Source: Aquipluma nitroreducens (GTDB lineage Bacteria > Bacteroidota > Bacteroidia > Bacteroidales > Prolixibacteraceae). From it: a stretch of DNA of 64,000 nucleotides. The position numbers and the translations under genes are program-made. Under the pieces are notes generated by a model. The model worked only from the letters and a program-made list of their open reading frames with translations, did not search any database and was not told where the DNA came from. The DNA lies in contig NZ_AP018694.1 of NCBI RefSeq assembly GCF_009689585.1, positions 2,867,001 through 2,931,000 on the forward strand. Reading direction: 5' to 3'. Shown one piece after another: positions 1 through 64,000 of the stretch. Within the stretch, counting starts at the first letter, position 1, and each line of letters begins with the position of its first letter.

Positions 1-1365
1 GGCGAAGCCGTCATTCTAACATTCCTGGCAACGATTATTTCCATGCTCATGGTTTGGCTTTTCATGCCTCAGTTTAACCAGATAACCGGCAAGCAACTTC
101 ATCTGGTATTAAACGCAAGCTTTCTTTTACCCATCGCTGGTATCTGTTTGTTAACCGGTATTTTAACCGGACTTTACCCGGCGTTTTATCTTTCAGGTTT
201 TAATCCTTTATCTATTCTGAAAGGCAAACCCAGCCGCTCTTCCGGAGAAATATGGGCACGCAAGGGATTGGTTGTTTTTCAATTCGGAATTTCTGTTGTT
301 CTCATTGCATCAATGATTGTTGTTTACCGGCAGGTTCAGTTTATTCACAACAAAAACCTGGGCTATCAAAAAGACCACGTCATCTATTTCGCCAAAGAAG
401 GAAATGTGGCGCAAAAACTACCAACATTTATTACCGAAGCCCAAAAGATTTCCGGGGTTGCCAATGTATCGGATCTTTCGTCAAGCCTGGTAGGCAGTCC
501 TTCTACAACCTATGGCATGAGTTGGGAAGGGAAAGACCCGTTGGCTAACATTAATTTCGAAGTAATGAAGGCTGACTTTAACCTGATTGAAACCCTAAAT
601 ATTGAGTTAGCTGAAGGACGAAGTTTTTCGGATAAATTCGGCGGCGAAAACAGCAAACTAATTTTGAACCAGGCTGCGGTTGACGTAATGGGGCTTAAAA
701 ACCCAATTGGGCAAACCGTGAATTACAATGGCCAGCAAAAGCAAGTTATTGGTGTGGTAAAAAATTTCAATTTCCAATCGCTTCACGAAAAAGTTAATCC
801 AATGACTATCTTATACGATCCCCAAAAAACCATGACTGTGATGGTTAAACTTAAAGTCGGACAAGATCAGCAAGCCATTGCCGGGCTTAAAAATCTCTAT
901 GCCCGGTTCAATCCTGGCTTTTCATTCGATTATCAGTTTCTGGATGTAGCCTACCAAAAATTGTACGAAGCCGAAGAGCGTGTTTCGGCCTTATCCAAAT
1001 ATTTCGCCGGAATTGGAATCCTCATATCCTGCCTTGGTTTATTCGGACTGGCTGCATACGCTTCGGAACAACGGCTGAAAGAAGTCGGCATCCGAAAAGT
1101 AAACGGCGCCCAAATCACCGAAGTTATGGTTTTGCTGAATAAAGACTTTGTAAAATGGGTAGCCCTTGCATTTATCCTTGCCACGCCCGTTGCCTGGTAT
1201 ATCATGAACCGGTGGCTCGAAAGCTTTGCCTACCGAACAACATTGAGCTGGTGGATTTTTGCCCTTGCCGGCTTGCTGGCATTGGGAATTGCGCTGTTGA
1301 CAGTTTCATATCAATCATATAAAGCGGCTATTAAAAACCCTATAGAAAGTTTGAGGTATGAATAG
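1..1365 (+). CDS. FtsX/MacB-type ABC transporter permease (5' truncated by window)
   Basis: The reading frame is open from base 1, so the true start lies upstream and only the last 454 codons are visible. It has membrane segments at the start and around residues 40-60, a MacB-like periplasmic domain in the middle, and a C-terminal FtsX domain of three to four membrane helices carrying the family motif GIRKVNGA. Proteins of this type are membrane subunits of ABC systems that act mechanically on periplasmic substrates or export peptides and lipids. The cognate ATPase is not visible. The last ~90 residues are nearly the same as those of the next permease (2603-4924), while the rest is more divergent. 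The end motif (KNPIESLRYE) is the family signature that also survives as two orphan fragments downstream. Substrate unknown. Confidence 0.9.
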   Translation, partial: GEAVILTFLATIISMLMVWLFMPQFNQITGKQLHLVLNASFLLPIAGICLLTGILTGLYPAFYLSGFNPLSILKGKPSRSSGEIWARKGLVVFQFGISVVLIASMIVVYRQVQFIHNKNLGYQKDHVIYFAKEGNVAQKLPTFITEAQKISGVANVSDLSSSLVGSPSTTYGMSWEGKDPLANINFEVMKADFNLIETLNIELAEGRSFSDKFGGENSKLILNQAAVDVMGLKNPIGQTVNYNGQQKQVIGVVKNFNFQSLHEKVNPMTILYDPQKTMTVMVKLKVGQDQQAIAGLKNLYARFNPGFSFDYQFLDVAYQKLYEAEERVSALSKYFAGIGILISCLGLFGLAAYASEQRLKEVGIRKVNGAQITEVMVLLNKDFVKWVALAFILATPVAWYIMNRWLESFAYRTTLSWWIFALAGLLALGIALLTVSYQSYKAAIKNPIESLRYE

Positions 1366-1370
1366 TTTTC

Positions 1371-1392
1371 ACCCCAAACCCCTGAAGGGGCT
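1371..1392. repeat. GC-rich palindromic repeat, copy 1 (inverted orientation)
   Basis: The core CCCCTGAAGGGG is self-complementary and preceded by ACCCCAAA. It is the reverse orientation of the unit seen at 1555-1580 and 59211-59234. It sits six bases after the stop of the first permease. Confidence 0.6.
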
Positions 1393-1424
1393 TAACATCG
1401 TGCAAGCATGAGCATAAGTGATAA

Positions 1425-1577
1425 AATATCGATGTTCTACTAGAATATTGGGGAATAAAAGTCATCCAGTTTACAAATGAAGAAGTTGAAAAAAACATCA
1501 CTCATATTCAAAATGAAATCGAACGAATTTGTTCCGAACGAAGATCAGCGCTTCAAAGTCCCCTTCAGGGGATTTAG
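1425..1577 (+). pseudogene. C-terminal remnant of a DUF559 endonuclease-like gene
   Basis: The frame from 1425 to the stop at 1575-1577 encodes about 50 residues with no start codon and a stop just upstream (1422-1424). The peptide contains the stretches YWGIKVIQFTNEEVEKNI and NEIERI, which match the C-terminal end of DUF559 proteins (PD-(D/E)XK nuclease fold, related to very-short-patch-repair endonuclease), where a G-hydrophobic-KVIRFTNEEV strand is typical. The catalytic part is missing. The reading frame runs into the palindromic repeat at 1555-1580. The assignment is by motif recall; a profile search would settle it. Confidence 0.6.
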
Positions 1578-1580
1578 GGG
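1555..1580. repeat. GC-rich palindromic repeat, copy 2
   Basis: The unit is AAAGTCCCCTTCAGGGG followed by ATTTAGGGG. The same unit recurs at 2460-2485 (degenerate) and 59209-59234. It sits directly before an orphan FtsX tail. Confidence 0.65.
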
Positions 1581-1584
1581 TGAA

Positions 1585-1647
1585 ACTTGCTGGCAAAGCT
1601 GGAAGGCGGCAACGAAAAACCCGGTAGAGGCGCTGAAGTATGAGTAG
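1585..1647 (+). pseudogene. Orphan FtsX permease C-terminal tail, copy A
   Basis: About 20 codons ending at the TAG of 1645-1647 read WQSWKAATKNPVEALKYE. This is the exact C-terminal signature of the FtsX permeases on either side (the permease at 2603-4924 ends in WQSWKAATRNPVEALRYE). There is no start codon, and a stop lies in the same frame just upstream within the repeat. It is therefore a broken 3' end of a lost permease gene, or a scar of recombination between permease genes. Confidence 0.75.
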
Positions 1648-1653
1648 GAAGAA

Positions 1654-1713
1654 GCCCCACCCAAACCCTCCCCGAAAGGGAGGGCTTAAAAAAGCCCCCT
1701 CTAACTCCGGGGA
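1654..1713. repeat. GC-rich palindromic repeat, copy 3 (compound)
   Basis: GCCCCACCCAAACC is followed by CTCCCCGAAAGGGAGGG and then a further GCCCCCT...CCGGGG pair. The first half matches the first half of the compound copy at 59174-59205 (CACCCCACCAAACC, then CTCCCCTAAATGGGAGG). It can fold into a strong hairpin. It lies between orphan tail A and the methyltransferase gene. Confidence 0.65.
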
Positions 1714-1793
1714 AGAACTGGGAGCAATAGTTAATGATGGATAAAGGAAATAGTTGTGTACAATGAAAAGACCATTTGACAAATCATAACCAT

Positions 1794-2483
1794 ATGAATA
1801 ATCGACAGAAAAAAGAAAGAAAATTTTGGGATAGGTTTGCAAACTTCTATGACCCTTTCATAGATAAAGTTTTCAGAAAAACATATAAAACTATTCTTGA
1901 AAACATTGATTTAGACCTAAACCTAAGTCACAATGTTCTTGAGATAGGAACTGGAACTGGGATTATTCCTTTTTCGATTTGCTCAAAAGTATCTTCTATA
2001 ATTGCAACAGACATTTCACCCGAGATGGTTCGTATTGCAAATCAAAAATTAAAACAATCAGAAATTAAAAACCTAGATTTCCAAATTCAGGATTCTTATA
2101 ATTTGACATTCCCAGATAAATCGTTTGACATAGTGATTGCTTCTAACTTATTCCATCTACTTTACGAACCGGAAAAGCCTATAAAAGAGATAAAAAGAGT
2201 AATGAAAGACAATGGAATTTTTATTGCCCCGACACTTTGTGTTGGTGAAAATGCCAAAAGCAAAATTATAGCGACAGTAATTGGTTTTATTAGTGGATTT
2301 AAGGTTGTTAATAAATGGAGCTTTCAAGATTTTAGAAGCATGTTGACTAATAATGGATTGGTTATTTGTAAAGCCTTGAGGATTGAAGGTAAATTACTAA
2401 CAGCTTATATGGTAATGAAAAAACAACCATGCACTGCACACACAACAAATATCCGGCTCAAAGTCCCCACTTTGGGGGATTAG
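1794..2483 (+). CDS. SAM-dependent class I methyltransferase (repeat-flanked, AT-rich)
   Basis: The product (229 residues from ATG 1794; a TTG six codons upstream is possible) has the Rossmann methyltransferase motif I VLEIGTGTGI near residue 45, the acidic SAM-binding strand ATDISPEMV, a motif around DIVIASNLFHLL, and a UbiE/Methyltransf_11-like layout. The acceptor cannot be told. The gene is clearly more AT-rich than its permease neighbours, with long A-runs. It is the only intact gene between two scars that each consist of a palindromic repeat plus an FtsX tail. The last residues (LKVPTLGD) are encoded by the downstream repeat, so the original C-terminus has probably been replaced. This suggests acquisition by transfer or insertion. 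Confidence 0.8.
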   Translation: MNNRQKKERKFWDRFANFYDPFIDKVFRKTYKTILENIDLDLNLSHNVLEIGTGTGIIPFSICSKVSSIIATDISPEMVRIANQKLKQSEIKNLDFQIQDSYNLTFPDKSFDIVIASNLFHLLYEPEKPIKEIKRVMKDNGIFIAPTLCVGENAKSKIIATVIGFISGFKVVNKWSFQDFRSMLTNNGLVICKALRIEGKLLTAYMVMKKQPCTAHTTNIRLKVPTLGD

Positions 2484-2485
2484 GA
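2460..2485. repeat. GC-rich palindromic repeat, copy 4 (degenerate)
   Basis: AAAGTCCCCACTTTGGGGG is followed by ATTAGGA, a diverged form of the unit at 1555-1580. It supplies the last codons and stop of the methyltransferase frame and leads into orphan FtsX tail B. Confidence 0.6.
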
Positions 2486-2536
2486 GTCTCTGGGAAAGCA
2501 GCCACACGAAACCCGGTGGAGGCTTTGCGGCATTAG
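2486..2536 (+). pseudogene. Orphan FtsX permease C-terminal tail, copy B
   Basis: The 16 codons before TAG 2534-2536 read VSGKAATRNPVEALRH, matching the terminal KAATRNPVEALRYE of the adjacent permeases after a small internal deletion. There is no start codon. The order repeat, then tail, is the same as at 1555-1647, so the methyltransferase gene lies between two direct copies of a composite scar of about 80-90 bp. Confidence 0.75.
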
Positions 2537-2602
2537 TAAAATATTAAACTGTGATTGAAATTGGTGTTAAAAACGAACTATAAAAATCACTAAAAATTCG
2601 CC

Positions 2603-4924
2603 ATGTTAAAGCTCAAAATTATTATCCGAGGTCTTTTCAGACAAAAGTTGAACACAGGCATCATCATTATTAGTTTGGCCATAGGAATGGCATGTGTTAA
2701 CCTAATTGCCATGTTCATAAACCGCGAATTGAATACCGATGCTTTTCACAAGCAGAAAGAACAGATGTATGCCTTAAGATGCGACGATCTGTTCAACAAA
2801 GGCAAAGGTCAACAAACGTATCTATGTAGTGAAGGTTCGGTTGAATATATCAAAGACAATTTCATTCAGGTTGAAGATTACTGCAGAGTGAGTCCAGCTT
2901 CAGCACAAAAGGTGGTTGTAAATAATGAAACCTACTATGATCGTCCGGGAGTCATTGCCGCTTCCAAAAATTTCTTCAGTTTTTTCAGTTATCAACTACT
3001 GACGAACAATCCAAAAACCTCGTTGGAGGCCGATAATGACTTGGTTATTTCGGAAGATTTATCCCAAAAGTACTTCGGAACAGGCAATGCTGTTGGGCAA
3101 ATTATAACATTGGTGAATGGCGAAAAAGAAGAACCGATGATCGTAACCGGAGTTTTCAGGAAACCTTTAGAAAATACTCAAATTAGGTTTGATATGGTTC
3201 GTCCAGCAAAAGGAAAGAACAGCCGTTGCTTTGTGAGGCTGGCCAGTGGAGCCAATCCGCAGGAACTTGAAAAGATTTTTGCAGCGAACAAAGCTGCCAT
3301 TCCTTCGATTAACGACGGAACACCCGGCCAATATTCCCTCAAACCTTTTCAGGATACTTATTTCGACACATCACGGCATATAAGCTTCGAAGCCAGCCGT
3401 GATAAAACTGATTTGTGGATCGCCCTGATAATCGGGTTGGTGATTATTGGCATTGCATCGTTCAATTACCTCGGATTGGTCAATAATAACCTGATCGAAA
3501 AAAACAAGGCTTATGCCGTACAGCGAGTGAATGGCGGATCGAAGTTTGGTTTTGTAATCAATTTTATGACTGAGAGCCTAATTGTGGTTGGCATTTCATT
3601 TCTTCTAAGTCTGATTTTGATGCTTTGGATGGTTCCGTTTTTCAATCATTTGACGAGTACAAACATTACATCGGACTTTATCTTTAACCCAAAGCAAATG
3701 CTGATTCTGTCTGAGGTTGTTGCAGTTCTCCTAATCATTACCTTATTGTTTGTTGTCTTTCGAATCCGCAAGAACAAATATCTTAATGCCTTAAAACCGG
3801 GAGGCAATCAAATAGGTAAACGAGTTCAAATGCCTGCTTTCAATATATTTCAACTAGCCAGTTCTCTTGTGCTCATTATTTTTTCAATCATCATTATCAA
3901 GCAAACAAACTATATCACCCAAAAGCCAATTGGTCTCGACAAGCAGGTTTTTGAGGTTAAAATTCCAGCTCAGTATGCCAGTATAGTGTCGGTTTTTAAG
4001 GAAGAATTGAGAACTAATTCTTCGGTCGGACTGGTTTCCATTGCAGGCGCATCGCCAGTTCTGGAACACTTCATGTTTTTATTGCACTATAATGAAAATG
4101 GTGTTGAAAAAGAGTATTCTCCTTCAGGATTTACCGGAGACGAAAATTACATAGCTACGCTTGGAATCCGGATTGTTGAAGGAAGTGGGTTTTCAGGGAA
4201 TCCGGAATCGGATAAAAATAAATGCCTGATAAACGAGTCGCTGGCAGCCATGTTTCCAACTCAAAACTTAATCGGGAAAGGTGTGCCTGGTATGGAAAAT
4301 AAGATTGTGACCGGCATTGTAAAGGATTTTCATTATTCCAGTTTAAAGTCGTTGGTTGAACCTGCTTTAATCGCGTATGATCCGAAAGGACTCCACTTGA
4401 TGGTGAAAGCCTCAGAGAATCAACTTGCACTGGCACAAGATGCTATTGCTAAAACATGGAAAAAGCTTATTCCTGATTATCCGCTAGATATGGAAACCAT
4501 TGGAGACCGCTATGAATTTCTGCATCGGGAAAATAAAAAATACCTCCAATTAATTGGAGCCTGTAGTGTTATCAGTGTCTTCCTGTCGATGATCGGCTTA
4601 TTTGCCATCTCTTTTCAGAGTAGTCGATACAGAACTAAGGAAATCGGCATCCGCAAAGTTAACGGCGCCAAAATATCTGAAGTAATGACCATGCTCAATA
4701 AAGACTTTGTAAAATGGGTTGCCATTGCTTTTGTAATTGCGACGCCCATTGCCTGGTACGCCATGAATAAATGGCTCGAAAGCTTTGCCTACAAAACCAA
4801 CCTAAGTTGGTGGATTTTTGCCCTGGCCGGTTTGCTGGCGCTCGGAATTGCATTACTAACCGTAAGCTGGCAAAGTTGGAAAGCTGCAACGAGGAATCCG
4901 GTGGAGGCGTTGAGATATGAATAA
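2603..4924 (+). CDS. FtsX/MacB-type ABC transporter permease
   Basis: 773 residues. There is an N-terminal membrane segment near residues 15-40, a first periplasmic MacB-like domain, a membrane block at about 275-390 (first FtsX domain), a second membrane segment at about 415-435, a second periplasmic domain, and a C-terminal FtsX block from about 650 with GIRKVNGA. This double-FtsX architecture is typical of the large Bacteroidota permeases that occur in tandem arrays. The first FtsX domain is degenerate (AVQRVNGGSKFGF instead of a clear GIRK motif). The C-terminal ~90 residues are almost identical to those of the upstream permease, suggesting gene conversion. No ATPase gene is adjacent in the window. 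Substrate unknown. Confidence 0.9.
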   Translation: MLKLKIIIRGLFRQKLNTGIIIISLAIGMACVNLIAMFINRELNTDAFHKQKEQMYALRCDDLFNKGKGQQTYLCSEGSVEYIKDNFIQVEDYCRVSPASAQKVVVNNETYYDRPGVIAASKNFFSFFSYQLLTNNPKTSLEADNDLVISEDLSQKYFGTGNAVGQIITLVNGEKEEPMIVTGVFRKPLENTQIRFDMVRPAKGKNSRCFVRLASGANPQELEKIFAANKAAIPSINDGTPGQYSLKPFQDTYFDTSRHISFEASRDKTDLWIALIIGLVIIGIASFNYLGLVNNNLIEKNKAYAVQRVNGGSKFGFVINFMTESLIVVGISFLLSLILMLWMVPFFNHLTSTNITSDFIFNPKQMLILSEVVAVLLIITLLFVVFRIRKNKYLNALKPGGNQIGKRVQMPAFNIFQLASSLVLIIFSIIIIKQTNYITQKPIGLDKQVFEVKIPAQYASIVSVFKEELRTNSSVGLVSIAGASPVLEHFMFLLHYNENGVEKEYSPSGFTGDENYIATLGIRIVEGSGFSGNPESDKNKCLINESLAAMFPTQNLIGKGVPGMENKIVTGIVKDFHYSSLKSLVEPALIAYDPKGLHLMVKASENQLALAQDAIAKTWKKLIPDYPLDMETIGDRYEFLHRENKKYLQLIGACSVISVFLSMIGLFAISFQSSRYRTKEIGIRKVNGAKISEVMTMLNKDFVKWVAIAFVIATPIAWYAMNKWLESFAYKTNLSWWIFALAGLLALGIALLTVSWQSWKAATRNPVEALRYE

Positions 4925-4930
4925 CAATGA

Positions 4931-4961
4931 GTCAGGACTTCACTAGAAGTGAAACCCTGAC
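4931..4961. other. Intergenic hairpin between permease genes
   Basis: GTCAGG and CCTGAC (4931-4936/4956-4961) plus TTCACT/AGTGAA (4939-4944/4948-4953) form a two-part stem. No T-run follows, so it may be an RNA processing or stability element rather than a terminator. Confidence 0.4.
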
Positions 4962-4988
4962 TACACAAAACATTAAAATTTAGAAGCC

Positions 4989-7346
4989 ATGATGAAATAC
5001 CAGATCAGACTAATATTCAGAAATTTTAAACGAAACCGTAGTTCTTTCTTTATAAACCTGATAGGATTATCAACGGGCTTAGCTTGTGCATTGCTGATTT
5101 TTCTTTGGGTGAATGACGAGCTATCCATTGATAAATTCTTTGCAAATGACAGGCAGCTTTTTCAGGTGATGCAAAACACGAAAGGTGCCAATGGTATCGA
5201 GACCATTGAGGCTACTCCTGGTCATTTAGCCAAAGCCCTTTCAGAAGAGATTCCGGAAGTTGAATATGCGGTTTCCGTTGTTCCTACTTCCTTCAACATT
5301 AGCAAAGGGGTTATTTCAATGGCTGACAAACACATCAAGTCAGTTGGACAATATGTATCGGAAGACTTTTTCAACGTTTTCTCCTATAACATCCTGTATG
5401 GCGACAGAAACAAATTGTTTTCAGAAAAAAATGGGGTAGTTATTTCGCGTGAGCTGGCTTTGAAATTATTCAGCAATATCAAAGATGTTGTTGGGAAAAC
5501 AATCGAATGGAATGCGCAGGATATTAGCGTAACATCTGTTGTCTCCGGCATTTTTGATCTACCATCTGCTCATGCAACCAACCATTTTGATTTACTATTG
5601 AATTATAGTTTGTTTGAAGGAGTGAACCCGGGAAAAGGGTGGGGAGATAGCGGTCCCCGAACCTACGTTTTTTTAAAAGAGGGAACTTCGACTAAGTGGT
5701 TCAACGACAAAATACAGGACTTTATAAAATCCAAAGATAAAAATCTGAGTGTTACTTTGGTTGCTCAACGCTATTCTGACCGTTATCTGAAAGGGCTTTA
5801 TGAGAACGGCAAACCAGCAGGTGGAAGAATTGAGTATGTAAGGTTGTTCTCACTGATTGCGATTTTCATATTAATTATTGCCTGCATTAATTTTATGAAT
5901 TTGTCCACGGCGAGGGCATCAAAAAGAATTAAAGAAGTTGGGATCAAAAAAGCGATTGGAGCCGGACGAAAATCATTGATTCTCCAATTTATCGGGGAGT
6001 CGATGATAATGACTTTTTTATCCTTGGGTTTGGCGCTTATCCTTGTTCGCCTTTTTATGCCAACGTTTAATAACCTTACCGGAAAGTATTTAACACTCGC
6101 TTTCGATATGCGCTTTATTCTGATCGCTTTGGGTATCACCATCCTGACTGGCCTTTTTGCCGGTAGTTATCCGGCGTTGTATATCTCCCGTTTTATGCCC
6201 GTCGATGTTTTAAAAGGTAAACTTGAAGTTTCTTCCGGGAGATTCCGGGCACGAAAAGGATTGGTTATTTTTCAGTTTGCAGCTTCGGTGATCTTGATTG
6301 TTTCGGTTTTGGTTGTTTTTGAACAACTGGCATTTGTACAGTCCAAAGATCTGGGGTATAACCGGGATCAGGTGATCTATTTCAGTGCACCTAAGATGAG
6401 TCCCGCAACCTTGTCCGAGATCCGAAATATTCCCGGCGTTCTCAATGCGGCCGGGGGGAACATGCAGGCTGGCTCACCATTGGGAGGTACTTCAGGCATT
6501 GCCTGGAAAGGGAAAAACCCCGATGACCAAACCTTTTTTTCTGTCAAATGGGTTAGTTATAACCTGATTGAGACTCTGGGGATGGAAATGGCAACGGGGA
6601 AAGCCTTTTCTGAAGATTTTGGGTCTTCGAACCAGGTTATTTTTAATGAAACTGCAATTAAGGTGATGGGGCTGACTGATCCTGTTGGCCAGAATATTTC
6701 AGTTGAAGGCGAAGAAATGCAGATTATTGGGGTAGTCAAAGATTTCAATTTTGAGTCGCTCTATGAAAAGGTAAAACCTTGTGTCCTTTTCGTAGCACCA
6801 ATTCAGTATGCACCAAAGGCTTCAGTGAAAATCAAGGCCGGAATGGAAAAGGCAACAATCGAAACCCTCAGAAAAATTTACCAAAAACAATATCCGGGGC
6901 AGGCTTTTGATTTTAAATACATGGACGATGACTATCAACAGTTATATGTAGCTGAACAACGCGTTTCGGCGCTCTCCAAATACTTTGCCGGACTGGCTAT
7001 CTTGATCTCATGTCTTGGGCTGTTTGGGTTGGCTGCCTTTTCCGCAGAAATCAGGACAAAAGAAATAGGGATTCGAAAGGTTATGGGATCAAGCACAACA
7101 GAAATTGTCAAACTATTATCAGGCGATTTTACCCGTCTGGTGGTTATTGCCATTGTTATTGCACTTCCATTAGGTTACCTGATTGTCAATCGCTGGCTTG
7201 AAAGTTTTGCCTACCATATTGACTTGAGATGGTGGTATTTTGCCGGAACTGGTTTGATAACAATGTTAATTGCCTTGTTGACGATTGGAATGCAAACGAT
7301 GAAAGCAGCCACGAGGAATCCGGTGGAGGCATTGAGGTATGAATAG
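4989..7346 (+). CDS. FtsX/MacB-type ABC transporter permease
   Basis: 785 residues with the full double layout. There is an N-terminal helix (about 20-40), a MacB-like periplasmic domain, a first FtsX domain with the motif EVGIKKAIGA near residue 320, a further membrane segment near 430, a second periplasmic domain, and a C-terminal FtsX domain with EIGIRKVMGS near residue 695, ending in RNPVEALRYE. It lies 64 bp after the previous permease and is probably cotranscribed. Unlike the two upstream permeases, its C-terminal domain is clearly divergent, so it was not part of the presumed gene conversion. It probably works with a separate MacB-like ATPase in export or envelope stress functions. Substrate unknown. 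Confidence 0.9.
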   Translation: MMKYQIRLIFRNFKRNRSSFFINLIGLSTGLACALLIFLWVNDELSIDKFFANDRQLFQVMQNTKGANGIETIEATPGHLAKALSEEIPEVEYAVSVVPTSFNISKGVISMADKHIKSVGQYVSEDFFNVFSYNILYGDRNKLFSEKNGVVISRELALKLFSNIKDVVGKTIEWNAQDISVTSVVSGIFDLPSAHATNHFDLLLNYSLFEGVNPGKGWGDSGPRTYVFLKEGTSTKWFNDKIQDFIKSKDKNLSVTLVAQRYSDRYLKGLYENGKPAGGRIEYVRLFSLIAIFILIIACINFMNLSTARASKRIKEVGIKKAIGAGRKSLILQFIGESMIMTFLSLGLALILVRLFMPTFNNLTGKYLTLAFDMRFILIALGITILTGLFAGSYPALYISRFMPVDVLKGKLEVSSGRFRARKGLVIFQFAASVILIVSVLVVFEQLAFVQSKDLGYNRDQVIYFSAPKMSPATLSEIRNIPGVLNAAGGNMQAGSPLGGTSGIAWKGKNPDDQTFFSVKWVSYNLIETLGMEMATGKAFSEDFGSSNQVIFNETAIKVMGLTDPVGQNISVEGEEMQIIGVVKDFNFESLYEKVKPCVLFVAPIQYAPKASVKIKAGMEKATIETLRKIYQKQYPGQAFDFKYMDDDYQQLYVAEQRVSALSKYFAGLAILISCLGLFGLAAFSAEIRTKEIGIRKVMGSSTTEIVKLLSGDFTRLVVIAIVIALPLGYLIVNRWLESFAYHIDLRWWYFAGTGLITMLIALLTIGMQTMKAATRNPVEALRYE

Positions 7347-7463
7347 CTAACTATTTTGTATAAAAAACAATGCAAAATGCAACGGAAGGAAAAATAATGC
7401 GTCTTTATATCCGACAGCCTCATTTAAACAATTAAAAGACTTGCTGTGAAAATTTTGACTACT

Positions 7464-8444
7464 ATGAAAATGTTCTCATTCGTTGCAATGATCATATTCC
7501 TGTTTTCGCTGAATGGATTTGCGAAGGATGACCAGCCAACCATTACGAAAACTTTTGAAATGAAAGAGCCTGGTTCGCTCAATGCATCATCTTCGGGTGG
7601 AGGTGTAACTGTTCAAACACACGATCAACCCCAGGTAGTTATACAGGCATTTGTGCGAAAAAACAATAATCTTTTAGCGCCAAATGACCCTATGGTAAAA
7701 GAAGTTCTGGAAGCATTCGATGTGAATTTTTCAAAAAACGGTTCAGCCGTCACTGCAATTGTTGAACGCAAGATGCGTATGAATTTCTGGAACAACTTAG
7801 GTATTTCATTAACTATTATTGTTCCGAAGGAAATGTCGTGCAAGGTTTCGTCAAGCGGCGGTGGTGTAAAAATTTCAGGAGTGAAAGGAACGCACGATTT
7901 TTCGAGCAGCGGTGGTGGCGTACACCTGGAAAATGTAAGTGGTACCACTGAAGCCAGATCTTCGGGCGGTGGTGTGCATGTGACGAACCAGAACGGAGAT
8001 GTTCGTTTAAGTTCGAGCGGAGGCGGTGTAACCATAGAAGATGCCCAGGGAAGCGTTTTTGCCCAAAGTTCAGGTGGTGGCGTTAGCCTGAAGAATATCA
8101 AAGGAAATGTAGAAGCCAGCAGCAGTGGTGGCGGAGTAAATGTTTCAGGAGAATGTGGTTCGGTAAAAGCTAAATCCAGCGGTGGTTCTGTTCATGTCGA
8201 CATCAAAAACCTAAGCAAGAATTTAACCCTTGAATCGAGCGGTGGCGGAGTTGACGCACTCATTCGCAATGGCAAAAATCTTGGTCTCGACCTGGATTTG
8301 CAATCCGATAGGGTAAATATTGACCTTCAGAATTTTTCAGGAAAAGCGGAGAAAGACCGTGTAAAAGGAACGATGAATAAAGGCGGAATTTCTGTTTATA
8401 TGCATGCCTCCGGAGGAAACGTAAATGTTCGGTTTGAAGAGTAG
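7464..8444 (+). CDS. Exported DUF4097-like beta-solenoid protein with SSGGGV repeats
   Basis: 326 residues from ATG 7464 (a GTG six codons upstream is also in frame). A signal peptide (about residues 1-20, ending NGFAKDD) precedes a domain built on a recurring SSGGGV motif. Eight exact copies, one SSGGSV and one terminal ASGGNV occur at roughly 17-20 residue spacing, with the first two separated by about 75 residues of non-repeat sequence. The layout fits a right-handed beta-helix of the putative-adhesin (DUF4097) type, with one turn per repeat and the glycine corner stacked. Such proteins are often encoded with ECF sigma/anti-sigma pairs and permeases in Bacteroidota. Location is probably periplasmic or cell-surface. 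It lies downstream of the permeases and may share their operon. Molecular function unknown. Confidence 0.8.
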   Translation: MKMFSFVAMIIFLFSLNGFAKDDQPTITKTFEMKEPGSLNASSSGGGVTVQTHDQPQVVIQAFVRKNNNLLAPNDPMVKEVLEAFDVNFSKNGSAVTAIVERKMRMNFWNNLGISLTIIVPKEMSCKVSSSGGGVKISGVKGTHDFSSSGGGVHLENVSGTTEARSSGGGVHVTNQNGDVRLSSSGGGVTIEDAQGSVFAQSSGGGVSLKNIKGNVEASSSGGGVNVSGECGSVKAKSSGGSVHVDIKNLSKNLTLESSGGGVDALIRNGKNLGLDLDLQSDRVNIDLQNFSGKAEKDRVKGTMNKGGISVYMHASGGNVNVRFEE

Positions 8445-8747
8445 AAAGGTCTCGAAAACCTGACTTACAGTACATCTCTGAGTTCGTGGAACTTTTTACT
8501 TTGCTGAGCGCTGGTATTGTTGTTAATTGAACGCCTAAATCTTAATACTTTTAATGAAGAAATCCGCTAGAAGAAGCTTGTTTGGAAGAATTATACATCA
8601 AAAAAAGCGAAGAATCATGATTTATCGATTCTTCGCTTTTTCTGTTTTTTGACCTTACTTGCGAATATCCTATCCAAAGAATGTCGATAAAATAGGCCTC
8701 ATTGGATGATAATTCTTTACTGGTCACTGAGCCTGATCACTTTCTCC
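8445..8747. other. Intergenic region between convergent genes
   Basis: This 303 bp stretch holds one strong bidirectional terminator (8603-8640). No other gene or repeat was seen. Confidence 0.6.
8603..8640. terminator. Bidirectional rho-independent terminator
   Basis: A perfect 14-bp stem (8603-8616 with 8627-8640), AAAAGCGAAGAATC paired with its complement, around a 10-nt loop. It has an A-run on the left and a T-run on the right, so it can serve both the SSGGGV gene and the convergent minus-strand operon. Confidence 0.85.
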
Positions 8748-9653
8748 TCAGGCTTTTTCCCACTGTTCTTTCATCAATTTCACTGCGGCGGGTAAGGTTA
8801 TTTTTGAATCGCCAACAGATCCACATTCGAAACTCACGTAATCCTGATAAGCGATTTCTTTCAGACCTCGGAATCCATTGATGTAATTATCAGCTTCGCC
8901 GTCTTCTCCCGGCATTTTACGCCGTTTGCGGCTTGCAATGTGCACATGGTGCAGGTAATCACCAGCAGCCAGAAATGCGGCACGGTCGTTGGTTTCTTCC
9001 CAGGTCATGTGCCAGAAATCGCCCATAACGGCTGCTCCGGCTGAATTTACATCGCGGATAATGGATGCACCATCGGCTACCTGTCGGCAGAAATAGCATT
9101 CCTGACGATTCAACGGTTCGAGCAAAATGCGGGTTTTATGCTGAAGCGCAAAGTCTCCCAATTCTTTCATTTGCCCAAGCAAAAGTTCCCGGGCTTCTTT
9201 GTCGGGCAACGATTTTTGGTTGTTGAAAGCGGGGACGAAAATCAAACCAGTTGAACCAAGCGCTCCGGCAGCTTCGATGATAACCTTCATCGAGTCCATG
9301 CATTTTTTCTGAATGGCTAGATCGTCGGCAATTAGCCAACCTTCGAAACCGGCACATATTGCACTGGTTTTGATGTTTCGGTTTTGCAGGGCCTTTTGTA
9401 TTTCTTCCACTCTTTTTTCAAGTCCGCCACCCCAAGGTTCAAAACCGACAATTCCCAACGACTCCATGAAATCGAGCTTTTCGGCAAGTGTTTTACCCGG
9501 GGCAACTCCTTCCTGACATGAAATCTTTAATTGAACTGTTTTATTTTGTGAGGAGTTTGATTCGCCCTTGAAAGAAGAGAACAGGCCGCCTGATGCTGCT
9601 AATGCAGCACCAGAAACGGCAGTTCCTAAAAAAGATCGTCTGTTAAGCGGCAT
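8748..9653 (-). CDS. Tat-exported xylose-isomerase-like TIM-barrel protein
   Basis: 301 residues. The N-terminus has a twin-arginine signal (NRRSFLGTAVSGAALAASGG). The body fits the AP_endonuc_2 / sugar phosphate isomerase-epimerase TIM barrel, with metal-ligand candidates in the stretches LLEPLNRQE (Glu), MGDFWHM (Asp, His), HVHIASRK (His) and VSFECG (Glu). Family members are isomerases, epimerases or, in 3-keto-sugar pathways, lyases; the reaction here cannot be read from sequence. It is the last gene of a three-gene operon, starting 3 bp after the stop of the Gfo/Idh/MocA gene. The Tat signal implies folding, possibly with metal, before export to the periplasm, which is notable because many homologues are cytoplasmic. 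Confidence 0.8.
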   Translation of the reverse strand: MPLNRRSFLGTAVSGAALAASGGLFSSFKGESNSSQNKTVQLKISCQEGVAPGKTLAEKLDFMESLGIVGFEPWGGGLEKRVEEIQKALQNRNIKTSAICAGFEGWLIADDLAIQKKCMDSMKVIIEAAGALGSTGLIFVPAFNNQKSLPDKEARELLLGQMKELGDFALQHKTRILLEPLNRQECYFCRQVADGASIIRDVNSAGAAVMGDFWHMTWEETNDRAAFLAAGDYLHHVHIASRKRRKMPGEDGEADNYINGFRGLKEIAYQDYVSFECGSVGDSKITLPAAVKLMKEQWEKA

Positions 9654-9656
9654 ACC

Positions 9657-11069
9657 TTATCGTGTTTGGTTTCCCTGTGGCGTTCCTGCAATGTGAATAA
9701 ATTCGGGCAGTTTAAATTCTTTTCCTGCACCGTATCCTTCTTTGGCGGCAGCCATGCTTTTGGTCATATCAATATCTTTCGGCATAAGATCGAGCGGCGA
9801 AGCAGTCATTTCGTCCCAAGTAACTTTCTTTCCGGAGTAAGCCGATTCACGCCCCATGATGGCAGCCATGTTGGCAACAGCCGTTTCAGATGCCTGTTCA
9901 ATCGGTTTTCCGGCACGGATATGGTTAATCCAGTTCACGTGTTCCAAGGTGTATGGGTCGGTCTGTTTGAACTTGGTTTTTTCAGCTTCGTAGTCGAATT
10001 TCCATATTTCGTTGCCTTTCAGGTCTTTGATAATATGCCCGTCGGAAGTCCATGAACCTTTCGTACCCTGGATAAATTCCCAAACGCCACCCTCTGTTCC
10101 GTTGATCTGGCGGCAGGTGCTGTGAATGTGAATACCATTTTCCATTTCAAAATCGACACTGAAATTGTCGAACTGGTTACCGGTAACACGGCGCTGGCGT
10201 GAGCCGAATCCCAATGCTGATTTTGGTTTCAAGCCCGAAAACCAAGTGAATACATCCAGGTTGTGAACGTGTTGTTCAACAATATGGTCACCTGAAAGCC
10301 ATCCCCAGTTTACCCAGTCGCGGATCATCCATTCCAGATCCGACCATTGCGGGTTGCGATCTTTGTACCAGAGCATACCACCACACCAGTAAACCGTTCC
10401 ACCGGTTATTTCACCGATAGCTCCGTTCATGATTTGTTCGTACGAAGCTACATAATCGCGCTTATGGTGGCGTTGCGTGCCGGTTACCACGCATAGCCCT
10501 TTTGCTTCGGCTTGCTTGGCTGTGGCTACGATGGTGCGGTAACTTACCGGATCAACGCAAATCGGTTTTTCGAGGAAGCAATGTTTGCCTTTTTCAACTG
10601 CATACTTGAAAATTTCGGCGCGGAAATTGGGTGGTGTAGCGGTAATAATTACGTCCACATCGCTGTCAATAACTTTTTGATAAGCGTCGAGTCCCACGAA
10701 TTTTTTGTCGGCTGCAATGTCGATATTTTTCTCTTTTTTCAGATTTTCAGCTAAACTTTCCAGACGGTCAGCGTAAGTATCGCCTAAAGCAACGATAGTA
10801 ACATTATCGGCCGCGTTGAGGAAATTAAACGCTGCGCCAGAGCCTCGTCCGCCACAGCCAATTATCCCGGCTCTCAGCGGTTTGCCATCTGCAGACTTAT
10901 CAACCAGATTAGGTAAGTAATAAGAGCCTGACTCTTTGAGAGGCTGTACTTTTGGAGTACTACTGCTACACGATGCTAAAGTTGCAACTCCTCCTGTACC
11001 AATTGCGCCCAATGCCCCGGCTAAAGCCGAGCTTTTCAGGAATGAACGTCTGTCAACACCTTTTTTCAT
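9657..11069 (-). CDS. Tat-exported Gfo/Idh/MocA family oxidoreductase (probable lipoprotein)
   Basis: 470 residues. A twin-arginine motif (RRSFLK, residues 7-12) precedes a hydrophobic stretch and a lipobox-like LASC ending at Cys34. The NAD(P)-binding Rossmann domain shows GIIGCGGRGSG (about residues 68-78), and the family motif EKP occurs in HCFLEKPICVDP. The C-terminal domain has the usual alpha/beta dehydrogenase fold with VDFEMENGIHIHSTCR. Export with a bound nicotinamide cofactor is known for this family (glucose-fructose oxidoreductase type). The likely reaction is oxidation or epimerisation of a sugar or glycoside hydroxyl. It is the middle gene of the operon (36 bp from the upstream cytochrome fusion, 3 bp from the TIM-barrel gene), which suggests its electrons may feed the cytochrome. 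Substrate unknown. Confidence 0.85.
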   Translation of the reverse strand: MKKGVDRRSFLKSSALAGALGAIGTGGVATLASCSSSTPKVQPLKESGSYYLPNLVDKSADGKPLRAGIIGCGGRGSGAAFNFLNAADNVTIVALGDTYADRLESLAENLKKEKNIDIAADKKFVGLDAYQKVIDSDVDVIITATPPNFRAEIFKYAVEKGKHCFLEKPICVDPVSYRTIVATAKQAEAKGLCVVTGTQRHHKRDYVASYEQIMNGAIGEITGGTVYWCGGMLWYKDRNPQWSDLEWMIRDWVNWGWLSGDHIVEQHVHNLDVFTWFSGLKPKSALGFGSRQRRVTGNQFDNFSVDFEMENGIHIHSTCRQINGTEGGVWEFIQGTKGSWTSDGHIIKDLKGNEIWKFDYEAEKTKFKQTDPYTLEHVNWINHIRAGKPIEQASETAVANMAAIMGRESAYSGKKVTWDEMTASPLDLMPKDIDMTKSMAAAKEGYGAGKEFKLPEFIHIAGTPQGNQTR

Positions 11070-11105
11070 AATAGATAAATTTAAAAATTAGGATAATCAG
11101 TTTAT

Positions 11106-12656
11106 TTATTGAACTTTAATTGAATTGTCTGGCTCACAAACAACCCTGAACCCGATGGCTTTAACATCGGAATACCACCAGATGCTTTTAGGCTGTTGCG
11201 GGTCGGTTTTCAACCAGGCGTCGTGCTGGCTGTGGCTGCGGGCGGCAGCACGTACGTCGGCTGCATCCGAAGTATAATTGCCTCCGCGTACCACCCATTC
11301 CTCACCCTCGGTTACGAGTGGATTATTTACTTTCCCGCTGTTTTTTGCATAAGCGTCGGGGGTATAGCGGTCGGCACAGTATTCCATTACGTTACCCAGC
11401 ATATTTTTCAGGCCGAATGGATTAGGCTTAACCTCTTCAGGCAAATGCGTTTTGCCTTTACCATTGTTTTCATAAATGATGTACTGCGAAATCGGTTCAG
11501 TTTCAGGGCTAGAGATTTTTCGCCATAATCCTTTGTTGGAGAATTTATTTGGTTTACCGTCAAAGAAATACGGTGTTTCTGTGCCACCGCGTGCTGCATA
11601 TTCCCATTCGGCTTCTGTAGGCAGGCGGTATTTTTTGCCGGTTTTCTTCGAAAGCCACTGGCAGAAGGTTTCCGCTGCATAATGGGTCATGGTGATTGCC
11701 GGGCGATTGCCAAATCCCCAGTTTTGGTCAGGTCGCCCGTAAGGCGGGGTTGGGCCGGAAATGGCATCCACGTTCGGGTTGCTGTTGTTGGCATAAATTT
11801 GTTCAGGTGGGGTGCGTCCTTCGCTCATTGTGTTCCCGTAAAAGGCCCAGTACTCTTCCCAGGTTGTTTCCACTTCGGCCATAAAAAATGGGCTGACCGT
11901 AACCTTGCGCACCGGAGATTCGTCGGGCTGGTGGAAAGGTTCTTTTTCGGGGCTACCCATGTTGAAGGTGCCGCCTTTGATAGCAATCATTTTGAACGAC
12001 ACCGGTGTACCTGGAATCTGCTCGGTGTAGTCGGCAAATGTTGTTACGCTGGCTGGTTGTTCAAAAATGGCTTTCAAACTGTCGGTACCGTCGTTTTGTC
12101 CCGGTATGCCGGTCATCTTGCCATGTTTGTATTTCGGGTTATAATGTCCGGCGTCGAGGTGACAACTGATGCACTGCAAATCCAGTTTTTTCTCGTTATT
12201 TTCGTAGTAAAGGTGGGCAGCTATGCCTGCGTCCACTAAATCTTTCGGGAACAGGTTCTGGTGGCAATGCTTGCATGATGCATTCGGAATATATTTTACG
12301 GCATGTTCCAGTTCCGACTTCATCTCCCAGTTAAATTCAGCCGAATCTTTGAAAAGGTAACCGTAAAGATCGTTTATACCAAGTTTAGTTTTTGCCAGAA
12401 GGTAGCCTTGTCCTTTGGGCGGAAGGTGACATTCGACACAATGAACCTTGATTCCGCTTTTGTTGTCGAAGTGAGACGACAATTTCCAGGACTCGAAAAC
12501 GTGTGGATGAACATGGCACGCGGCACAAGACTCGTCGGTTGAAGTATATTCAATCACTTTATTTCCGGAAATGGTAATCAGAATTCCTACAACGAATGCG
12601 CAGGATAATAGGAGGAAGAGATGTTTACGAAAGAAATCTCCTGTCTTTTTTAGCAT
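11106..12656 (-). CDS. NapC/NirT-like tetraheme cytochrome c fused to a SUMF1 (FGE-like) domain
   Basis: 516 residues. One N-terminal membrane anchor (about residues 13-31) is followed by four c-type heme motifs: CAACH (44-48), CVECH (73-77), CKHCH (128-132) and CISCH (162-166). This is the NapC/NirT/NrfH quinol-dehydrogenase pattern. Residues ~220-511 form a formylglycine-generating-enzyme/SUMF1 domain (GGTFNMGS, RLPTEAEWEYAARGG, LGNVMEYC, VVRGGNY, GFRVVCE). The segment that carries the catalytic cysteines in true FGE reads DVRAAARSHS here and lacks them, so sulfatase maturation is unlikely and a binding or scaffold role is more plausible. It is the first gene of the operon. It probably passes quinol-pool electrons to or from the periplasm. 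This domain pairing is unusual. Confidence 0.85.
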   Translation of the reverse strand: MLKKTGDFFRKHLFLLLSCAFVVGILITISGNKVIEYTSTDESCAACHVHPHVFESWKLSSHFDNKSGIKVHCVECHLPPKGQGYLLAKTKLGINDLYGYLFKDSAEFNWEMKSELEHAVKYIPNASCKHCHQNLFPKDLVDAGIAAHLYYENNEKKLDLQCISCHLDAGHYNPKYKHGKMTGIPGQNDGTDSLKAIFEQPASVTTFADYTEQIPGTPVSFKMIAIKGGTFNMGSPEKEPFHQPDESPVRKVTVSPFFMAEVETTWEEYWAFYGNTMSEGRTPPEQIYANNSNPNVDAISGPTPPYGRPDQNWGFGNRPAITMTHYAAETFCQWLSKKTGKKYRLPTEAEWEYAARGGTETPYFFDGKPNKFSNKGLWRKISSPETEPISQYIIYENNGKGKTHLPEEVKPNPFGLKNMLGNVMEYCADRYTPDAYAKNSGKVNNPLVTEGEEWVVRGGNYTSDAADVRAAARSHSQHDAWLKTDPQQPKSIWWYSDVKAIGFRVVCEPDNSIKVQ

Positions 12657-12879
12657 AGATGGTTTAGTTTTTATTAATACAGCATTTTCATGTTATTCAA
12701 AATTAATAAAAATTAGGGCATGGCAATAGCCTGTTTTATTTCAAGAGCCAGTTGGGAACAATATTCCATGATAAAAATAGATTTGTCCATATGCTGGATG
12801 ACTATAAAGCAAAATTTGATGGAATCAACCGGGAGTTTATTTCCTTAAAATCGCATCAAAAAACAAATATTGGGAAGTC

Positions 12880-12912
12880 ATTGTTCATACTCTGAAAAGG
12901 AATATATCTTTG
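12880..12912 (+). promoter_or_regulatory. Candidate Bacteroidota promoter for the kinase gene
   Basis: A TATCTTTG element at 12905-12912 matches the TAnnTTTG -7 consensus, with ATTG at 12880-12883 at a 21-nt gap as a -33 element. It lies about 30 bp before ATG 12942, in the divergent region with the cytochrome operon (12657-12941). Confidence 0.45.
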
Positions 12913-12941
12913 AGCTTGTCAAAACAAATAAACCAACAACC

Positions 12942-14036
12942 ATGAATCTGGAACAAATAGCTGCAAAATTTCAATTGGAAGGAACTGTTGATCGGGTTGA
13001 ACCGATGGGAGAGGGGTTCATCAACGATACTTTTATTATTCGAACAAAAGAACGCGAAACGCCTGATTATCTTCTTCAGCGAAAAAATAAACGGATTTTC
13101 CATCCCATCCCTGCAATGATGGAGAACATCGAGAAGGTTTGCGCCCATATTAAAAAGAAAGTCTCTGAAAAGAATGGAGATCCGATGCGTGAAGCCATGA
13201 CCGTTGTTCGGGCAAAAGATGGGAAATTGTATTTTCAGGACGAGGACGATGAATTTTGGGCCGTTTGTGTGTTTATTAGCGACACCGTTGCCTATCAATC
13301 GGCAAAAACTCCCGAATTGGCTTTTCAGGGTGGAAAAGGGATTGGGTTGTTTCAGTCGATGGTTTCCGATCTGAAAGAGCCGCTCACCGATATTTTGCCC
13401 GGATTCCATAATATCCGTTATCGCTTTAACCAGTGGGATGCTGTGTTGGCCAAAGATCCGGTAGACCGGAAGGCAAAACTGTCCAGCGAAATTGCCTGGA
13501 TTGAAAGTCGCCGCGACAACATGCTCGACTTCTGGAAACTGGTTGAATCGGGTGAAATTCCGACTAGGGTCACTCATAACGACACTAAAATCAATAATAT
13601 TTTGTTTGACCTGAATGGTGAAGTTTTGTGCGTCATCGATTTGGATACTGTTTTGAATAGCACTTGTCTGAACGATTTTGGCGATGCTATGCGTTCGTAC
13701 ACCAATACCGGCGCGGAAGACGATGAAAATCTGGATGCCGTTTCGTGCGATATTTCGATTTTTGAAGGTTTTACTAAGGGCTATCTTTCGCAGGCAAAAA
13801 GCTTCCTGACTGATAAAGAACTGGAATACCTTGCTTTTTCGGCAAAATACATCACTTATGAACAGGTTCTGCGTTTTCTGATGGATTACATTGATGGCGA
13901 CAAATATTATAAAATCAAAAGTCCGGATCACAATTATCAACGAACCGTGGCCCAGTATAAACTGCTGACCAGTATGGAGGAACAATACGATGAAATGTGC
14001 CGGATTGTGCGCACTGTTGCTGCTGAGTTGGATTAA
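12942..14036 (+). CDS. APH-fold phosphotransferase, probable sugar kinase
   Basis: 364 residues from ATG 12942, chosen because it follows a promoter-like element and begins the conserved part. The protein has the aminoglycoside phosphotransferase/kinase fold: an N-terminal lobe with GEGFINDTF (nucleotide loop), a catalytic loop THNDTKINNILFD (Asp as base, Asn as metal ligand) and a DLDT metal motif (VIDLDTV). Bacterial relatives include N-acetylhexosamine 1-kinase and other anomeric sugar kinases, and this reading fits the glycan context better than drug resistance. No signal peptide, so cytoplasmic. It is followed by a CBM9-like gene and then the PUL sigma gene. The substrate is inferred, not shown. 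Confidence 0.8.
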   Translation: MNLEQIAAKFQLEGTVDRVEPMGEGFINDTFIIRTKERETPDYLLQRKNKRIFHPIPAMMENIEKVCAHIKKKVSEKNGDPMREAMTVVRAKDGKLYFQDEDDEFWAVCVFISDTVAYQSAKTPELAFQGGKGIGLFQSMVSDLKEPLTDILPGFHNIRYRFNQWDAVLAKDPVDRKAKLSSEIAWIESRRDNMLDFWKLVESGEIPTRVTHNDTKINNILFDLNGEVLCVIDLDTVLNSTCLNDFGDAMRSYTNTGAEDDENLDAVSCDISIFEGFTKGYLSQAKSFLTDKELEYLAFSAKYITYEQVLRFLMDYIDGDKYYKIKSPDHNYQRTVAQYKLLTSMEEQYDEMCRIVRTVAAELD

Positions 14037-14109
14037 TCAGCATGCAGAAGCCGACAGTTACAAAACAAACATTCAAACCCCGGAGAAATCTGAATTAAAA
14101 AACGAAACA

Positions 14110-14754
14110 ATGAAAGTCCATCAAATACTCGAAGGTTTTTCAAATCCGCCGCTGGAACTGATTTCCGAGACGCTCGATCTGGAAATTGAACCTCTAAAAC
14201 TTGACGTGGTGAACTGGGAAGATTTTCCCTATCACCCTGAAGTAACTGTGCAAATTGCATACAACGAGGAGGAACTTTTTCTTCAGTATCAGGTTTCTGA
14301 GCAATCGGTTAAAGCCGAAGTTACAAAAAGTAATGGCCGGGTTTGGACAGATAGCTGTGTTGAATTTTTCCTTTCGCCAGACGGGAATGACGAATATTAC
14401 AACTTTGAAATGAATTGTATTGGTACGGCCTTATTGGGCTTCCGAAAGAAAGGTGATGCTACGGTTCATGCTTCGGATGAACAAATTACTTCTATTCGCC
14501 GGATTTCATCGCTTGGAAGTTCGGCTTTCCCGGAGTTGAAAAAACAGACTGAATGGCAGATTACGGTTGCAATTCCTTGGCAAGTATTCTTTAAACACAA
14601 CCTAAAACCAGCTTCAGGAACAAAAATGCGCGGAAATTTTTATAAATGTGGCGACGAATTAAGTGTTCCTCATTTCGTTTCGTGGACCAAAATAAAAACC
14701 GAAAAACCGAGTTTTCATAATCCTGAATTTTTTGGTGGACTGGAGCTCGAGTAG
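14110..14754 (+). CDS. CBM9-like carbohydrate-binding protein
   Basis: 214 residues from ATG 14110. The body matches the DOMON/CBM9-like family: VTVQIAYNEEELFLQYQV, VWTDSCVEFFLSP and FYKCGDE are typical beta-sandwich strands of these proteins, which bind sugars or act as accessory domains. The frame extends upstream to an ATG at 13990 that overlaps the kinase 3' end and would add a stretch resembling a signal peptide (LCALLLLSWINQHAEA). I prefer 14110 because the extension overlaps conserved kinase codons and homologues usually begin at this point. The location (cytoplasm or periplasm) depends on that start. It is probably cotranscribed with the kinase. Confidence 0.7.
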   Translation: MKVHQILEGFSNPPLELISETLDLEIEPLKLDVVNWEDFPYHPEVTVQIAYNEEELFLQYQVSEQSVKAEVTKSNGRVWTDSCVEFFLSPDGNDEYYNFEMNCIGTALLGFRKKGDATVHASDEQITSIRRISSLGSSAFPELKKQTEWQITVAIPWQVFFKHNLKPASGTKMRGNFYKCGDELSVPHFVSWTKIKTEKPSFHNPEFFGGLELE

Positions 14755-14833
14755 CAAAGAGCATGGAGCAGTGGACAAAGAGAATAGAGGAATAATTTTT
14801 CTATCATTGTATTCCTGAAACTGAGAGAGAAAA

Positions 14834-15385
14834 ATGAAACTGACCGATGATCTTTTAATAGTTGGTATTAAAAAGGATGATTATGCTTGTTATAATCAGC
14901 TTTTTATGCGCTATTACAGTCGGCTTTGTGCATTTGTTTTTAACCTTACACAAAATTACAGTGCTTCCGAAGACGTTGTTCAGGAGCTTTTTATCAGGCT
15001 GTGGATTCAACGCGGAAAGCTTGAAATTAAAGAAAGTACTTCCGGGTATTTATATCGTGCCTCAAAGAATGCCGCCCTCAATTACCTGCGTGCCGAAAAA
15101 AGCCGCCAGAAATCAATTCAAAATATGCCGGTCCAGGAATGGCAAATAGATGAAGATCAGATAGAACAGATCGAATTCAGTGTCGCACTAAACAAGTGCA
15201 TCGAACAATTGCCCGATCGGAGTCGCGATGTGTTCATGAAAAGCCGATTCGATGGCCTCAGGCAACAGGAAATATCTGACCAATTAGGTATTTCGGTAAA
15301 AACCATCAAAAATCAAATCTGGAAATCGTTGCAATTTCTGAAAGCCTGCCTCGAACTGCATGAAGCGTTTGAGCATGGGGCATAG
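14834..15385 (+). CDS. ECF RNA polymerase sigma factor (Bacteroidetes sigma-70 expansion family)
   Basis: 183 residues. Region 2 is around residues 20-85 (LFMRYYSRLCAF, ASEDVVQELFIRLW) and region 4 around 125-175, with a helix-turn-helix (GLRQQEISDQLGISVKTIKNQI). This sigma type is released by a FecR-type anti-sigma when the partner SusC receptor senses its glycan. The anti-sigma (15597) and STN-bearing SusC (16708) follow directly, forming the standard trans-envelope relay. It probably drives transcription of the whole polysaccharide utilisation locus to 37523. Confidence 0.92.
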   Translation: MKLTDDLLIVGIKKDDYACYNQLFMRYYSRLCAFVFNLTQNYSASEDVVQELFIRLWIQRGKLEIKESTSGYLYRASKNAALNYLRAEKSRQKSIQNMPVQEWQIDEDQIEQIEFSVALNKCIEQLPDRSRDVFMKSRFDGLRQQEISDQLGISVKTIKNQIWKSLQFLKACLELHEAFEHGA

Positions 15386-15596
15386 GGCAAGGCGCAAAGA
15401 GTTGGGTGAACGAAGACGGAAGATCGGAATACTGCTGGAACTGTAATGTCAATCAGTCATCCCGATGAATATCTGGATCTCATAATTATTGACTTCAACG
15501 ATATTTTGTTCTGCCCCAAATCCTTTTTTCAAAAAAGTACAACTCCAATAGGACCTTTTCTGTTTTGATGTGTCAGCAATGTAAATAAACCGAAAA

Positions 15597-16586
15597 ATGG
15601 AAGAGCAATTTCCGTTAGGAGAACATTTGGTTGATCATTTGCTAAATGAGGAGCAGTCTTCAGCGGCAGATTCTCTGTTGAATGAATGGCAAAAGTCCAA
15701 TCCTGAAAACATGAATGAATTTGGGAAGTATCAAAAAATATGGAATGCAACCGCTGACGTTTTAACCCTCCAAAAATTTGACTCCGAAAGAGCCTGGAAT
15801 CATGTTGATTCGACACTAGAAACCCTAAAAACACGTACCAGACGACTTAAAAATATTGTTTTGGTTGTTTCTGGGATGGCTGCCTCGCTGTTAATTTTCT
15901 TAAGTCTTTCATTTTATACCGACTTATTTTCAACTTCAGGAGCAACTTTATCTATGCGCACTACTTATGGAAGCCGCTCCGAAGTGGTTCTTCCTGATGG
16001 CTCAATCGTAAAACTCAATGCCGGATCGAATCTTGATTATCATTATGATAAAATTAACCAAACCCGAAAAGTTGATTTTAGTGGGGAAGCATTTTTTGAA
16101 GTTGCCAAAAGCAAAAAACCTTTTGTGATTGAAACATCAGATGGATTGAAAGTGAAAGTTTTGGGAACCAAATTCAACTTGAGTACTTATCCGGAGGACC
16201 GAATGGCACAGACATCATTGTTTGAAGGAAAAGTTGAACTGAGCCAGAAGGGATCTCCTAGTTTGATCCTGGAACCTGGGCAAATGGCTATATTGGATAA
16301 AAAATTGAACGAAATAAAATACACCGAAGGTGAGATCTCACATACAACCAGTTGGATGCAAAACAAGTTGTATATGGAAAACATGTCGCTTCATGAGGTG
16401 TGTACTAAGCTTGAACGGTGGTATGATGTTAGGATTACGCTTGTTAGCAGTGATTTGGGAGAAAAAATTCATTACACTGGAGTATTGAAAGAACAAACGG
16501 TTTTAGATGTTTTGAATGCGCTTTGTCATCTGAGTTCTATCAGTTATAAACTTAATGGAAAGGAAATAACAATATCGGGAAAATAG
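15597..16586 (+). CDS. FecR-family anti-sigma factor with DUF4974 domain
   Basis: 329 residues. An N-terminal cytoplasmic sigma-binding part is followed by one membrane helix at about 85-107, a periplasmic FecR domain (TTYGSRSEVVLPDGSIVKLN, VDFSGEAFFEVA, VKVLGTKFNL) and a C-terminal DUF4974 domain (NMSLHEVCTKLERWYDV), which is the STN/secretin-like receptor-contacting module. It holds the upstream ECF sigma factor inactive until the SusC signalling domain reports substrate. It lies 211 bp after the sigma gene and ~120 bp before susC, with a hairpin terminator in between. Confidence 0.92.
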   Translation: MEEQFPLGEHLVDHLLNEEQSSAADSLLNEWQKSNPENMNEFGKYQKIWNATADVLTLQKFDSERAWNHVDSTLETLKTRTRRLKNIVLVVSGMAASLLIFLSLSFYTDLFSTSGATLSMRTTYGSRSEVVLPDGSIVKLNAGSNLDYHYDKINQTRKVDFSGEAFFEVAKSKKPFVIETSDGLKVKVLGTKFNLSTYPEDRMAQTSLFEGKVELSQKGSPSLILEPGQMAILDKKLNEIKYTEGEISHTTSWMQNKLYMENMSLHEVCTKLERWYDVRITLVSSDLGEKIHYTGVLKEQTVLDVLNALCHLSSISYKLNGKEITISGK

Positions 16587-16610
16587 CGAACCTATATCTC
16601 TTAATAAAAA

Positions 16611-16645
16611 ACGGAAGATGTTTCAGCATCTCCCGTCAGTTTTTT
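16611..16645 (+). terminator. Hairpin with T-run between anti-sigma and SusC genes
   Basis: ACGGAAGATG (16611-16620) pairs with CATCTCCCGT (16627-16636) with one mismatch, followed by a T-run. It separates the regulatory genes from the transport genes, so susC probably has its own sigma-dependent promoter in 16646-16707. Confidence 0.65.
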
Positions 16646-16707
16646 AGATAATAAATTGAATGCTACGAACATTCAATTGAGTAATTAACTAATTGCACTA
16701 CAAATTT

Positions 16708-19700
16708 ATGAAAAAAATTTATGAATCAGGGGGAGGCATATGTCTCATTCCCAAAAAGCTCTTGTTGGTTATGAAACTAACTGCCTTTTTTATTGTGGTT
16801 CTAACGATGCAGGTTACGGCAACAGTTTATTCTCAGAATAAGAAGTTGTCATTGAACATGCAGGGAAACTCCATAAAGGAAGTGCTTCAGCAAATCGAAG
16901 CCCAGTCGGAGTACCGTTTTATTTACGAAAACGAGAAAGTGAATCTCGATACCAAAGTAAGTATCCGGGTAACCGACGAAGTGGTTGATAAAATTCTGAA
17001 ACAGTTATTTGAAAAGGATGGCATCAATTATTCGATAACGGATAATAACCTGATTTTGATTAATCCTTCCGAAAGACAGATGAAAAGTATTGGGAAAGAA
17101 TCAATCAATTTACAACAGCAAAAATCCATTTCGGGTAAAGTTACCGATTATACAGGAGCAACCTTGCCCGGAGTTTCAGTACTTGTGAAAGGTACAACTA
17201 ACGGAACTATAACTGATGAAAATGGGAATTATTCGCTTTCTAAAGTTGCTGATAATGCAATTTTGCAGTTTTCGTTTGTGGGGATGAAATCACAGGAAAT
17301 TTCAGTTGGGGGTAAAGCAATCATTAATGTTGCTCTTATGGAAGAAGCTATTGGAATAGAAGAAGTTGTTGCTGTTGGTTACGGGGTTCAGAAAAAAGCT
17401 AATCTGACTGGATCGGTTGACCAGGTGACCAGTGAGGTTTTTGAAAACCGTACAATGGCCAATCTTTCTCAAGGATTGAAAGGCGTTATGCCCAATCTGA
17501 ATATCCGTTTAATGGATGGTAAACCTAACCAATCTCCAAGTTATAATATCAGAGGAACCACCTCTATTGGACAGGGTGGTAGTGCATTAATTCTTATTGA
17601 TGGTGTAGAGGGTGACCCTAGCTTATTAAACCCAAACGATATTGCTAGTGTTTCTATGCTTAAAGATGCTGCTTCAGCCTCAATTTACGGTGCGAGAGGA
17701 GCTTTTGGAGTAGTACTGATTTCCACTAAGAATCCGACAAAGGGCAAAACAAGTGTGACCGTTACGTCAAATTATTCAATTAAAAGCCCGGTAGCGACTC
17801 CGGATTTTGTTACTGACGGTTATACATGGGTAAAAATGTTTTCAGAAGCTTTTTTGAATGGAGATGGTTCTTTCCCACAGAACATTAACAAAACCCAGAA
17901 GTTTTCGCAGTCTTACCTCGACGAGTTCAAAAAACGATCTGAGTCTGGACAGCCGTATAATCAAGTAGAGGTTGATCCGGTTACTGGTGAGTATGTATAT
18001 TATGGCAGTACTGATTGGTATGGATTGCTTTATAAAAAGACAACCAGTTCAACAGAAAATAATGTTACTGTTAGCGGAAGTAGTGAGAAAGCTTCCTATC
18101 TGGTTTCTGGCCATTTAAATACTCAAAATGGACTATTTCGCTACAATACTGATGATTATAATCTAAAAAACTTCCGGGCCAAAGGATCAATACAAGTATT
18201 CCCATGGTTTGTAGTTGATAATAACACCGATTATTCTGAGTCGAATTATCACAACCCTTTGAATGTTGGTGAAGGAGGTGGTATTTGGAGGAATATTGGT
18301 GATGAGGGTCACCCTTCAGGCACATTGTTCAATCCCGACGGTTCTCTGACAATGGTTGCTGCATATAATGTGGGCGATTTTTGGTATGGGAAGAATGGAA
18401 TTGATACTAAAAAGAGAGTAGTCAAAAATACCACTGGGTTTACATCCACTTTCTTTAATAATAAGTTTAGAGTAAAAGGGGATTTTACTTTTCGGAATAC
18501 AATTAATAATACGACACAGAGACGTGTTCAAGTACCCTATAGTTCAAAACCAGGAGTTACTGCTTTTGTTGGAACTACAACCAATGATCTAAGTTATGAC
18601 AAAAGGGAAACTCAGTATATTGCAACTAACCTTTACTCAGAGTACGAAAATAAGTTTAAGGATGCGCACTATTTAAAGTTTTTGGTTGGCTATAATTATG
18701 AAGAATCGACTTATCAGAGACTTGCAGTGCAAAGAAACGGTATTATTTACGAAGATGCTACAGACCTTAATTTAGCACTTGGTCAATCAATAACCACAGG
18801 GGGTGGATGGGAAAAATGGAATATACTTGGAGGTTTCTCTAGGTTGAATTATTCATTTAAAGACCGATACTTGATTGAGGTCAATGCCCGTTATGATGGT
18901 TCTTCCAAATTTCCCTCAACCCAGCGATATGCTTTCTTCCCATCAATATCTGGAGGATGGCGCTTGTCAAAAGAAGCTTTCTGGAATGTTTCGCCAAAAT
19001 TTCTGTCTGATGTGAAACTCAGGGCTTCCTATGGATCATTAGGAAATGGGAACATTAACTCTTACATCTATCAAGAGCAATTTAGTATTGCTCAGTCCTC
19101 AAACATACTTAACGGTGTAAAACCTCCATATACAAGCACCCCAAGCGTTCTTCCTGACGGAATTACATGGGAAACATCAACCACTACAGACCTTGGTCTG
19201 GACTTTTCGATGTTTGATAACCGCTTAAGTTTTGTTGGCGATATGTACGTTCGTAATACCACCAACATGTTTACGATTGGGTTAACTCTTCCTGCAACTT
19301 TTGGAGCAACAGCACCCAAGGGTAATTATGCCGATTTACTTACGAAAGGTTGGGAAGTTTCGGTTTTATGGCGCGATAAATTCAAGCTTGCTCAAAAACC
19401 ATTCAACTATGATATCAGGTTAACTCTTTCAGACAACACCGCAAAGGTTACACGATACAATAATCCAGACAAACTACTTTCTGATTATTATGAAGGACAG
19501 GTTATAGGAGAAATTTGGGGTTATGAAACAGAAGGATTTTTTACAGACCAGGCTGACATTGACTCGCACGCGAAACAAAGTCCTCAAATGAGGGCATCCC
19601 CAACAAACATCTGGTATCCTGGAGACATAAAGTTGAGGGACTTAAATAATGATGGATTTATCAATATTGGTGCAAATAAGGTATCAGATCCAGGCGACCG

Positions 19701-20268
19701 TAAAATTATTGGGAATAGCTCTCCGAGATATACTTTTGGGATAAATCTTGGTGCCGATTGGAATAATTTCTTTGTTTCAACATTCTTTCAAGGGGTTGGA
19801 AAACAGGACTGGTACCCGAGTACTGAATCTGAGTTTTTCTGGGGGCAATACAATAGACCATATAACAACATACCTAGTTTTCATCTTGGAAATATGTGGA
19901 CGCCCGAAAATACTGACGCTTATTTCCCAAGAACAATGTCTCGTGCTGCAAGCAATGCAACCACAAGGGAGCTTGGAGTTGCTCAAACCAGATATTTACA
20001 GAACGTTGCCTATATAAGGATGAAAAGTTTTCAATTTGGTTATAGCATACCTAAAAATTTGATTTCTAAGATCGGTGCGAATGAAATAAAGGTCTATTTT
20101 TCAGGTGAGAATCTTTGGTCATGGTCTCCTCTTTATAAGCTTGTAAAACATATTGATGTAGAGAATACAGGGCCGTCTGATCAGCTCTTTACGTCTAGTA
20201 ATGCAGGTGATGGTTATAACTATCCGATGTTAAAAAGTCTGTCATTTGGATTATCCGTAGCATTCTAA
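16708..20268 (+). CDS. SusC/RagA-family TonB-dependent transporter with STN signalling domain
   Basis: 1186 residues from ATG 16708. A signal sequence (about residues 15-43) is followed by an STN domain at about 45-130 (SLNMQGNSIKEVLQQIEAQ), which passes the signal to the FecR anti-sigma. Next come a carboxypeptidase-like CarboxypepD_reg domain (ISGKVTDYTGATLPGVSVLV), the TonB box region, a plug domain (LKGVMPNLNIRL, ASIYGARGAFGVV) and an outer-membrane beta-barrel ending in LSFGLSVAF with the terminal aromatic residue. It imports large oligosaccharides across the outer membrane with the SusD partner encoded 22 bp downstream. The glycan is inferred from the enzymes that follow. Confidence 0.95.
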   Translation: MKKIYESGGGICLIPKKLLLVMKLTAFFIVVLTMQVTATVYSQNKKLSLNMQGNSIKEVLQQIEAQSEYRFIYENEKVNLDTKVSIRVTDEVVDKILKQLFEKDGINYSITDNNLILINPSERQMKSIGKESINLQQQKSISGKVTDYTGATLPGVSVLVKGTTNGTITDENGNYSLSKVADNAILQFSFVGMKSQEISVGGKAIINVALMEEAIGIEEVVAVGYGVQKKANLTGSVDQVTSEVFENRTMANLSQGLKGVMPNLNIRLMDGKPNQSPSYNIRGTTSIGQGGSALILIDGVEGDPSLLNPNDIASVSMLKDAASASIYGARGAFGVVLISTKNPTKGKTSVTVTSNYSIKSPVATPDFVTDGYTWVKMFSEAFLNGDGSFPQNINKTQKFSQSYLDEFKKRSESGQPYNQVEVDPVTGEYVYYGSTDWYGLLYKKTTSSTENNVTVSGSSEKASYLVSGHLNTQNGLFRYNTDDYNLKNFRAKGSIQVFPWFVVDNNTDYSESNYHNPLNVGEGGGIWRNIGDEGHPSGTLFNPDGSLTMVAAYNVGDFWYGKNGIDTKKRVVKNTTGFTSTFFNNKFRVKGDFTFRNTINNTTQRRVQVPYSSKPGVTAFVGTTTNDLSYDKRETQYIATNLYSEYENKFKDAHYLKFLVGYNYEESTYQRLAVQRNGIIYEDATDLNLALGQSITTGGGWEKWNILGGFSRLNYSFKDRYLIEVNARYDGSSKFPSTQRYAFFPSISGGWRLSKEAFWNVSPKFLSDVKLRASYGSLGNGNINSYIYQEQFSIAQSSNILNGVKPPYTSTPSVLPDGITWETSTTTDLGLDFSMFDNRLSFVGDMYVRNTTNMFTIGLTLPATFGATAPKGNYADLLTKGWEVSVLWRDKFKLAQKPFNYDIRLTLSDNTAKVTRYNNPDKLLSDYYEGQVIGEIWGYETEGFFTDQADIDSHAKQSPQMRASPTNIWYPGDIKLRDLNNDGFINIGANKVSDPGDRKIIGNSSPRYTFGINLGADWNNFFVSTFFQGVGKQDWYPSTESEFFWGQYNRPYNNIPSFHLGNMWTPENTDAYFPRTMSRAASNATTRELGVAQTRYLQNVAYIRMKSFQFGYSIPKNLISKIGANEIKVYFSGENLWSWSPLYKLVKHIDVENTGPSDQLFTSSNAGDGYNYPMLKSLSFGLSVAF

Positions 20269-20290
20269 CCAATTCTTAAAATTTACTATT

Positions 20291-22054
20291 ATGAAAAGAT
20301 ATTTTTTACTAATTTTCCTTATAGCTACCCTTTTTACTAGTTGCGAATTGGAACAGGAACCGGTATCTACAGCTTCAAAATCGTCTGTTTTTGGCAGCCA
20401 GCAGGGATTAGATTTATATGCCAATTCATTCTATTCTATATTGCCTGGTCGATCAACAAATCTGGACGCCATGTCTGATTATATGGCGGTTAAATCAGTT
20501 TTTACATTTGTTCAGCAAGGTGCTTTCACATCAACGTTAAGCACTGGGTGGACATGGACTGACTTAAGGAATATTAATTACTTCATTGCAAATTGTAAAG
20601 ATCCCAAGGTTGCTCTTGATGTTCGGAAAAATTACGTTGCAATTGCCAAGTTTTTCAGAGCTTACTTCTATTTTGAAAAGGTAAAACGATTTGGTAATGT
20701 TCCTTGGATTGGAAAACCACTTGATATATCAGACGAAATTTTGTTTGGAGGACGTGATCCGCGCACTTTAGTTATGGATTCTGTTCTATCCGACATCGAC
20801 TATGCCTGCGCCAATATTAAATCAACAGTTGACCCAACACGCAGTCTAGTTACCAAATATGTGGCTTATGCCCTAAAGTCAAGGATTTGTCTTTTTGAAG
20901 GAACATTCAGAAAATATCATACGGAGTTGAACCTTCAAAATACAGCTTCTAATTGGTTGAATAATGCCGCAACTGCGGCTCAGGCAGTAATGGATGCCGG
21001 AATTTATTCGATTTATACAGCCGGAGGTGCGGGTAAATCATATCGGACTGTATTTACAAATGGTACTCCAGTCAACGAAGTAATGCTTGCCGCGATTTGT
21101 GACCTTCCATTATCCGTTCTTAATGATGCAAACTGGTATTGGACCAGTGGAACCTATGGTGACAAGGCCAGTTTTACAAGAACATTCATCAACACTTACT
21201 TGAATCTTGATGGAACTCCATTTACCAACAATCCTGATTATCAAACCATGGTATTCAAGGACGAAGTTAAAAACAGGGATTTAAGGCTCAAACAAACCAT
21301 CCGTCTTGGTGATTACAAAAGAACAAGCGGTGGGGTACAGGTTCCGGCCCCTCCTTTGTTTTCCTATACATTCACGGGTTATATGCCAATTAAATGGACC
21401 CTCGATGATATGTATTATGATACAAGAGATCTAAACATCAATTCCATTTCTGAATTCCGTTATGCTGAAGTGTTATTGAATTATGCTGAAGCAAAAGCTG
21501 AAGAGGGAACTCTGACTGACGCAGATTGGGCAAAAACTGTTGGTGTTCTTCGTACCAGGGGCGGTATTACTGGTGGAATATCTTCCAAGCCTACTCTTGT
21601 TGATCCCTATCTTGTTACAAATTATTTCCCGGGCATTACAGATCCTGTAATATTGGAAGTAAGAAGAGAAAGAGGTATTGAATTATGCCTTGAAGGACTT
21701 CGATTTGCCGATATTCTCAGATGGAAAAGAGGTGAACTTATGAATCAGGAATGGAATGGATTCTATGTTCCTGAACTAAAAACACCAATGGATTTGAATG
21801 AAGATGGTATTTTAGATGTTGCATTCTTCCAGGGGACAAAGCCATCGCCAGCAGTCTCAGGAGTTACTTATGTTGACGTTTCGCCTACTGCCAGCGGAAA
21901 AGTTAATTCTCAACTTCTTAAAAATGGCACAAGTGGTGAATTAACATGGATGAATAACATCACCAGAAAGTGGGAAGATAAAATGTACTATTACCCTATT
22001 CCGAAAACAGACCTGATCACAAATCCAAATCTTGGACAAAATCCGGGATGGTAA
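20291..22054 (+). CDS. SusD/RagB-family outer-membrane glycan-binding lipoprotein
   Basis: 587 residues. A lipoprotein signal peptide ends at Cys (LFTSCELEQEP). The body has the SusD-like TPR helices (VAIAKFFRAYFYFEKVKRFG, FRYAEVLLNYAEAKAE) and the C-terminal RagB region (LEVRRERGIELCLEGLRFADILRWKRGE, with YYPIPKTDL near the end). It forms the lid over the SusC channel and captures oligosaccharides. The gene follows susC directly and ends in a strong terminator (22089-22119), so the SusC/D pair may be more strongly transcribed than the enzymes downstream. Confidence 0.95.
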   Translation: MKRYFLLIFLIATLFTSCELEQEPVSTASKSSVFGSQQGLDLYANSFYSILPGRSTNLDAMSDYMAVKSVFTFVQQGAFTSTLSTGWTWTDLRNINYFIANCKDPKVALDVRKNYVAIAKFFRAYFYFEKVKRFGNVPWIGKPLDISDEILFGGRDPRTLVMDSVLSDIDYACANIKSTVDPTRSLVTKYVAYALKSRICLFEGTFRKYHTELNLQNTASNWLNNAATAAQAVMDAGIYSIYTAGGAGKSYRTVFTNGTPVNEVMLAAICDLPLSVLNDANWYWTSGTYGDKASFTRTFINTYLNLDGTPFTNNPDYQTMVFKDEVKNRDLRLKQTIRLGDYKRTSGGVQVPAPPLFSYTFTGYMPIKWTLDDMYYDTRDLNINSISEFRYAEVLLNYAEAKAEEGTLTDADWAKTVGVLRTRGGITGGISSKPTLVDPYLVTNYFPGITDPVILEVRRERGIELCLEGLRFADILRWKRGELMNQEWNGFYVPELKTPMDLNEDGILDVAFFQGTKPSPAVSGVTYVDVSPTASGKVNSQLLKNGTSGELTWMNNITRKWEDKMYYYPIPKTDLITNPNLGQNPGW

Positions 22055-22088
22055 AAAAGGGTATATAAAAAAGCAGTGTGATTATATT

Positions 22089-22124
22089 AAGATCCTGCAA
22101 AATTATTTTGCAGGATCTTTTTCT
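22089..22124 (+). terminator. Rho-independent terminator after SusD
   Basis: A perfect 14-bp stem (22089-22102 with 22106-22119) around a 3-nt loop, AAGATCCTGCAAAA and its complement, followed by T-rich sequence. Confidence 0.85.
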
Positions 22125-22154
22125 TATTGTATTTAAACAACCAATAAATCCGAG

Positions 22155-23021
22155 ATGAAACCAATAATTTATATTTTATCGTTCCTGTTGATTTTTCCAA
22201 TATTAGCAAGCGCTAAAAAATACGAATCAGCTAAGCAAAAAAACACAATTTCTTTCAATGTAATGACATACAATATCAGGATGAATACGTCTGAAGATGG
22301 CATTAATGCCTGGCCTTTAAGAAAAGATAAGGTAACAGGATTATTAAAATTCCATCAGCCTGATATATTTGGAGTTCAGGAAGCTTTACTTGAGCAAATG
22401 AAGGACCTTGAAAATGGATTGTCTGATTTTGACCATGTTGGAGTTGGCCGCGACGATGGAAAAACGCAAGGCGAAACTATGGCCATTTTCTTTCGCAAAT
22501 CAAGATTTGAGAAATTGGCAGATGGCACCTTCTGGTTGAGTGAGAATCCCGAAAAACCAGGAATTGGTTGGGATGCTGCCTGTAACCGCACATGTACCTG
22601 GGTAAGGTTAAAAGATAAATTAAGCAAGCAGACATTTTATTTTTTCAACACCCACCTCGACCATCGTGGTAAAATTGCCCGTGTAAATGGATCAAAATTG
22701 TTATTACAGAAAATAAGTGAAATAAATAACGAGAACCTTCCTCTAATTTTAACAGGCGACTTTAATTCTACTAAAAAGGATGAACCAATAAAGATTATTA
22801 ATGAAGTACTAGGTGACTCTAGAGAAAAAACTGAAACAGCGCCTTATGGCCCTGATGGAACAAGTGGCGGTTTTGATGTTAAACTTATGCCTCGAATAAT
22901 AGATTATATTTTTGTAAACAATAACGTCAGAGTATTACGATATGGCATTCTGTCTGATTCGTTCGGATTGTATTACCCATCGGATCATCTGCCTGTTTTT
23001 ACAGAAATGCAGATAAAATAA
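22155..23021 (+). CDS. Exported endonuclease/exonuclease/phosphatase (EEP) family hydrolase
   Basis: 288 residues with a signal peptide (IYILSFLLIFPILASA). The EEP fold is shown by MTYNIRMN, the catalytic Glu in FGVQEALLEQ, NTHLDHRG, the GDFNS metal/nucleotide motif and the C-terminal SDHLPVF His. Exported members in Bacteroidota act on phosphodiesters or phospho-sugars, and are common in polysaccharide utilisation loci without a proven role. It may remove phosphate groups from glycans or lipids. It sits just after the SusD terminator and before the GH51/GH43 enzyme. Substrate not known. Confidence 0.85.
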   Translation: MKPIIYILSFLLIFPILASAKKYESAKQKNTISFNVMTYNIRMNTSEDGINAWPLRKDKVTGLLKFHQPDIFGVQEALLEQMKDLENGLSDFDHVGVGRDDGKTQGETMAIFFRKSRFEKLADGTFWLSENPEKPGIGWDAACNRTCTWVRLKDKLSKQTFYFFNTHLDHRGKIARVNGSKLLLQKISEINNENLPLILTGDFNSTKKDEPIKIINEVLGDSREKTETAPYGPDGTSGGFDVKLMPRIIDYIFVNNNVRVLRYGILSDSFGLYYPSDHLPVFTEMQIK

Positions 23022-23045
23022 TTTTCCAGATTTTGGTGAATAAGT

Positions 23046-23075
23046 TCAGGTTCAATTTACTGAACCTGAGCTTAT
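23046..23075 (+). terminator. Weak hairpin, possible terminator
   Basis: TCAGGTTCA (23046-23054) pairs with TGAACCTGA (23061-23069). The tail is only mildly T-rich. Confidence 0.4.
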
Positions 23076-23329
23076 TCCGTTTGTCAACTTATTGAAGTTG
23101 GGTTGCTAAAGATAGGCCTTTTAGAAAGTATACATTCAGTCGATTAATTCTGAGCTATGTTGTTTTGGCATTTCTCGCTGGACAATGGATTTTTGTTATT
23201 TCTAAACGCATTTTGCATGATTTTGTAATAGTCTTCACATTAACATGGAATTAAATTGTTTCCCAGTTCGTTTAGCAAGGGAAAACTTATTCTTTATTGG
23301 GAATGAGTGTGTAAATAAATTAACGTCAT

Positions 23330-23360
23330 TTTGACGCTTCTAATTATTTCCCCATATTTG
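23330..23360 (+). promoter_or_regulatory. Candidate promoter before the GH51/GH43 gene
   Basis: TTTG at 23330-23333 and CATATTTG at 23353-23360 (7 of 8 to TAnnTTTG) are separated by 19 nt, the Bacteroidota -33/-7 spacing. It lies ~35 bp before ATG 23395. Confidence 0.4.
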
Positions 23361-23394
23361 TTGGCAATAACCCATTTACTAAACTGAACTCCTA

Positions 23395-26300
23395 ATGAAA
23401 CGAACTTTTCTATTCCTGTGCCTGATGGTACTTTTAGTTGGGAAGGCAACTTTTGGCGCTGTTACTCCAATAAGCAATCAGCCTGACTCCGTTTACCTGT
23501 TTTCCTATTCCACAGAAAAAAGTGCGGGTCACAGCGGACTATATTTTGCCTGGAGCGCCGATCAGAAAAACTGGACTTCCATTGGCCCGGAAATGCGTTT
23601 CCTGTTTAGCGACTATGGCCGCTGGGGAGTTGAAAAACGAATGATTACTCCCTTTTTATTTCAGTCGTCCAACGGAATGTGGCATTGTGTATGGAGTTTG
23701 AACGAACATACCGGAACGTTTGCCCATGCTGAATCGAAAGACCTGATATACTGGTATCCTCAAACCTATCCGGTTGTGATGACCGGGAATAATTGCCTTC
23801 GGCCTGAAGTTTCATTCAAAAACAAGCAATACCAGATTTCCTGGATCAGCAACAAGAGCGGAAGGGAAAAGGCTTTTTATGTTACTACAACCGACTTTAA
23901 GAACTACACTTCGGCAACAGAAATGCCCCTAAATAACCGCCTGAATTCCCGAAAAGAAGTAAATATTTCAGGAACAAAAGAAACTGGAGCAATACATAAA
24001 GTTGCCTGGGAACTCGTTGAAAATTTACTGAATAAACAGAAATTGAATGTTTATCGCGATCAATTAGGATCGGAAAATGCAAAGACCGATTCGGTTCGGT
24101 TTGCTTCATTAAAAAGCGTAGATGCAACGATCACCATCGACAATTCGAAAAGCAAAAAAATCAGTGATCTGCTGATTGGTGTTTTTTTCGAAGACATCAA
24201 TTATGCCGCCGATGGTGGATTGTATGCCGAATTGCTTCAGAACCGCGATTTTGAATTCGCGCTGAGTGATAAGGAAGGGAAAGATAAAAATTGGAATAGT
24301 ACCAAAGCCTGGCATTTAATTGGCGATGGCGCTACATTCACAATTGATTCGGTTTCGCCGATTCATCCAAACAACTCGCATTTCGCCGTGTTGAAGATTG
24401 AAAAAGCTGGAGCTGGATTGGTTAACGAAGGTTGGGATGGGATCGCTGTAAAAGCCGGCGACAAATACAACTTCTCCGTTTTTGCACGCAATCCGGATAT
24501 GAAAAGTAAAAAACTGCATATTCGGCTGACTGGCAAAAATGGTGAAATTTATGGCCAAACAATCGTCCAGACCAAAGCTTCAGGATGGAATAAACTGGAA
24601 GCCGTTTTGACTGCAACAATATCCGTTTCGGATGCTCATCTGGAGATTATTCCACAAACTTCAGGAACAATTGACCTAGATATGATTTCCCTGTTTCCGC
24701 AAAAAACCTTTAAGAATCATAAAAACGGGTTGCGTGCTGACTTGGCTCAGACGATTGCCGACATTCATCCAAGGTTCATTCGTTTCCCCGGAGGTTGTGT
24801 GGCTCACGGCGATGGGCTCGGCAATATTTATCGCTGGAAAAACACAGTTGGTCCGCTTGAATCGCGCAAACCGCAGAAAAATCTTTGGGGATACCATCAA
24901 TCGGCAGGTTTGGGCTATTACGAGTATTTCCAGTTTTGCGACGACATTGGCGCTGAACCACTTCCGGTGATTGCCGCGGGTGTTCCTTGCCAGAACTCGG
25001 CTACCGGAGGCGCCGGACAGCAAGGCGGAATCCCAATGTGCGACATGGACAATTACGTTCAGGATGTATTGGATTTGATTGAATGGGCAAACGGCGATGT
25101 GAAAACCAAATGGGGGAAACTTCGCGCCGAAGCCGGACACCCCAAACCATTCAACCTGAAATATGTCGGGATTGGTAACGAAGATCTGATCAACGATATT
25201 TTCGAGGAACGGTTTACGATGATTTACAAGGCGGTGAAAGAAAAGCATCCGGAGATTACGGTTATCGGGACTGTTGGACCATCATTCGAAGGAACCGATT
25301 ACGTGGAAGGTTGGAAAATCGCCACCAAGCTACAGGTTCCGATGGTTGACGAACATTATTATCAATCGCCGGGCTGGTTTATCAACAATCAGGACTACTA
25401 CGACAAGTATGACCGATCGAAATCGAAGGTTTATCTTGGTGAATATGCTTCGTGGGGAAGTACAATTTATAACGCACTTGCTGAGGCACTTTATCTGACC
25501 TCGCTGGAACGTAACGGCGATGTGGTGAGCATGACTTCGTACGCGCCACTGCTTGCCAAAGAAGGTCATACACAGTGGAATCCCGACCTGATTTATTTTA
25601 ATAACTCGGAAGTTGAACCAACCGTGAACTACTCGGTACAGCAACTTTATGGACAAAATTCAGGAGACACCTACCTGGCAAGCGACGTGAAACTTTCAGA
25701 TAAAAACGAATCCATTGGGAAACGGGTTGCCGTTTCGGTGGTACGCGATAGCAAAAGCAACGATCTGATCGTGAAACTGGTAAACATGCTTCCTGTTGCG
25801 GTAAAAGCAAATGTCATTCTGAACGAAGTGGATGAGATTCGTTCGACAGCGACCCGCACCGTGCTTACCGGATTGCCTGCCGACAAAAATGCAAGGCCGG
25901 TAACCGATCAAATTTCGGTAAGCGGCGAATTTCCATACAGCATGCCGGCCTATTCATTTACAGTAATCCGGATTAATCATGAAAAACGTCCTGCTGAGCC
26001 TAAATCTGATCTGTTGAAAAAGCAGAATGTATATTTTCAAACTGAAGCAAAGAAGATTTATTTACCTGTTAAACGAGGTGCTAATTTGAGCCGGTTTAAT
26101 CCTGAATTCAAAGCTGCGGAAGGTGTTTCGATAAGTCCTTCCGGAGTGCAGAATTTTGCGAAAGGTCCGGTAAATTATACGTTCAAATCAGGGGAAGGAA
26201 AAGAAATATACCAGGTTACAGCTTCGGAAGATCATAATCCGGTTTTGGAAGGTTTTTATGCCGATCCTGAAATTCTGTATTCAGAAAAAACCGGCAAATA

Positions 26301-27159
26301 CTACCTGTATCCAACCAGCGACGGGTTCAACAACTGGTCGGGCAACTATTTTAAGGTTTTTTCTTCGGACAATCTGGTTGACTGGAAAGACGAAGGAATC
26401 ATTATTGACCTGAAAAAAGATGTGAGCTGGGCCAACCGAAATGCGTGGGCGCCTTGTATTGTTGAAAAGAAAATCAACGGTGAATATAAATATTTCTACT
26501 ATTTCACTGCGGCTCAGAAAATTGGAGTGGCAGTGGCCGATAACCCAACCGGACCTTTCGTTGACAGCGGCAAAGCACTGATCGATTTCAAACCAAAAGG
26601 AATTACTGGAGGTCAGGAAATTGATCCTGATGTGTTTACTAACCCGAAAACCGGGAAAAGCTATTTGTACTGGGGAAATGGATACATGGCTGCTGCTGAG
26701 CTGAATGACGACATGATCTCGATCAATTTGAAAACCATGAAACTGATGAATGTTGATGATACTTTTCGCGAGGGAAGCTATGTGATTTACCGGAACGGAA
26801 CCTATTATTTCATGTGGTCGGAAGACGATACGCGCAGTCCAAACTACAAAGTTCGTTATGCAACATCTGATTCGCCGCTTGGGAAACTGACTATTCCGGA
26901 GAAAAATGTGGTGATTACGCAAAATCCGGATCAGGAAATTTATGCTACCGGCCACAATTCAGTGCTTCAGATTCCAGGGAAAGACGAATGGTACCTGGTT
27001 TATCACCGGTTTACCCGCCCCAAAGGAATTAAAATGGGAAGCCCTGCCGGATTCAATCGCGAAGTTTGCATCGACAAAATGGAATTCAATGCTGACGGAT
27101 CAATCAAACAAGTTATTCCAACCCTTAAAGGAATTGAACCACTTTCAAATTCAAAATAA
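23395..27159 (+). CDS. Trimodular arabinofuranosidase: GH43-like, GH51 and GH43 domains
   Basis: 1254 residues with a signal peptide (about 1-21). Residues ~25-220 resemble a five-bladed GH43-type propeller (YFAWSADQKNWTSIG) without obvious full catalytic triad. Residues ~235-865 are a GH51 alpha-L-arabinofuranosidase with carbohydrate-binding beta-sandwich, PGGC, the acid/base Glu596 in GIGNED and the nucleophile Glu683 in YLGEYASWG. Residues ~950-1254 are a GH43 domain with base Asp957 (YADPEI), Asp1077/Asp1079 (DPDVF) and acid Glu1126 (REGSYV). Such multidomain enzymes release L-arabinofuranose from arabinan, arabinoxylan or arabinogalactan side chains. The GH127 gene starts 12 bp downstream, so the two are cotranscribed. 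Having two catalytic arabinofuranosidase domains and a propeller on one chain is uncommon. Confidence 0.88.
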   Translation: MKRTFLFLCLMVLLVGKATFGAVTPISNQPDSVYLFSYSTEKSAGHSGLYFAWSADQKNWTSIGPEMRFLFSDYGRWGVEKRMITPFLFQSSNGMWHCVWSLNEHTGTFAHAESKDLIYWYPQTYPVVMTGNNCLRPEVSFKNKQYQISWISNKSGREKAFYVTTTDFKNYTSATEMPLNNRLNSRKEVNISGTKETGAIHKVAWELVENLLNKQKLNVYRDQLGSENAKTDSVRFASLKSVDATITIDNSKSKKISDLLIGVFFEDINYAADGGLYAELLQNRDFEFALSDKEGKDKNWNSTKAWHLIGDGATFTIDSVSPIHPNNSHFAVLKIEKAGAGLVNEGWDGIAVKAGDKYNFSVFARNPDMKSKKLHIRLTGKNGEIYGQTIVQTKASGWNKLEAVLTATISVSDAHLEIIPQTSGTIDLDMISLFPQKTFKNHKNGLRADLAQTIADIHPRFIRFPGGCVAHGDGLGNIYRWKNTVGPLESRKPQKNLWGYHQSAGLGYYEYFQFCDDIGAEPLPVIAAGVPCQNSATGGAGQQGGIPMCDMDNYVQDVLDLIEWANGDVKTKWGKLRAEAGHPKPFNLKYVGIGNEDLINDIFEERFTMIYKAVKEKHPEITVIGTVGPSFEGTDYVEGWKIATKLQVPMVDEHYYQSPGWFINNQDYYDKYDRSKSKVYLGEYASWGSTIYNALAEALYLTSLERNGDVVSMTSYAPLLAKEGHTQWNPDLIYFNNSEVEPTVNYSVQQLYGQNSGDTYLASDVKLSDKNESIGKRVAVSVVRDSKSNDLIVKLVNMLPVAVKANVILNEVDEIRSTATRTVLTGLPADKNARPVTDQISVSGEFPYSMPAYSFTVIRINHEKRPAEPKSDLLKKQNVYFQTEAKKIYLPVKRGANLSRFNPEFKAAEGVSISPSGVQNFAKGPVNYTFKSGEGKEIYQVTASEDHNPVLEGFYADPEILYSEKTGKYYLYPTSDGFNNWSGNYFKVFSSDNLVDWKDEGIIIDLKKDVSWANRNAWAPCIVEKKINGEYKYFYYFTAAQKIGVAVADNPTGPFVDSGKALIDFKPKGITGGQEIDPDVFTNPKTGKSYLYWGNGYMAAAELNDDMISINLKTMKLMNVDDTFREGSYVIYRNGTYYFMWSEDDTRSPNYKVRYATSDSPLGKLTIPEKNVVITQNPDQEIYATGHNSVLQIPGKDEWYLVYHRFTRPKGIKMGSPAGFNREVCIDKMEFNADGSIKQVIPTLKGIEPLSNSK

Positions 27160-27171
27160 AACGAACCAACC

Positions 27172-29127
27172 ATGAAATTACAAAACCTATTCATTATTGC
27201 TATTTTCATTTCGCTGGCAGCCTGTAAAAGCCAGCCCGAAAAAGTGGATTACAAAATCACCGGAGTTCCGTTTAACGAGGTAAAAATAAACGACAACTTC
27301 TGGTTACCAAAGATTGAAACCAACCGCACAGTGACTATTCCTGCATCGTTTGCCAAATGTGAGGAAACTGGCCGTGTGGAGAACTTTGTAAAAGCGGCTA
27401 AAAAAGAAGGAGCGTTTGGAACCACCTTCCCGTTTGACGACACCGATATCTACAAAATTATTGAGGGTGCATCGTACTCTATGAGTGTTCATCCCGACCC
27501 GAAACTCGATCATTACGTGGATAGTCTGATCACGATTGTCGCCGCGGCTCAGGAACCCGACGGTTATTTATATACAGCGCGAACCATCGATCCACAGCAT
27601 CCACACAAATGGTCGGGCAGCGAACGCTGGGTTCAGGAATCGGTGCTTAGTCACGAATTGTACAACTCCGGACATTTGTTCGAAGCGGCTTCAGCACATT
27701 ATCAGGCAACCGGCAAACGTAATTTTCTCAACATTGCCTTGAAAAATGCCGATTTGCTCGATCAGGTTTTTGGTCCCGGGAAACGCAACGACGCTCCAGG
27801 CCACGAAATCGTGGAGATGGGTCTGGTTAAACTCTATCGCATTACCGGAGAAAAAAAATACCTGAATCTGGCTAAATTTTTCATCGACAGCCGTGGAAAA
27901 GAAAATGATCCGAAAAAAGCTTATTCACAGGATCACAAACCGCTTATTCAGCAGGATGAAGCCGTTGGACATGCTGTTCGTGCCGGATATTTGTATTCCG
28001 GAGTGGCTGATGTAGCCGCACTAACCGGCGATTCGGCATATTTGGCCGCCATCGATAAAATCTGGGATAATGCCGTTTCCAAAAAGCTGTATATCACCGG
28101 GGGAATTGGAGCCCGTCATGAGGGAGAAGCGTTTGGCGACAATTACGAATTACCCAACCTGACAGCTTACAACGAAACATGTGCTGCAATTGCCAATGTT
28201 TACTGGAATTACCGTATGTTTTTGCTCCACGGCGATGCCAAATACATCGATGTACTCGAACGCAGTTTGTACAATGGGGTAATTTCAGGAGTAGGTTTGG
28301 ATGGCAAAACGTTCTTCTATCCAAATCCATTGGAATGCGATATGCATTATCATTTCAATAGCGGCGAAGCGCTTGATCGTCAGCCCTGGTTCGATTGCTC
28401 GTGTTGCCCAACCAACATGTGCCGGTTTATCGCTTCTGTTCCCGGATACATTTATGCTCAGAGCAATAACGCATTGTATGTAAACCTGTTTGCCCAAAGT
28501 TCATCAACCGTCCAACTGAATAAGAAATTACCTGTCGCCATTTCTCAGGAAACGAAATATCCATGGGATGGACAGGTTAAAATCTCTGTTTCTCCTGAAA
28601 AGGCAAGCCAGTTTACACTGTGCCTGCGTATTCCGGGCTGGGCCGAAAATCAGGTTGTTCCAAGCGATTTGTATTCGTTTGTTTCACCTGAAACAGGCTT
28701 GGTTTCGGTAACGGTAAACGGAGAACCTGTTCAGTATAAAACTGAAAAAGGATATGCTGTGATTGACCGTGAATGGAAACAGGGGGATGTGGTTAGCTAC
28801 AACATTCCAATGAGCATTCGCCGTGTGGAAGCCAATGCGCAGGTAGCTGATGATGCTGGCAAAGTGGCTATTGAACGTGGTCCTATCGTATATTGTCTGG
28901 AAGGTGCTGATAATGGAGCAGATTTAATGACACTTTCCCTGCCAGATTCGTCAAAACTTACTGAATCATACAATTCCGGAGAATTAAGTGGTGTAGTAAC
29001 CATTTCAGGAGATGCAGAAATTGCAAAAGGTAAAAAAACGGAGGTTCGAAAATTTACTGCAATCCCTTATTTCGTATGGAACAACCGGGGTGCCGATGAA
29101 ATGAAAGTCTGGATTCCGAGAAAATAA
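27172..29127 (+). CDS. GH127 beta-L-arabinofuranosidase (lipoprotein)
   Basis: 651 residues. A lipoprotein signal ends in SLAACKSQ. The DUF1680/GH127 body has an (alpha/alpha)6 barrel (ITGGIGARHEGEAFG, YNETCAAIANVYWNYRM) and a C-terminal beta region. The Zn-binding/nucleophile cluster DCSCCPTNMC is present, with Cys411 and Cys412 matching the cysteine pair that binds zinc and attacks the substrate in characterised GH127 enzymes (HypBA1). These remove beta-1,2-linked L-arabinofuranose from hydroxyproline-linked plant oligosaccharides. It follows the GH51/GH43 gene by 12 bp, suggesting joint removal of alpha- and beta-L-Araf. Confidence 0.9.
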   Translation: MKLQNLFIIAIFISLAACKSQPEKVDYKITGVPFNEVKINDNFWLPKIETNRTVTIPASFAKCEETGRVENFVKAAKKEGAFGTTFPFDDTDIYKIIEGASYSMSVHPDPKLDHYVDSLITIVAAAQEPDGYLYTARTIDPQHPHKWSGSERWVQESVLSHELYNSGHLFEAASAHYQATGKRNFLNIALKNADLLDQVFGPGKRNDAPGHEIVEMGLVKLYRITGEKKYLNLAKFFIDSRGKENDPKKAYSQDHKPLIQQDEAVGHAVRAGYLYSGVADVAALTGDSAYLAAIDKIWDNAVSKKLYITGGIGARHEGEAFGDNYELPNLTAYNETCAAIANVYWNYRMFLLHGDAKYIDVLERSLYNGVISGVGLDGKTFFYPNPLECDMHYHFNSGEALDRQPWFDCSCCPTNMCRFIASVPGYIYAQSNNALYVNLFAQSSSTVQLNKKLPVAISQETKYPWDGQVKISVSPEKASQFTLCLRIPGWAENQVVPSDLYSFVSPETGLVSVTVNGEPVQYKTEKGYAVIDREWKQGDVVSYNIPMSIRRVEANAQVADDAGKVAIERGPIVYCLEGADNGADLMTLSLPDSSKLTESYNSGELSGVVTISGDAEIAKGKKTEVRKFTAIPYFVWNNRGADEMKVWIPRK

Positions 29128-29206
29128 AATTCGGCACTTCTATTTTGACTGGCTTTATTGGTCTGAAGCCTAGGTTTAGATATAATGTTGTCAAATTTTT
29201 GTTTAC

Positions 29207-29237
29207 CCCTTTATCAATTTTGATAAAGGGTTTTTTT
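29207..29237 (+). terminator. Rho-independent terminator after GH127
   Basis: CCCTTTATCAA (29207-29217) pairs with TTGATAAAGGG (29220-29230), followed by seven T residues. Confidence 0.85.
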
Positions 29238-29305
29238 AGTTGTTTCGGCTTAAACTTTTATTTTTATGTCATCAATCCGTTGAAGTAAACCTAACCTAAC
29301 TTATT

Positions 29306-31285
29306 ATGAAGACAATTTTCTCTATTCTCCTGATACTTTCGCTCTTAACAACTTTTGCTCAACAAAAAAAGCTTATCTGGAATATTGCTCCCGACAAAAG
29401 TATTGTCTGGCAGGTACAAAAAGGTCAGATGCATACTGACCAAATTGAGATGAGTGGTCAGCAAATCTCGTCGATTGTAACCTATGGCGTAACCGAAAAA
29501 GGTCTGTTAATAATCACGAAGAAGCTGGTATTCCCAATGTTGCGCACCATCCCGAATAATACACATGCCAGCCTGACCCGTGAATTCAACGAAGCTCAGC
29601 AACCAGCAATAATTGTTAATGGCGACAGCGTCAAAGAATTCCCTTTTGAATTTCAGCATAAAGGTGTTTTGACAATTCGGAGCAAAACAAATACTCCAAT
29701 AGAAATCATCCGGAAAATATTTTCTTCGGTGAATAAAGCGGCATACATCGAATTGTTTGAATTGAATAATACTTCTGATAAACCATGCCATATTGAACTC
29801 GGTTTTGTGCCTGTGGAAATTAAAACTGATGCGCAGAATGGGGTTTACGGAGAATATACCATTCAGGCAAGCATTACAAAGAACGGAAAGTTTATGATGG
29901 AACCATCGGGCAAACTTTCGTTTGCAGTGGTTTATACCGGACGAAAACCCGGAGAAGAAAGGTACCAGTATTCGTCGGGATACGAGCTTTTGAAACGTGA
30001 AAAGTTTGTGCGGGAAGTATTTGGTAATTTAGTTCTGGAAACGCCTAATGATACGATCAACGAGGAATTTGCCTTCGCAAAAATCAGAGCCACCGAAAGC
30101 ATTTACGATACCAAAGGCGGGTTGATGCATGGACCCGGTGGTGGTGCTTATTACGCGGCCATTTGGGCAAACGACCAGGCAGAATATGTGAACCCTTTTT
30201 TCCCATATTTAGGGAATCTGGAGGGAAACGAGTCGGCGATCAACAGTTACCGGCATTTTGCACGATTTATGAATCCAGAGTACAAACCCATTCCAAGTTC
30301 TATCGTTGCTGAAGGAGTTGACTTTTGGAATGGGGCTGGTGATCGTGGCGATCAGGCCATGATTGCTTATGGCGCTTCCCGTTTTTCGCTTACCTACGGA
30401 AATGAGGAAGTAGCCCGCGAATTATGGCCGTTGGTTCGGTGGTGTCTTGAATATCTCGAGCGGAAGAAAGATGCAAATGGAATTATTGGTTCTGATTCCG
30501 ACGAACTGGAAGGTCGTTTCCCTGCCGGAAAATTCAACTTGTCGACCAATTCGCTGGCTTATGGAGCTTTGCTGAGTTCGGCAAATCTGGCAATAGAACT
30601 TGGGAAACCCGATACAGCTAAAATTTATCTTGAACGGGCTTTCAAGCTGAAACAAGCGATTGAAAACTATTTCGGGGCAAACGTTCAGGGATTTGATACT
30701 TACCGGTATTTTGATGGGAACGATAAATTGAGGGCGTGGATTTGCATTCCACTTACCATGGGAATCTTTGACCGAAAGGATGAAACAATCAAAGCATTGT
30801 TTTCTCCGTTGCTGTGGACCGAAAATGGGATACTGACCGAGTCGGGAAGCAAGACATTCTGGGATCGTTCTACTTTGTATGCTTTCCGTGGAATGTTTGT
30901 TGGCGGTGCAACCGATAAAGCAATGCCTTATTTCAATTACTATTCATCGCACCGGCTGTTGGGCGACCATGTTCCATATCCGGTCGAGGCCTGGCCCGAA
31001 GGGAATCAGCGCCATCTTTCAGCCGAAAGTGGTTTGTATTGCCGTACCATTACTGAGGGATTGTTCGGTTTTACTCCAACTGGCTTTAATAAGTTTAAAA
31101 TCACGCCATGGTTACCCAAGGGTTGGGACTATATGAACCTGAGAAATATTCATGCTTTTGGGAAATGCTTCGATCTGGAAGTAAAGCGAAAAGGAAATTC
31201 AGAACTCATCATGGTGAAAGTTGACGGGAATGAAATCCTTCAGAAAATATGGGATAAGAAAGGAGAATTAGAGATTATTCTATGA
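29306..31285 (+). CDS. Exported six-hairpin (alpha/alpha)6 glycosidase, family not assigned
   Basis: 659 residues with a signal peptide (about 1-18). The first ~220 residues form a beta-sandwich. From about residue 250 an (alpha/alpha)6 barrel follows, with GGLMHGPGGGAYYAAIWAND, DRGDQAMIAYGA, SDSDELEGRFPAGKFNLSTNS and AWPEGNQRHLSAES. It resembles the six-hairpin glycosidase-like superfamily (GH15/GH63/GH78-type barrels), but I could not place it in a named GH family. Candidate catalytic acids are the Asp in WANDQ, the Asp in GDRGDQ and the Glu in PEGNQ; these are guesses from position. It lies between GH127 and GH27 in the locus, so it probably acts on an arabinose/galactose-type glycan. Confidence 0.7.
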   Translation: MKTIFSILLILSLLTTFAQQKKLIWNIAPDKSIVWQVQKGQMHTDQIEMSGQQISSIVTYGVTEKGLLIITKKLVFPMLRTIPNNTHASLTREFNEAQQPAIIVNGDSVKEFPFEFQHKGVLTIRSKTNTPIEIIRKIFSSVNKAAYIELFELNNTSDKPCHIELGFVPVEIKTDAQNGVYGEYTIQASITKNGKFMMEPSGKLSFAVVYTGRKPGEERYQYSSGYELLKREKFVREVFGNLVLETPNDTINEEFAFAKIRATESIYDTKGGLMHGPGGGAYYAAIWANDQAEYVNPFFPYLGNLEGNESAINSYRHFARFMNPEYKPIPSSIVAEGVDFWNGAGDRGDQAMIAYGASRFSLTYGNEEVARELWPLVRWCLEYLERKKDANGIIGSDSDELEGRFPAGKFNLSTNSLAYGALLSSANLAIELGKPDTAKIYLERAFKLKQAIENYFGANVQGFDTYRYFDGNDKLRAWICIPLTMGIFDRKDETIKALFSPLLWTENGILTESGSKTFWDRSTLYAFRGMFVGGATDKAMPYFNYYSSHRLLGDHVPYPVEAWPEGNQRHLSAESGLYCRTITEGLFGFTPTGFNKFKITPWLPKGWDYMNLRNIHAFGKCFDLEVKRKGNSELIMVKVDGNEILQKIWDKKGELEIIL

Positions 31286-31467
31286 TATTAAATTACGTCT
31301 CGAAAACCGAACCCAAAATGAGTGGATCTGTCGGTAAAATCGATCAGTTCTTCGATTAAATTTTTTTGTGCTTTACAGTTATTCTAACTTTCTGCTGATA
31401 ATCAAACACTTTCTAGTGATTGTCAAAAGTTAAATTATTGCCTAATACAAACTGTAAATCAAGACCA

Positions 31468-33564
31468 ATGAAAAATTTATTTATCCTTTGCTGCATTTTT
31501 CTGACATGTAGTTATACAAAGGCTCAGGAAAAATCAATCTGGCTCAGCGATCTGAATTTATCCCATTTCGATCAGGATATGGGACAGGCTTCCAAAAACA
31601 AAACGATGATGGGTTCTCCTTTAGTTGTGTCGGGGGTAACTTTCGAAAATGGTGTTGGCGTTTTTGCTCCGTCCAAAGGACTAATTGAATTGAACGGTGC
31701 TGGAATTCGTTTCCAGGCTGAAGTTGGCCCGGGCGAGATGAGGCGTCCGGGTGGTGGTTCAGGTGCTTCCGCTCCCGATAGCAATGCAAAAAAGCCTGGA
31801 CAAAGCGCTACAACCGGCAGTACTCCTCAGACCTCCGAACTACGAAAACGTCCCGATATTCAATTTTTTGTTCTTGGCGACAAAAAAATATTGTGGAGTA
31901 GCGGATCCATGAAAGATGGAGATAAAGCCAAGCCGGTTGATGTTGATCTGAAGGGAATTAGCAAGTTGGCGCTGGTGGTGGTAACTGTCAATGGCGGCGG
32001 TGGTATGTTTGGCGGTATGGGCGTGTGGGGAAATGCCAAAATCAGCTACAATGGCGATGTGTCTCCGCAAACTCTTGCACTGACGTTCAATCCAGTATCA
32101 GAAATGCGTATTTTAACGCCTTCCGAAAGTTCCGTGCCGAAGATTAACTACCCCAAAGTTGTAGGAGCGACTCCGGGAAAGCCTTTCGTTTTTTCAATTC
32201 CTGTGACCGGCGAAAAACCACTGATTGTTACTATTGATAATTTGCCTTCTGGATTAAAGTTGGATTCCAGTTCCGGAATCATTTCAGGAACTTCGCCTTT
32301 GCAAAAGGGCACTTATTCATTAAACATTACTGTAAAAAATAGAATAGGGGAAGCCAGGGGAATGATCGATCTGAAAGTTGGTGATTTGCTCGCACTCACA
32401 CCTCCAATGGGATGGAATAGCTGGAATGCCGGAGGAATGTCAGTCGATCAGGATAAAGTAAAAGCGGCTGCTGATGTGATTGCTGAGAAATTGCGTGGTC
32501 ATGGCTGGGCATTTATCAACATTGACGATGGATGGCAGGCCGACAAACGCACCGACAACGGAGAACTGCTTACCAATGCCAAATTCTCCGACATAAAAGG
32601 AATGAGCGATTACATTCATGCAAAAGGGATGCGGTTTGGGATTTACTCGTCGCCCGGGCCACAAACTTGCGGGCGTGCTTTGGGAAGTTATCAACACGAA
32701 GAACAGGATGCCAAAACCTGGGCTCAATGGGGTGTCGATTACCTGAAATACGACTGGTGCTCGTACCGATCTGTTGCCAAAGATGATTCGGAAGAAGAAC
32801 TGAAAAAGCCATATTTCATCATGCGCGACGCTTTGTCCAAAACCAACCGGGATATTGTTTACAGTTTGTGTCAATACGGTATGGGCAACGTGTGGAACTG
32901 GGGTGCCGAAGTAAACGGGAACTTGTGGCGAACCACCGGAGATATTAACGATAGCTGGAAAAGTGTGCTGAATACTGGCTTTAAGCAGACGAATAATTAT
33001 CAGAAAGCCGGGCCGGGTCATTGGAACGACCCAGATATGCTGGTTATTGGTCGGGTTGGCTGGAGCAAAGATACCAAACCGACCAAACTAACTCCTGATG
33101 AGCAGTATTCGCACATAAGCCTTTGGTCGTTACTCTCATCACCTTTACTTATTGGCTGTGAAATGGATAAACTTGATAATTTCACTTTGGGATTGATTAC
33201 CAACGATGAAGTGATAGGCGTTAACCAGGATGCTTTAGGAAAGCAGGCACGGTTAATTCAAAAAGGTGACGATTACCAGGTTTGGGCCAAAGATCTTGCC
33301 GATGGCTCGAAAGCAGTTGGGCTTTTTTACACAGGAGTGAACGAAACGGGAGCGAAAGATCCGGTTAAAATGATCAATTGGGGAGATGAAAAACCTGAAG
33401 AAACCAAACTCATCAGTATTGACTTTAAGTCTCTAGGTTTATCCGGAAAACAAAAAGCACGAGATCTTTGGTCTCAACAAAATCTGGGTACTTACAATGA
33501 TTATTTTGAGTCAGACGTCAATTACCATGGTGTTGTTTTGGTCAAACTTTCAGCTTTAGAATAG
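31468..33564 (+). CDS. GH27 alpha-galactosidase with NPCBM-like N-terminal domain
   Basis: 698 residues from ATG 31468 (a TTG 16 codons upstream is less likely). After the signal peptide, an NPCBM-type domain (VSGVTFENGVGVFAPSKG) is interrupted by a ~45-residue low-complexity insert of Gly, Pro, Ser and Thr. A putative-Ig (He_PIG) domain follows (LPSGLKLDSSSGIISGTS). The GH27 barrel starts near residue 310 with LTPPMGWNSWN, has NIDDGW, the nucleophile Asp429 in YLKYDWCSY and acid/base Asp492 in TTGDIND. Enzymes of this type release terminal alpha-D-galactose, or beta-L-arabinopyranose in some members. The gene is inside the PUL, followed by GH35. Confidence 0.92.
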   Translation: MKNLFILCCIFLTCSYTKAQEKSIWLSDLNLSHFDQDMGQASKNKTMMGSPLVVSGVTFENGVGVFAPSKGLIELNGAGIRFQAEVGPGEMRRPGGGSGASAPDSNAKKPGQSATTGSTPQTSELRKRPDIQFFVLGDKKILWSSGSMKDGDKAKPVDVDLKGISKLALVVVTVNGGGGMFGGMGVWGNAKISYNGDVSPQTLALTFNPVSEMRILTPSESSVPKINYPKVVGATPGKPFVFSIPVTGEKPLIVTIDNLPSGLKLDSSSGIISGTSPLQKGTYSLNITVKNRIGEARGMIDLKVGDLLALTPPMGWNSWNAGGMSVDQDKVKAAADVIAEKLRGHGWAFINIDDGWQADKRTDNGELLTNAKFSDIKGMSDYIHAKGMRFGIYSSPGPQTCGRALGSYQHEEQDAKTWAQWGVDYLKYDWCSYRSVAKDDSEEELKKPYFIMRDALSKTNRDIVYSLCQYGMGNVWNWGAEVNGNLWRTTGDINDSWKSVLNTGFKQTNNYQKAGPGHWNDPDMLVIGRVGWSKDTKPTKLTPDEQYSHISLWSLLSSPLLIGCEMDKLDNFTLGLITNDEVIGVNQDALGKQARLIQKGDDYQVWAKDLADGSKAVGLFYTGVNETGAKDPVKMINWGDEKPEETKLISIDFKSLGLSGKQKARDLWSQQNLGTYNDYFESDVNYHGVVLVKLSALE

Positions 33565-33601
33565 GATATATCAGTTGATATTGGTGAGTAGAATGTTGCA
33601 G

Positions 33602-33640
33602 AATCCTCCTGGGCTTAAATACTCAGGGGGATTTGTTTTT
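33602..33640 (+). terminator. Rho-independent terminator after GH27
   Basis: AATCCTCCTG (33602-33611) pairs with CAGGGGGATT (33624-33633, one T-G wobble), followed by TGTTTTT. Confidence 0.7.
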
Positions 33641-33704
33641 GGCCGATGTACTCAAGAATTTCCGTTAAATTTCTACTTTTACCACCACTAAATCAAAATA
33701 AACC

Positions 33705-35519
33705 ATGAATAAATTTATTCTTTCCATTTTTCTTTCGATAACACTTAGCGTTAGCTTGTTTAGTCAGGCAAAGATACATTCGTTTAAACTCGAAAAATCC
33801 GAATTTCTGCTCGATGGGAAGCCGTTCCAGATTATTTCAGGTGAGATGCACCCTGCTAGAATTCCTGTTGAATACTGGCGGCAACGCATCCAAATGGCCA
33901 AAGCGATGGGTTGTAACACCATTGCGGCCTATGTCTTCTGGAATTATCATGAATCGGAACCGGGAGTATTCGATTTCCAGACAGGAAACCACAACATCGC
34001 CCAATTCATTAAAATAGTTCAGGAAGAAGGTCTGTTCCTGATTTTACGCCCCGGTCCGTACGTTTGTGCCGAATGGGATTTTGGGGGATTGCCATCGTAC
34101 CTGCTCAGCATTCCTGATATTAAAGTGCGTTGCATGGATCCGCGATATACCGAAGCTGCTGATCGTTACATCAAAACACTGGCTCTTCAGGTAAAAGATT
34201 TGCAGGTTACCAAAGGTGGGCCGATTTTAATGGTTCAGGCGGAAAATGAATACGGAAGTTACGGGAACGACCGCACCTACATGAAATGGGTTCAGGATGT
34301 GTGGAAGAAAAACGGGATAGAAGTTCCGTTTTATACTGCCGACGGTGCCACTCCTTATATGCTCGAAGCAGGATCTTTACCTGATGCAGCGATCGGACTT
34401 GATCCGGGAGCAAACGCTGAAAACTTTGCCGAAGCAACCAAAGTAAACCCGAATGTTCCATCGTTTTGCAGCGAATTGTACCCGGGATGGCTTACCCACT
34501 GGGGCGAAAAATGGCAACGGCCTGATACTACCGACTTGCTGAAAGATGTAAAATGGCTGATGGACAACAAAAAATCATTCAATTTTTATGTGATTCATGG
34601 TGGAACCAACTTTGGCTATTGGGCTGGCGCCAATGCTTTTAGTCCGACACAGTACCAGCCTGATGTGACCAGCTACGACTATGATGCGCCGATTAATGAA
34701 ATGGGACAGGCCACGCCAAAATATTTTGCACTGCGGAATTTGCTGGCCAAATATCTTCCCCCGAAACAAAAATTACCGGCCATCCCGGCTGCTATTCCGG
34801 TTATCGAAATTCCGGAAATCAAAATGACTGCCACTGCTTCTGTTTGGGATAATCTTCCGGTAGCGATTCAGTCGCCACAACCCAAGCCGATGGAAATGTT
34901 CGGGCAAAAGGGCGGTTTTATTCTTTACCGAACCAAGCTGATTGGTCACAAAAAGGGCAAACTCCGGATTACAGAATTACACGATTATGCTACCATTTTT
35001 GTTGATGGGAAATACATTGGCAAACTCGATCGCGCCCAAGCCGAAAACATCATCGAAATCCCCGAATCAGCTTCAGCCAATCCGCAACTCGATATTTTGG
35101 TTGAAGGTATGGGACGCATCAACTTTGCTGAATACATGATCGACCGTAAAGGAATTACCGACCGGGTTTCGCTCAATGGCATGACCCTGATGGACTGGCA
35201 GATTTTTACACTTCCTTTCGACGAAAAGGATGTGCAAAATCTGAAATTTGCTTCAGGCGAAAATACAAAACCCGGACTTTTCTTTAAAGGTGAATTTGAA
35301 CTGGCTGTTGTAGGCGATACCTATCTGGATGTAAGCCAATGGGAAAAAGGAGTAGTTTGGGTGAACGGGCATAACTTAGGCCGTTATTGGAACATTGGCC
35401 CACAGAAACAATTGTATTGTCCGGCACCCTGGTTGAAAAAAGGAAAGAATGAAATCGTGATTTTCGACATGCACCTGCTTGCCCCGAAACCGGTAAAAGG
35501 GGCGAAAAGCATGGAATAA
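33705..35519 (+). CDS. GH35 beta-galactosidase
   Basis: 604 residues with a signal peptide (about 1-21). The barrel contains GEMHPARIP, PGPYVCAEWDFGGLP, the acid/base Glu182 in QAENEYGSYG, the nucleophile Glu257 in CSELYPGW, and the GG-TNFGYWAGA motif near residue 300. The C-terminal region has beta-sandwich domains ending in VWVNGHNLGRYWNIGPQ. GH35 enzymes hydrolyse terminal beta-galactose from arabinogalactan, xyloglucan or galactan. Context favours galactose removal from plant glycans in the periplasm. Length is normal for bacterial members. Confidence 0.93.
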   Translation: MNKFILSIFLSITLSVSLFSQAKIHSFKLEKSEFLLDGKPFQIISGEMHPARIPVEYWRQRIQMAKAMGCNTIAAYVFWNYHESEPGVFDFQTGNHNIAQFIKIVQEEGLFLILRPGPYVCAEWDFGGLPSYLLSIPDIKVRCMDPRYTEAADRYIKTLALQVKDLQVTKGGPILMVQAENEYGSYGNDRTYMKWVQDVWKKNGIEVPFYTADGATPYMLEAGSLPDAAIGLDPGANAENFAEATKVNPNVPSFCSELYPGWLTHWGEKWQRPDTTDLLKDVKWLMDNKKSFNFYVIHGGTNFGYWAGANAFSPTQYQPDVTSYDYDAPINEMGQATPKYFALRNLLAKYLPPKQKLPAIPAAIPVIEIPEIKMTATASVWDNLPVAIQSPQPKPMEMFGQKGGFILYRTKLIGHKKGKLRITELHDYATIFVDGKYIGKLDRAQAENIIEIPESASANPQLDILVEGMGRINFAEYMIDRKGITDRVSLNGMTLMDWQIFTLPFDEKDVQNLKFASGENTKPGLFFKGEFELAVVGDTYLDVSQWEKGVVWVNGHNLGRYWNIGPQKQLYCPAPWLKKGKNEIVIFDMHLLAPKPVKGAKSME

Positions 35520-35530
35520 AGACTGTATTT

Positions 35531-35572
35531 AAACTGATCTGAAGAACTTCAAGTCATCAGATCAGTTTAATC
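35531..35572 (+). terminator. Hairpin terminator after GH35
   Basis: A perfect 12-bp stem (35531-35542 with 35557-35568), AAACTGATCTGA and its complement. The T tail is short, so termination may be partial. Confidence 0.55.
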
Positions 35573-35627
35573 GGTATAAAAAGCACATGCAATATTATTG
35601 TTGCTGATTAACTTAAATTTTCGATAG

Positions 35628-37523
35628 ATGAATAAGTCAATTCTTGTCTTCACTTTTTGTTTTTTGCTGCATCTGGCTCATGCGGAGAATAAAGACAGCA
35701 CTTGGGTGGTAAATAATTACACTAAAATTGAGCGGCAAATTCCCATGCGGGATGGGATTCGGTTATTCACTACGATTTATATTCCAAAGGATACCACCGA
35801 AAAGCATCCTTTTTTAATGACACGAACTCCCTATTCGTGCAGTCCTTACGGTGAAGCTAAATTCGCCTCCTTTTGGAAATCGTACACGATGTCGTACCTA
35901 AAGGAAGGTTATTTCATGGTTATTCAGGATGTGCGCGGAAGATGGATGAGTGAAGGTAAATTTGCCGATGTCAGGCCGTTTAATGCCAATAAAAAGACCA
36001 GTCAGGAAACGGACGAAGCCAGCGATAGCTACGATACTGTTGACTGGTTGCTTAAAAATATACCGAATAACAATGGCAAGGTTGGGGTCTTCGGAGTTTC
36101 CTATCCTGGATATTATTCCACAATGGCCGCTGCCTCCAATCACCCTGCAATTGTGGCCGTGAGTCCTCAGGCGCCGGTTACCAATTGGTTTATTGGCGAT
36201 GATGCCCATCACAATGGCGCCTTTTTCCTGATGGATAATTTTGGGTTTTATTCTGCAACTGGCTTTGGTTTTGGTCTGCCACACCCACATCCTAGGTCCA
36301 CAGCTCCAAAATCGGTAGGATTTTCGGTAAACGATAATTATAAATTTTTCCTTGAAGCCGGGACACTTAATCATATTGCTAAGTTGGTTGGCGATAGTGT
36401 TCCTTTCTGGAAAGAAATGTACGATCACCCCAACTACGACGGATACTGGAAGGCCCGCGATGCCAGAAATGCAACTAAAAACCTGTCTCCTGCCATGTTG
36501 TGGGTTGGCGGATTGTTCGATGCCGAAGACAATTGGGGAACATGGAATTCATACCAATCAGCAGAAAGCAATAACCCGGGCAAGGAGTTTAATAAAATAG
36601 TCATGGGTCCATGGTCGCACGGCCAATGGAGTGGCAAAAATGTCACTCACATGGGAAATGTATATTTTGGAAGCAATACCGGAGATTGGTACCAACAAAA
36701 TATTGAAATTCCTTTTTTCAATTATTACCTGAAGAACAAAGGCGATATCTCGCAATTGGCCGAAGCCACAATTTTTATTTCAGGAGAAAATACCTGGAGG
36801 AAGTTTAAGCAATGGCCGCCTGCCCAGAAAGAGGACAAAAACTTATTTCTGCAACCCAATGGCGGTCTGGATTGGAAAAAGCCAACCGTTAAAACCAGTT
36901 CGACGGAATACATCAGCGATCCGGCAAAACCGGTTCCTTATGCCGAAGGAATTCATTTGCATCGAACAACTGCTTATATGACCGACGACCAACGATTTGC
37001 TGAACGGAGAACTGATGTAATTACGTTTAAGACTGAAGTATTGACTGAAGATCTTACTGTTACCGGGATAATTAAAGCCAATCTTTTTACTTCGATTTCT
37101 ACTACAGATGCTGATTTTGTGGTAAAAGTGATCGATGTTTTTCCGGATAAATTCGCATACAACGATTCTGTTTATGCCAGTAAAAATTCGGTCAGATACC
37201 CAATGGGCGCTTACGAAATGTTGGTAAAAGGCGAAATTATGAGGGGTCGGTACCGAAACAGTTTTGAAAGGCCTGAACCGTTTGTACCCAACAAGGTTGC
37301 GCTTGTCAGGTTTAATATTGGCGATGTTGCCCACACGTTTAAAAAGGGGCATCGCGTTATGGTGCAGATTCAAAGCAGTTGGTTTCCTTTGGTCGATCGC
37401 AATCCGCAAAAGTTCGTCAATATTTATACGGCTACTGAAAACGATTTTCAGAAAGCCACGGTTCGTATTTATCACGACGAAAAGCACCAAAGCAGTGTTG
37501 TTTTGCCTGTCTTGAGAAACTGA
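35628..37523 (+). CDS. Exported CocE/NonD (S15 X-Pro peptidase-type) hydrolase
   Basis: 631 residues with a signal peptide (about 1-19, LHLAHAEN). The alpha/beta-hydrolase domain has the nucleophile Ser158 in GVFGVSYPGYYS, an acid-loop Asp in GGLFDAEDNW, and a His in GPWSHGQW. The C-terminal domain is the PepX_C-type beta-sandwich (MVQIQSSWFPLVDRNPQ). Family members include Xaa-Pro dipeptidyl peptidases, cocaine esterase and alpha-amino-acid ester hydrolases; sequence alone does not choose between them. It is the last gene of the sigma-controlled locus, directly after GH35. A role in peptides or ester groups of a glycoprotein substrate is possible. Confidence 0.85.
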   Translation: MNKSILVFTFCFLLHLAHAENKDSTWVVNNYTKIERQIPMRDGIRLFTTIYIPKDTTEKHPFLMTRTPYSCSPYGEAKFASFWKSYTMSYLKEGYFMVIQDVRGRWMSEGKFADVRPFNANKKTSQETDEASDSYDTVDWLLKNIPNNNGKVGVFGVSYPGYYSTMAAASNHPAIVAVSPQAPVTNWFIGDDAHHNGAFFLMDNFGFYSATGFGFGLPHPHPRSTAPKSVGFSVNDNYKFFLEAGTLNHIAKLVGDSVPFWKEMYDHPNYDGYWKARDARNATKNLSPAMLWVGGLFDAEDNWGTWNSYQSAESNNPGKEFNKIVMGPWSHGQWSGKNVTHMGNVYFGSNTGDWYQQNIEIPFFNYYLKNKGDISQLAEATIFISGENTWRKFKQWPPAQKEDKNLFLQPNGGLDWKKPTVKTSSTEYISDPAKPVPYAEGIHLHRTTAYMTDDQRFAERRTDVITFKTEVLTEDLTVTGIIKANLFTSISTTDADFVVKVIDVFPDKFAYNDSVYASKNSVRYPMGAYEMLVKGEIMRGRYRNSFERPEPFVPNKVALVRFNIGDVAHTFKKGHRVMVQIQSSWFPLVDRNPQKFVNIYTATENDFQKATVRIYHDEKHQSSVVLPVLRN

Positions 37524-37676
37524 ACGTTCTCTCGAATGTAATTCTTCGACCGGTCTGTCTGTTTTATTCTGAGATTGATTTACTTTGCATCGTTTATGGG
37601 GCAGGTATGTCGGGTGAAAATATTTCAGGAAAATAACGATTATCTGGACTCCCAATTTTAATCGCAAAAATTGATT

Positions 37677-40151
37677 ATGCCGAAACCTATAATAAACCGG
37701 TCGTTCTCCGATAAAAAAGCCCTGATTACTTCTCAGGGTGATATTACATACAGTCAGTTACTGAAAAGCATTCAGCAATTTGCCCAACTATTTGCCAACA
37801 AAGGCTACACCAAGGTTGCCATTTACGCCGAGAATTCGCCGTCGTGGATTTATGCTTTTTATGCTGCGCTGCAAAACGATTGCATTGCTATTCCGATTGA
37901 TTTTTTGGCTTCTGCCGAAGATGTAGCGTACATTATCGACGATTGTCAGCCCGAGTTGCTTTTTATCAGCTCCGGAATGACCGAATTGTTTGCCAAAGTC
38001 GATCTGAAAACTCAGCATAAACCTGAAGTTCTGGTTTTTGAAGAAATTGCCATCGATGAAACGGTATCCGAAAGTCAGTGGTTGGCGCCTGAAGATGACA
38101 ATACTACAGCGGTAATTATTTATACTTCAGGAACAACCGGTAGCCCGAAAGGGGTCATGCTTTCGTACACCAACATCAAGGAAAATATGAATGCGGTTAT
38201 CGGATGTGGCATTTTTACCCCCGACCGCCAGGTGATGGTTTTTCTGCCGCTTCACCACATTTTCCCGTTGGTCGGGTCGCTTATGGTTTCCTTTTATGTT
38301 GGAACGACCATTGCAATTGCCCCATCGATGCAATCGGCCGACCTGATGAAAACTTTTGCTGATAACGAAGTTGGTGTTTTTCTTGGAGTTCCTCGATTGT
38401 ACGAACTGATGTATCGAGGAATCAAGGCGAAGATCGATCAAAGTGCGATTGCCCGATTTCTGTACTGGCTGGTACTGAAGACGAAAAACCGAAAACTGGG
38501 AAAAACGCTTTTCAAAAAAGTGCATGAAGGATTTGGTGGCCATTTGCAATACATGATTTCAGGAGGAGCTGCGCTGAATAAGGAAGTTGGAACCTTTTTT
38601 TATGCATTGGGCTTCGATATTATGGAAGGTTTTGGGATGACTGAAGCTGCTCCGATGATTGCATTTCCGCGTCCCGGAAATATTGTAATTGGCGCAACCG
38701 GCCAGGCATTGCCCGGATTGACCGTCGAAATACGCGATGGAGAGATTGTAGCAAAAGGGCCGAGCATCATGAAGGGATATTACAATAGGGTAGAAGAGAC
38801 CGCTGAAGTGATCAAAGACGGATGGCTTTATACCGGTGATTTAGGTTATTTGGACAAGAACGGATTTCTATACATTACTGGCCGGAAAAAGGAAATTATT
38901 GTTTTGCCCAACGGAAAGAATATTAATCCGGTTGATATTGAAATGAAGCTCGACGGTTATTCAGGAGCGATTAAAGAAGCCGGTGTTTTTTTGCACAACG
39001 AGATGCTTCATGCGGTAATTCTTCCGGATTTTAATTTTTTGTCCGAAAATGGAGTTGAAGATATCAATCAGTATTTCCGCGATGTGGTGATTTCGCCTTT
39101 CAATGCCGAAATGAGCTCGTACAAGCGGATTATGCAATTTACGCTGGTGAATTCGGAGTTGCCCCGGACACGTTTATCCAAGCTTCAGCGTTTCAAATTC
39201 GAGGAGTTCTTGGTGCAAAAGGAGAAGAAGAAAACGGCATCGGATGAGCCTGATACGGAAGAATATCATGCCATCAAATCATTTATCGAAAGTCAGGTCG
39301 ATATGGATATTTTGCCTGATCATCACCTGGTATTCGATATTTCGATGGACTCGCTGAGCAAATTAAGCCTGATCGATTTCATCGAAAAAAGCTTTGGAAT
39401 TAAACTCGACGAAGAACAACTGCTCAAATTCCCATCTATCCGGAAAATTGCCGAACACATTCAAAGCAATAAATTGTTTCACAAAACCGATCAGGATTCG
39501 GGATGGGCTGGCGATTTAAAAGACAATTCGGATGTGATTTTGCCGAAAACGTCCTTTTTGCTTCATCCAATTGTCAATGCTGTTCGCGGATTTTTTCGTT
39601 TATTCTTTCAGTTCGAAGGGAAAGGGATGGAAAATATTCCTGAAGGGGCATGTTTTTTTGCGCCAAATCACGAAAGCAAACTCGATGCTTTTCTGGTGCT
39701 TTCGTACCTCGATAAACCAACTCTAATGAATACGTTTTCGTACGCCAAGAAAGATCACGTGAAAAGTGGGGTGCGTCGTTATGTAGCCAGCCGCAGCAAT
39801 GTAATTGTGATGGATTTGTCGAAAGACCTGAAACATTCTATCCTGAAAATGGCTGAAGTGGTGAAACAGGGAAAGAAGATTTTGATATTTCCGGAAGGAA
39901 CACGAACCCAAAGTGGCAAACTGGGCAAATTTCATAAAACCTATGCTATTTTAAGCTCCGAATTGAATGTCCCGGTTGTCCCGGTTGTGATTACCGGAGC
40001 TTACGCAGCAATGTCGTCAGGAGCAAAAAAAATTAAACGGGGCGAAAAAATTACCATCGAGTTTTTACCGGCTATTTCTCCTGAAGGAAAAACTCCTGAA
40101 GAACTGAATGCTTTGGTAAGAGAGAAGATTGCTGAGGCAAAAAATAGATAA
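37677..40151 (+). CDS. Acyl-AMP ligase/ACP/PlsC acyltransferase fusion
   Basis: 824 residues from ATG 37677. Residues ~1-530 are an adenylate-forming ligase (YTSGTTGSPKGVMLSY, GFGMTEAAP, YTGDLGYLD, GRKKEII). Residues ~540-600 are an acyl-carrier-protein domain, with Ser559 in the DSL motif as the phosphopantetheine site. Residues ~640-824 are a PlsC-type acyltransferase with NHESKLD (NHx4D motif) and FPEGTRTQSGKLGKFHK. The chain resembles E. coli Aas (acyl-ACP synthetase with 2-acyl-GPE acyltransferase) but with an added internal ACP. It probably activates free or host fatty acids and transfers them to lysophospholipids. The gene is monocistronic, between the PUL and the cell-wall group. Confidence 0.92.
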   Translation: MPKPIINRSFSDKKALITSQGDITYSQLLKSIQQFAQLFANKGYTKVAIYAENSPSWIYAFYAALQNDCIAIPIDFLASAEDVAYIIDDCQPELLFISSGMTELFAKVDLKTQHKPEVLVFEEIAIDETVSESQWLAPEDDNTTAVIIYTSGTTGSPKGVMLSYTNIKENMNAVIGCGIFTPDRQVMVFLPLHHIFPLVGSLMVSFYVGTTIAIAPSMQSADLMKTFADNEVGVFLGVPRLYELMYRGIKAKIDQSAIARFLYWLVLKTKNRKLGKTLFKKVHEGFGGHLQYMISGGAALNKEVGTFFYALGFDIMEGFGMTEAAPMIAFPRPGNIVIGATGQALPGLTVEIRDGEIVAKGPSIMKGYYNRVEETAEVIKDGWLYTGDLGYLDKNGFLYITGRKKEIIVLPNGKNINPVDIEMKLDGYSGAIKEAGVFLHNEMLHAVILPDFNFLSENGVEDINQYFRDVVISPFNAEMSSYKRIMQFTLVNSELPRTRLSKLQRFKFEEFLVQKEKKKTASDEPDTEEYHAIKSFIESQVDMDILPDHHLVFDISMDSLSKLSLIDFIEKSFGIKLDEEQLLKFPSIRKIAEHIQSNKLFHKTDQDSGWAGDLKDNSDVILPKTSFLLHPIVNAVRGFFRLFFQFEGKGMENIPEGACFFAPNHESKLDAFLVLSYLDKPTLMNTFSYAKKDHVKSGVRRYVASRSNVIVMDLSKDLKHSILKMAEVVKQGKKILIFPEGTRTQSGKLGKFHKTYAILSSELNVPVVPVVITGAYAAMSSGAKKIKRGEKITIEFLPAISPEGKTPEELNALVREKIAEAKNR

Positions 40152-40179
40152 TTTGTATTTTGATAATGTCCGTCAGCTG

Positions 40180-40200
40180 AAGCAGACGGCAAAGGATAAT
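40180..40200. repeat. Short interspersed repeat, copy 1
   Basis: AAGCAGACGGCAAAGGATAAT also occurs, with one base changed, at 54988-55008 (AAGCAGACGGCAAAGAATAAT). It lies between convergent genes. Confidence 0.55.
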
Positions 40201-40209
40201 ATATTCTTA

Positions 40210-41082
40210 TTATTTCTTCTTCCTTATCGCAATCACATTCGGCATTTTCCGGAAATGATCGTTGTCGTCATTGTCGCAGGTGTTCGATACATAGCTGCCG
40301 TATTTGGCAATAATGGTATCGCCTGTATTCACATAAAAGCTGGTTTCCGGTCCACCTTCGAGGTAAACAGTGGTTCGTATGTTAATGGGCAAAGCTTTCA
40401 ATAAGGAAATCATGTTGATGTGGGTGTATGGCGAACGGGTAAAAATGAAATACAGGTTGCTCTCGGCATCGGTGGCCGCCAAAATCATGCTGCACGACTG
40501 ATCGGGGCGCTTTGTAAAAGCCATTCCTTCACCTTTGTCATTGATCATGCGCATCCCCTGACAGACTGAGTGATACTGATTTTTAATCTTTTCCCAATCT
40601 TTTTGGTAGGTGTCAATAATTTCGAAAGGCGGTTTCTTTGGGTCTTTCGGGTGCATGGCCAGTAAGGCGTTGTAATAATTATTCTTCGCAGGGTTATTCA
40701 GGTGGTTATAGTTCTTCATGTACCCTTTATTCGACTGCGTTTTATTATATCGGTACATTCCGGCATTCACAATGATGTTCTGGTCGAATTCCTGCGCCCA
40801 ATCGGGAGCTGTTCTGGGTAGATTTCCGTGTTCTGATGCGGTCAAAAACTCGAAGTCGAATTTTTGGGCATCCACTTTCAGTATACTAATTTTCGAGTCG
40901 CCAACCACCGATTTTTCGGGAGTTTCCAATTCGGCCAGTTGCAAACCATCCATCAGGTTTTTCCATGGAATTTCACCTCCCCAAGTGGTCTGCGCCTGCC
41001 CCGACATCAGATTCAGGAAAAACAGCAGGGTCAGGAACGTAATTTTCCCGGTGTGCCAATGGATCGCTGTTGCTTTAAACAT
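40210..41082 (-). CDS. NAGPA-type phosphodiester glycosidase domain protein (DUF2233)
   Basis: 290 residues with an N-terminal signal or membrane segment (TFLTLLFFLNLMSGQAQ). The body matches the phosphodiester glycosidase family: NIIVNAGMYRYN, GMRMINDKGEGMAFTKRPDQ, and the conserved YLEGGPETSFYV near residue 245. Members cleave N-acetylglucosamine-1-phosphodiesters or related envelope sugar phosphates. Its start overlaps the stop of the upstream minus-strand gene by 8 bp (ATG 41082 within the coding end of the 41075-42193 gene), which indicates translational coupling. Because that neighbour looks like a lytic-transglycosylase-like protein, a cell-wall role is plausible. Substrate not shown. 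Confidence 0.8.
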   Translation of the reverse strand: MFKATAIHWHTGKITFLTLLFFLNLMSGQAQTTWGGEIPWKNLMDGLQLAELETPEKSVVGDSKISILKVDAQKFDFEFLTASEHGNLPRTAPDWAQEFDQNIIVNAGMYRYNKTQSNKGYMKNYNHLNNPAKNNYYNALLAMHPKDPKKPPFEIIDTYQKDWEKIKNQYHSVCQGMRMINDKGEGMAFTKRPDQSCSMILAATDAESNLYFIFTRSPYTHINMISLLKALPINIRTTVYLEGGPETSFYVNTGDTIIAKYGSYVSNTCDNDDNDHFRKMPNVIAIRKKK

Positions 41083-42193
41083 CGGTAAAATTGAATCGGG
41101 AATTTTTGAATGGGAATAAATCGAATAATTCTCCGGAATAATAGAACTCGTAGGCTACGGCACCAAATGAGTACTTTTTACCCTTGATGTTTATACCAGA
41201 ACCACCCACAACCGGATTTTCCTTAGGTACCGAAACTTCGTAACCGATGTTATACAAGGTTGCTAAAATTTCAGGACGTTCGCTGATCGGAAATCCTGAT
41301 TTTTCCCATTGCGCATTGATTTGCTTTACGTTGAGCGCAGCATACAGGTACGAATAATAATGATTTTTGTAAGAAGTCAGTCGGCTGAAACGCTCCTGAG
41401 CGATGTTTTGGGTGTGAAAATCGAGCAGGTTTTCGTATCGTTTGCCCAAGTAAAAAATAGATGTGCTGTCTTTTAGGTTTTTTTCGATAGTTTGAGCTGT
41501 AGGTACTTTTATACCAGTCACTCCCAGCGAAAAGGTTGTTTCTACCGAAAGGATTTTTAAAGGTCCGATCCACTTCTTATAGGCTTCGCGGCTCGAATTG
41601 AATAAACGGATTTGTTCTCCAACCAGGACAGATACAATTAGGCGAGGCTCTACTCCGGTAACCTCTGCAACCGAATCAATTAGCGGTTTATCTTTTGCTA
41701 CAGCCAACTTAAAGTCCTGCCATTCCGGAATATTCATCCATTCGAAAACACTTTGTGCCTTAATTTTTTCTTTTTTCGCATCGCCACTTTCAACAAACTC
41801 ATTAACCTCTTTCTTGTATTTTTCATCTTGTTGCATGTACATGTCAACAGCCTCAAGCATTCGTTGAGATTGTTTCAGGTCGTGGCTTTCGAAATAGGCA
41901 TTCTGAATGTAGTAAGCATTGGTAGGATAATACTTGCTTAAAACTGCCAGGTTGTGAAGAAATTTGGCTTCACTGAGGTCTGTTTTGGAGTTGTCTCCAT
42001 CAGTCCCCCGACCGTATTTATCTTTTATTTCCTGAAAATACCGGTCATTCAGGTCAACAACTCCGGGGTCATCTGTCAGGTGAAATTTTACTGCAAAAAA
42101 TCCAACCGTCAAACCCAATCCAATTAAGGCGAAAATACCCGCAAATCCCAATCCTAAATACTTCAAAATCTTGCGGAAAACACTGTTTTTCAT
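41075..42193 (-). CDS. Membrane-anchored lytic-transglycosylase-like protein
   Basis: 372 residues. One N-terminal membrane helix (about 13-35). No named family is certain. In the middle, GVEPRLIVSVLVGEQIRLF, then SLGVTGIKVPTAQTIE, then LYAALNVKQINAQWEKSG with EILATLYNIG follow the order and spacing of lytic transglycosylases (Glu in a VEPRL...GEQ helix, an SLG...TA motif, and a Y...YN.G C-terminal helix). That would make the Glu of GEQ the catalytic acid. This is a structural guess from motif order; similarity to DUF1402-like proteins is also possible. It overlaps the phosphodiester glycosidase gene, and the M23 peptidase is divergent. Confidence 0.6.
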   Translation of the reverse strand: MKNSVFRKILKYLGLGFAGIFALIGLGLTVGFFAVKFHLTDDPGVVDLNDRYFQEIKDKYGRGTDGDNSKTDLSEAKFLHNLAVLSKYYPTNAYYIQNAYFESHDLKQSQRMLEAVDMYMQQDEKYKKEVNEFVESGDAKKEKIKAQSVFEWMNIPEWQDFKLAVAKDKPLIDSVAEVTGVEPRLIVSVLVGEQIRLFNSSREAYKKWIGPLKILSVETTFSLGVTGIKVPTAQTIEKNLKDSTSIFYLGKRYENLLDFHTQNIAQERFSRLTSYKNHYYSYLYAALNVKQINAQWEKSGFPISERPEILATLYNIGYEVSVPKENPVVGGSGINIKGKKYSFGAVAYEFYYSGELFDLFPFKNSRFNFTDV

Positions 42194-42356
42194 TTTTTCA
42201 ATTCTCCTCTTAAGAACAACTGCAAATGTATTAAAAGGTGTTATTGTTTGTTAAAATGGCCATGTCTTTTAGCAGAAAGTTGTGAAATTATTAATGAAAA
42301 AGTTACCTTCGCTTCCCGTTCAAATTTTTGAGCTAGTATTAACCCAAATTTTGAAG

Positions 42357-43271
42357 ATGAAAATATCCATCATAACACTTGCAGTAAGCGTACTGTTTTC
42401 TTTGTATAGCACTGCCCAAGAGCCCATTCCGGCAACAATTAATCCAATAAATGAAACTTTTCAGGTCGACACTCTGGCCAATGACGGTGAAGAATTGGAA
42501 GTCGACTCTCTGAAATTGACAAATGACGAAACACTCTATAAAAGCATTTGGAATTCTACTCAGATTAAATACCCGATCAATACCCTTCCCAATAAAAATG
42601 ATACCATTACCATTTCTCTTTTGAATTCAGGAGACAGTCCGTTTGTAATGCCAGTAAAAGGGCAGATTTTGTCGAAGTTTGGTCCTCGTCACCGTAGAAT
42701 GCACACCGGAACTGATATTAGGCTGAATTCGGGAGATACCGTTCGTTGTGCTTTCGATGGCCGTGTGCGGCTTGCTAAAGTTTTTCGGGGCTATGGAAAT
42801 TTAGTTTTGGTAAGGCATAATAATGGACTTGAAACTATTTATGCTCACCTGAAAGCAATTAAGGTAAAGGTAAACGACACGGTTAAAGCCGGGGATTTGA
42901 TCGGTTTGGGAGGACGAACCGGCAGGGCAACATGCAACCACCTTCACTTCGAGACACGACTTTTCGGAGAACCATTCGATTCGAATAAATACATTGATTA
43001 TGAAACGTTTGCTCTTCGTTCAGACAAAGTAATTTACAAGAATAAACAGTTTGTGACTGATTTAAAGGACTTGAGAGATAAACCTGCTCCTGAAAATAAG
43101 CTTCTTTTAGCTTCTGGGCGGAGTGGAGCTTCCAAACATGTGATCAGAAAGGGTGATAACCTTTGGGTAATTGCTAAAAAGTACAATACAACCGTAAAAA
43201 AACTTTGTGCAGTCAATAAAATCACGGCTTCAAAAACATTGAAAGTAGGTTCGGTTCTTCGCATTAACTAA
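42357..43271 (+). CDS. M23 peptidase with C-terminal LysM domain
   Basis: 304 residues from ATG 42357 (signal peptide ISIITLAVSVLFSLYSTAQ). The LytM/M23 domain is at residues ~115-225 (GQILSKFGPRHRRMHTGTDI, with His and Asp ligands; CNHLHFETRLFG with the terminal HLH). A LysM domain closes the protein (KGDNLWVIAKKYNTTVKKL). It cuts peptidoglycan peptide cross-links or acts as an EnvC-like activator, with LysM binding the wall. It is divergent from the lytic-transglycosylase-like gene, sharing a cell-wall theme. Confidence 0.92.
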   Translation: MKISIITLAVSVLFSLYSTAQEPIPATINPINETFQVDTLANDGEELEVDSLKLTNDETLYKSIWNSTQIKYPINTLPNKNDTITISLLNSGDSPFVMPVKGQILSKFGPRHRRMHTGTDIRLNSGDTVRCAFDGRVRLAKVFRGYGNLVLVRHNNGLETIYAHLKAIKVKVNDTVKAGDLIGLGGRTGRATCNHLHFETRLFGEPFDSNKYIDYETFALRSDKVIYKNKQFVTDLKDLRDKPAPENKLLLASGRSGASKHVIRKGDNLWVIAKKYNTTVKKLCAVNKITASKTLKVGSVLRIN

Positions 43272-43316
43272 GCGAATATCATAGCCTTTGGCTTCCGGAA
43301 AACAAAATTCGGATGC

Positions 43317-43360
43317 AAGAAAGACAGTTTTTCGATCTCGGAAGGCTGTCTTTCTTCTTT
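43317..43360 (+). terminator. Rho-independent terminator after the M23 gene
   Basis: AAGAAAGACAG (43317-43327) pairs with CTGTCTTTCTT (43346-43356), followed by CTTT. Confidence 0.75.
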
Positions 43361-43443
43361 ATAGCTCTTGATTAACCCAATACCAGCGATCAAAATATTC
43401 AATAACTTTATCCTGAATTTACTAACCACAAACCTGATTCACC

Positions 43444-44700
43444 ATGATTAAAAGTCTGCTTTCTATTTTCAGTTTGACAGGAATTTTTCTTTTCTCTTCC
43501 TGTAGTACTTCGGTTGCACCAAAATCTTCAAATCATCAGGGTTACATCAAAGTTGAAGGGCAAAACCTGATTGCTCCTGATGGCAATAAATTTTTCATTC
43601 AGGGAATTAATTTGGGTAATTGGCTAAACCCCGAAGGATATATGTTCGGTTTTAAAAAGACTAGTTCTGCCCGTTTGATCAATCAAGCCTTTTGTGAAAT
43701 GGTTGGACCTGATTTCACCAATCAGTTCTGGAAGCAGTTCAAGGACAATTACATTACGCGCGAAGACATTCGGTACATTCGCAAAACGGGAATGAATACC
43801 ATTCGCATGCCATTCCATTACAAGTTATTCACCGATGAAGATTACATGGGATTGAGTGTCAACCAGGATGGGTTTCAGCGTTTGGATAGCCTGGTTTCGT
43901 GGTGTCGCGAATCGGAAATTTACCTGATTTTGGATATGCACGATGCACCTGGCGGGCAAACCGGCGATAACATCGACGATAGCTATGGTTATCCATGGCT
44001 GATGACCAGTGAAGACAGTCAAAAACAGTTTACTGAAATCTGGAAGAAAATAGCAGAGCACTATCAGAATGAACCGGTGATTTTGGGCTACGATTTATTA
44101 AATGAACCCATTGCAACCTACTTCCCCGATGAAAAAGAAAAGTTGAATGCTGCGCTGGAACCAATTTATAAGCGTGCTGTTGCAGCGATTCGGGAAGTGG
44201 ATAAAAACCATATCATTCTTTTGGGTGGCGCTCAGTGGAACGGAAACTTCCGTGTTTTCCACGATTCGAAGTTCGACGATAAACTGATGTACACCTGCCA
44301 CCGCTACTGGTGCGATACGCTGCAAACCAATATTCAGGATTTTGTCAGTTTCCGCGACTCGGTAAATTTGCCAATCTATATGGGCGAAACCGGTGAAAAT
44401 ACGGATCAGTGGATTGGCGCCTGGACTCGATTAATGGAACGAAACAACATTGGCTGGACTTACTGGCCATTTAAAAAGATGGACAGTCCAAGAGGCGTTA
44501 TGAGTATTACGCCACCAGAGAATTGGGATAAAATCATCGAATTTACAGAAAGTCCTAGAAATGGGTTTGATGAGATCCGGAAAGCCCGGCCTGATCAGGA
44601 GTTGGTGAAAAAAGCCATGCTTCAGTTGATTGAAAACTGTAAATACAAGAACTGTAAGGTAAACGAAGGCTATGTGAAAGCCATTGGAATGAAGCCATAA
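43444..44700 (+). CDS. GH5-family glycoside hydrolase (lipoprotein)
   Basis: 418 residues. A lipoprotein signal ends at Cys (LFSSCSTS). The TIM barrel carries GINLGNWLNPEGYM, NTIRMPFHYKLF, the acid/base Glu221 in YDLLNEPIA and the nucleophile Glu315 in YMGETGEN. The start of the mature protein (GNKFFIQGINLGNWL) matches the exo-beta-1,3-glucanase/cellulase-like subgroup. Substrate (beta-glucan, cellulose or mannan) cannot be fixed. An IS element begins 27 bp after its stop, so any downstream partner has been cut off. Confidence 0.9.
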   Translation: MIKSLLSIFSLTGIFLFSSCSTSVAPKSSNHQGYIKVEGQNLIAPDGNKFFIQGINLGNWLNPEGYMFGFKKTSSARLINQAFCEMVGPDFTNQFWKQFKDNYITREDIRYIRKTGMNTIRMPFHYKLFTDEDYMGLSVNQDGFQRLDSLVSWCRESEIYLILDMHDAPGGQTGDNIDDSYGYPWLMTSEDSQKQFTEIWKKIAEHYQNEPVILGYDLLNEPIATYFPDEKEKLNAALEPIYKRAVAAIREVDKNHIILLGGAQWNGNFRVFHDSKFDDKLMYTCHRYWCDTLQTNIQDFVSFRDSVNLPIYMGETGENTDQWIGAWTRLMERNNIGWTYWPFKKMDSPRGVMSITPPENWDKIIEFTESPRNGFDEIRKARPDQELVKKAMLQLIENCKYKNCKVNEGYVKAIGMKP

Positions 44701-44843
44701 AATGCTTTGTCTTTGAAGGCAATGTGGTCAAAAATAGTTGGTGATTTTTTGGAAAATAATTAGTAAGCTCCACGCAGTTAATCCGAAGAGGAAGCAGGCT
44801 CTGATGGAGATCAACCTGCCAGCAATAAGGTTAACGCATAAAC

Positions 44844-44890
44844 AGTAATACAAGGGTAGTCCAACAAGCTGCCCTTTTTCTGTTATTACT
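44844..44890 (-). other. Extended hairpin at the 3' end of the IS transposase transcript
   Basis: AGTAATA (44844-44850) pairs with TATTACT (44884-44890), and inside GGGTAG (44854-44859) with CTGCCC (44869-44874, one wobble). It is downstream of the transposase stop, in the 180 bp of noncoding IS DNA, and may act as a terminator or as structured RNA. Confidence 0.45.
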
Positions 44891-44917
44891 GGTATGCCCA
44901 CAATGGCTTAAAAAAAC

Positions 44918-45919
44918 TCATTTTGCGTTAGCAAAATAAATGTACCACTTGATGAAGTTTATTCGGTGTTTTACCGTCAACCCACGATGGATATCCAGGT
45001 GGTTTTTAAGATGACTGAAGTATCCTTCTATCCCGTTTGTAGTCTTGGGTATATCTGGGTTTGATAGGTAATGAAACATGTTTGGCAAAGCCCGTTTGAT
45101 GGTTATATAAGAGCGGCGAAGCAGTTTATGTGTGTACCAATATCTTCCGGTTTCTGTGTTGTATGTTTTTTCATTCAAGTAATCTTTGTGTGTTTCATGC
45201 CATTTTAGAAACTCTCTTGTCCAGTAAATCCGGTCATTTTCTGATTTAATTCGAAGGATAAATAGCACCAGTTTGCGTAGTTCCTGTCCGGCCTGATGTT
45301 TGGGATACTGTGTTAGCCACAGCAGGCACATGCGCTGGATATGAACCAGACAGCGTTGGACGATAGCTTCTGGAACTGACCTTTTTATCGCTTTTAAGAT
45401 ACTTTTATGACCGTCGGTGGTAATGCTTTCGATCTGAATCCCAAGTTTGAGCAAGTTAGCCAGATCCTCTTTGATTTCCTCATAGCGTTCACCGTCAGTA
45501 AAGCGATGCAGCTGGGTGTAGCCATCAAAATCGTCTTGATAACAAACCAAACAAAACTGCGCAAAATACGTGGCATCTATCCGTAAATGAACACGCTCTC
45601 GCTTGATTATTTTGACCAATGGCGCTTGTTCTAAAAAATGGTAAAATGTCCGTTGAAGTGTAGCTTGCGATAGGCTGCTGTCCCTGCTTAAAATTTGATA
45701 AGTCTGACGTTCCAATATCCACTTTCTGAACCATACAAACCTGTTTTGAATTCTCTGTTCTGGACGATTTTCAGTTAGAAAAATTCCGCATCGTTTACAT
45801 TTGAATCGTTGCTTACCCCCTTGTTTTCCCCATCGAATAACATCTGTATATCCACAGGCCCAACAGCGTTTTTTTTGATTTTTCCATAAACATAAAAAGT
45901 TTGATGAAACCAAGTTCAT
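44918..45919 (-). CDS. IS256-family transposase, Zn-binding variant
   Basis: 333 residues from the ATG at 45919; an in-frame TTG at 45970 inside the terminal repeat would add 17. A zinc ribbon opens the protein (CWACG...CKRCG). The DDE triad is suggested by RIDATYF (Asp), SITTDGHKS (Asp) and TTNGIEGYFSHLK (Glu), in the mutator-type order, with a Cys-His insert CLVHIQRMC. The frame is undamaged. The ATG lies within a 13-bp stem-loop (45896-45927), which could block translation of read-in transcripts. Confidence 0.85.
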   Translation of the reverse strand: MNLVSSNFLCLWKNQKKRCWACGYTDVIRWGKQGGKQRFKCKRCGIFLTENRPEQRIQNRFVWFRKWILERQTYQILSRDSSLSQATLQRTFYHFLEQAPLVKIIKRERVHLRIDATYFAQFCLVCYQDDFDGYTQLHRFTDGERYEEIKEDLANLLKLGIQIESITTDGHKSILKAIKRSVPEAIVQRCLVHIQRMCLLWLTQYPKHQAGQELRKLVLFILRIKSENDRIYWTREFLKWHETHKDYLNEKTYNTETGRYWYTHKLLRRSYITIKRALPNMFHYLSNPDIPKTTNGIEGYFSHLKNHLDIHRGLTVKHRINFIKWYIYFANAK

Positions 45920-45927
45920 CAAACTTT
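45896..45927 (-). promoter_or_regulatory. Stem-loop masking the transposase start codon
   Basis: AAAGTTTGATGAA (45896-45908) pairs perfectly with TTCATCAAACTTT (45915-45927), loop of 6. On the minus strand the ATG (45919-45917) is within the stem. Long external read-in RNA would fold and hide the start. Confidence 0.65.
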
Positions 45928-45999
45928 CTGTATTATCAATATTGGTGTGCTTTACAAAGCTTTTTACCAACTATTTTTGACTAATATGCCTCTTTGAAC

Positions 46000-46035
46000 A
46001 AAAAAAGGGATCTCCGAAAAGAGATCCCTTTTTTT
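46000..46035 (-). terminator. Rho-independent terminator of the TonB receptor gene
   Basis: A 15-nt AAAAAAAGGGATCTC stem (46000-46014 with 46021-46035) with a CGAAAA loop. It serves the minus-strand gene and also blocks read-through into the IS. Confidence 0.85.
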
Positions 46036-46052
46036 GAATAATTTAACTAGTA

Positions 46053-49000
46053 CTAGTTAAAGATATAGCGAATTCCAAGTTGAAGCTGCCAGCAGTTCGA
46101 TTGGTTATTGTAAACGCTGAAAGACTTGGTTGGTAATACTTTTGCACCATCAACAGTCGTGTAATACATCGAATAGATTGGTGTATTACTTGCATTCATG
46201 CTTTCGTATTTTAATACTTTGCCATAATTAGAAGGTGCAGAGGTTTGAGTAACACCCCATGAGTCATTAATCAGGTTACCAAAGTTAAGGATATCGAGAC
46301 TTATTTGTAGAGTGTTTGATGTGCTACCTGCTTTTACTCTAAAGTCCTGAGAAATTTTCAAGTCGAAACGATTAACCCAAGGCATTTTTGCTGAATAAGC
46401 TTCAGCATATTTTCCTTTGTTTTTGCTCAAATAAGGATCTTGTTCGATAAACTTCCAGAATGCATCAGCTTGTTGAGCGGCTGTAAATCCATTAGCACCT
46501 TCTTTGAAAAGGATTTCGTCCTTATTTGCAGGGATGTACATCAAGTCGTTGTTTACTCCATCCTTATTCATGTCTGAAGAATATACCCAACTGTAACGAC
46601 CTGTATTGTAACCACTGTAATACAACCCAACATTTGTTGCTAAATGTTGGGCATATTCAAAACGGTAGCTAATCGATCCAACCAGTTTGTTTGGTGTTAC
46701 ATACTGAGAGTTTTGCAATCCAAGTTGGTTTGGTCCGTCAATAGATGCCTGATTTTGCCAAGCTGAATTGGCCTGACTTCCAGGGTTTCCTGAAATCTCT
46801 TTAACCACAGTATGAGTATAGGCAAACATCAATTTCAGATCTTTGATAGGCTCAGTAGTGTATGTTGTATTAAGCGAATAACCGTAACCTTTGTTGGTAT
46901 TCTTAATGACCTCAGCATCACTAACTGCACTATTTATCTTTGTGCTTGTGTAGATGTACCGATTATCAGGTCCATTGAAACGTGCGAAGCCTAATTGTGC
47001 AGGATCGGGCATATTTGCATTTACCTGACAAACAGCATTGATATCTTTTGAATACATACCTTCTACCGTTAAGGCCATTGGGAATTCAGTTGGAATCTGG
47101 TAATCAACGGCCAGGGTACTTTTCCATACCTGTGGAAGTTTGAAATCAGGATCTATCGCAGCAATTGAACTTGGAAGTGCAGCCGTGGCAGTAGTAGGTA
47201 AACCTAAAGTGCTTACCATTTGATTTACATCGGTAATCAGGTTACCACCTGGAACCAATTTAGCTAAATCCGCACTGTTGCCGCTTCTGGTTACAGTATT
47301 TTGCACCATACCACCGTTTGTTGGCATATTTGTGAAGAAGACCAAAGGAATACGGCCAGTAAAAATACCGGTTCCACCTCTAACTTTCAACGATTTATCA
47401 CCTCTTACATCATAGCTAAATCCAACACGTGGAGAGAGCAGCATTTTTGATGTAGGCCACATTCCTGTGTTTATTTTCCGGCCATCAAGAAAAGTTAATT
47501 TTGATACTTCTGTATTTTCAACCAAGTCGTTTAGATATGAAGTTAAATCGCCACGAATACCGTAAGTCAATTTAAGGTTTTTGGTAATGTTCCATTCGTC
47601 CTGGGCATAGATAGAAAATTGTCCAAAACTCAGGTCAGCAACAGGATTTAATTCTCCATTGTATCCATAAGTAAGTCCCCATGATTCTGGTGTTGCTCCA
47701 TTAACAAAGTCAGCAAGACTCTTGAAGCGATAATATCCAGTACCAAATCTCTGGAACGAGTTGGAAACATATTGTTTCTCATAACTTGCACCAGCAGTAA
47801 TTGTGTGGACGCCTAATGTATAGGTGAAGTTGTCAACAAAACTAGTCACATTATTTTTTACCCCATTATTCCATGAAAAAAGTTCGTATCCGGCTGACAT
47901 AAAAGCATCGCCGTCTTTCATGATGTCAATATGCGGAAATGGAGAAGAAAGTGAGCCACGAACATCTTCAATGTGGGTGTATGTAGCTAACAATTGGTTC
48001 GACATGTTGTTGTTGATACGTGTGTTTAATTCTGCTGTCAACGAATGAACCAGGTTGTCCATCGAATAGCAGTTATTTCTAAATGCCATTGCGTTTTGAG
48101 AAATACGACCGGAAGTCATTTTGGTAGCAACGGTAGAAGTTGCATTTGTTGGAACATCAGCTACGTTTTTAGTGTAATTGTAACGAACTGTAAATTTATT
48201 GCTGTTGTTGATGTTCCAGTCGATACGGGCAAGCATCTTTTTATTTAAGTTGCCACCATCATAATTGGTGTACGAACCCGGGTCATAGCCATATTTAGCC
48301 AATCCTGTTTTAAAGGCTTCCATATCGCTTGCAGTAACTCTAGTGATATTTTGATCGGCATTCGCAATGCCATCAGTAGACAACTTCCACTGTTGAATAG
48401 GTGAAGGAGAGTTTGAACGTTCTCCGTTTACGAAGAAGAATAACTTGTTTTTAATGATCGGTCCGCCTAAGGTAAACCCATAAGTTGTTGTCTTTTCTGT
48501 AGGACGTGCGCCAAGGTCGTAACCGTCAACTGTGTTTCCACGATAATCCTGATTGCGTAAGAAAGTGTAGGCAGAACCTTTAAATTTGTTTGTTCCACTC
48601 TTGGTAATGGCGTTGATTCCAGCGCCAACGAAATTAGCTTGCTTTACATCGTAAGGTGCAATGGTTACCTGAAGTTCGTCGATTGCATCAAGAGAAATAG
48701 GGTTACCTCCCCCGGGAAGGCCATTGCTTAATCCAAAGTTGTTGTTGAAGTTTGCTCCATCAATGGTTACATTATTCAAACGGCCATCGCGTCCTCCAAA
48801 TGAATTTCCCGCTCCGGAATATGGAGAAAGACGGGTAAAGTCATCCAGGCTGCGGCTAATAGAAGGCAGAATAGCCATCTGCTCGGTTGAGATGTTGGTT
48901 GATGCTCCGGTTTTGGTAGTTCCAAACGCCGATGGTTTTGCCCCAACAACAATAACTTCAGCAACGTCAACACTTTGCTCTTTTAACGAAGCATTAAGTA

Positions 49001-49313
49001 CAAACGACTGTCCGAGGTAAAGAGTAATTTCAGTATAAGTTGCTTTGTTATAACCAACAAATGAAATTTCTACTTTGTACGGGCCTCCGGAGCGCATACC
49101 TTGCAAGGTAAAACGACCTTCTGAATTCGCAATTGTACCGTACTGGGTACCTGAAGGCTGATGAACTGCCAGAACTGTAGCTCCCGGTAGAGCTTCGTTA
49201 TTTGCATCTGTAATTTTTCCTGTGATTCCCGAGGTTGTAACCTGAGAATAACCTGATAGAACAAAAGCAAAAAATGCAATTAGCACGAAATAAACTTTTA
49301 GCATCTTTTTCAT
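46053..49313 (-). CDS. Oar-like TonB-dependent outer-membrane receptor
   Basis: 1086 residues. A signal peptide (about 1-24, VLSGYSQ) precedes a CarboxypepD_reg-type beta-sandwich (SGITGKITDANNEALPGATV, residues ~28-110), then a plug domain (LDDFTRLSPYSGAGNSFGGRDG, ~155-225; TIAPYDVKQANFVGAGINAI) and a large beta-barrel to the end (LQLGIRYIFN, terminal aromatic/Asn). It has no SusD partner nearby. Oar-like proteins are found in Bacteroidota and Myxococcota; in Myxococcus Oar is linked to protease/signal secretion and development. It may import a peptide or other ligand or act in adhesion. The IS lies between it and the GH5 gene. Confidence 0.9.
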   Translation of the reverse strand: MKKMLKVYFVLIAFFAFVLSGYSQVTTSGITGKITDANNEALPGATVLAVHQPSGTQYGTIANSEGRFTLQGMRSGGPYKVEISFVGYNKATYTEITLYLGQSFVLNASLKEQSVDVAEVIVVGAKPSAFGTTKTGASTNISTEQMAILPSISRSLDDFTRLSPYSGAGNSFGGRDGRLNNVTIDGANFNNNFGLSNGLPGGGNPISLDAIDELQVTIAPYDVKQANFVGAGINAITKSGTNKFKGSAYTFLRNQDYRGNTVDGYDLGARPTEKTTTYGFTLGGPIIKNKLFFFVNGERSNSPSPIQQWKLSTDGIANADQNITRVTASDMEAFKTGLAKYGYDPGSYTNYDGGNLNKKMLARIDWNINNSNKFTVRYNYTKNVADVPTNATSTVATKMTSGRISQNAMAFRNNCYSMDNLVHSLTAELNTRINNNMSNQLLATYTHIEDVRGSLSSPFPHIDIMKDGDAFMSAGYELFSWNNGVKNNVTSFVDNFTYTLGVHTITAGASYEKQYVSNSFQRFGTGYYRFKSLADFVNGATPESWGLTYGYNGELNPVADLSFGQFSIYAQDEWNITKNLKLTYGIRGDLTSYLNDLVENTEVSKLTFLDGRKINTGMWPTSKMLLSPRVGFSYDVRGDKSLKVRGGTGIFTGRIPLVFFTNMPTNGGMVQNTVTRSGNSADLAKLVPGGNLITDVNQMVSTLGLPTTATAALPSSIAAIDPDFKLPQVWKSTLAVDYQIPTEFPMALTVEGMYSKDINAVCQVNANMPDPAQLGFARFNGPDNRYIYTSTKINSAVSDAEVIKNTNKGYGYSLNTTYTTEPIKDLKLMFAYTHTVVKEISGNPGSQANSAWQNQASIDGPNQLGLQNSQYVTPNKLVGSISYRFEYAQHLATNVGLYYSGYNTGRYSWVYSSDMNKDGVNNDLMYIPANKDEILFKEGANGFTAAQQADAFWKFIEQDPYLSKNKGKYAEAYSAKMPWVNRFDLKISQDFRVKAGSTSNTLQISLDILNFGNLINDSWGVTQTSAPSNYGKVLKYESMNASNTPIYSMYYTTVDGAKVLPTKSFSVYNNQSNCWQLQLGIRYIFN

Positions 49314-49708
49314 AGAAAAATTGATTTTAATTTCTGCACAAAGAAAGTTAAATGATGTATAATAATATTAAATTGTTTCTTACGATAATGTTATCAATTG
49401 ATGTCAATTCGATTAATTTCAGAAGCCTCGATCGAATGAAAACGTAGCCATATTTGACACTCTTTCTTGTTGAAAATTACAATTATTAACTGATTCAGAA
49501 AAGTATAGTTATGAACACGGGGAGTGCTGATAAAATGTTAATAAATATTAAAATCTTGACTTGATAATCATTTTATTTCTGAAGAAAAACATTAATACGA
49601 AATTGATAGGATATTGAAAAATAAGCTCCGACAAACAATTCAAATCCTGATGTGTTTTTATTTCAGAAAATCATATTTTTGCAGGCTTAATTGATTGCGA
49701 AATAATAA
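49314..49708. other. Divergent regulatory region between the receptor and nadA
   Basis: 395 AT-rich bp with promoters for both directions expected. A TATTTTTG box precedes nadA. Nothing else was recognised. Confidence 0.5.
49674..49681 (+). promoter_or_regulatory. Candidate -7 box before nadA
   Basis: TATTTTTG matches TAnnTTTG exactly and lies 27 bp before ATG 49709. The -33 element is not clear (a T-rich stretch near 49655). Confidence 0.4.
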
Positions 49709-50710
49709 ATGCAAGTGATGGAAGAAAAACAGATCCGGGAAATGCTTGATGAAAATGGATTTATTGAGGAGCAGATTAGCCCGGAATTAAAGCTGGTTGA
49801 GGAAATTAACCGACTGAAGAAAGAAAAGAATGCGGTCATTCTCAGTCATTATTATGTGGAAAGTGACCTTCAGGATATAGCTGATTATGTTGGTGATAGT
49901 TTAGGATTAGCTCAGGAGGCCGCAAAAACCGAAGCCGATTTGATTGTTTTTGTGGGTGTTCATTTTATGGCCGAAACTGCAAAAATCATTAACCCCTCCA
50001 AAAAGGTTATTCTGCCCGATTTGAAAGCCGGTTGTTCGCTGGCCGATTCTGCCCCGGCTGATAAGTTCGCTGAATTTAAAGCTCAATATCCCAATCATCA
50101 GGTGATTTCGTACATCAATTGCACTGCCGACCTGAAGACCATGACTGACGTGGTTTGTACCTCGGCCAATGCGCTGAAGATTGTAAACAGCTTTCCTCCG
50201 GAACAGAAACTTATTTTTGCGCCTGATAAAAACCTTGGAAATTACATCAACAGCCTGACTGGCCGTGAAATGGTTCTTTGGGATGGCGCCTGCATGGTTC
50301 ACGAAAAATACTCGGTCGAAAAAATCATTGAGCTGATGGATCAGCATCCCGATGCCGAATTTATTGCCCATCCGGAGTGCGAAAAGCCGGTTTTGCTGGT
50401 TGCCAAATACATCGGTTCAACCACCGCGTTGTTGAACTACGTGACTGCAAGTCAAAAAAAGAAATTTATTGTAGCTACCGAAAGCGGCATTTTGCATCAA
50501 ATGAACAGGGCTTGTCCGGATAAAATTTTCATTCCGGCTCCTTCCATTGATTCAACTTGTGGTTGCAACGACTGTTCGTACATGAAATTGAACAGCCTTC
50601 AGAAATTATACATCTGTCTGAAAAACGAATTACCCGAAATCACCCTTTCTGACGAGGTGATCAAAAAGGCTCAATTACCGATACTCCGAATGCTCGAAAT
50701 CTCGAAATAA
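49709..50710 (+). CDS. nadA: Quinolinate synthase NadA
   Basis: 333 residues. It has the NadA tandem-domain signature: [44 protein letters not shown], the three 4Fe-4S cysteine positions around [10 protein letters not shown], a second at YINCTADLK or neighbouring segment, and CGCNDCSYM near residue 290. It condenses iminoaspartate with dihydroxyacetone phosphate to quinolinate in NAD synthesis. NadB and NadC are not in the window. Cytoplasmic. A hairpin terminator follows. Confidence 0.93.
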
Positions 50711-50718
50711 AGACTTTA

Positions 50719-50747
50719 AATCCCAATAATACATTGGGATTTTTTAT
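50719..50747 (+). terminator. Rho-independent terminator after nadA
   Basis: AATCCCAAT (50719-50727) pairs with ATTGGGATT (50733-50741), followed by a T-run. Confidence 0.8.
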
Positions 50748-50777
50748 TTTCACACTTTCCTTTAAAACCAATTAAAC

Positions 50778-51566
50778 ATGAACCGTTTCAAAATTTCAGG
50801 AATCTTCTTTTTTTGCCTGATTACACTGTTTCAACTAGCAGGTATGGCGAAAAACCCGAACGACAAAAAGCTTGATTTGGATATTGTATTTATAGGTAAC
50901 AGTATTACTTATGGCGCTAATCTGGAGAATCCAAGGCAGGATGCTCCTCCGGTTATTGCTTCAGAAATACTTCGGAAAAAAGCTGGGATCGAATCGGTTC
51001 AATTCTCAAACCAGGGAAGAAGTGGATTTACTACCGTAAATTATTTGCCCGATTCGCCCACATTTGCAGAAGTCATTCAGGCGACGAAACTATTGCACAC
51101 GAATCTGGAACATTCCCTGATCTTTTCAATCAAATTGGGAACTAACGACAGTGCCATTTCCGGCCCCAAAGGAGCACCCGTTTCGAAAGAGGACTACCGA
51201 AAAAACATGAAAGCCATTATTGACGAGTTGCTCCGACAGTTTCCTGACGCAAAAGTTGTGATTGAGCAACCCATCTGGTATAGCACGAATACTTACAACC
51301 GATCAAAATACCTCGCCGAAGGATTAGCGCGATTACAAAGCTATTTCCCTGAACTGGAATCATTGGTTAAAAGCTATTCGGCAACAAATAAAAATCAGGT
51401 TTTTATGGGCGATCGGAAGGGATTTAACTATTTCAGGAAAAATTACCTGACAGATTTGGTGGCAGAAAAAGGCCAGCAGGGAACTTTTTACCTTCATCCA
51501 AATCCCAAAGGTGCAGCAAAGCTTGCTAGTTTCTGGGCAGAGGCTATTTATAAGATTCTGAAATAG
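50778..51566 (+). CDS. Exported SGNH/GDSL hydrolase
   Basis: 262 residues with a signal peptide (about 5-25). The SGNH blocks are visible: IVFIGNSITYG (block I; Ser), FSNQGRSGFTT (block II; Gly), IKLGTNDSAISG (block III; Asn) and HPNPKGAAKLA (block V; Asp-x-x-His replaced by HPNPKG). Family members remove acetyl groups from polysaccharides or act as esterases. In this plant-glycan setting a carbohydrate acetyl esterase is likely, but not shown. It converges on the GH2 gene, sharing a bidirectional terminator. Confidence 0.85.
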   Translation: MNRFKISGIFFFCLITLFQLAGMAKNPNDKKLDLDIVFIGNSITYGANLENPRQDAPPVIASEILRKKAGIESVQFSNQGRSGFTTVNYLPDSPTFAEVIQATKLLHTNLEHSLIFSIKLGTNDSAISGPKGAPVSKEDYRKNMKAIIDELLRQFPDAKVVIEQPIWYSTNTYNRSKYLAEGLARLQSYFPELESLVKSYSATNKNQVFMGDRKGFNYFRKNYLTDLVAEKGQQGTFYLHPNPKGAAKLASFWAEAIYKILK

Positions 51567-51580
51567 AAATACAGCAATAA

Positions 51581-51618
51581 AAAAGACCTGTCCGTTTTGA
51601 AATCCGGACAGGTCTTTT
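51581..51618. terminator. Bidirectional terminator between SGNH and GH2 genes
   Basis: AAAAGACCTGTCCG (51581-51594) pairs with CGGACAGGTCTTTT (51605-51618). Confidence 0.85.
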
Positions 51619-51637
51619 CATAAAAATGGATACGGCT

Positions 51638-54841
<3,204 letters not shown>

Positions 54842-54987
54842 TTATTGATTATGGTTATAGGTGCATTGCAAATTACAGAATATAGACGGTTTCGGTTATG
54901 ATTTTACTTATTTGAAATCATAAAAAAAGTTAAAGAACAGGTTTTAAATCTACTGTCAGACTTCGGCGTGAACTCAGTCGAACGCTA

Positions 54988-55008
54988 AAGCAGACGGCAA
55001 AGAATAAT
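54988..55008. repeat. Short interspersed repeat, copy 2
   Basis: It differs by one base from 40180-40200 and sits just after a CTCAGTCGAACG motif, a sequence type common in interspersed repeats of this group. Confidence 0.55.
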
Positions 55009-55117
55009 GCGTTGATCATTATCCGAGTAATATTTTTTGCCATTACATTTATGTGACGGAAAACAGAAATTACATCATTATTGGGCTTTAGCCCTATGGT
55101 TTACACCAAATTAAACT

Positions 55118-55152
55118 AAAAACCCCATCTGGAATTTCCAAACGGGGTTTTA
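55118..55152 (-). terminator. Rho-independent terminator of the aminotransferase gene
   Basis: AAAACCCC (55119-55126) pairs with GGGGTTTT (55144-55151), with TGG/CCA inside the loop region. Confidence 0.75.
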
Positions 55153-55171
55153 AAATATTGTTTTTGCTTTT

Positions 55172-56191
55172 TTATTCAACAATGGTTATCCAACCGTGAG
55201 TGTCTGGTTCGTCGCCATATTGAATGCCACGCAACTTTTTGTAGAGTTTTTCGCTGATAGGCCCCGGCTTACCATCTTTGGTAAACACGTATGAGATTTT
55301 TTCATCGTAATCGTCAATCCGCTCAATAGGACTAATCACCGCAGCAGTTCCGCAGGCGCCGGCTTCATCAAATGTTGCCAGTTCTTCCACCGGAATCTGA
55401 CGACGTTCCACTTTCATTCCCATGTCTTCGGCCAAAACCATCAAACTTTTGTTGGTTATCGATGGCAAAATTGAACTCGATTTTGGTGTGACGTAGGTGT
55501 TGTTCTTGATTCCGAAGAAATTGGCAGCGCCGCATTCGTCGATGTATTTCTTTTCGATGGCATCGAGATAGAATACGTTCGAATAACCCATTTGGTGTGC
55601 TTTTTCACCTGCAACCAAGCTGGCTGCATAATTTCCACCTACTTTATATTTTCCCATCCCGAGAGGTGCCGAGCGGTCGAATTCGCGCATGATGACAAAC
55701 GGAGTTGTCTGGAAACCGCCTTTAAAGTATGGGCCTACAGGGGTTACAAACAGAATGAACATGTATTCGTTGGCAGGTTTTACGCCAACTTGTGCACCGG
55801 TTCCGAACAAAAACGGACGAATATATAAAGCCGCTCCCGATTCGTATGGCGGAACAAAACGCTCGTTCAATTTCACTGCTTTAACAATAGCTTCTTCAAA
55901 TTTTTCAATCGGAAGTACAGCCATCATTGTTCCCATGCTCGAATCCTGCATCCGTTTGGCATTCTCATCCATCCGGAATACCCGTATTTTATTGTCGGCT
56001 CCGCGAAATGCTTTCAAACCTTCGAACGATTCTTGTCCGTAATGAATGCAAGTGGCAGCCATGTGCATCGTTACCATTTCGCTGTCGCTAACTTCCAGTT
56101 CGCCCCATGCTCCATTTTTGTATGTACAACGGATGTTGTAATCCGTTTTCATATACCCAAATCCTAAATTTTGCCAGTCTATAGTTTCCAT
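55172..56191 (-). CDS. ilvE: Branched-chain amino acid aminotransferase
   Basis: 339 residues from ATG 56191 (a TTG two codons upstream is possible). The class IV fold-type IV PLP enzyme pattern is present: CIHYGQESFEGLKAFRG, ALYIRPFLFGTGAQVGV, KVGGNYAASLVAGEKAHQ (Schiff-base Lys near residue 190), YIDECGAANFFGI and GTAAVISPI. It interconverts leucine, isoleucine and valine with their 2-oxo acids. Cytoplasmic. Monocistronic with a clear terminator. This subfamily (about 340 residues) is the usual one in Bacteroidota. Confidence 0.92.
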   Translation of the reverse strand: METIDWQNLGFGYMKTDYNIRCTYKNGAWGELEVSDSEMVTMHMAATCIHYGQESFEGLKAFRGADNKIRVFRMDENAKRMQDSSMGTMMAVLPIEKFEEAIVKAVKLNERFVPPYESGAALYIRPFLFGTGAQVGVKPANEYMFILFVTPVGPYFKGGFQTTPFVIMREFDRSAPLGMGKYKVGGNYAASLVAGEKAHQMGYSNVFYLDAIEKKYIDECGAANFFGIKNNTYVTPKSSSILPSITNKSLMVLAEDMGMKVERRQIPVEELATFDEAGACGTAAVISPIERIDDYDEKISYVFTKDGKPGPISEKLYKKLRGIQYGDEPDTHGWITIVE

Positions 56192-56296
56192 AATCAAATG
56201 AGTAGTTTGTCAATCCAAGTTTTTTGGAGTGATAAATTAACGAAAAAAAAACCGGAGAAGGAAGGATAAAAAACCTGTTTCTCCAAATTTAGTAAT

Positions 56297-57106
56297 TTAG
56301 TCAATTGCACTGATTTCCAGAAAATATCCGTTGTGCTTTCTGATGTTCAGCACCCTTCCGTCCGAAAAAATCAGGTATTGGCCTTTTATTCCATTCAGTA
56401 TTCCCGAAATCTCAGGATCTTTATCGAACGAAACACTGGCAATTTTCTCCGGGAACTCGGAACATGGATAGTTCATTTTCCAGATGTGGTTGTCTGGATG
56501 TAAATACTGCTGCAACTCGGCTGGGAGCAATTGGTACGCTTTCTCCTTTTCCTCCGGAAGATTGTATTCCTGAACCGTTTTATTCTGAAGCATGGAACGC
56601 CAGTTGGTCTTGTCAGAGAAAAAGTTTTTCAGGTAAACTTCAATCACTCCTGAAATGTGGCGGTTGGGCGTTCTGGCCAGAATAATGGCTTCGCTTGCAC
56701 CTTGGTCGATCCAGCGCGTAGGCACCTGGTGATGGCGGGTTACCCCAACTTTCAATTCTCCGGAAACGGCAAGATAGACGAAATGGTCAATCAGGTCGTG
56801 TTCGCGGGCCCAGTCCATGTCGCGTGCGATGCCCAGGTGAGCTTTCGACAACTCAGGACGCATCACGGTTTCGCTGGCTTCAGGAGCAGTTTGCAAACAG
56901 TTGTAACAAAAGCCTTGGCCAAAAGAAGTTTTGGTTCGCTTTCCACACGAAATGCAGTTGATTTGCCCGGTAAATTTCAGACTGATCGATTTCCCGATCA
57001 AATTGTTCATCGGTAATTCGGTTTCTCCAATCGGAAGAAAATACTGAACCGGATTGGCAAATTCAGAGCGCATTTTGATGATATTTCCTGAACCAAGCAT
57101 AGTCAT
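56297..57106 (-). CDS. DUF2797 protein with zinc-ribbon motif
   Basis: 269 residues. A four-cysteine zinc motif (CISCG...CYNC, about residues 57-78) is followed by segments recalled from the DUF2797 family (HFVYLAVSGELKVGVTR, TRWIDQGASEAIILARTPNR). Later, GQYLIFSDGRVLNIRKHNGY closes the protein. The central part resembles a GIY-YIG-like strand order, but no function is established. No signal peptide. Divergent from a GNAT gene. Confidence 0.75.
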   Translation of the reverse strand: MTMLGSGNIIKMRSEFANPVQYFLPIGETELPMNNLIGKSISLKFTGQINCISCGKRTKTSFGQGFCYNCLQTAPEASETVMRPELSKAHLGIARDMDWAREHDLIDHFVYLAVSGELKVGVTRHHQVPTRWIDQGASEAIILARTPNRHISGVIEVYLKNFFSDKTNWRSMLQNKTVQEYNLPEEKEKAYQLLPAELQQYLHPDNHIWKMNYPCSEFPEKIASVSFDKDPEISGILNGIKGQYLIFSDGRVLNIRKHNGYFLEISAID

Positions 57107-57238
57107 TGGGTTTTATTTCAATACAAAGAAACAAATTGTTGCCGAATTGGTAACAGTTGCCCGGATGAAAAGGTTTGATGCAAACAGCACGATAAAAGAA
57201 AGTGATTGGCAAATTGATAAATTTTCTATTTTTAGGGT

Positions 57239-57718
57239 ATGACAATAAGCAACTTTGAACGATTGGTACAACTGGCTGACGAAGTTTTTGCCGTTAAAAG
57301 TGATCCGAGTCAACTTGATGTCAATGCCGAGGTGTTGGAACGCCTATACAAGCTTCATCCGGCAACCGTTTCTGCATTCGACGATGGAAATGGACCAGTT
57401 GCCTGGGTTTTGCTCATCCCGACCACACTCGATTTGATGAACCGGTTTCTTGGAAAACAGATTTCTGAAAAAGAACTTTTCGACCTGACCCCGATTGAAG
57501 CCAAATTCGATGCGGTTTATCTTTGCTCTGCACTTGTTTTGGAAGAATTCCGCCGGAAAGGAATCGCCAAACAGCTTGCTTTAACTGCTATTGATAACAT
57601 GCGCGAAATGCATCAGTTGAAAGCAGTTTTTGTCTGGGCTTTCACTCCTGAAGGTGATTCGGCTGCCGAAACCATTGCAAATTTAGCGAAGTTGCCGCTT
57701 TATAAAAGGGAGAAATAA
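57239..57718 (+). CDS. GNAT-family acetyltransferase-like protein
   Basis: 159 residues. The acetyl-CoA binding signature EEFRRKGIAKQLALTAI (residues ~110-126) fits motif A (R/Q-x-x-G-x-G/A) and is preceded by the strand AVYLCSALVL. The N-terminal half is unusual, so the acceptor is not known. Divergent from DUF2797 with a 132-bp shared control region, and 71 bp before the GH8 gene. Confidence 0.7.
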   Translation: MTISNFERLVQLADEVFAVKSDPSQLDVNAEVLERLYKLHPATVSAFDDGNGPVAWVLLIPTTLDLMNRFLGKQISEKELFDLTPIEAKFDAVYLCSALVLEEFRRKGIAKQLALTAIDNMREMHQLKAVFVWAFTPEGDSAAETIANLAKLPLYKREK

Positions 57719-57789
57719 ACAGTTCCGTTAGCTATCCCAGATTAGTATTAAATACAGAACCTAACCCAGATCATCTTCAAACAATAACT

Positions 57790-59109
57790 ATGAAAAGATT
57801 TCTAATCCTTGCAATTTTCTCTTTCTCGCTTCTGAGTTTATGCTTCGCTCAAACAGTAACCACTTCAGGTGATTGTAACAATGACATTAAAGATTCCCGC
57901 GGAAAAATGATCCCCTGGGAAAAGGGCGCCTTTGAAACTGGCAAATACCGTAACGTTTTTCTTGAAGCCGGTTATAAGCAAACTGACATTGATGCCAAGC
58001 TTGCCAAAGCTTATTACGATGTTTTTGAAGGATCCAATAAAGTGTATTTCGAAGTGGAAGATTCAATGGCTTATGTTTCTGATCTAAAAAACCACGATGC
58101 GCGCACTGAAGGACTTTCATACGGACTGATGGTGGCGGTACAACTGAATAAAAAAGAAGTCTTCGACAAGCTTTGGCGTTGGACAAAGAAATACATGCAG
58201 CATCAGGGTGGCGCCCGCGATGCTTATTTTGCCTGGAGTGTCGACAATAAAACCTTCAGGCAAAATTCGCCAGGTTCGGCCTCCGATGGAGAATTGTATT
58301 TTGTGACCGATTTGCTATTTGCTTCTAATCGTTGGGGCAACGACACCGGAATTGATTATTATAAGGAAGCCCGCCGGATTTTGGACGCCATGTGGAGCAA
58401 AGATGGAACGCAAGGCGTGACCAATGTGATTAATACCGAACACAAACAAATCACCTTTGTGCCCGATAAAGGTGGCTACAACTGGACTGATCCATCGTAT
58501 CACCTGCCAGCTTTTTTTGAAGTTTGGGCCACATATGCCAAAGATGGGCACGAGCAGTTTTACCGCGATTGTGCCGATACTTCGAGAGTTTACCTGCATC
58601 GAGCCTGTAATCGTGCCACTGCATTGAATTCTGATTATGCCGAATTTAGCGGTGCACCACGGAATTTCTGGAGAATGAAACCGGCCTTCCGGTACGATTC
58701 GTGGCGAGTTCCAATGAACATTGCAATGGATTATTCGTGGTATGCCAAAGACATCAAATGGCAGCAGGATTACGGCAAGCGGATTCAGAACTTCCTGTTC
58801 TGCCGTGGCATCGACACCTTCGAAGATCAGTTTATGCTGGATGGATCTTTACCTGAGCAGAAAGAAATTCTTCAGGCTGGTGGCTATCAAAAGCTACGGC
58901 ATTCATTGGGGTTGGTAGCCACTTCCGGAGCCGCTTCGCTCATGGGAACTCAGGCTAAAAGCTGGAAGTTTGTCGATGGTGTTTGGAATGCCAAACTTGA
59001 GCCATACGCCGATGGTTATTTCGATCCGTATTTCGATGGATTACTTTACTTGTTTAGCGTGATGCACCTGAGTGGGAACTACCGGATTATTACGCCGGAG
59101 ATGAAATAA
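57790..59109 (+). CDS. GH8 glycoside hydrolase, probable exo-oligoxylanase type
   Basis: 439 residues with a signal peptide (about 1-20). The GH8 barrel is shown by DARTEGLSYGLMVAVQLN with acid Glu107, AYFAWSVDN, GSASDGELYFVTDLLFASNRWG with Asp166, and WRVPMNIAMDYSWYAKD. The combination resembles reducing-end xylose-releasing exo-oligoxylanase rather than cellulase or chitosanase, although this is from recall. It would act on periplasmic xylo-oligosaccharides. It lies after the GNAT gene; a compound GC-rich repeat follows. Confidence 0.88.
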   Translation: MKRFLILAIFSFSLLSLCFAQTVTTSGDCNNDIKDSRGKMIPWEKGAFETGKYRNVFLEAGYKQTDIDAKLAKAYYDVFEGSNKVYFEVEDSMAYVSDLKNHDARTEGLSYGLMVAVQLNKKEVFDKLWRWTKKYMQHQGGARDAYFAWSVDNKTFRQNSPGSASDGELYFVTDLLFASNRWGNDTGIDYYKEARRILDAMWSKDGTQGVTNVINTEHKQITFVPDKGGYNWTDPSYHLPAFFEVWATYAKDGHEQFYRDCADTSRVYLHRACNRATALNSDYAEFSGAPRNFWRMKPAFRYDSWRVPMNIAMDYSWYAKDIKWQQDYGKRIQNFLFCRGIDTFEDQFMLDGSLPEQKEILQAGGYQKLRHSLGLVATSGAASLMGTQAKSWKFVDGVWNAKLEPYADGYFDPYFDGLLYLFSVMHLSGNYRIITPEMK

Positions 59110-59173
59110 TTGTGGTTGTCTCAAAAGTCAAAGTTTAGTAAATGAAGCTTATAAATTGTGGTTACCTTCATTT

Positions 59174-59234
59174 CACCCCACCAAACCTCCCCTAAATGGG
59201 AGGCTTTGAAGTCCCCTTCAGGGGATTTAGGGGT
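59174..59234. repeat. Compound GC-rich palindromic repeat
   Basis: CACCCCACCAAACC with CTCCCCTAAATGGGAGG, then GAAGTCCCCTTCAGGGG and ATTTAGGGGT. It joins in one place the halves found separately at 1654-1680 and 1555-1580. The outer ends are complementary (CACCCC.../...AGGGGT), so it can fold as a long hairpin. Confidence 0.7.
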
Positions 59235-59312
59235 TTTAGTATTAATGGTACTTTCAAATCGTAAGTTTGTGATTAGCTAATATCACTTTTGAAACAACCC
59301 CATTAAATTACA

Positions 59313-59337
59313 GCTCCCTTCGACAGGCTCAGGGAGC
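59313..59337. repeat. CTTCGACAGGCTCAGG-type palindrome
   Basis: GCTCCCT (59313-59319) pairs with AGGGAGC (59331-59337) around TCGACAGGCTC. It resembles the interspersed REP-like palindromes of Bacteroidota. Confidence 0.55.
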
Positions 59338-59461
59338 GACTTGCTTGATGACAAAACAAAAAAACAGAAAATATTTTCACCCTCCGTGTAACGAATCGAC
59401 TTTCCTGAAGGTATTGTTTTCAGATAAGCGAATTTTAAAGCAAACTGATTCCAAATTTTAC

Positions 59462-60013
59462 ATGACTGAACGGTTAAGCGACGAACAATTGATGAAGCAT
59501 CTGGCGCAAGGCGATAACAAAGCTGCCGCCGTACTTTACGACAGGTATTACAAAAACGTGTACGGCTATTTTGTCCGGATGACGCGTGACGTCGATGCGA
59601 GTCGCGACCTGACACAGAATGTTTTCATGAAAATTATCCGTTACAGTCAGAGTTGGAAGGAGGACCGGGTTTTTATGCATTGGCTTTTCCGGATTGCACG
59701 AAACATCATGGTCGACTATTTCAGGGGAGCGCGAAAATTTTACGATCTGAATGATGAACCTGAAATTGCAGTGCGTGATCAGGCCGATTCGGTCAGGGCG
59801 ATGGAAGCCCGCGAGTCGTACGATTTTCTGCTCGAAGCCATGGAAAAACTTCCGCCCGGTTATCGCGAATTGATTGAATTGAATCGGTTTCAGGGATTTT
59901 CGTACAAGGAAATTGCCGCGACCATCGAATCGAACGAAAATGCCGTGAAAGTGAAAACCTTCAGGGCAATCCAAAAGCTGAAAGAGATTTATACTCAAAT
60001 AATAATGGATTGA
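59462..60013 (+). CDS. ECF RNA polymerase sigma factor
   Basis: 183 residues from ATG 59462 (MTERLSDEQ; upstream in-frame ATGs at 59345 give a non-conserved extension). Region 2 shows AVLYDRYYKNVYGYFVRMT and NVFMKIIRYSQSWK; region 4 shows GYRELIELNRFQGFSYKEIA with HTH SNENAVKVKTFRAIQKL. The anti-sigma gene starts 3 bp after the stop. The operon continues with two DUF4097-type genes. This is a different sigma lineage from the PUL one (14834-15385), probably an envelope or cell-surface stress factor. Confidence 0.92.
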   Translation: MTERLSDEQLMKHLAQGDNKAAAVLYDRYYKNVYGYFVRMTRDVDASRDLTQNVFMKIIRYSQSWKEDRVFMHWLFRIARNIMVDYFRGARKFYDLNDEPEIAVRDQADSVRAMEARESYDFLLEAMEKLPPGYRELIELNRFQGFSYKEIAATIESNENAVKVKTFRAIQKLKEIYTQIIMD

Positions 60014-60015
60014 TT

Positions 60016-60783
60016 ATGAAATGCGAAGAGGTAAATATAAATCTTCCTGAATACATCGACAGGAAATTGGATGAAACGACATCAGCCGCGATACGGAGTC
60101 ATCTGGAAAGCTGCCCATCGTGCAAAGCACTTCACAGCGAGTTGAGTTCATTCATAAACTATATGGATTCGTTTCCAGCTCCGGAAGTTCCGGAAGGAAT
60201 GAAAGAAGAATTTGAAGGAATGGTGGCTTCGCTTGGAAATCAGGAGAAGAAGAAAATTCGTCTCGTTCCGATGTGGACAAAGATTGCAGCAATGATGGTA
60301 TTCGCGTTTGGGACGTATTGGTTGGGATTTCAGATTGGTTCACGGAAAGGCGAAATTGTGCAGAACCAACTGACTTCAGAACTTTCAACTCAAAAGCAGC
60401 AGGTTTTGCTGGCCAGTTTGCGTGAGTACACCGGGCCACAGAAAATCGATGCGGTTTACAGCATCAGCACCACCGGAAATGTTAGCACTGAATTGATTGA
60501 TGCTTTGGTTAACACCATGAACACCGATAAAAATGCAAATGTACGTTTGGCCGCCATTTCAGCTCTTTCAGAAATGATGGGAAAAAACGACCGGATCAAA
60601 ACGGAACTTATTAAATCGCTGACGGTTCAGGAAAATCCATTGCTGCAAATTTCGCTTATCCAGGTACTGACCGAAAAAGGCGTAAAAGAAGCCAAACATC
60701 AGATTGAAAGTATTTCAAATAATGAAAAAACCGACGAAAGCGTAAAAGCTTATGCCAAGGATATGATGAAAACGATCATATAA
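60016..60783 (+). CDS. Zinc-finger anti-sigma factor with HEAT-like repeats
   Basis: 255 residues from ATG 60016. The N-terminal zf-HC2 motif (HLESCPSCKAL; C-x2-C with upstream Cys/His) binds the sigma factor. A membrane helix is at about 90-110 (IAAMMVFAFGTYWLGFQIG). The periplasmic part carries HEAT-like repeats (NVRLAAISALSEMMGKNDRIK, PLLQISLIQVLTEKGVKEAKHQ), which could bind a partner protein. It is 2 bp after the sigma gene. Confidence 0.85.
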   Translation: MKCEEVNINLPEYIDRKLDETTSAAIRSHLESCPSCKALHSELSSFINYMDSFPAPEVPEGMKEEFEGMVASLGNQEKKKIRLVPMWTKIAAMMVFAFGTYWLGFQIGSRKGEIVQNQLTSELSTQKQQVLLASLREYTGPQKIDAVYSISTTGNVSTELIDALVNTMNTDKNANVRLAAISALSEMMGKNDRIKTELIKSLTVQENPLLQISLIQVLTEKGVKEAKHQIESISNNEKTDESVKAYAKDMMKTII

Positions 60784-60859
60784 AATCGGGAAGTGATGAA
60801 GCAGCCGGCGCGACTCGCAAACCTGATCAGTTAAATTTTAAATTAAAAAATTATTAGCC

Positions 60860-61657
60860 ATGAAAAGAATTGCTATCATATTTACAGTACTTGTTTTTCC
60901 CTTTATCGTGATGGGACAGACCAAAAAATTTGAATACACGCCCAAAGTGAAGGGTAAAATTGAAATTACGAATTTGCTGGGCGAAATAGCGCTGCAAAAT
61001 TCGGGCAGTGGGGCTATCGTAATTGAATCGGATTTTAATCTGGAACGTCCAGACCGTGCGGCTGGGCTTAAACTGCTGGGTTCGGCCGAAGACAACACCG
61101 ACCTCGGAGTGAATGTCAGCGAAGAAAACGGAGTGGTCAGCATTCAGGGAGCAACCCGTCAGGTGCGCGACTACAAGTATAAAATTCTTATTCCAACCGG
61201 AATGGCGGTTAACCTCGACTACGGAAGTCCGTTTGCCAAAGAAGATGTAACTGTCGATTCGTTTACCGGAAGTCTGGAGATCAAAACACTCAATGCCAAT
61301 GTGAAGATTACCAAATCGTCGGGTCCGTTTACGGTCAATTCCATCAGCGGTGATGTGGAAGTTGTTTTCGACAAAATCAATCAGAGCGAACCAAGCTCGT
61401 TGGCAACAGTGAGTGGATTGGTTGACGTAACCTTACCCGGAACTGAAAAAGCCAATATCGAAATCAGCACTATCAACGGAAATGTATTCAACAACCTTGA
61501 CCTGAAATCTACCGAGAAACCTACCGAGAAAGACAAACTTGCTTACGGGATGGATGTCATCAGGATGCGGGGCGGAAATTCGTACACACTCAACGGCGGC
61601 GGCCAGAAAGTCTATCTGAAAAGCATTTCAGGAAACATTTACCTGCGCAAACGCTAA
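60860..61657 (+). CDS. Exported DUF4097-type beta-solenoid protein
   Basis: 265 residues with a signal peptide (about 1-19, VFPFIVMGQ). The rest is a beta-helix of the DUF4097 type (KIEITNLLGEIALQNSGSG, SLEIKTLNANVKITKSSGPF, VNSISGDVEVVFDKINQS, TINGNVFNN, KSISGNIYLRKR). Probably a cell-envelope protein. It is in the sigma/anti-sigma operon, 77 bp after the anti-sigma gene, so it is a likely target of that sigma. Function unknown. Confidence 0.8.
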   Translation: MKRIAIIFTVLVFPFIVMGQTKKFEYTPKVKGKIEITNLLGEIALQNSGSGAIVIESDFNLERPDRAAGLKLLGSAEDNTDLGVNVSEENGVVSIQGATRQVRDYKYKILIPTGMAVNLDYGSPFAKEDVTVDSFTGSLEIKTLNANVKITKSSGPFTVNSISGDVEVVFDKINQSEPSSLATVSGLVDVTLPGTEKANIEISTINGNVFNNLDLKSTEKPTEKDKLAYGMDVIRMRGGNSYTLNGGGQKVYLKSISGNIYLRKR

Positions 61658-61669
61658 ATCCGTACAGTC

Positions 61670-62332
61670 ATGAAAAAGTACATTTTAGCTGCCATTTTGA
61701 TGGTGGCCACACTCAGTACAGCCTTTTCGCAAAAGGTGATAATCAAAAATCTGGAAGTTTCAGGAAAAAAAGTTGGATTGAAATTCGACTTTGCTGACAG
61801 CATCCGCATTGAGGCCTGGAGCAAAAATACCGTTGAACTGGAAGTTTCGGTGAACATCGATAACAACCGTTTTAACGAATACTTCAAACTAAATGAAAAT
61901 AGTTTCTCCGGAGACATTGATCTGGTTGAAAAAATCGATTTCGAGGCGATAAAAAAGATAAAAGGCACTGGCAACAACTGCAACTTCGATAAAATGATCC
62001 GCTACAAGCTGAAAGTGCCATCTAGTCTTGAGTTTAGCCTGAAAACCATTGCCGGACAGGTTATTCTGCAAGGCTCGCTTGGAAAAATTTCGGTCAATTC
62101 AATCAGCGGTTTTATCGATTATGCTGTTCCGGCAAGCATGAAAGCCCGGATCAACCTTTCTACAGTAACCGGCGATGTGTATTCGGATGTGAAATTCGAC
62201 AATAGGCCTTCGAAAGAAATGAGCTGGGTGGGCACCAAACGCGACCTGACTCTTAACAGCGGAACCCTGCCCATTAAACTCGAAACCGTAAGCGGAAATA
62301 TTTACCTGCGTAAATCGAAGCAACTGAATTAA
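61670..62332 (+). CDS. Exported DUF4097-type beta-solenoid protein
   Basis: 220 residues with a signal peptide (about 1-20, ATLSTAFSQK). Same style as the upstream gene: KTIAGQVILQGSLGKISVNS, SGFIDYAVPASMKARINLS, TVTGDVYSDVKFD, ending in VSGNIYLRKSKQLN. Its C-terminal GNIYLRK matches the end of the preceding protein, suggesting tandem duplication. The gap is only 12 bp, so cotranscribed. A terminator follows (62369-62396). Function unknown; probably a surface or periplasmic structural protein. Confidence 0.8.
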   Translation: MKKYILAAILMVATLSTAFSQKVIIKNLEVSGKKVGLKFDFADSIRIEAWSKNTVELEVSVNIDNNRFNEYFKLNENSFSGDIDLVEKIDFEAIKKIKGTGNNCNFDKMIRYKLKVPSSLEFSLKTIAGQVILQGSLGKISVNSISGFIDYAVPASMKARINLSTVTGDVYSDVKFDNRPSKEMSWVGTKRDLTLNSGTLPIKLETVSGNIYLRKSKQLN

Positions 62333-62368
62333 GTAATACATAGAGCACTGGTTTTAATTTCACAGAAG

Positions 62369-62398
62369 AAAGCCATTTCGGAAACGGGATGGCTTTTT
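62369..62398 (+). terminator. Rho-independent terminator of the sigma operon
   Basis: AAAGCCAT (62369-62376) pairs with ATGGCTTT (62389-62396) with extra wobble pairs inside, followed by TT. Confidence 0.7.
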
Positions 62399-62515
62399 CG
62401 TTTTGAATTTTGTGAATCGAAATAGAAACGGATTTATTCCCAAATTCCTGAAATCAGAAGCGCTATTTCTTCAGGTTTTTATTTTACTTTTAAAATCTAA
62501 ACCAACCCGAACCCA

Positions 62516-64000
62516 TGAAACTTAAGATTCTTATTTTCCTGCTCGCCTTTTTTGCGTTTAAACTTGCAGAAGCCAAACTTTTTCCAACACAACTTACCTG
62601 TGAATATCTTAAAAATTCGCCTTTAGTTGATGTTCCTCATCCACGATTGGCTTGGATAAATATTGCAGAATTGGGAGAGCGTGGGCAACAGCAAACGGCT
62701 TTTCAGATTAGGGTGGCTACTTCAGCCAGCGCACTCGAAAATCCTGATATGTGGGATAGTGGTAAGGTAAAATCTGATCAATCGACACGTGTTGAGTACA
62801 ATGGAAAAACCTTGATGTCGCGGCAGGAATGCTGGTGGCAGGTGCGTGTTTGGGATCGTGAGGACAAAACATCGGATTGGAGCCAACCTGTCATGTGGCG
62901 GATGGGGCTGCTTCAGGCAACTGACTGGAAAGCAGAGTGGATTGGCGCTCCATGGCAGGGCGAGGAAGCCTTGTCGAAACAGGGAAACACGAATACGACA
63001 TTGGCGCAGTTGCCCCCGCCAGCTCCCCTGTTCAGAAAAGAATTTGTTATTCAGAAGACAATAGCCAAGGCTGTTGCGTATGTAACCGGATTGGGATATT
63101 TTGAGCTTTATGTGAATGGCGAAAAAGTTGGCGACGACGTGTTGGTGCCCAATCAGACCAATTACGGCAAACGCCCCGGATTAGTTGATGCTGGCTTGCC
63201 TTTGAAAGACGATTTCTGTGAATACCGCGTAATGTATCTGGCTTATGATGTTACTAAAATGATCCGGAATGGCGCAAATGTGGTTGGCAGTATTTTGGGA
63301 AATGGTTTTTATAACCCATCAAAATCATGGGCCGAAGGATATGGTTCTCCCCGTTTTTTAGGGCAGGTTCACATCACATATACCGATGGAACTGAAGATG
63401 TAATTGTGAGCGATCAAACCTGGAAAGCTTCCAAAAGTGCTATCCTGATGGACATGGTTTACTATGGTGAACATTACGATGCCCGATTGGAACAACCCGG
63501 ATGGTGTTCTCCGGGATTCGACGATTCGGCCTGGCAGTCGGTCGTAAAACGCAAAGCTCCTGAAGGGAAACTGGTTACTCAAACTTCAGAATCCGATAAA
63601 GTTACACTCCGTATTCTTCCACGTTCAATTGAAAAGACTAAAGAAGGAAATTATAAAGTTGACTTTGGAGTTGAGATTTCCGGAAGACTTCGGCTTAACC
63701 ATATTTCTGGTCCGGCAGGTCAGAAAATTGAAATCAAATACCTCTGCAACACCTATTCGGGCGACAACTCCTACATCTGCAAAGGCGGCGGTGATGAGTC
63801 GTATGCCTCCCGTTTCAATTGGTTTGTATTTAGCGCTGTTGAGATTTTGAACTGGCCTGGCGAACTAAAACCCGAAGATATTACTGCCGAAGCTGTTAAC
63901 ACGGATGTGGAAGAATCGGCAAAGTTTGAGACCTCCAATTCGCTTTTCAACGACATCAACAAAGCCTGGAAGCGCAGCCAGTTGGACAACATGCACGGCG
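62516..64000 (+). CDS. GH78 alpha-L-rhamnosidase (3' truncated by window)
   Basis: The frame from ATG 62516 is open for 495 codons to the window end. A signal peptide (about 1-20, LAFFAFKLAEA) is followed by a fibronectin-like N-terminal module (LTCEYLKNSPLVDVPHPRLAW, QQTAFQIRVATS), a Bac_rhamnosid_N domain (CWWQVRVWDREDKTSDWSQP, APLFRKEFVI, GYFELYVNGEKVGDDVLVP) and the alpha-L-rhamnosidase concanavalin-like domain (VDFGVEISGRLRLN). The catalytic (alpha/alpha)6 barrel is just beginning (LFNDINKAWKRSQLDNMHG) at the edge. It removes terminal L-rhamnose, for example from rhamnogalacturonan or arabinogalactan. Independent from the preceding sigma operon. Confidence 0.9.

Follow-up and report, generated by a model that had tools for sequence, protein, structure and literature searches.

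The electron-transfer proteins flavinylated by ApbE are described as extracytosolic, as bearing the modified Thr or Ser within a motif resembling D-x-x-[ST]-G-A-[ST], and as linked to ApbE (PMC8238504, PMC11334425); they comprise FMN-bind, NqrB/RnfD, DUF2271, DUF3570, Flavodoxin_4 and FMN_red. Regarding sugar oxidation outside the cytoplasm, LacABC of Caulobacter is described as a membrane-bound lactose 3-dehydrogenase that oxidises saccharides at C3 in the periplasm (PMC9007349), and BT2158 of Bacteroides thetaiotaomicron as a periplasmic saccharide (glycoside 3-) dehydrogenase, in a report whose main text does not contain the word cytochrome (PMC11300592). Among the open-access papers searched, none was found joining cytochrome, SUMF1 and NapC, none joining flavinylation and Gfo, and, among the matches listed, none joining ApbE or flavinylation with SUMF1 or formylglycine. 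LacABC pairs an FAD enzyme of the GMC type with a subunit of cytochrome c, and, to our knowledge, the way in which exported NAD-dependent sugar dehydrogenases renew their cofactor outside the cytoplasm is still an open question.

Within the window (i.e., the whole stretch of 64,000 nucleotides from Aquipluma nitroreducens that was analysed), the ORF calls delimit a three-gene operon on the minus strand, at positions 8748-12656. It is formed by FUS (11106..12656, 516 aa), in which a tetraheme cytochrome of the NapC/NrfH type is joined to a SUMF1-like domain; GFO (9657..11069, 470 aa), a Gfo/Idh/MocA oxidoreductase with a Tat signal and a lipobox; and TIM (8748..9653, 301 aa), a Tat-signal TIM barrel of the xylose isomerase-like kind, with gaps of 36 bases between FUS and GFO and of only 3 between GFO and TIM. 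ORFs, Pfam profiles and alignments thus confirm the three proteins as they had been originally predicted, including the absence of the FGE cysteines from the SUMF1 domain. The pattern of a Bacteroidetes-type promoter was not found upstream of FUS, and the whole window holds 4 matches to it versus 3.1 expected. The divergent neighbour of FUS (12870..14036, plus strand, with an in-frame ATG at 12942) encodes an APH-type kinase-like protein, regarded here as context only; such a gene also adjoins FUS in three of the four loci of the genus that were examined (L011-L013, not L014). Each of the 13 genomes searched within the genus, the window genome among them, has relatives of FUS. Since 17 of the 18 tetraheme fusions in the named set (from the best 80 of 529 relatives) form an adjacent pair with GFO and a second pair, without TIM, exists in the window genome, the arrangement is not due to chance.

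The heme domain (aa 12-175; 12132..12623, minus strand) reaches 97.6 bits with the Pfam profile Cytochrom_NNT (PF03264; cut-off 24.1) and, like the NrfH/NapC quinol dehydrogenases, has one predicted membrane helix, here N-terminal (aa 8-37), four c-type heme motifs (CXXCH at aa 44, 73, 128 and 162) and an aligned quinone-site Lys/Asp pair, all of which place it within that family. The pair consists of K89 and D96, which align (E 0.0047) with K82 and D89, the quinone-site residues of NrfH. FUS differs from NrfH in having His50 at the place of a Met, presumably the heme-1 ligand, and from both NrfH and NapC in the fusion of the heme domain to SUMF1; K89, D96 and H50 are identical across all 19 tetraheme rows of the alignment. 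This supports the NrfH-like domain through which electrons had been predicted to reach the quinone pool, and the flow in FUS would probably be directed to the quinone, unlike in NrfH/NapC, where it comes from it.

GFO, in turn, matches the GFO_IDH_MocA profile (PF01408) with 52.6 bits (cut-off 24), besides C-terminal domains, and its Rossmann Gly, EKP and HxxD motifs are those of a Gfo/Idh/MocA protein: G71, G73, E167, K168, H269 and D272 are constant in the 47 rows aligned, and P169 in 46 of them. Its top solved sequence relatives, DgpA, a glucuronide-3-dehydrogenase and a myo-inositol 2-dehydrogenase, indicate an enzyme of the dehydrogenase kind. The twin Arg of the Tat signal is found in the 47 rows, and the lipobox Cys in all 18 rows of the membrane-anchored form (the window and 17 tetraheme-linked proteins) and in none of the other 29, so the export signals are indeed present and, judging from the Tat motif, the use of free cytoplasmic NAD looks unlikely. 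GFO resembles BT2158 in its Gfo/Idh relationship (according to the NCBIfam profile) and as a putative periplasmic saccharide dehydrogenase of Bacteroidales, but it is not a member of that equivalog family, reaching 33.4 bits against a BT_2158 glycoside 3-dehydrogenase cut-off of 750.

With regard to TIM, it exceeds the cut-off of AP_endonuc_2 (PF01261; 108.9 versus 31.1 bits), reaches no NCBIfam equivalog cut-off and is very close to the PDB entry 3KWS (E 5.8e-118), itself only a putative sugar isomerase. Its relation to the 3-keto-D-glucoside 4-epimerase 6WN6 (E 2.4e-21) supports, at the level of sequence similarity, the predicted processing of a keto-sugar. The TIM gene (51-60% identical) comes next in only 7 of 18 named tetraheme loci from the best 80 of 529 relatives, and therefore the three-gene form is one variant and TIM was rejected as a core part.

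The SUMF1-like domain (aa 222-478; 11223..11993, minus strand) was identified with the FGE-sulfatase profile (PF03781; 136.3 bits, cut-off 23.3). In the alignment to the solved FGE 6MUJ, other residues occupy the places of both active-site cysteines, and none of 57 aligned family members has Cys at column 463, and a true formylglycine-generating enzyme was set aside for this reason. FUS shares with FGE and PvdO the fold and the SUMF1 core, and these two are its closest matches in both fold and sequence. That would be expected if the domain were an enzyme of the PvdO/EgtB kind that relied on a metal instead of a flavin and converted the product formed from the sugar, with the hemes serving that chemistry. 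This reading is very unlikely, given that the FGE cysteines are absent and that it does not account for the ApbE linkage and the flavinylation motif of the family, whose own D-x-x-x-x-[PA]-[TS] loop distinguishes it from FGE and PvdO.

To which partners the family is tied can be seen in two sets of loci, with some species common to both and genes called as longest ORFs: a named set, from the best 80 of 529 relatives (12 of the 80 dropped, with no SUMF1 ORF above 180 bits), and a phylum set of the 55 rows scoring 250 bits or more (the row below them scores 224.6), of which 53 were fetched and 2 come from the window genome; here L222 was dropped, having no called SUMF1 ORF, and L223, a fragment of 491 bases, has no neighbours. 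At the genome level, the GFO profile was matched in the 24 genomes picked for carrying the SUMF1 family and in none of 20 without it (taken from the top of the list of genomes that had no match, and so not drawn at random). At the locus level, 18 of 68 named loci (from the best 80 of 529) and 9 of the 54 in the phylum set show no GFO within three genes, some of them at contig ends, so SUMF1 may have other partners. CXXCH proteins are not enriched near stand-alone SUMF1 genes (12/558 near versus 11/592 far), which counts against the flavin-heme reading proposed below. Among loci with SUMF1 and GFO, the SUMF1 protein lacks CXXCH in 32 of 50 named ones (from the same best 80) and in 41 of 45 of the phylum set. 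The cytochrome is therefore not essential to the unit, and this part of the original prediction, in which it was integral, does not stand. By the sequence comparison, the core appears to be SUMF1 plus GFO, with cytochrome and TIM lineage-specific. Heme fusions of the SUMF1 domain are of two kinds, NrfH-type in Bacteroidales and PSCyt1-type in Verrucomicrobiota. GH109 glycosidases and GFOR recycle NAD within one catalytic cycle, and a GFO working in the same redox-neutral way would yield no net electrons for hemes; the exported Gfo/Idh fold and the presence of GFOR among the fold matches agree with this, but the constant SUMF1 pairing and the two kinds of heme fusion make it highly improbable. 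A GH109-like glycosidase in particular was set aside for want of support: by title, neither the 28 sequence matches in the PDB nor the 50 fold matches listed include a GH109 enzyme.

Within the SUMF1 domain, the family alignment singles out the flavinylation-like loop DAISGPT (aa 297-303; 11748..11768, minus strand), a low-confidence region of an AlphaFold model whose mean pLDDT is 80.4. Among 115 non-redundant members these positions read [DE]-x-x-x-x-[PA]-[TS] with one exception; column 297 is D in 108 and E in 5, and column 303 is T in 63, S in 51 and nothing else, being the only match column wholly T/S with both residues common. The exact D-x-x-[ST]-G-A-[ST] occurs in 10 of the 115, five of them tetraheme fusions (L050, L053, L055, L056 and L096), and 2 more have Ser for Gly; all 12 of these Ala-type motifs fall at the aa 297-303 column, against a chance expectation of about 0.5 over every residue of the family (6 matches per 566,986 residues of neighbouring proteins). 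There is no Ala-type motif in the phylum set, and the relaxed motif is absent from 26 control SUMF1 proteins, a subset of the 78 used in the ApbE comparison below. The window loop has Pro for Ala, as do 99 of 114 rows, and does not match the strict motif. In the study from which the motif is taken (PMC12052999, section 8), replacing its Ala by Val left about half of the flavinylation, and the Pro form does not figure in that section.

In the 24 family-positive genomes, an ApbE gene was found no more than 3 kb away for 9 of the 26 SUMF1 genes of the family but for none of the 78 outside it (p 1.1e-6 by Fisher's test, uncorrected for the relatedness of the genomes; genes on separate contigs were scored as far, and nine short rows were omitted because each is the second part of a gene counted elsewhere). 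Genome-level presence of ApbE proved uninformative, since 21 of 21 genomes have it whether they carry the family or not. Within three genes, ApbE is present in 17 and absent in 51 of the 68 named loci (from the best 80 of 529), and present in 19 and absent in 35 of the 54 phylum loci. In a tree, a branch supported at 100/98 has 27 of the 35 adjacent ApbEs on one of its sides, where the members come from several phyla. The neighbouring ApbE could modify some other, unrecognised substrate, the loop being merely structural, as the Pro of most members and the minority of loci with ApbE nearby (0/12 Ala-type versus 17/56 Pro-type) would allow. This is quite unlikely, since no other protein within five genes has the strict motif in those loci, ApbE adjoins SUMF1 even without GFO (6 named loci from the best 80 of 529, and 3 phylum loci) and the 12 Ala-type motifs share one column. 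As for the tetraheme loci, none has ApbE within three genes (0/18 named, from the best 80 of 529, and 0/4 phylum), and the single ApbE of the window genome lies about 1.17 Mb from FUS and groups with generic ApbEs. With ApbE remote, the window motif non-canonical and GFO adjoining 17 of the 18 tetraheme fusions named among the best 80, the cofactor of GFO might reduce heme directly, SUMF1 merely docking the enzyme or binding sugar. We consider such a flavin-free scheme unlikely: the constant partner of GFO is SUMF1, not heme, and neither the column confined to T and S nor the linkage to ApbE would be explained.

On this comparative evidence, we propose that a flavin is covalently bound to the SUMF1 domain and that the product of the operon is probably a sugar dehydrogenase, exported and wired internally through flavin and hemes to menaquinone. 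GFO would fold with bound NAD(P) before its Tat export and lipid anchoring, and would oxidise a sugar or a glycoside, with C3 as the probable site, keeping the reduced cofactor bound; ApbE would fix FMN on Thr303, which would accept a hydride from that cofactor and split the electron pair into single electrons that pass through the four fused NrfH-like hemes to menaquinone, while TIM would epimerise or isomerise the keto-sugar. The originally predicted chain from sugar through Gfo-bound NAD and heme to quinone remains plausible, but SUMF1, with its constant GFO partner, its flavinylation-like site and, in relatives, ApbE as a frequent neighbour, would be its missing centre and not a bystander. 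The proposed activity resembles that of LacABC in the periplasmic oxidation of a saccharide at C3, and differs in relying on an NAD-Gfo/Idh enzyme plus SUMF1. Like the known ApbE-flavinylated proteins, the family would be extracytosolic and has a Thr/Ser in a motif-like setting and, in relatives of FUS, a linkage to ApbE; unlike them, it has mostly Pro for Ala and a Gfo/Idh sugar-enzyme partner, and its putative carrier is of the FGE/SUMF1 fold.

A fold known from sulfatase activation thus seems to have been turned into a flavin carrier between a sugar enzyme and hemes. More broadly, and with somewhat less confidence, we favour cysteine-less FGE/SUMF1 proteins as a new class of covalent flavoproteins, with FMN set on Thr/Ser by a partly dedicated ApbE group, which would be adaptors from exported NAD-bound Gfo/Idh dehydrogenases to the respiratory chains of Bacteroidota, Verrucomicrobiota, Planctomycetota and Acidobacteriota, with at least two independent heme fusions. 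If true, the SUMF1 fold would join those already known among ApbE substrates, a SUMF1-borne flavin would explain the cofactor renewal of exported dehydrogenases for a widespread group, and a role would be suggested for many non-FGE SUMF1 genes found beside Gfo/Idh genes. Anaerobic gut and environmental Bacteroidales would, in addition, be able to pass electrons from the sugars they oxidise straight into the quinone pool.

The three genes in the window are those of the operon that the original prediction had described, as judged from the open reading frames and from Pfam matches above the curated cut-offs: FUS (12656-11106, minus strand; Cytochrom_NNT and FGE-sulfatase), which joins a NapC/NrfH-type cytochrome to a non-FGE SUMF1 domain; GFO (11069-9657, minus strand; GFO_IDH_MocA), a Tat Gfo/Idh/MocA enzyme; and TIM (9653-8748, minus strand; AP_endonuc_2), a Tat TIM barrel. 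The intergenic spacing is 36 bases between FUS and GFO and 3 between GFO and TIM. The genome, a single contig of 5.7 Mb, holds a second FUS-GFO pair, without TIM (G000:C1:2674993-2677879). Divergent from FUS lie genes for an APH-type kinase-like and a CBM9 protein (Pfam), and beyond the latter σ/anti-σ factor-like and SusC-like genes (by eye), plus SusD. The plus-strand stretch 16693-35519 encodes SusC-like (by eye) and SusD proteins followed by GH127, an alpha-galactosidase (Melibiase_2) and GH35, and this adjoining saccharide locus may hint at the substrates of the operon. On the other side, 7446-8444 (plus strand) encodes a Toastrack DUF4097 protein (Pfam) with numerous SSGGGV-like repeats.

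FUS relatives were found in 13/13 genus genomes searched (the window's genome counted in) and, among the best 80 of 529 relatives, full-length ones occur in Tannerella, Parabacteroides, Dysgonomonadaceae, Sunxiuqinia, Mariniphaga, Maribellus and Bacteroidales/Bacteroidetes MAGs. Complete tetraheme fusions account for 18 of these 80 named loci, and since GFO adjoins 17 of the 18 on the same strand (the exception is locus L096), whereas a TIM gene (51-60% identity) follows downstream in only 7, the core of the system is FUS plus GFO. In L049-L052, a second Gfo/Idh gene comes after GFO, and after it a further gene, ThuA by Pfam in L050 (the sole one scanned). After TIM, Tannerella/Parabacteroides loci encode a conserved protein (L041:13856-14581, with like genes in L040, L042 and L045) of 242-288 aa as called, with the stretch IPVINRFGIRLGLG; a Pfam scan of the copy in L041 gave no match at E<=0.001.

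GFO retains the twin Arg, the Gly motif, EK(P) and HxxD in the aligned rows, and the 50 fold matches listed include inositol dehydrogenases, RgNanOx, GFOR, glucuronide-3-dehydrogenase and DgpA. A Cys occupies the lipobox position in 18/18 GFOs tied to tetraheme fusions vs 0/29 others, a pattern that would fit anchoring of the enzyme at the site of its partner. Concerning the cytochrome, we take K82 and D89 of NrfH to be quinone-site residues and a Met to be its heme-1 ligand. In an alignment of FUS with NrfH (2J7A), K89 falls on K82, D96 on D89 and His50 on that Met, a match that needs caution because its E-value is only 0.0047; the three FUS residues are identical in 19 aligned rows.

The SUMF1 half of FUS also has stand-alone relatives (33-45% identity, 38 aligned), which among the best 80 of 529 come from Flavobacteriia, Sphingobacteriia, Chitinophagia, Verrucomicrobiota, Planctomycetota, Acidobacteriota and others. 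Within three genes of a SUMF1 domain of this family, a GFO relative is found at 50/68 named loci (kept from the best 80 of 529) and at 45/54 loci of a phylum set (395 genomes sampled), and is absent within that distance from 18 and 9, respectively; among the loci with GFO, CXXCH is missing from the SUMF1 protein at 32/50 named and 41/45 phylum ones. A GFO profile (E<=1e-80) matches 24/24 genomes picked for the family vs 0/20 genomes without it. Of 26 top-tier GFO rows (at least 597 bits), 22 adjoin a family SUMF1 (coordinates read by eye), the other four being in genomes G202, G154, G269 and G391; the one in G269 lies ~80 bases from ApbE, the enzyme attaching FMN to Thr/Ser. GFO relatives beside ApbE with no adjoining family SUMF1 occur at G269:C1:7001277-7003531, G298:C80:11831-14047 and G187:C38:59926-62518, the last ApbE being a fragment with a stop, ~1 kb away. 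In L228 (G202:C12:37523-40095) a top-scoring GFO adjoins a SUMF1 protein outside the family, and a family SUMF1 lies elsewhere in that genome, without GFO.

Six flavobacterial-type loci (L073, L077, L090, L105, L174, L175) encode a family SUMF1 without neighbouring GFO, several with, downstream, a small secreted YceI-like protein (by eye), ApbE, a protein of ~780 aa bearing two CXXCH, or one of Tat type, possibly another partner set for the same SUMF1. In L099:6098-13137, a GMC oxidoreductase gene (Pfam), flanked by two small proteins alike in their N-terminus, directly precedes SUMF1, GFO and a TIM barrel, so that FAD-type and Gfo/Idh-type sugar oxidation systems seem to lie side by side. L059:4684-6852 and L205 carry the family SUMF1 domain inside much longer proteins (723 and 1249 aa).

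Six named proteins (from the best 80 of 529) lack the NrfH part but carry CXXCH, once or twice, upstream of SUMF1: L060, L071, L078, L081 and L088 (Verrucomicrobiota) and L109 (Acidobacteriales). PSCyt1 (PF07635), in one or two copies, was found in 3/3 scanned, all Verrucomicrobiota; GFO lies within three genes at 1/6 and ApbE at 2/6. Because NrfH-type and PSCyt1 are different Pfam families, heme has been joined to this SUMF1 more than once, a pattern that points to a putative electron transfer via SUMF1.

The SUMF1 domain of FUS contains NVDAISGPTPP, with Pro where the ApbE motif, D-x-x-[S/T]-G-A-[S/T] (PMC12052999, section 8), has Ala. Ten aligned relatives have the exact motif (DAISGAT, DGITGAT, DGVSGAT or DAVSGAT), and two have it with Ser for Gly (DAISSAS, DGITSAS). 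Among 115 non-redundant members (FUS numbering), column 297 is D in 108 and E in 5; column 300 T in 53, S in 45, A in 15 and P in 1; column 302 P in 99, A in 14 and R in 1; and column 303, the putative FMN attachment position, holds hydroxyl-bearing residues only (T 63, S 51). Allowing G or S as its fifth residue, the pattern appears 12 times across the 48,468 residues of the family, 12/12 at the same column, against 0.51 expected from its rate in 1,539 neighbouring proteins, and neither the strict nor the relaxed motif is present in 26 control SUMF1 proteins. Tetraheme fusions hold both forms (DAISGAT in L050, DAITGPT in L051), which suggests that Ala and Pro may be interchangeable.

ApbE lies <3 kb from 9/26 family SUMF1 genes vs 0/78 other SUMF1 genes in 24 genomes (p 1.1e-6, ignoring relatedness of the genomes; ~0.003 expected per locus), and within three genes at 17/68 named loci (from the best 80 of 529; GFO absent at six of the 17) and 19/54 phylum loci (GFO absent at three). 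Pfam confirms ApbE in 2/2 scanned (L061, L063), and other proteins within five genes of SUMF1 at ApbE-bearing loci lack the strict motif. In a midpoint-rooted tree of 63 ApbE sequences, a branch (support 100/98) separates 27/35 SUMF1-adjacent ApbEs from the other eight. The side of the 27 spans Bacteroidota, Planctomycetota, Verrucomicrobiota, Acidobacteriota, Armatimonadota and Balneolota; its 7 further rows, 4 'far' and 3 with a generic label, likewise stem from the SUMF1 search sets. The other eight fall on the generic side, seven as their own group (named members Sphingobacteriaceae) and L061 alone, and this contrast is partly one of sampling, since the generic rows there are the 21 from the window's order. 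No ApbE lies within three genes of tetraheme loci (0/18 named, 0/4 phylum set), and the single ApbE of A. nitroreducens is distant from the operon and groups with generic ApbEs; presence somewhere in the genome (21/21 genomes) is uninformative as a test. ApbE is near 0/12 Ala-type motif loci vs 17/56 Pro-type, and one reading is that lineages with a general ApbE may keep GA[ST] and those with their own may drift to P[ST], although the window, with a Pro form and only a generic ApbE, fits it imperfectly.

Bound NADH hands over two electrons at once and hemes accept one, for which an intermediate flavin is the usual solution, and the redox potentials make NADH to flavin to menaquinone a downhill path. 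Electrons would pass from GFO-bound NADH to a flavin and the hemes, with menaquinone as end acceptor. The original prediction of a periplasmic sugar oxidation coupled through the cytochrome to the quinone pool was borne out in its observations and finds partial support in its interpretation, which a putative SUMF1-borne flavin extends. In word searches of the text portions available, FGE, sulfatase and Gfo do not occur in PMC8238504 and PMC11334425, nor do sulfatase, formylglycine and Gfo in PMC12052999, and no papers joining flavinylation/ApbE with Gfo, SUMF1 or formylglycine were found in the open-access library searched. We propose that the SUMF1 domain of FUS represents a novel type of substrate for ApbE.
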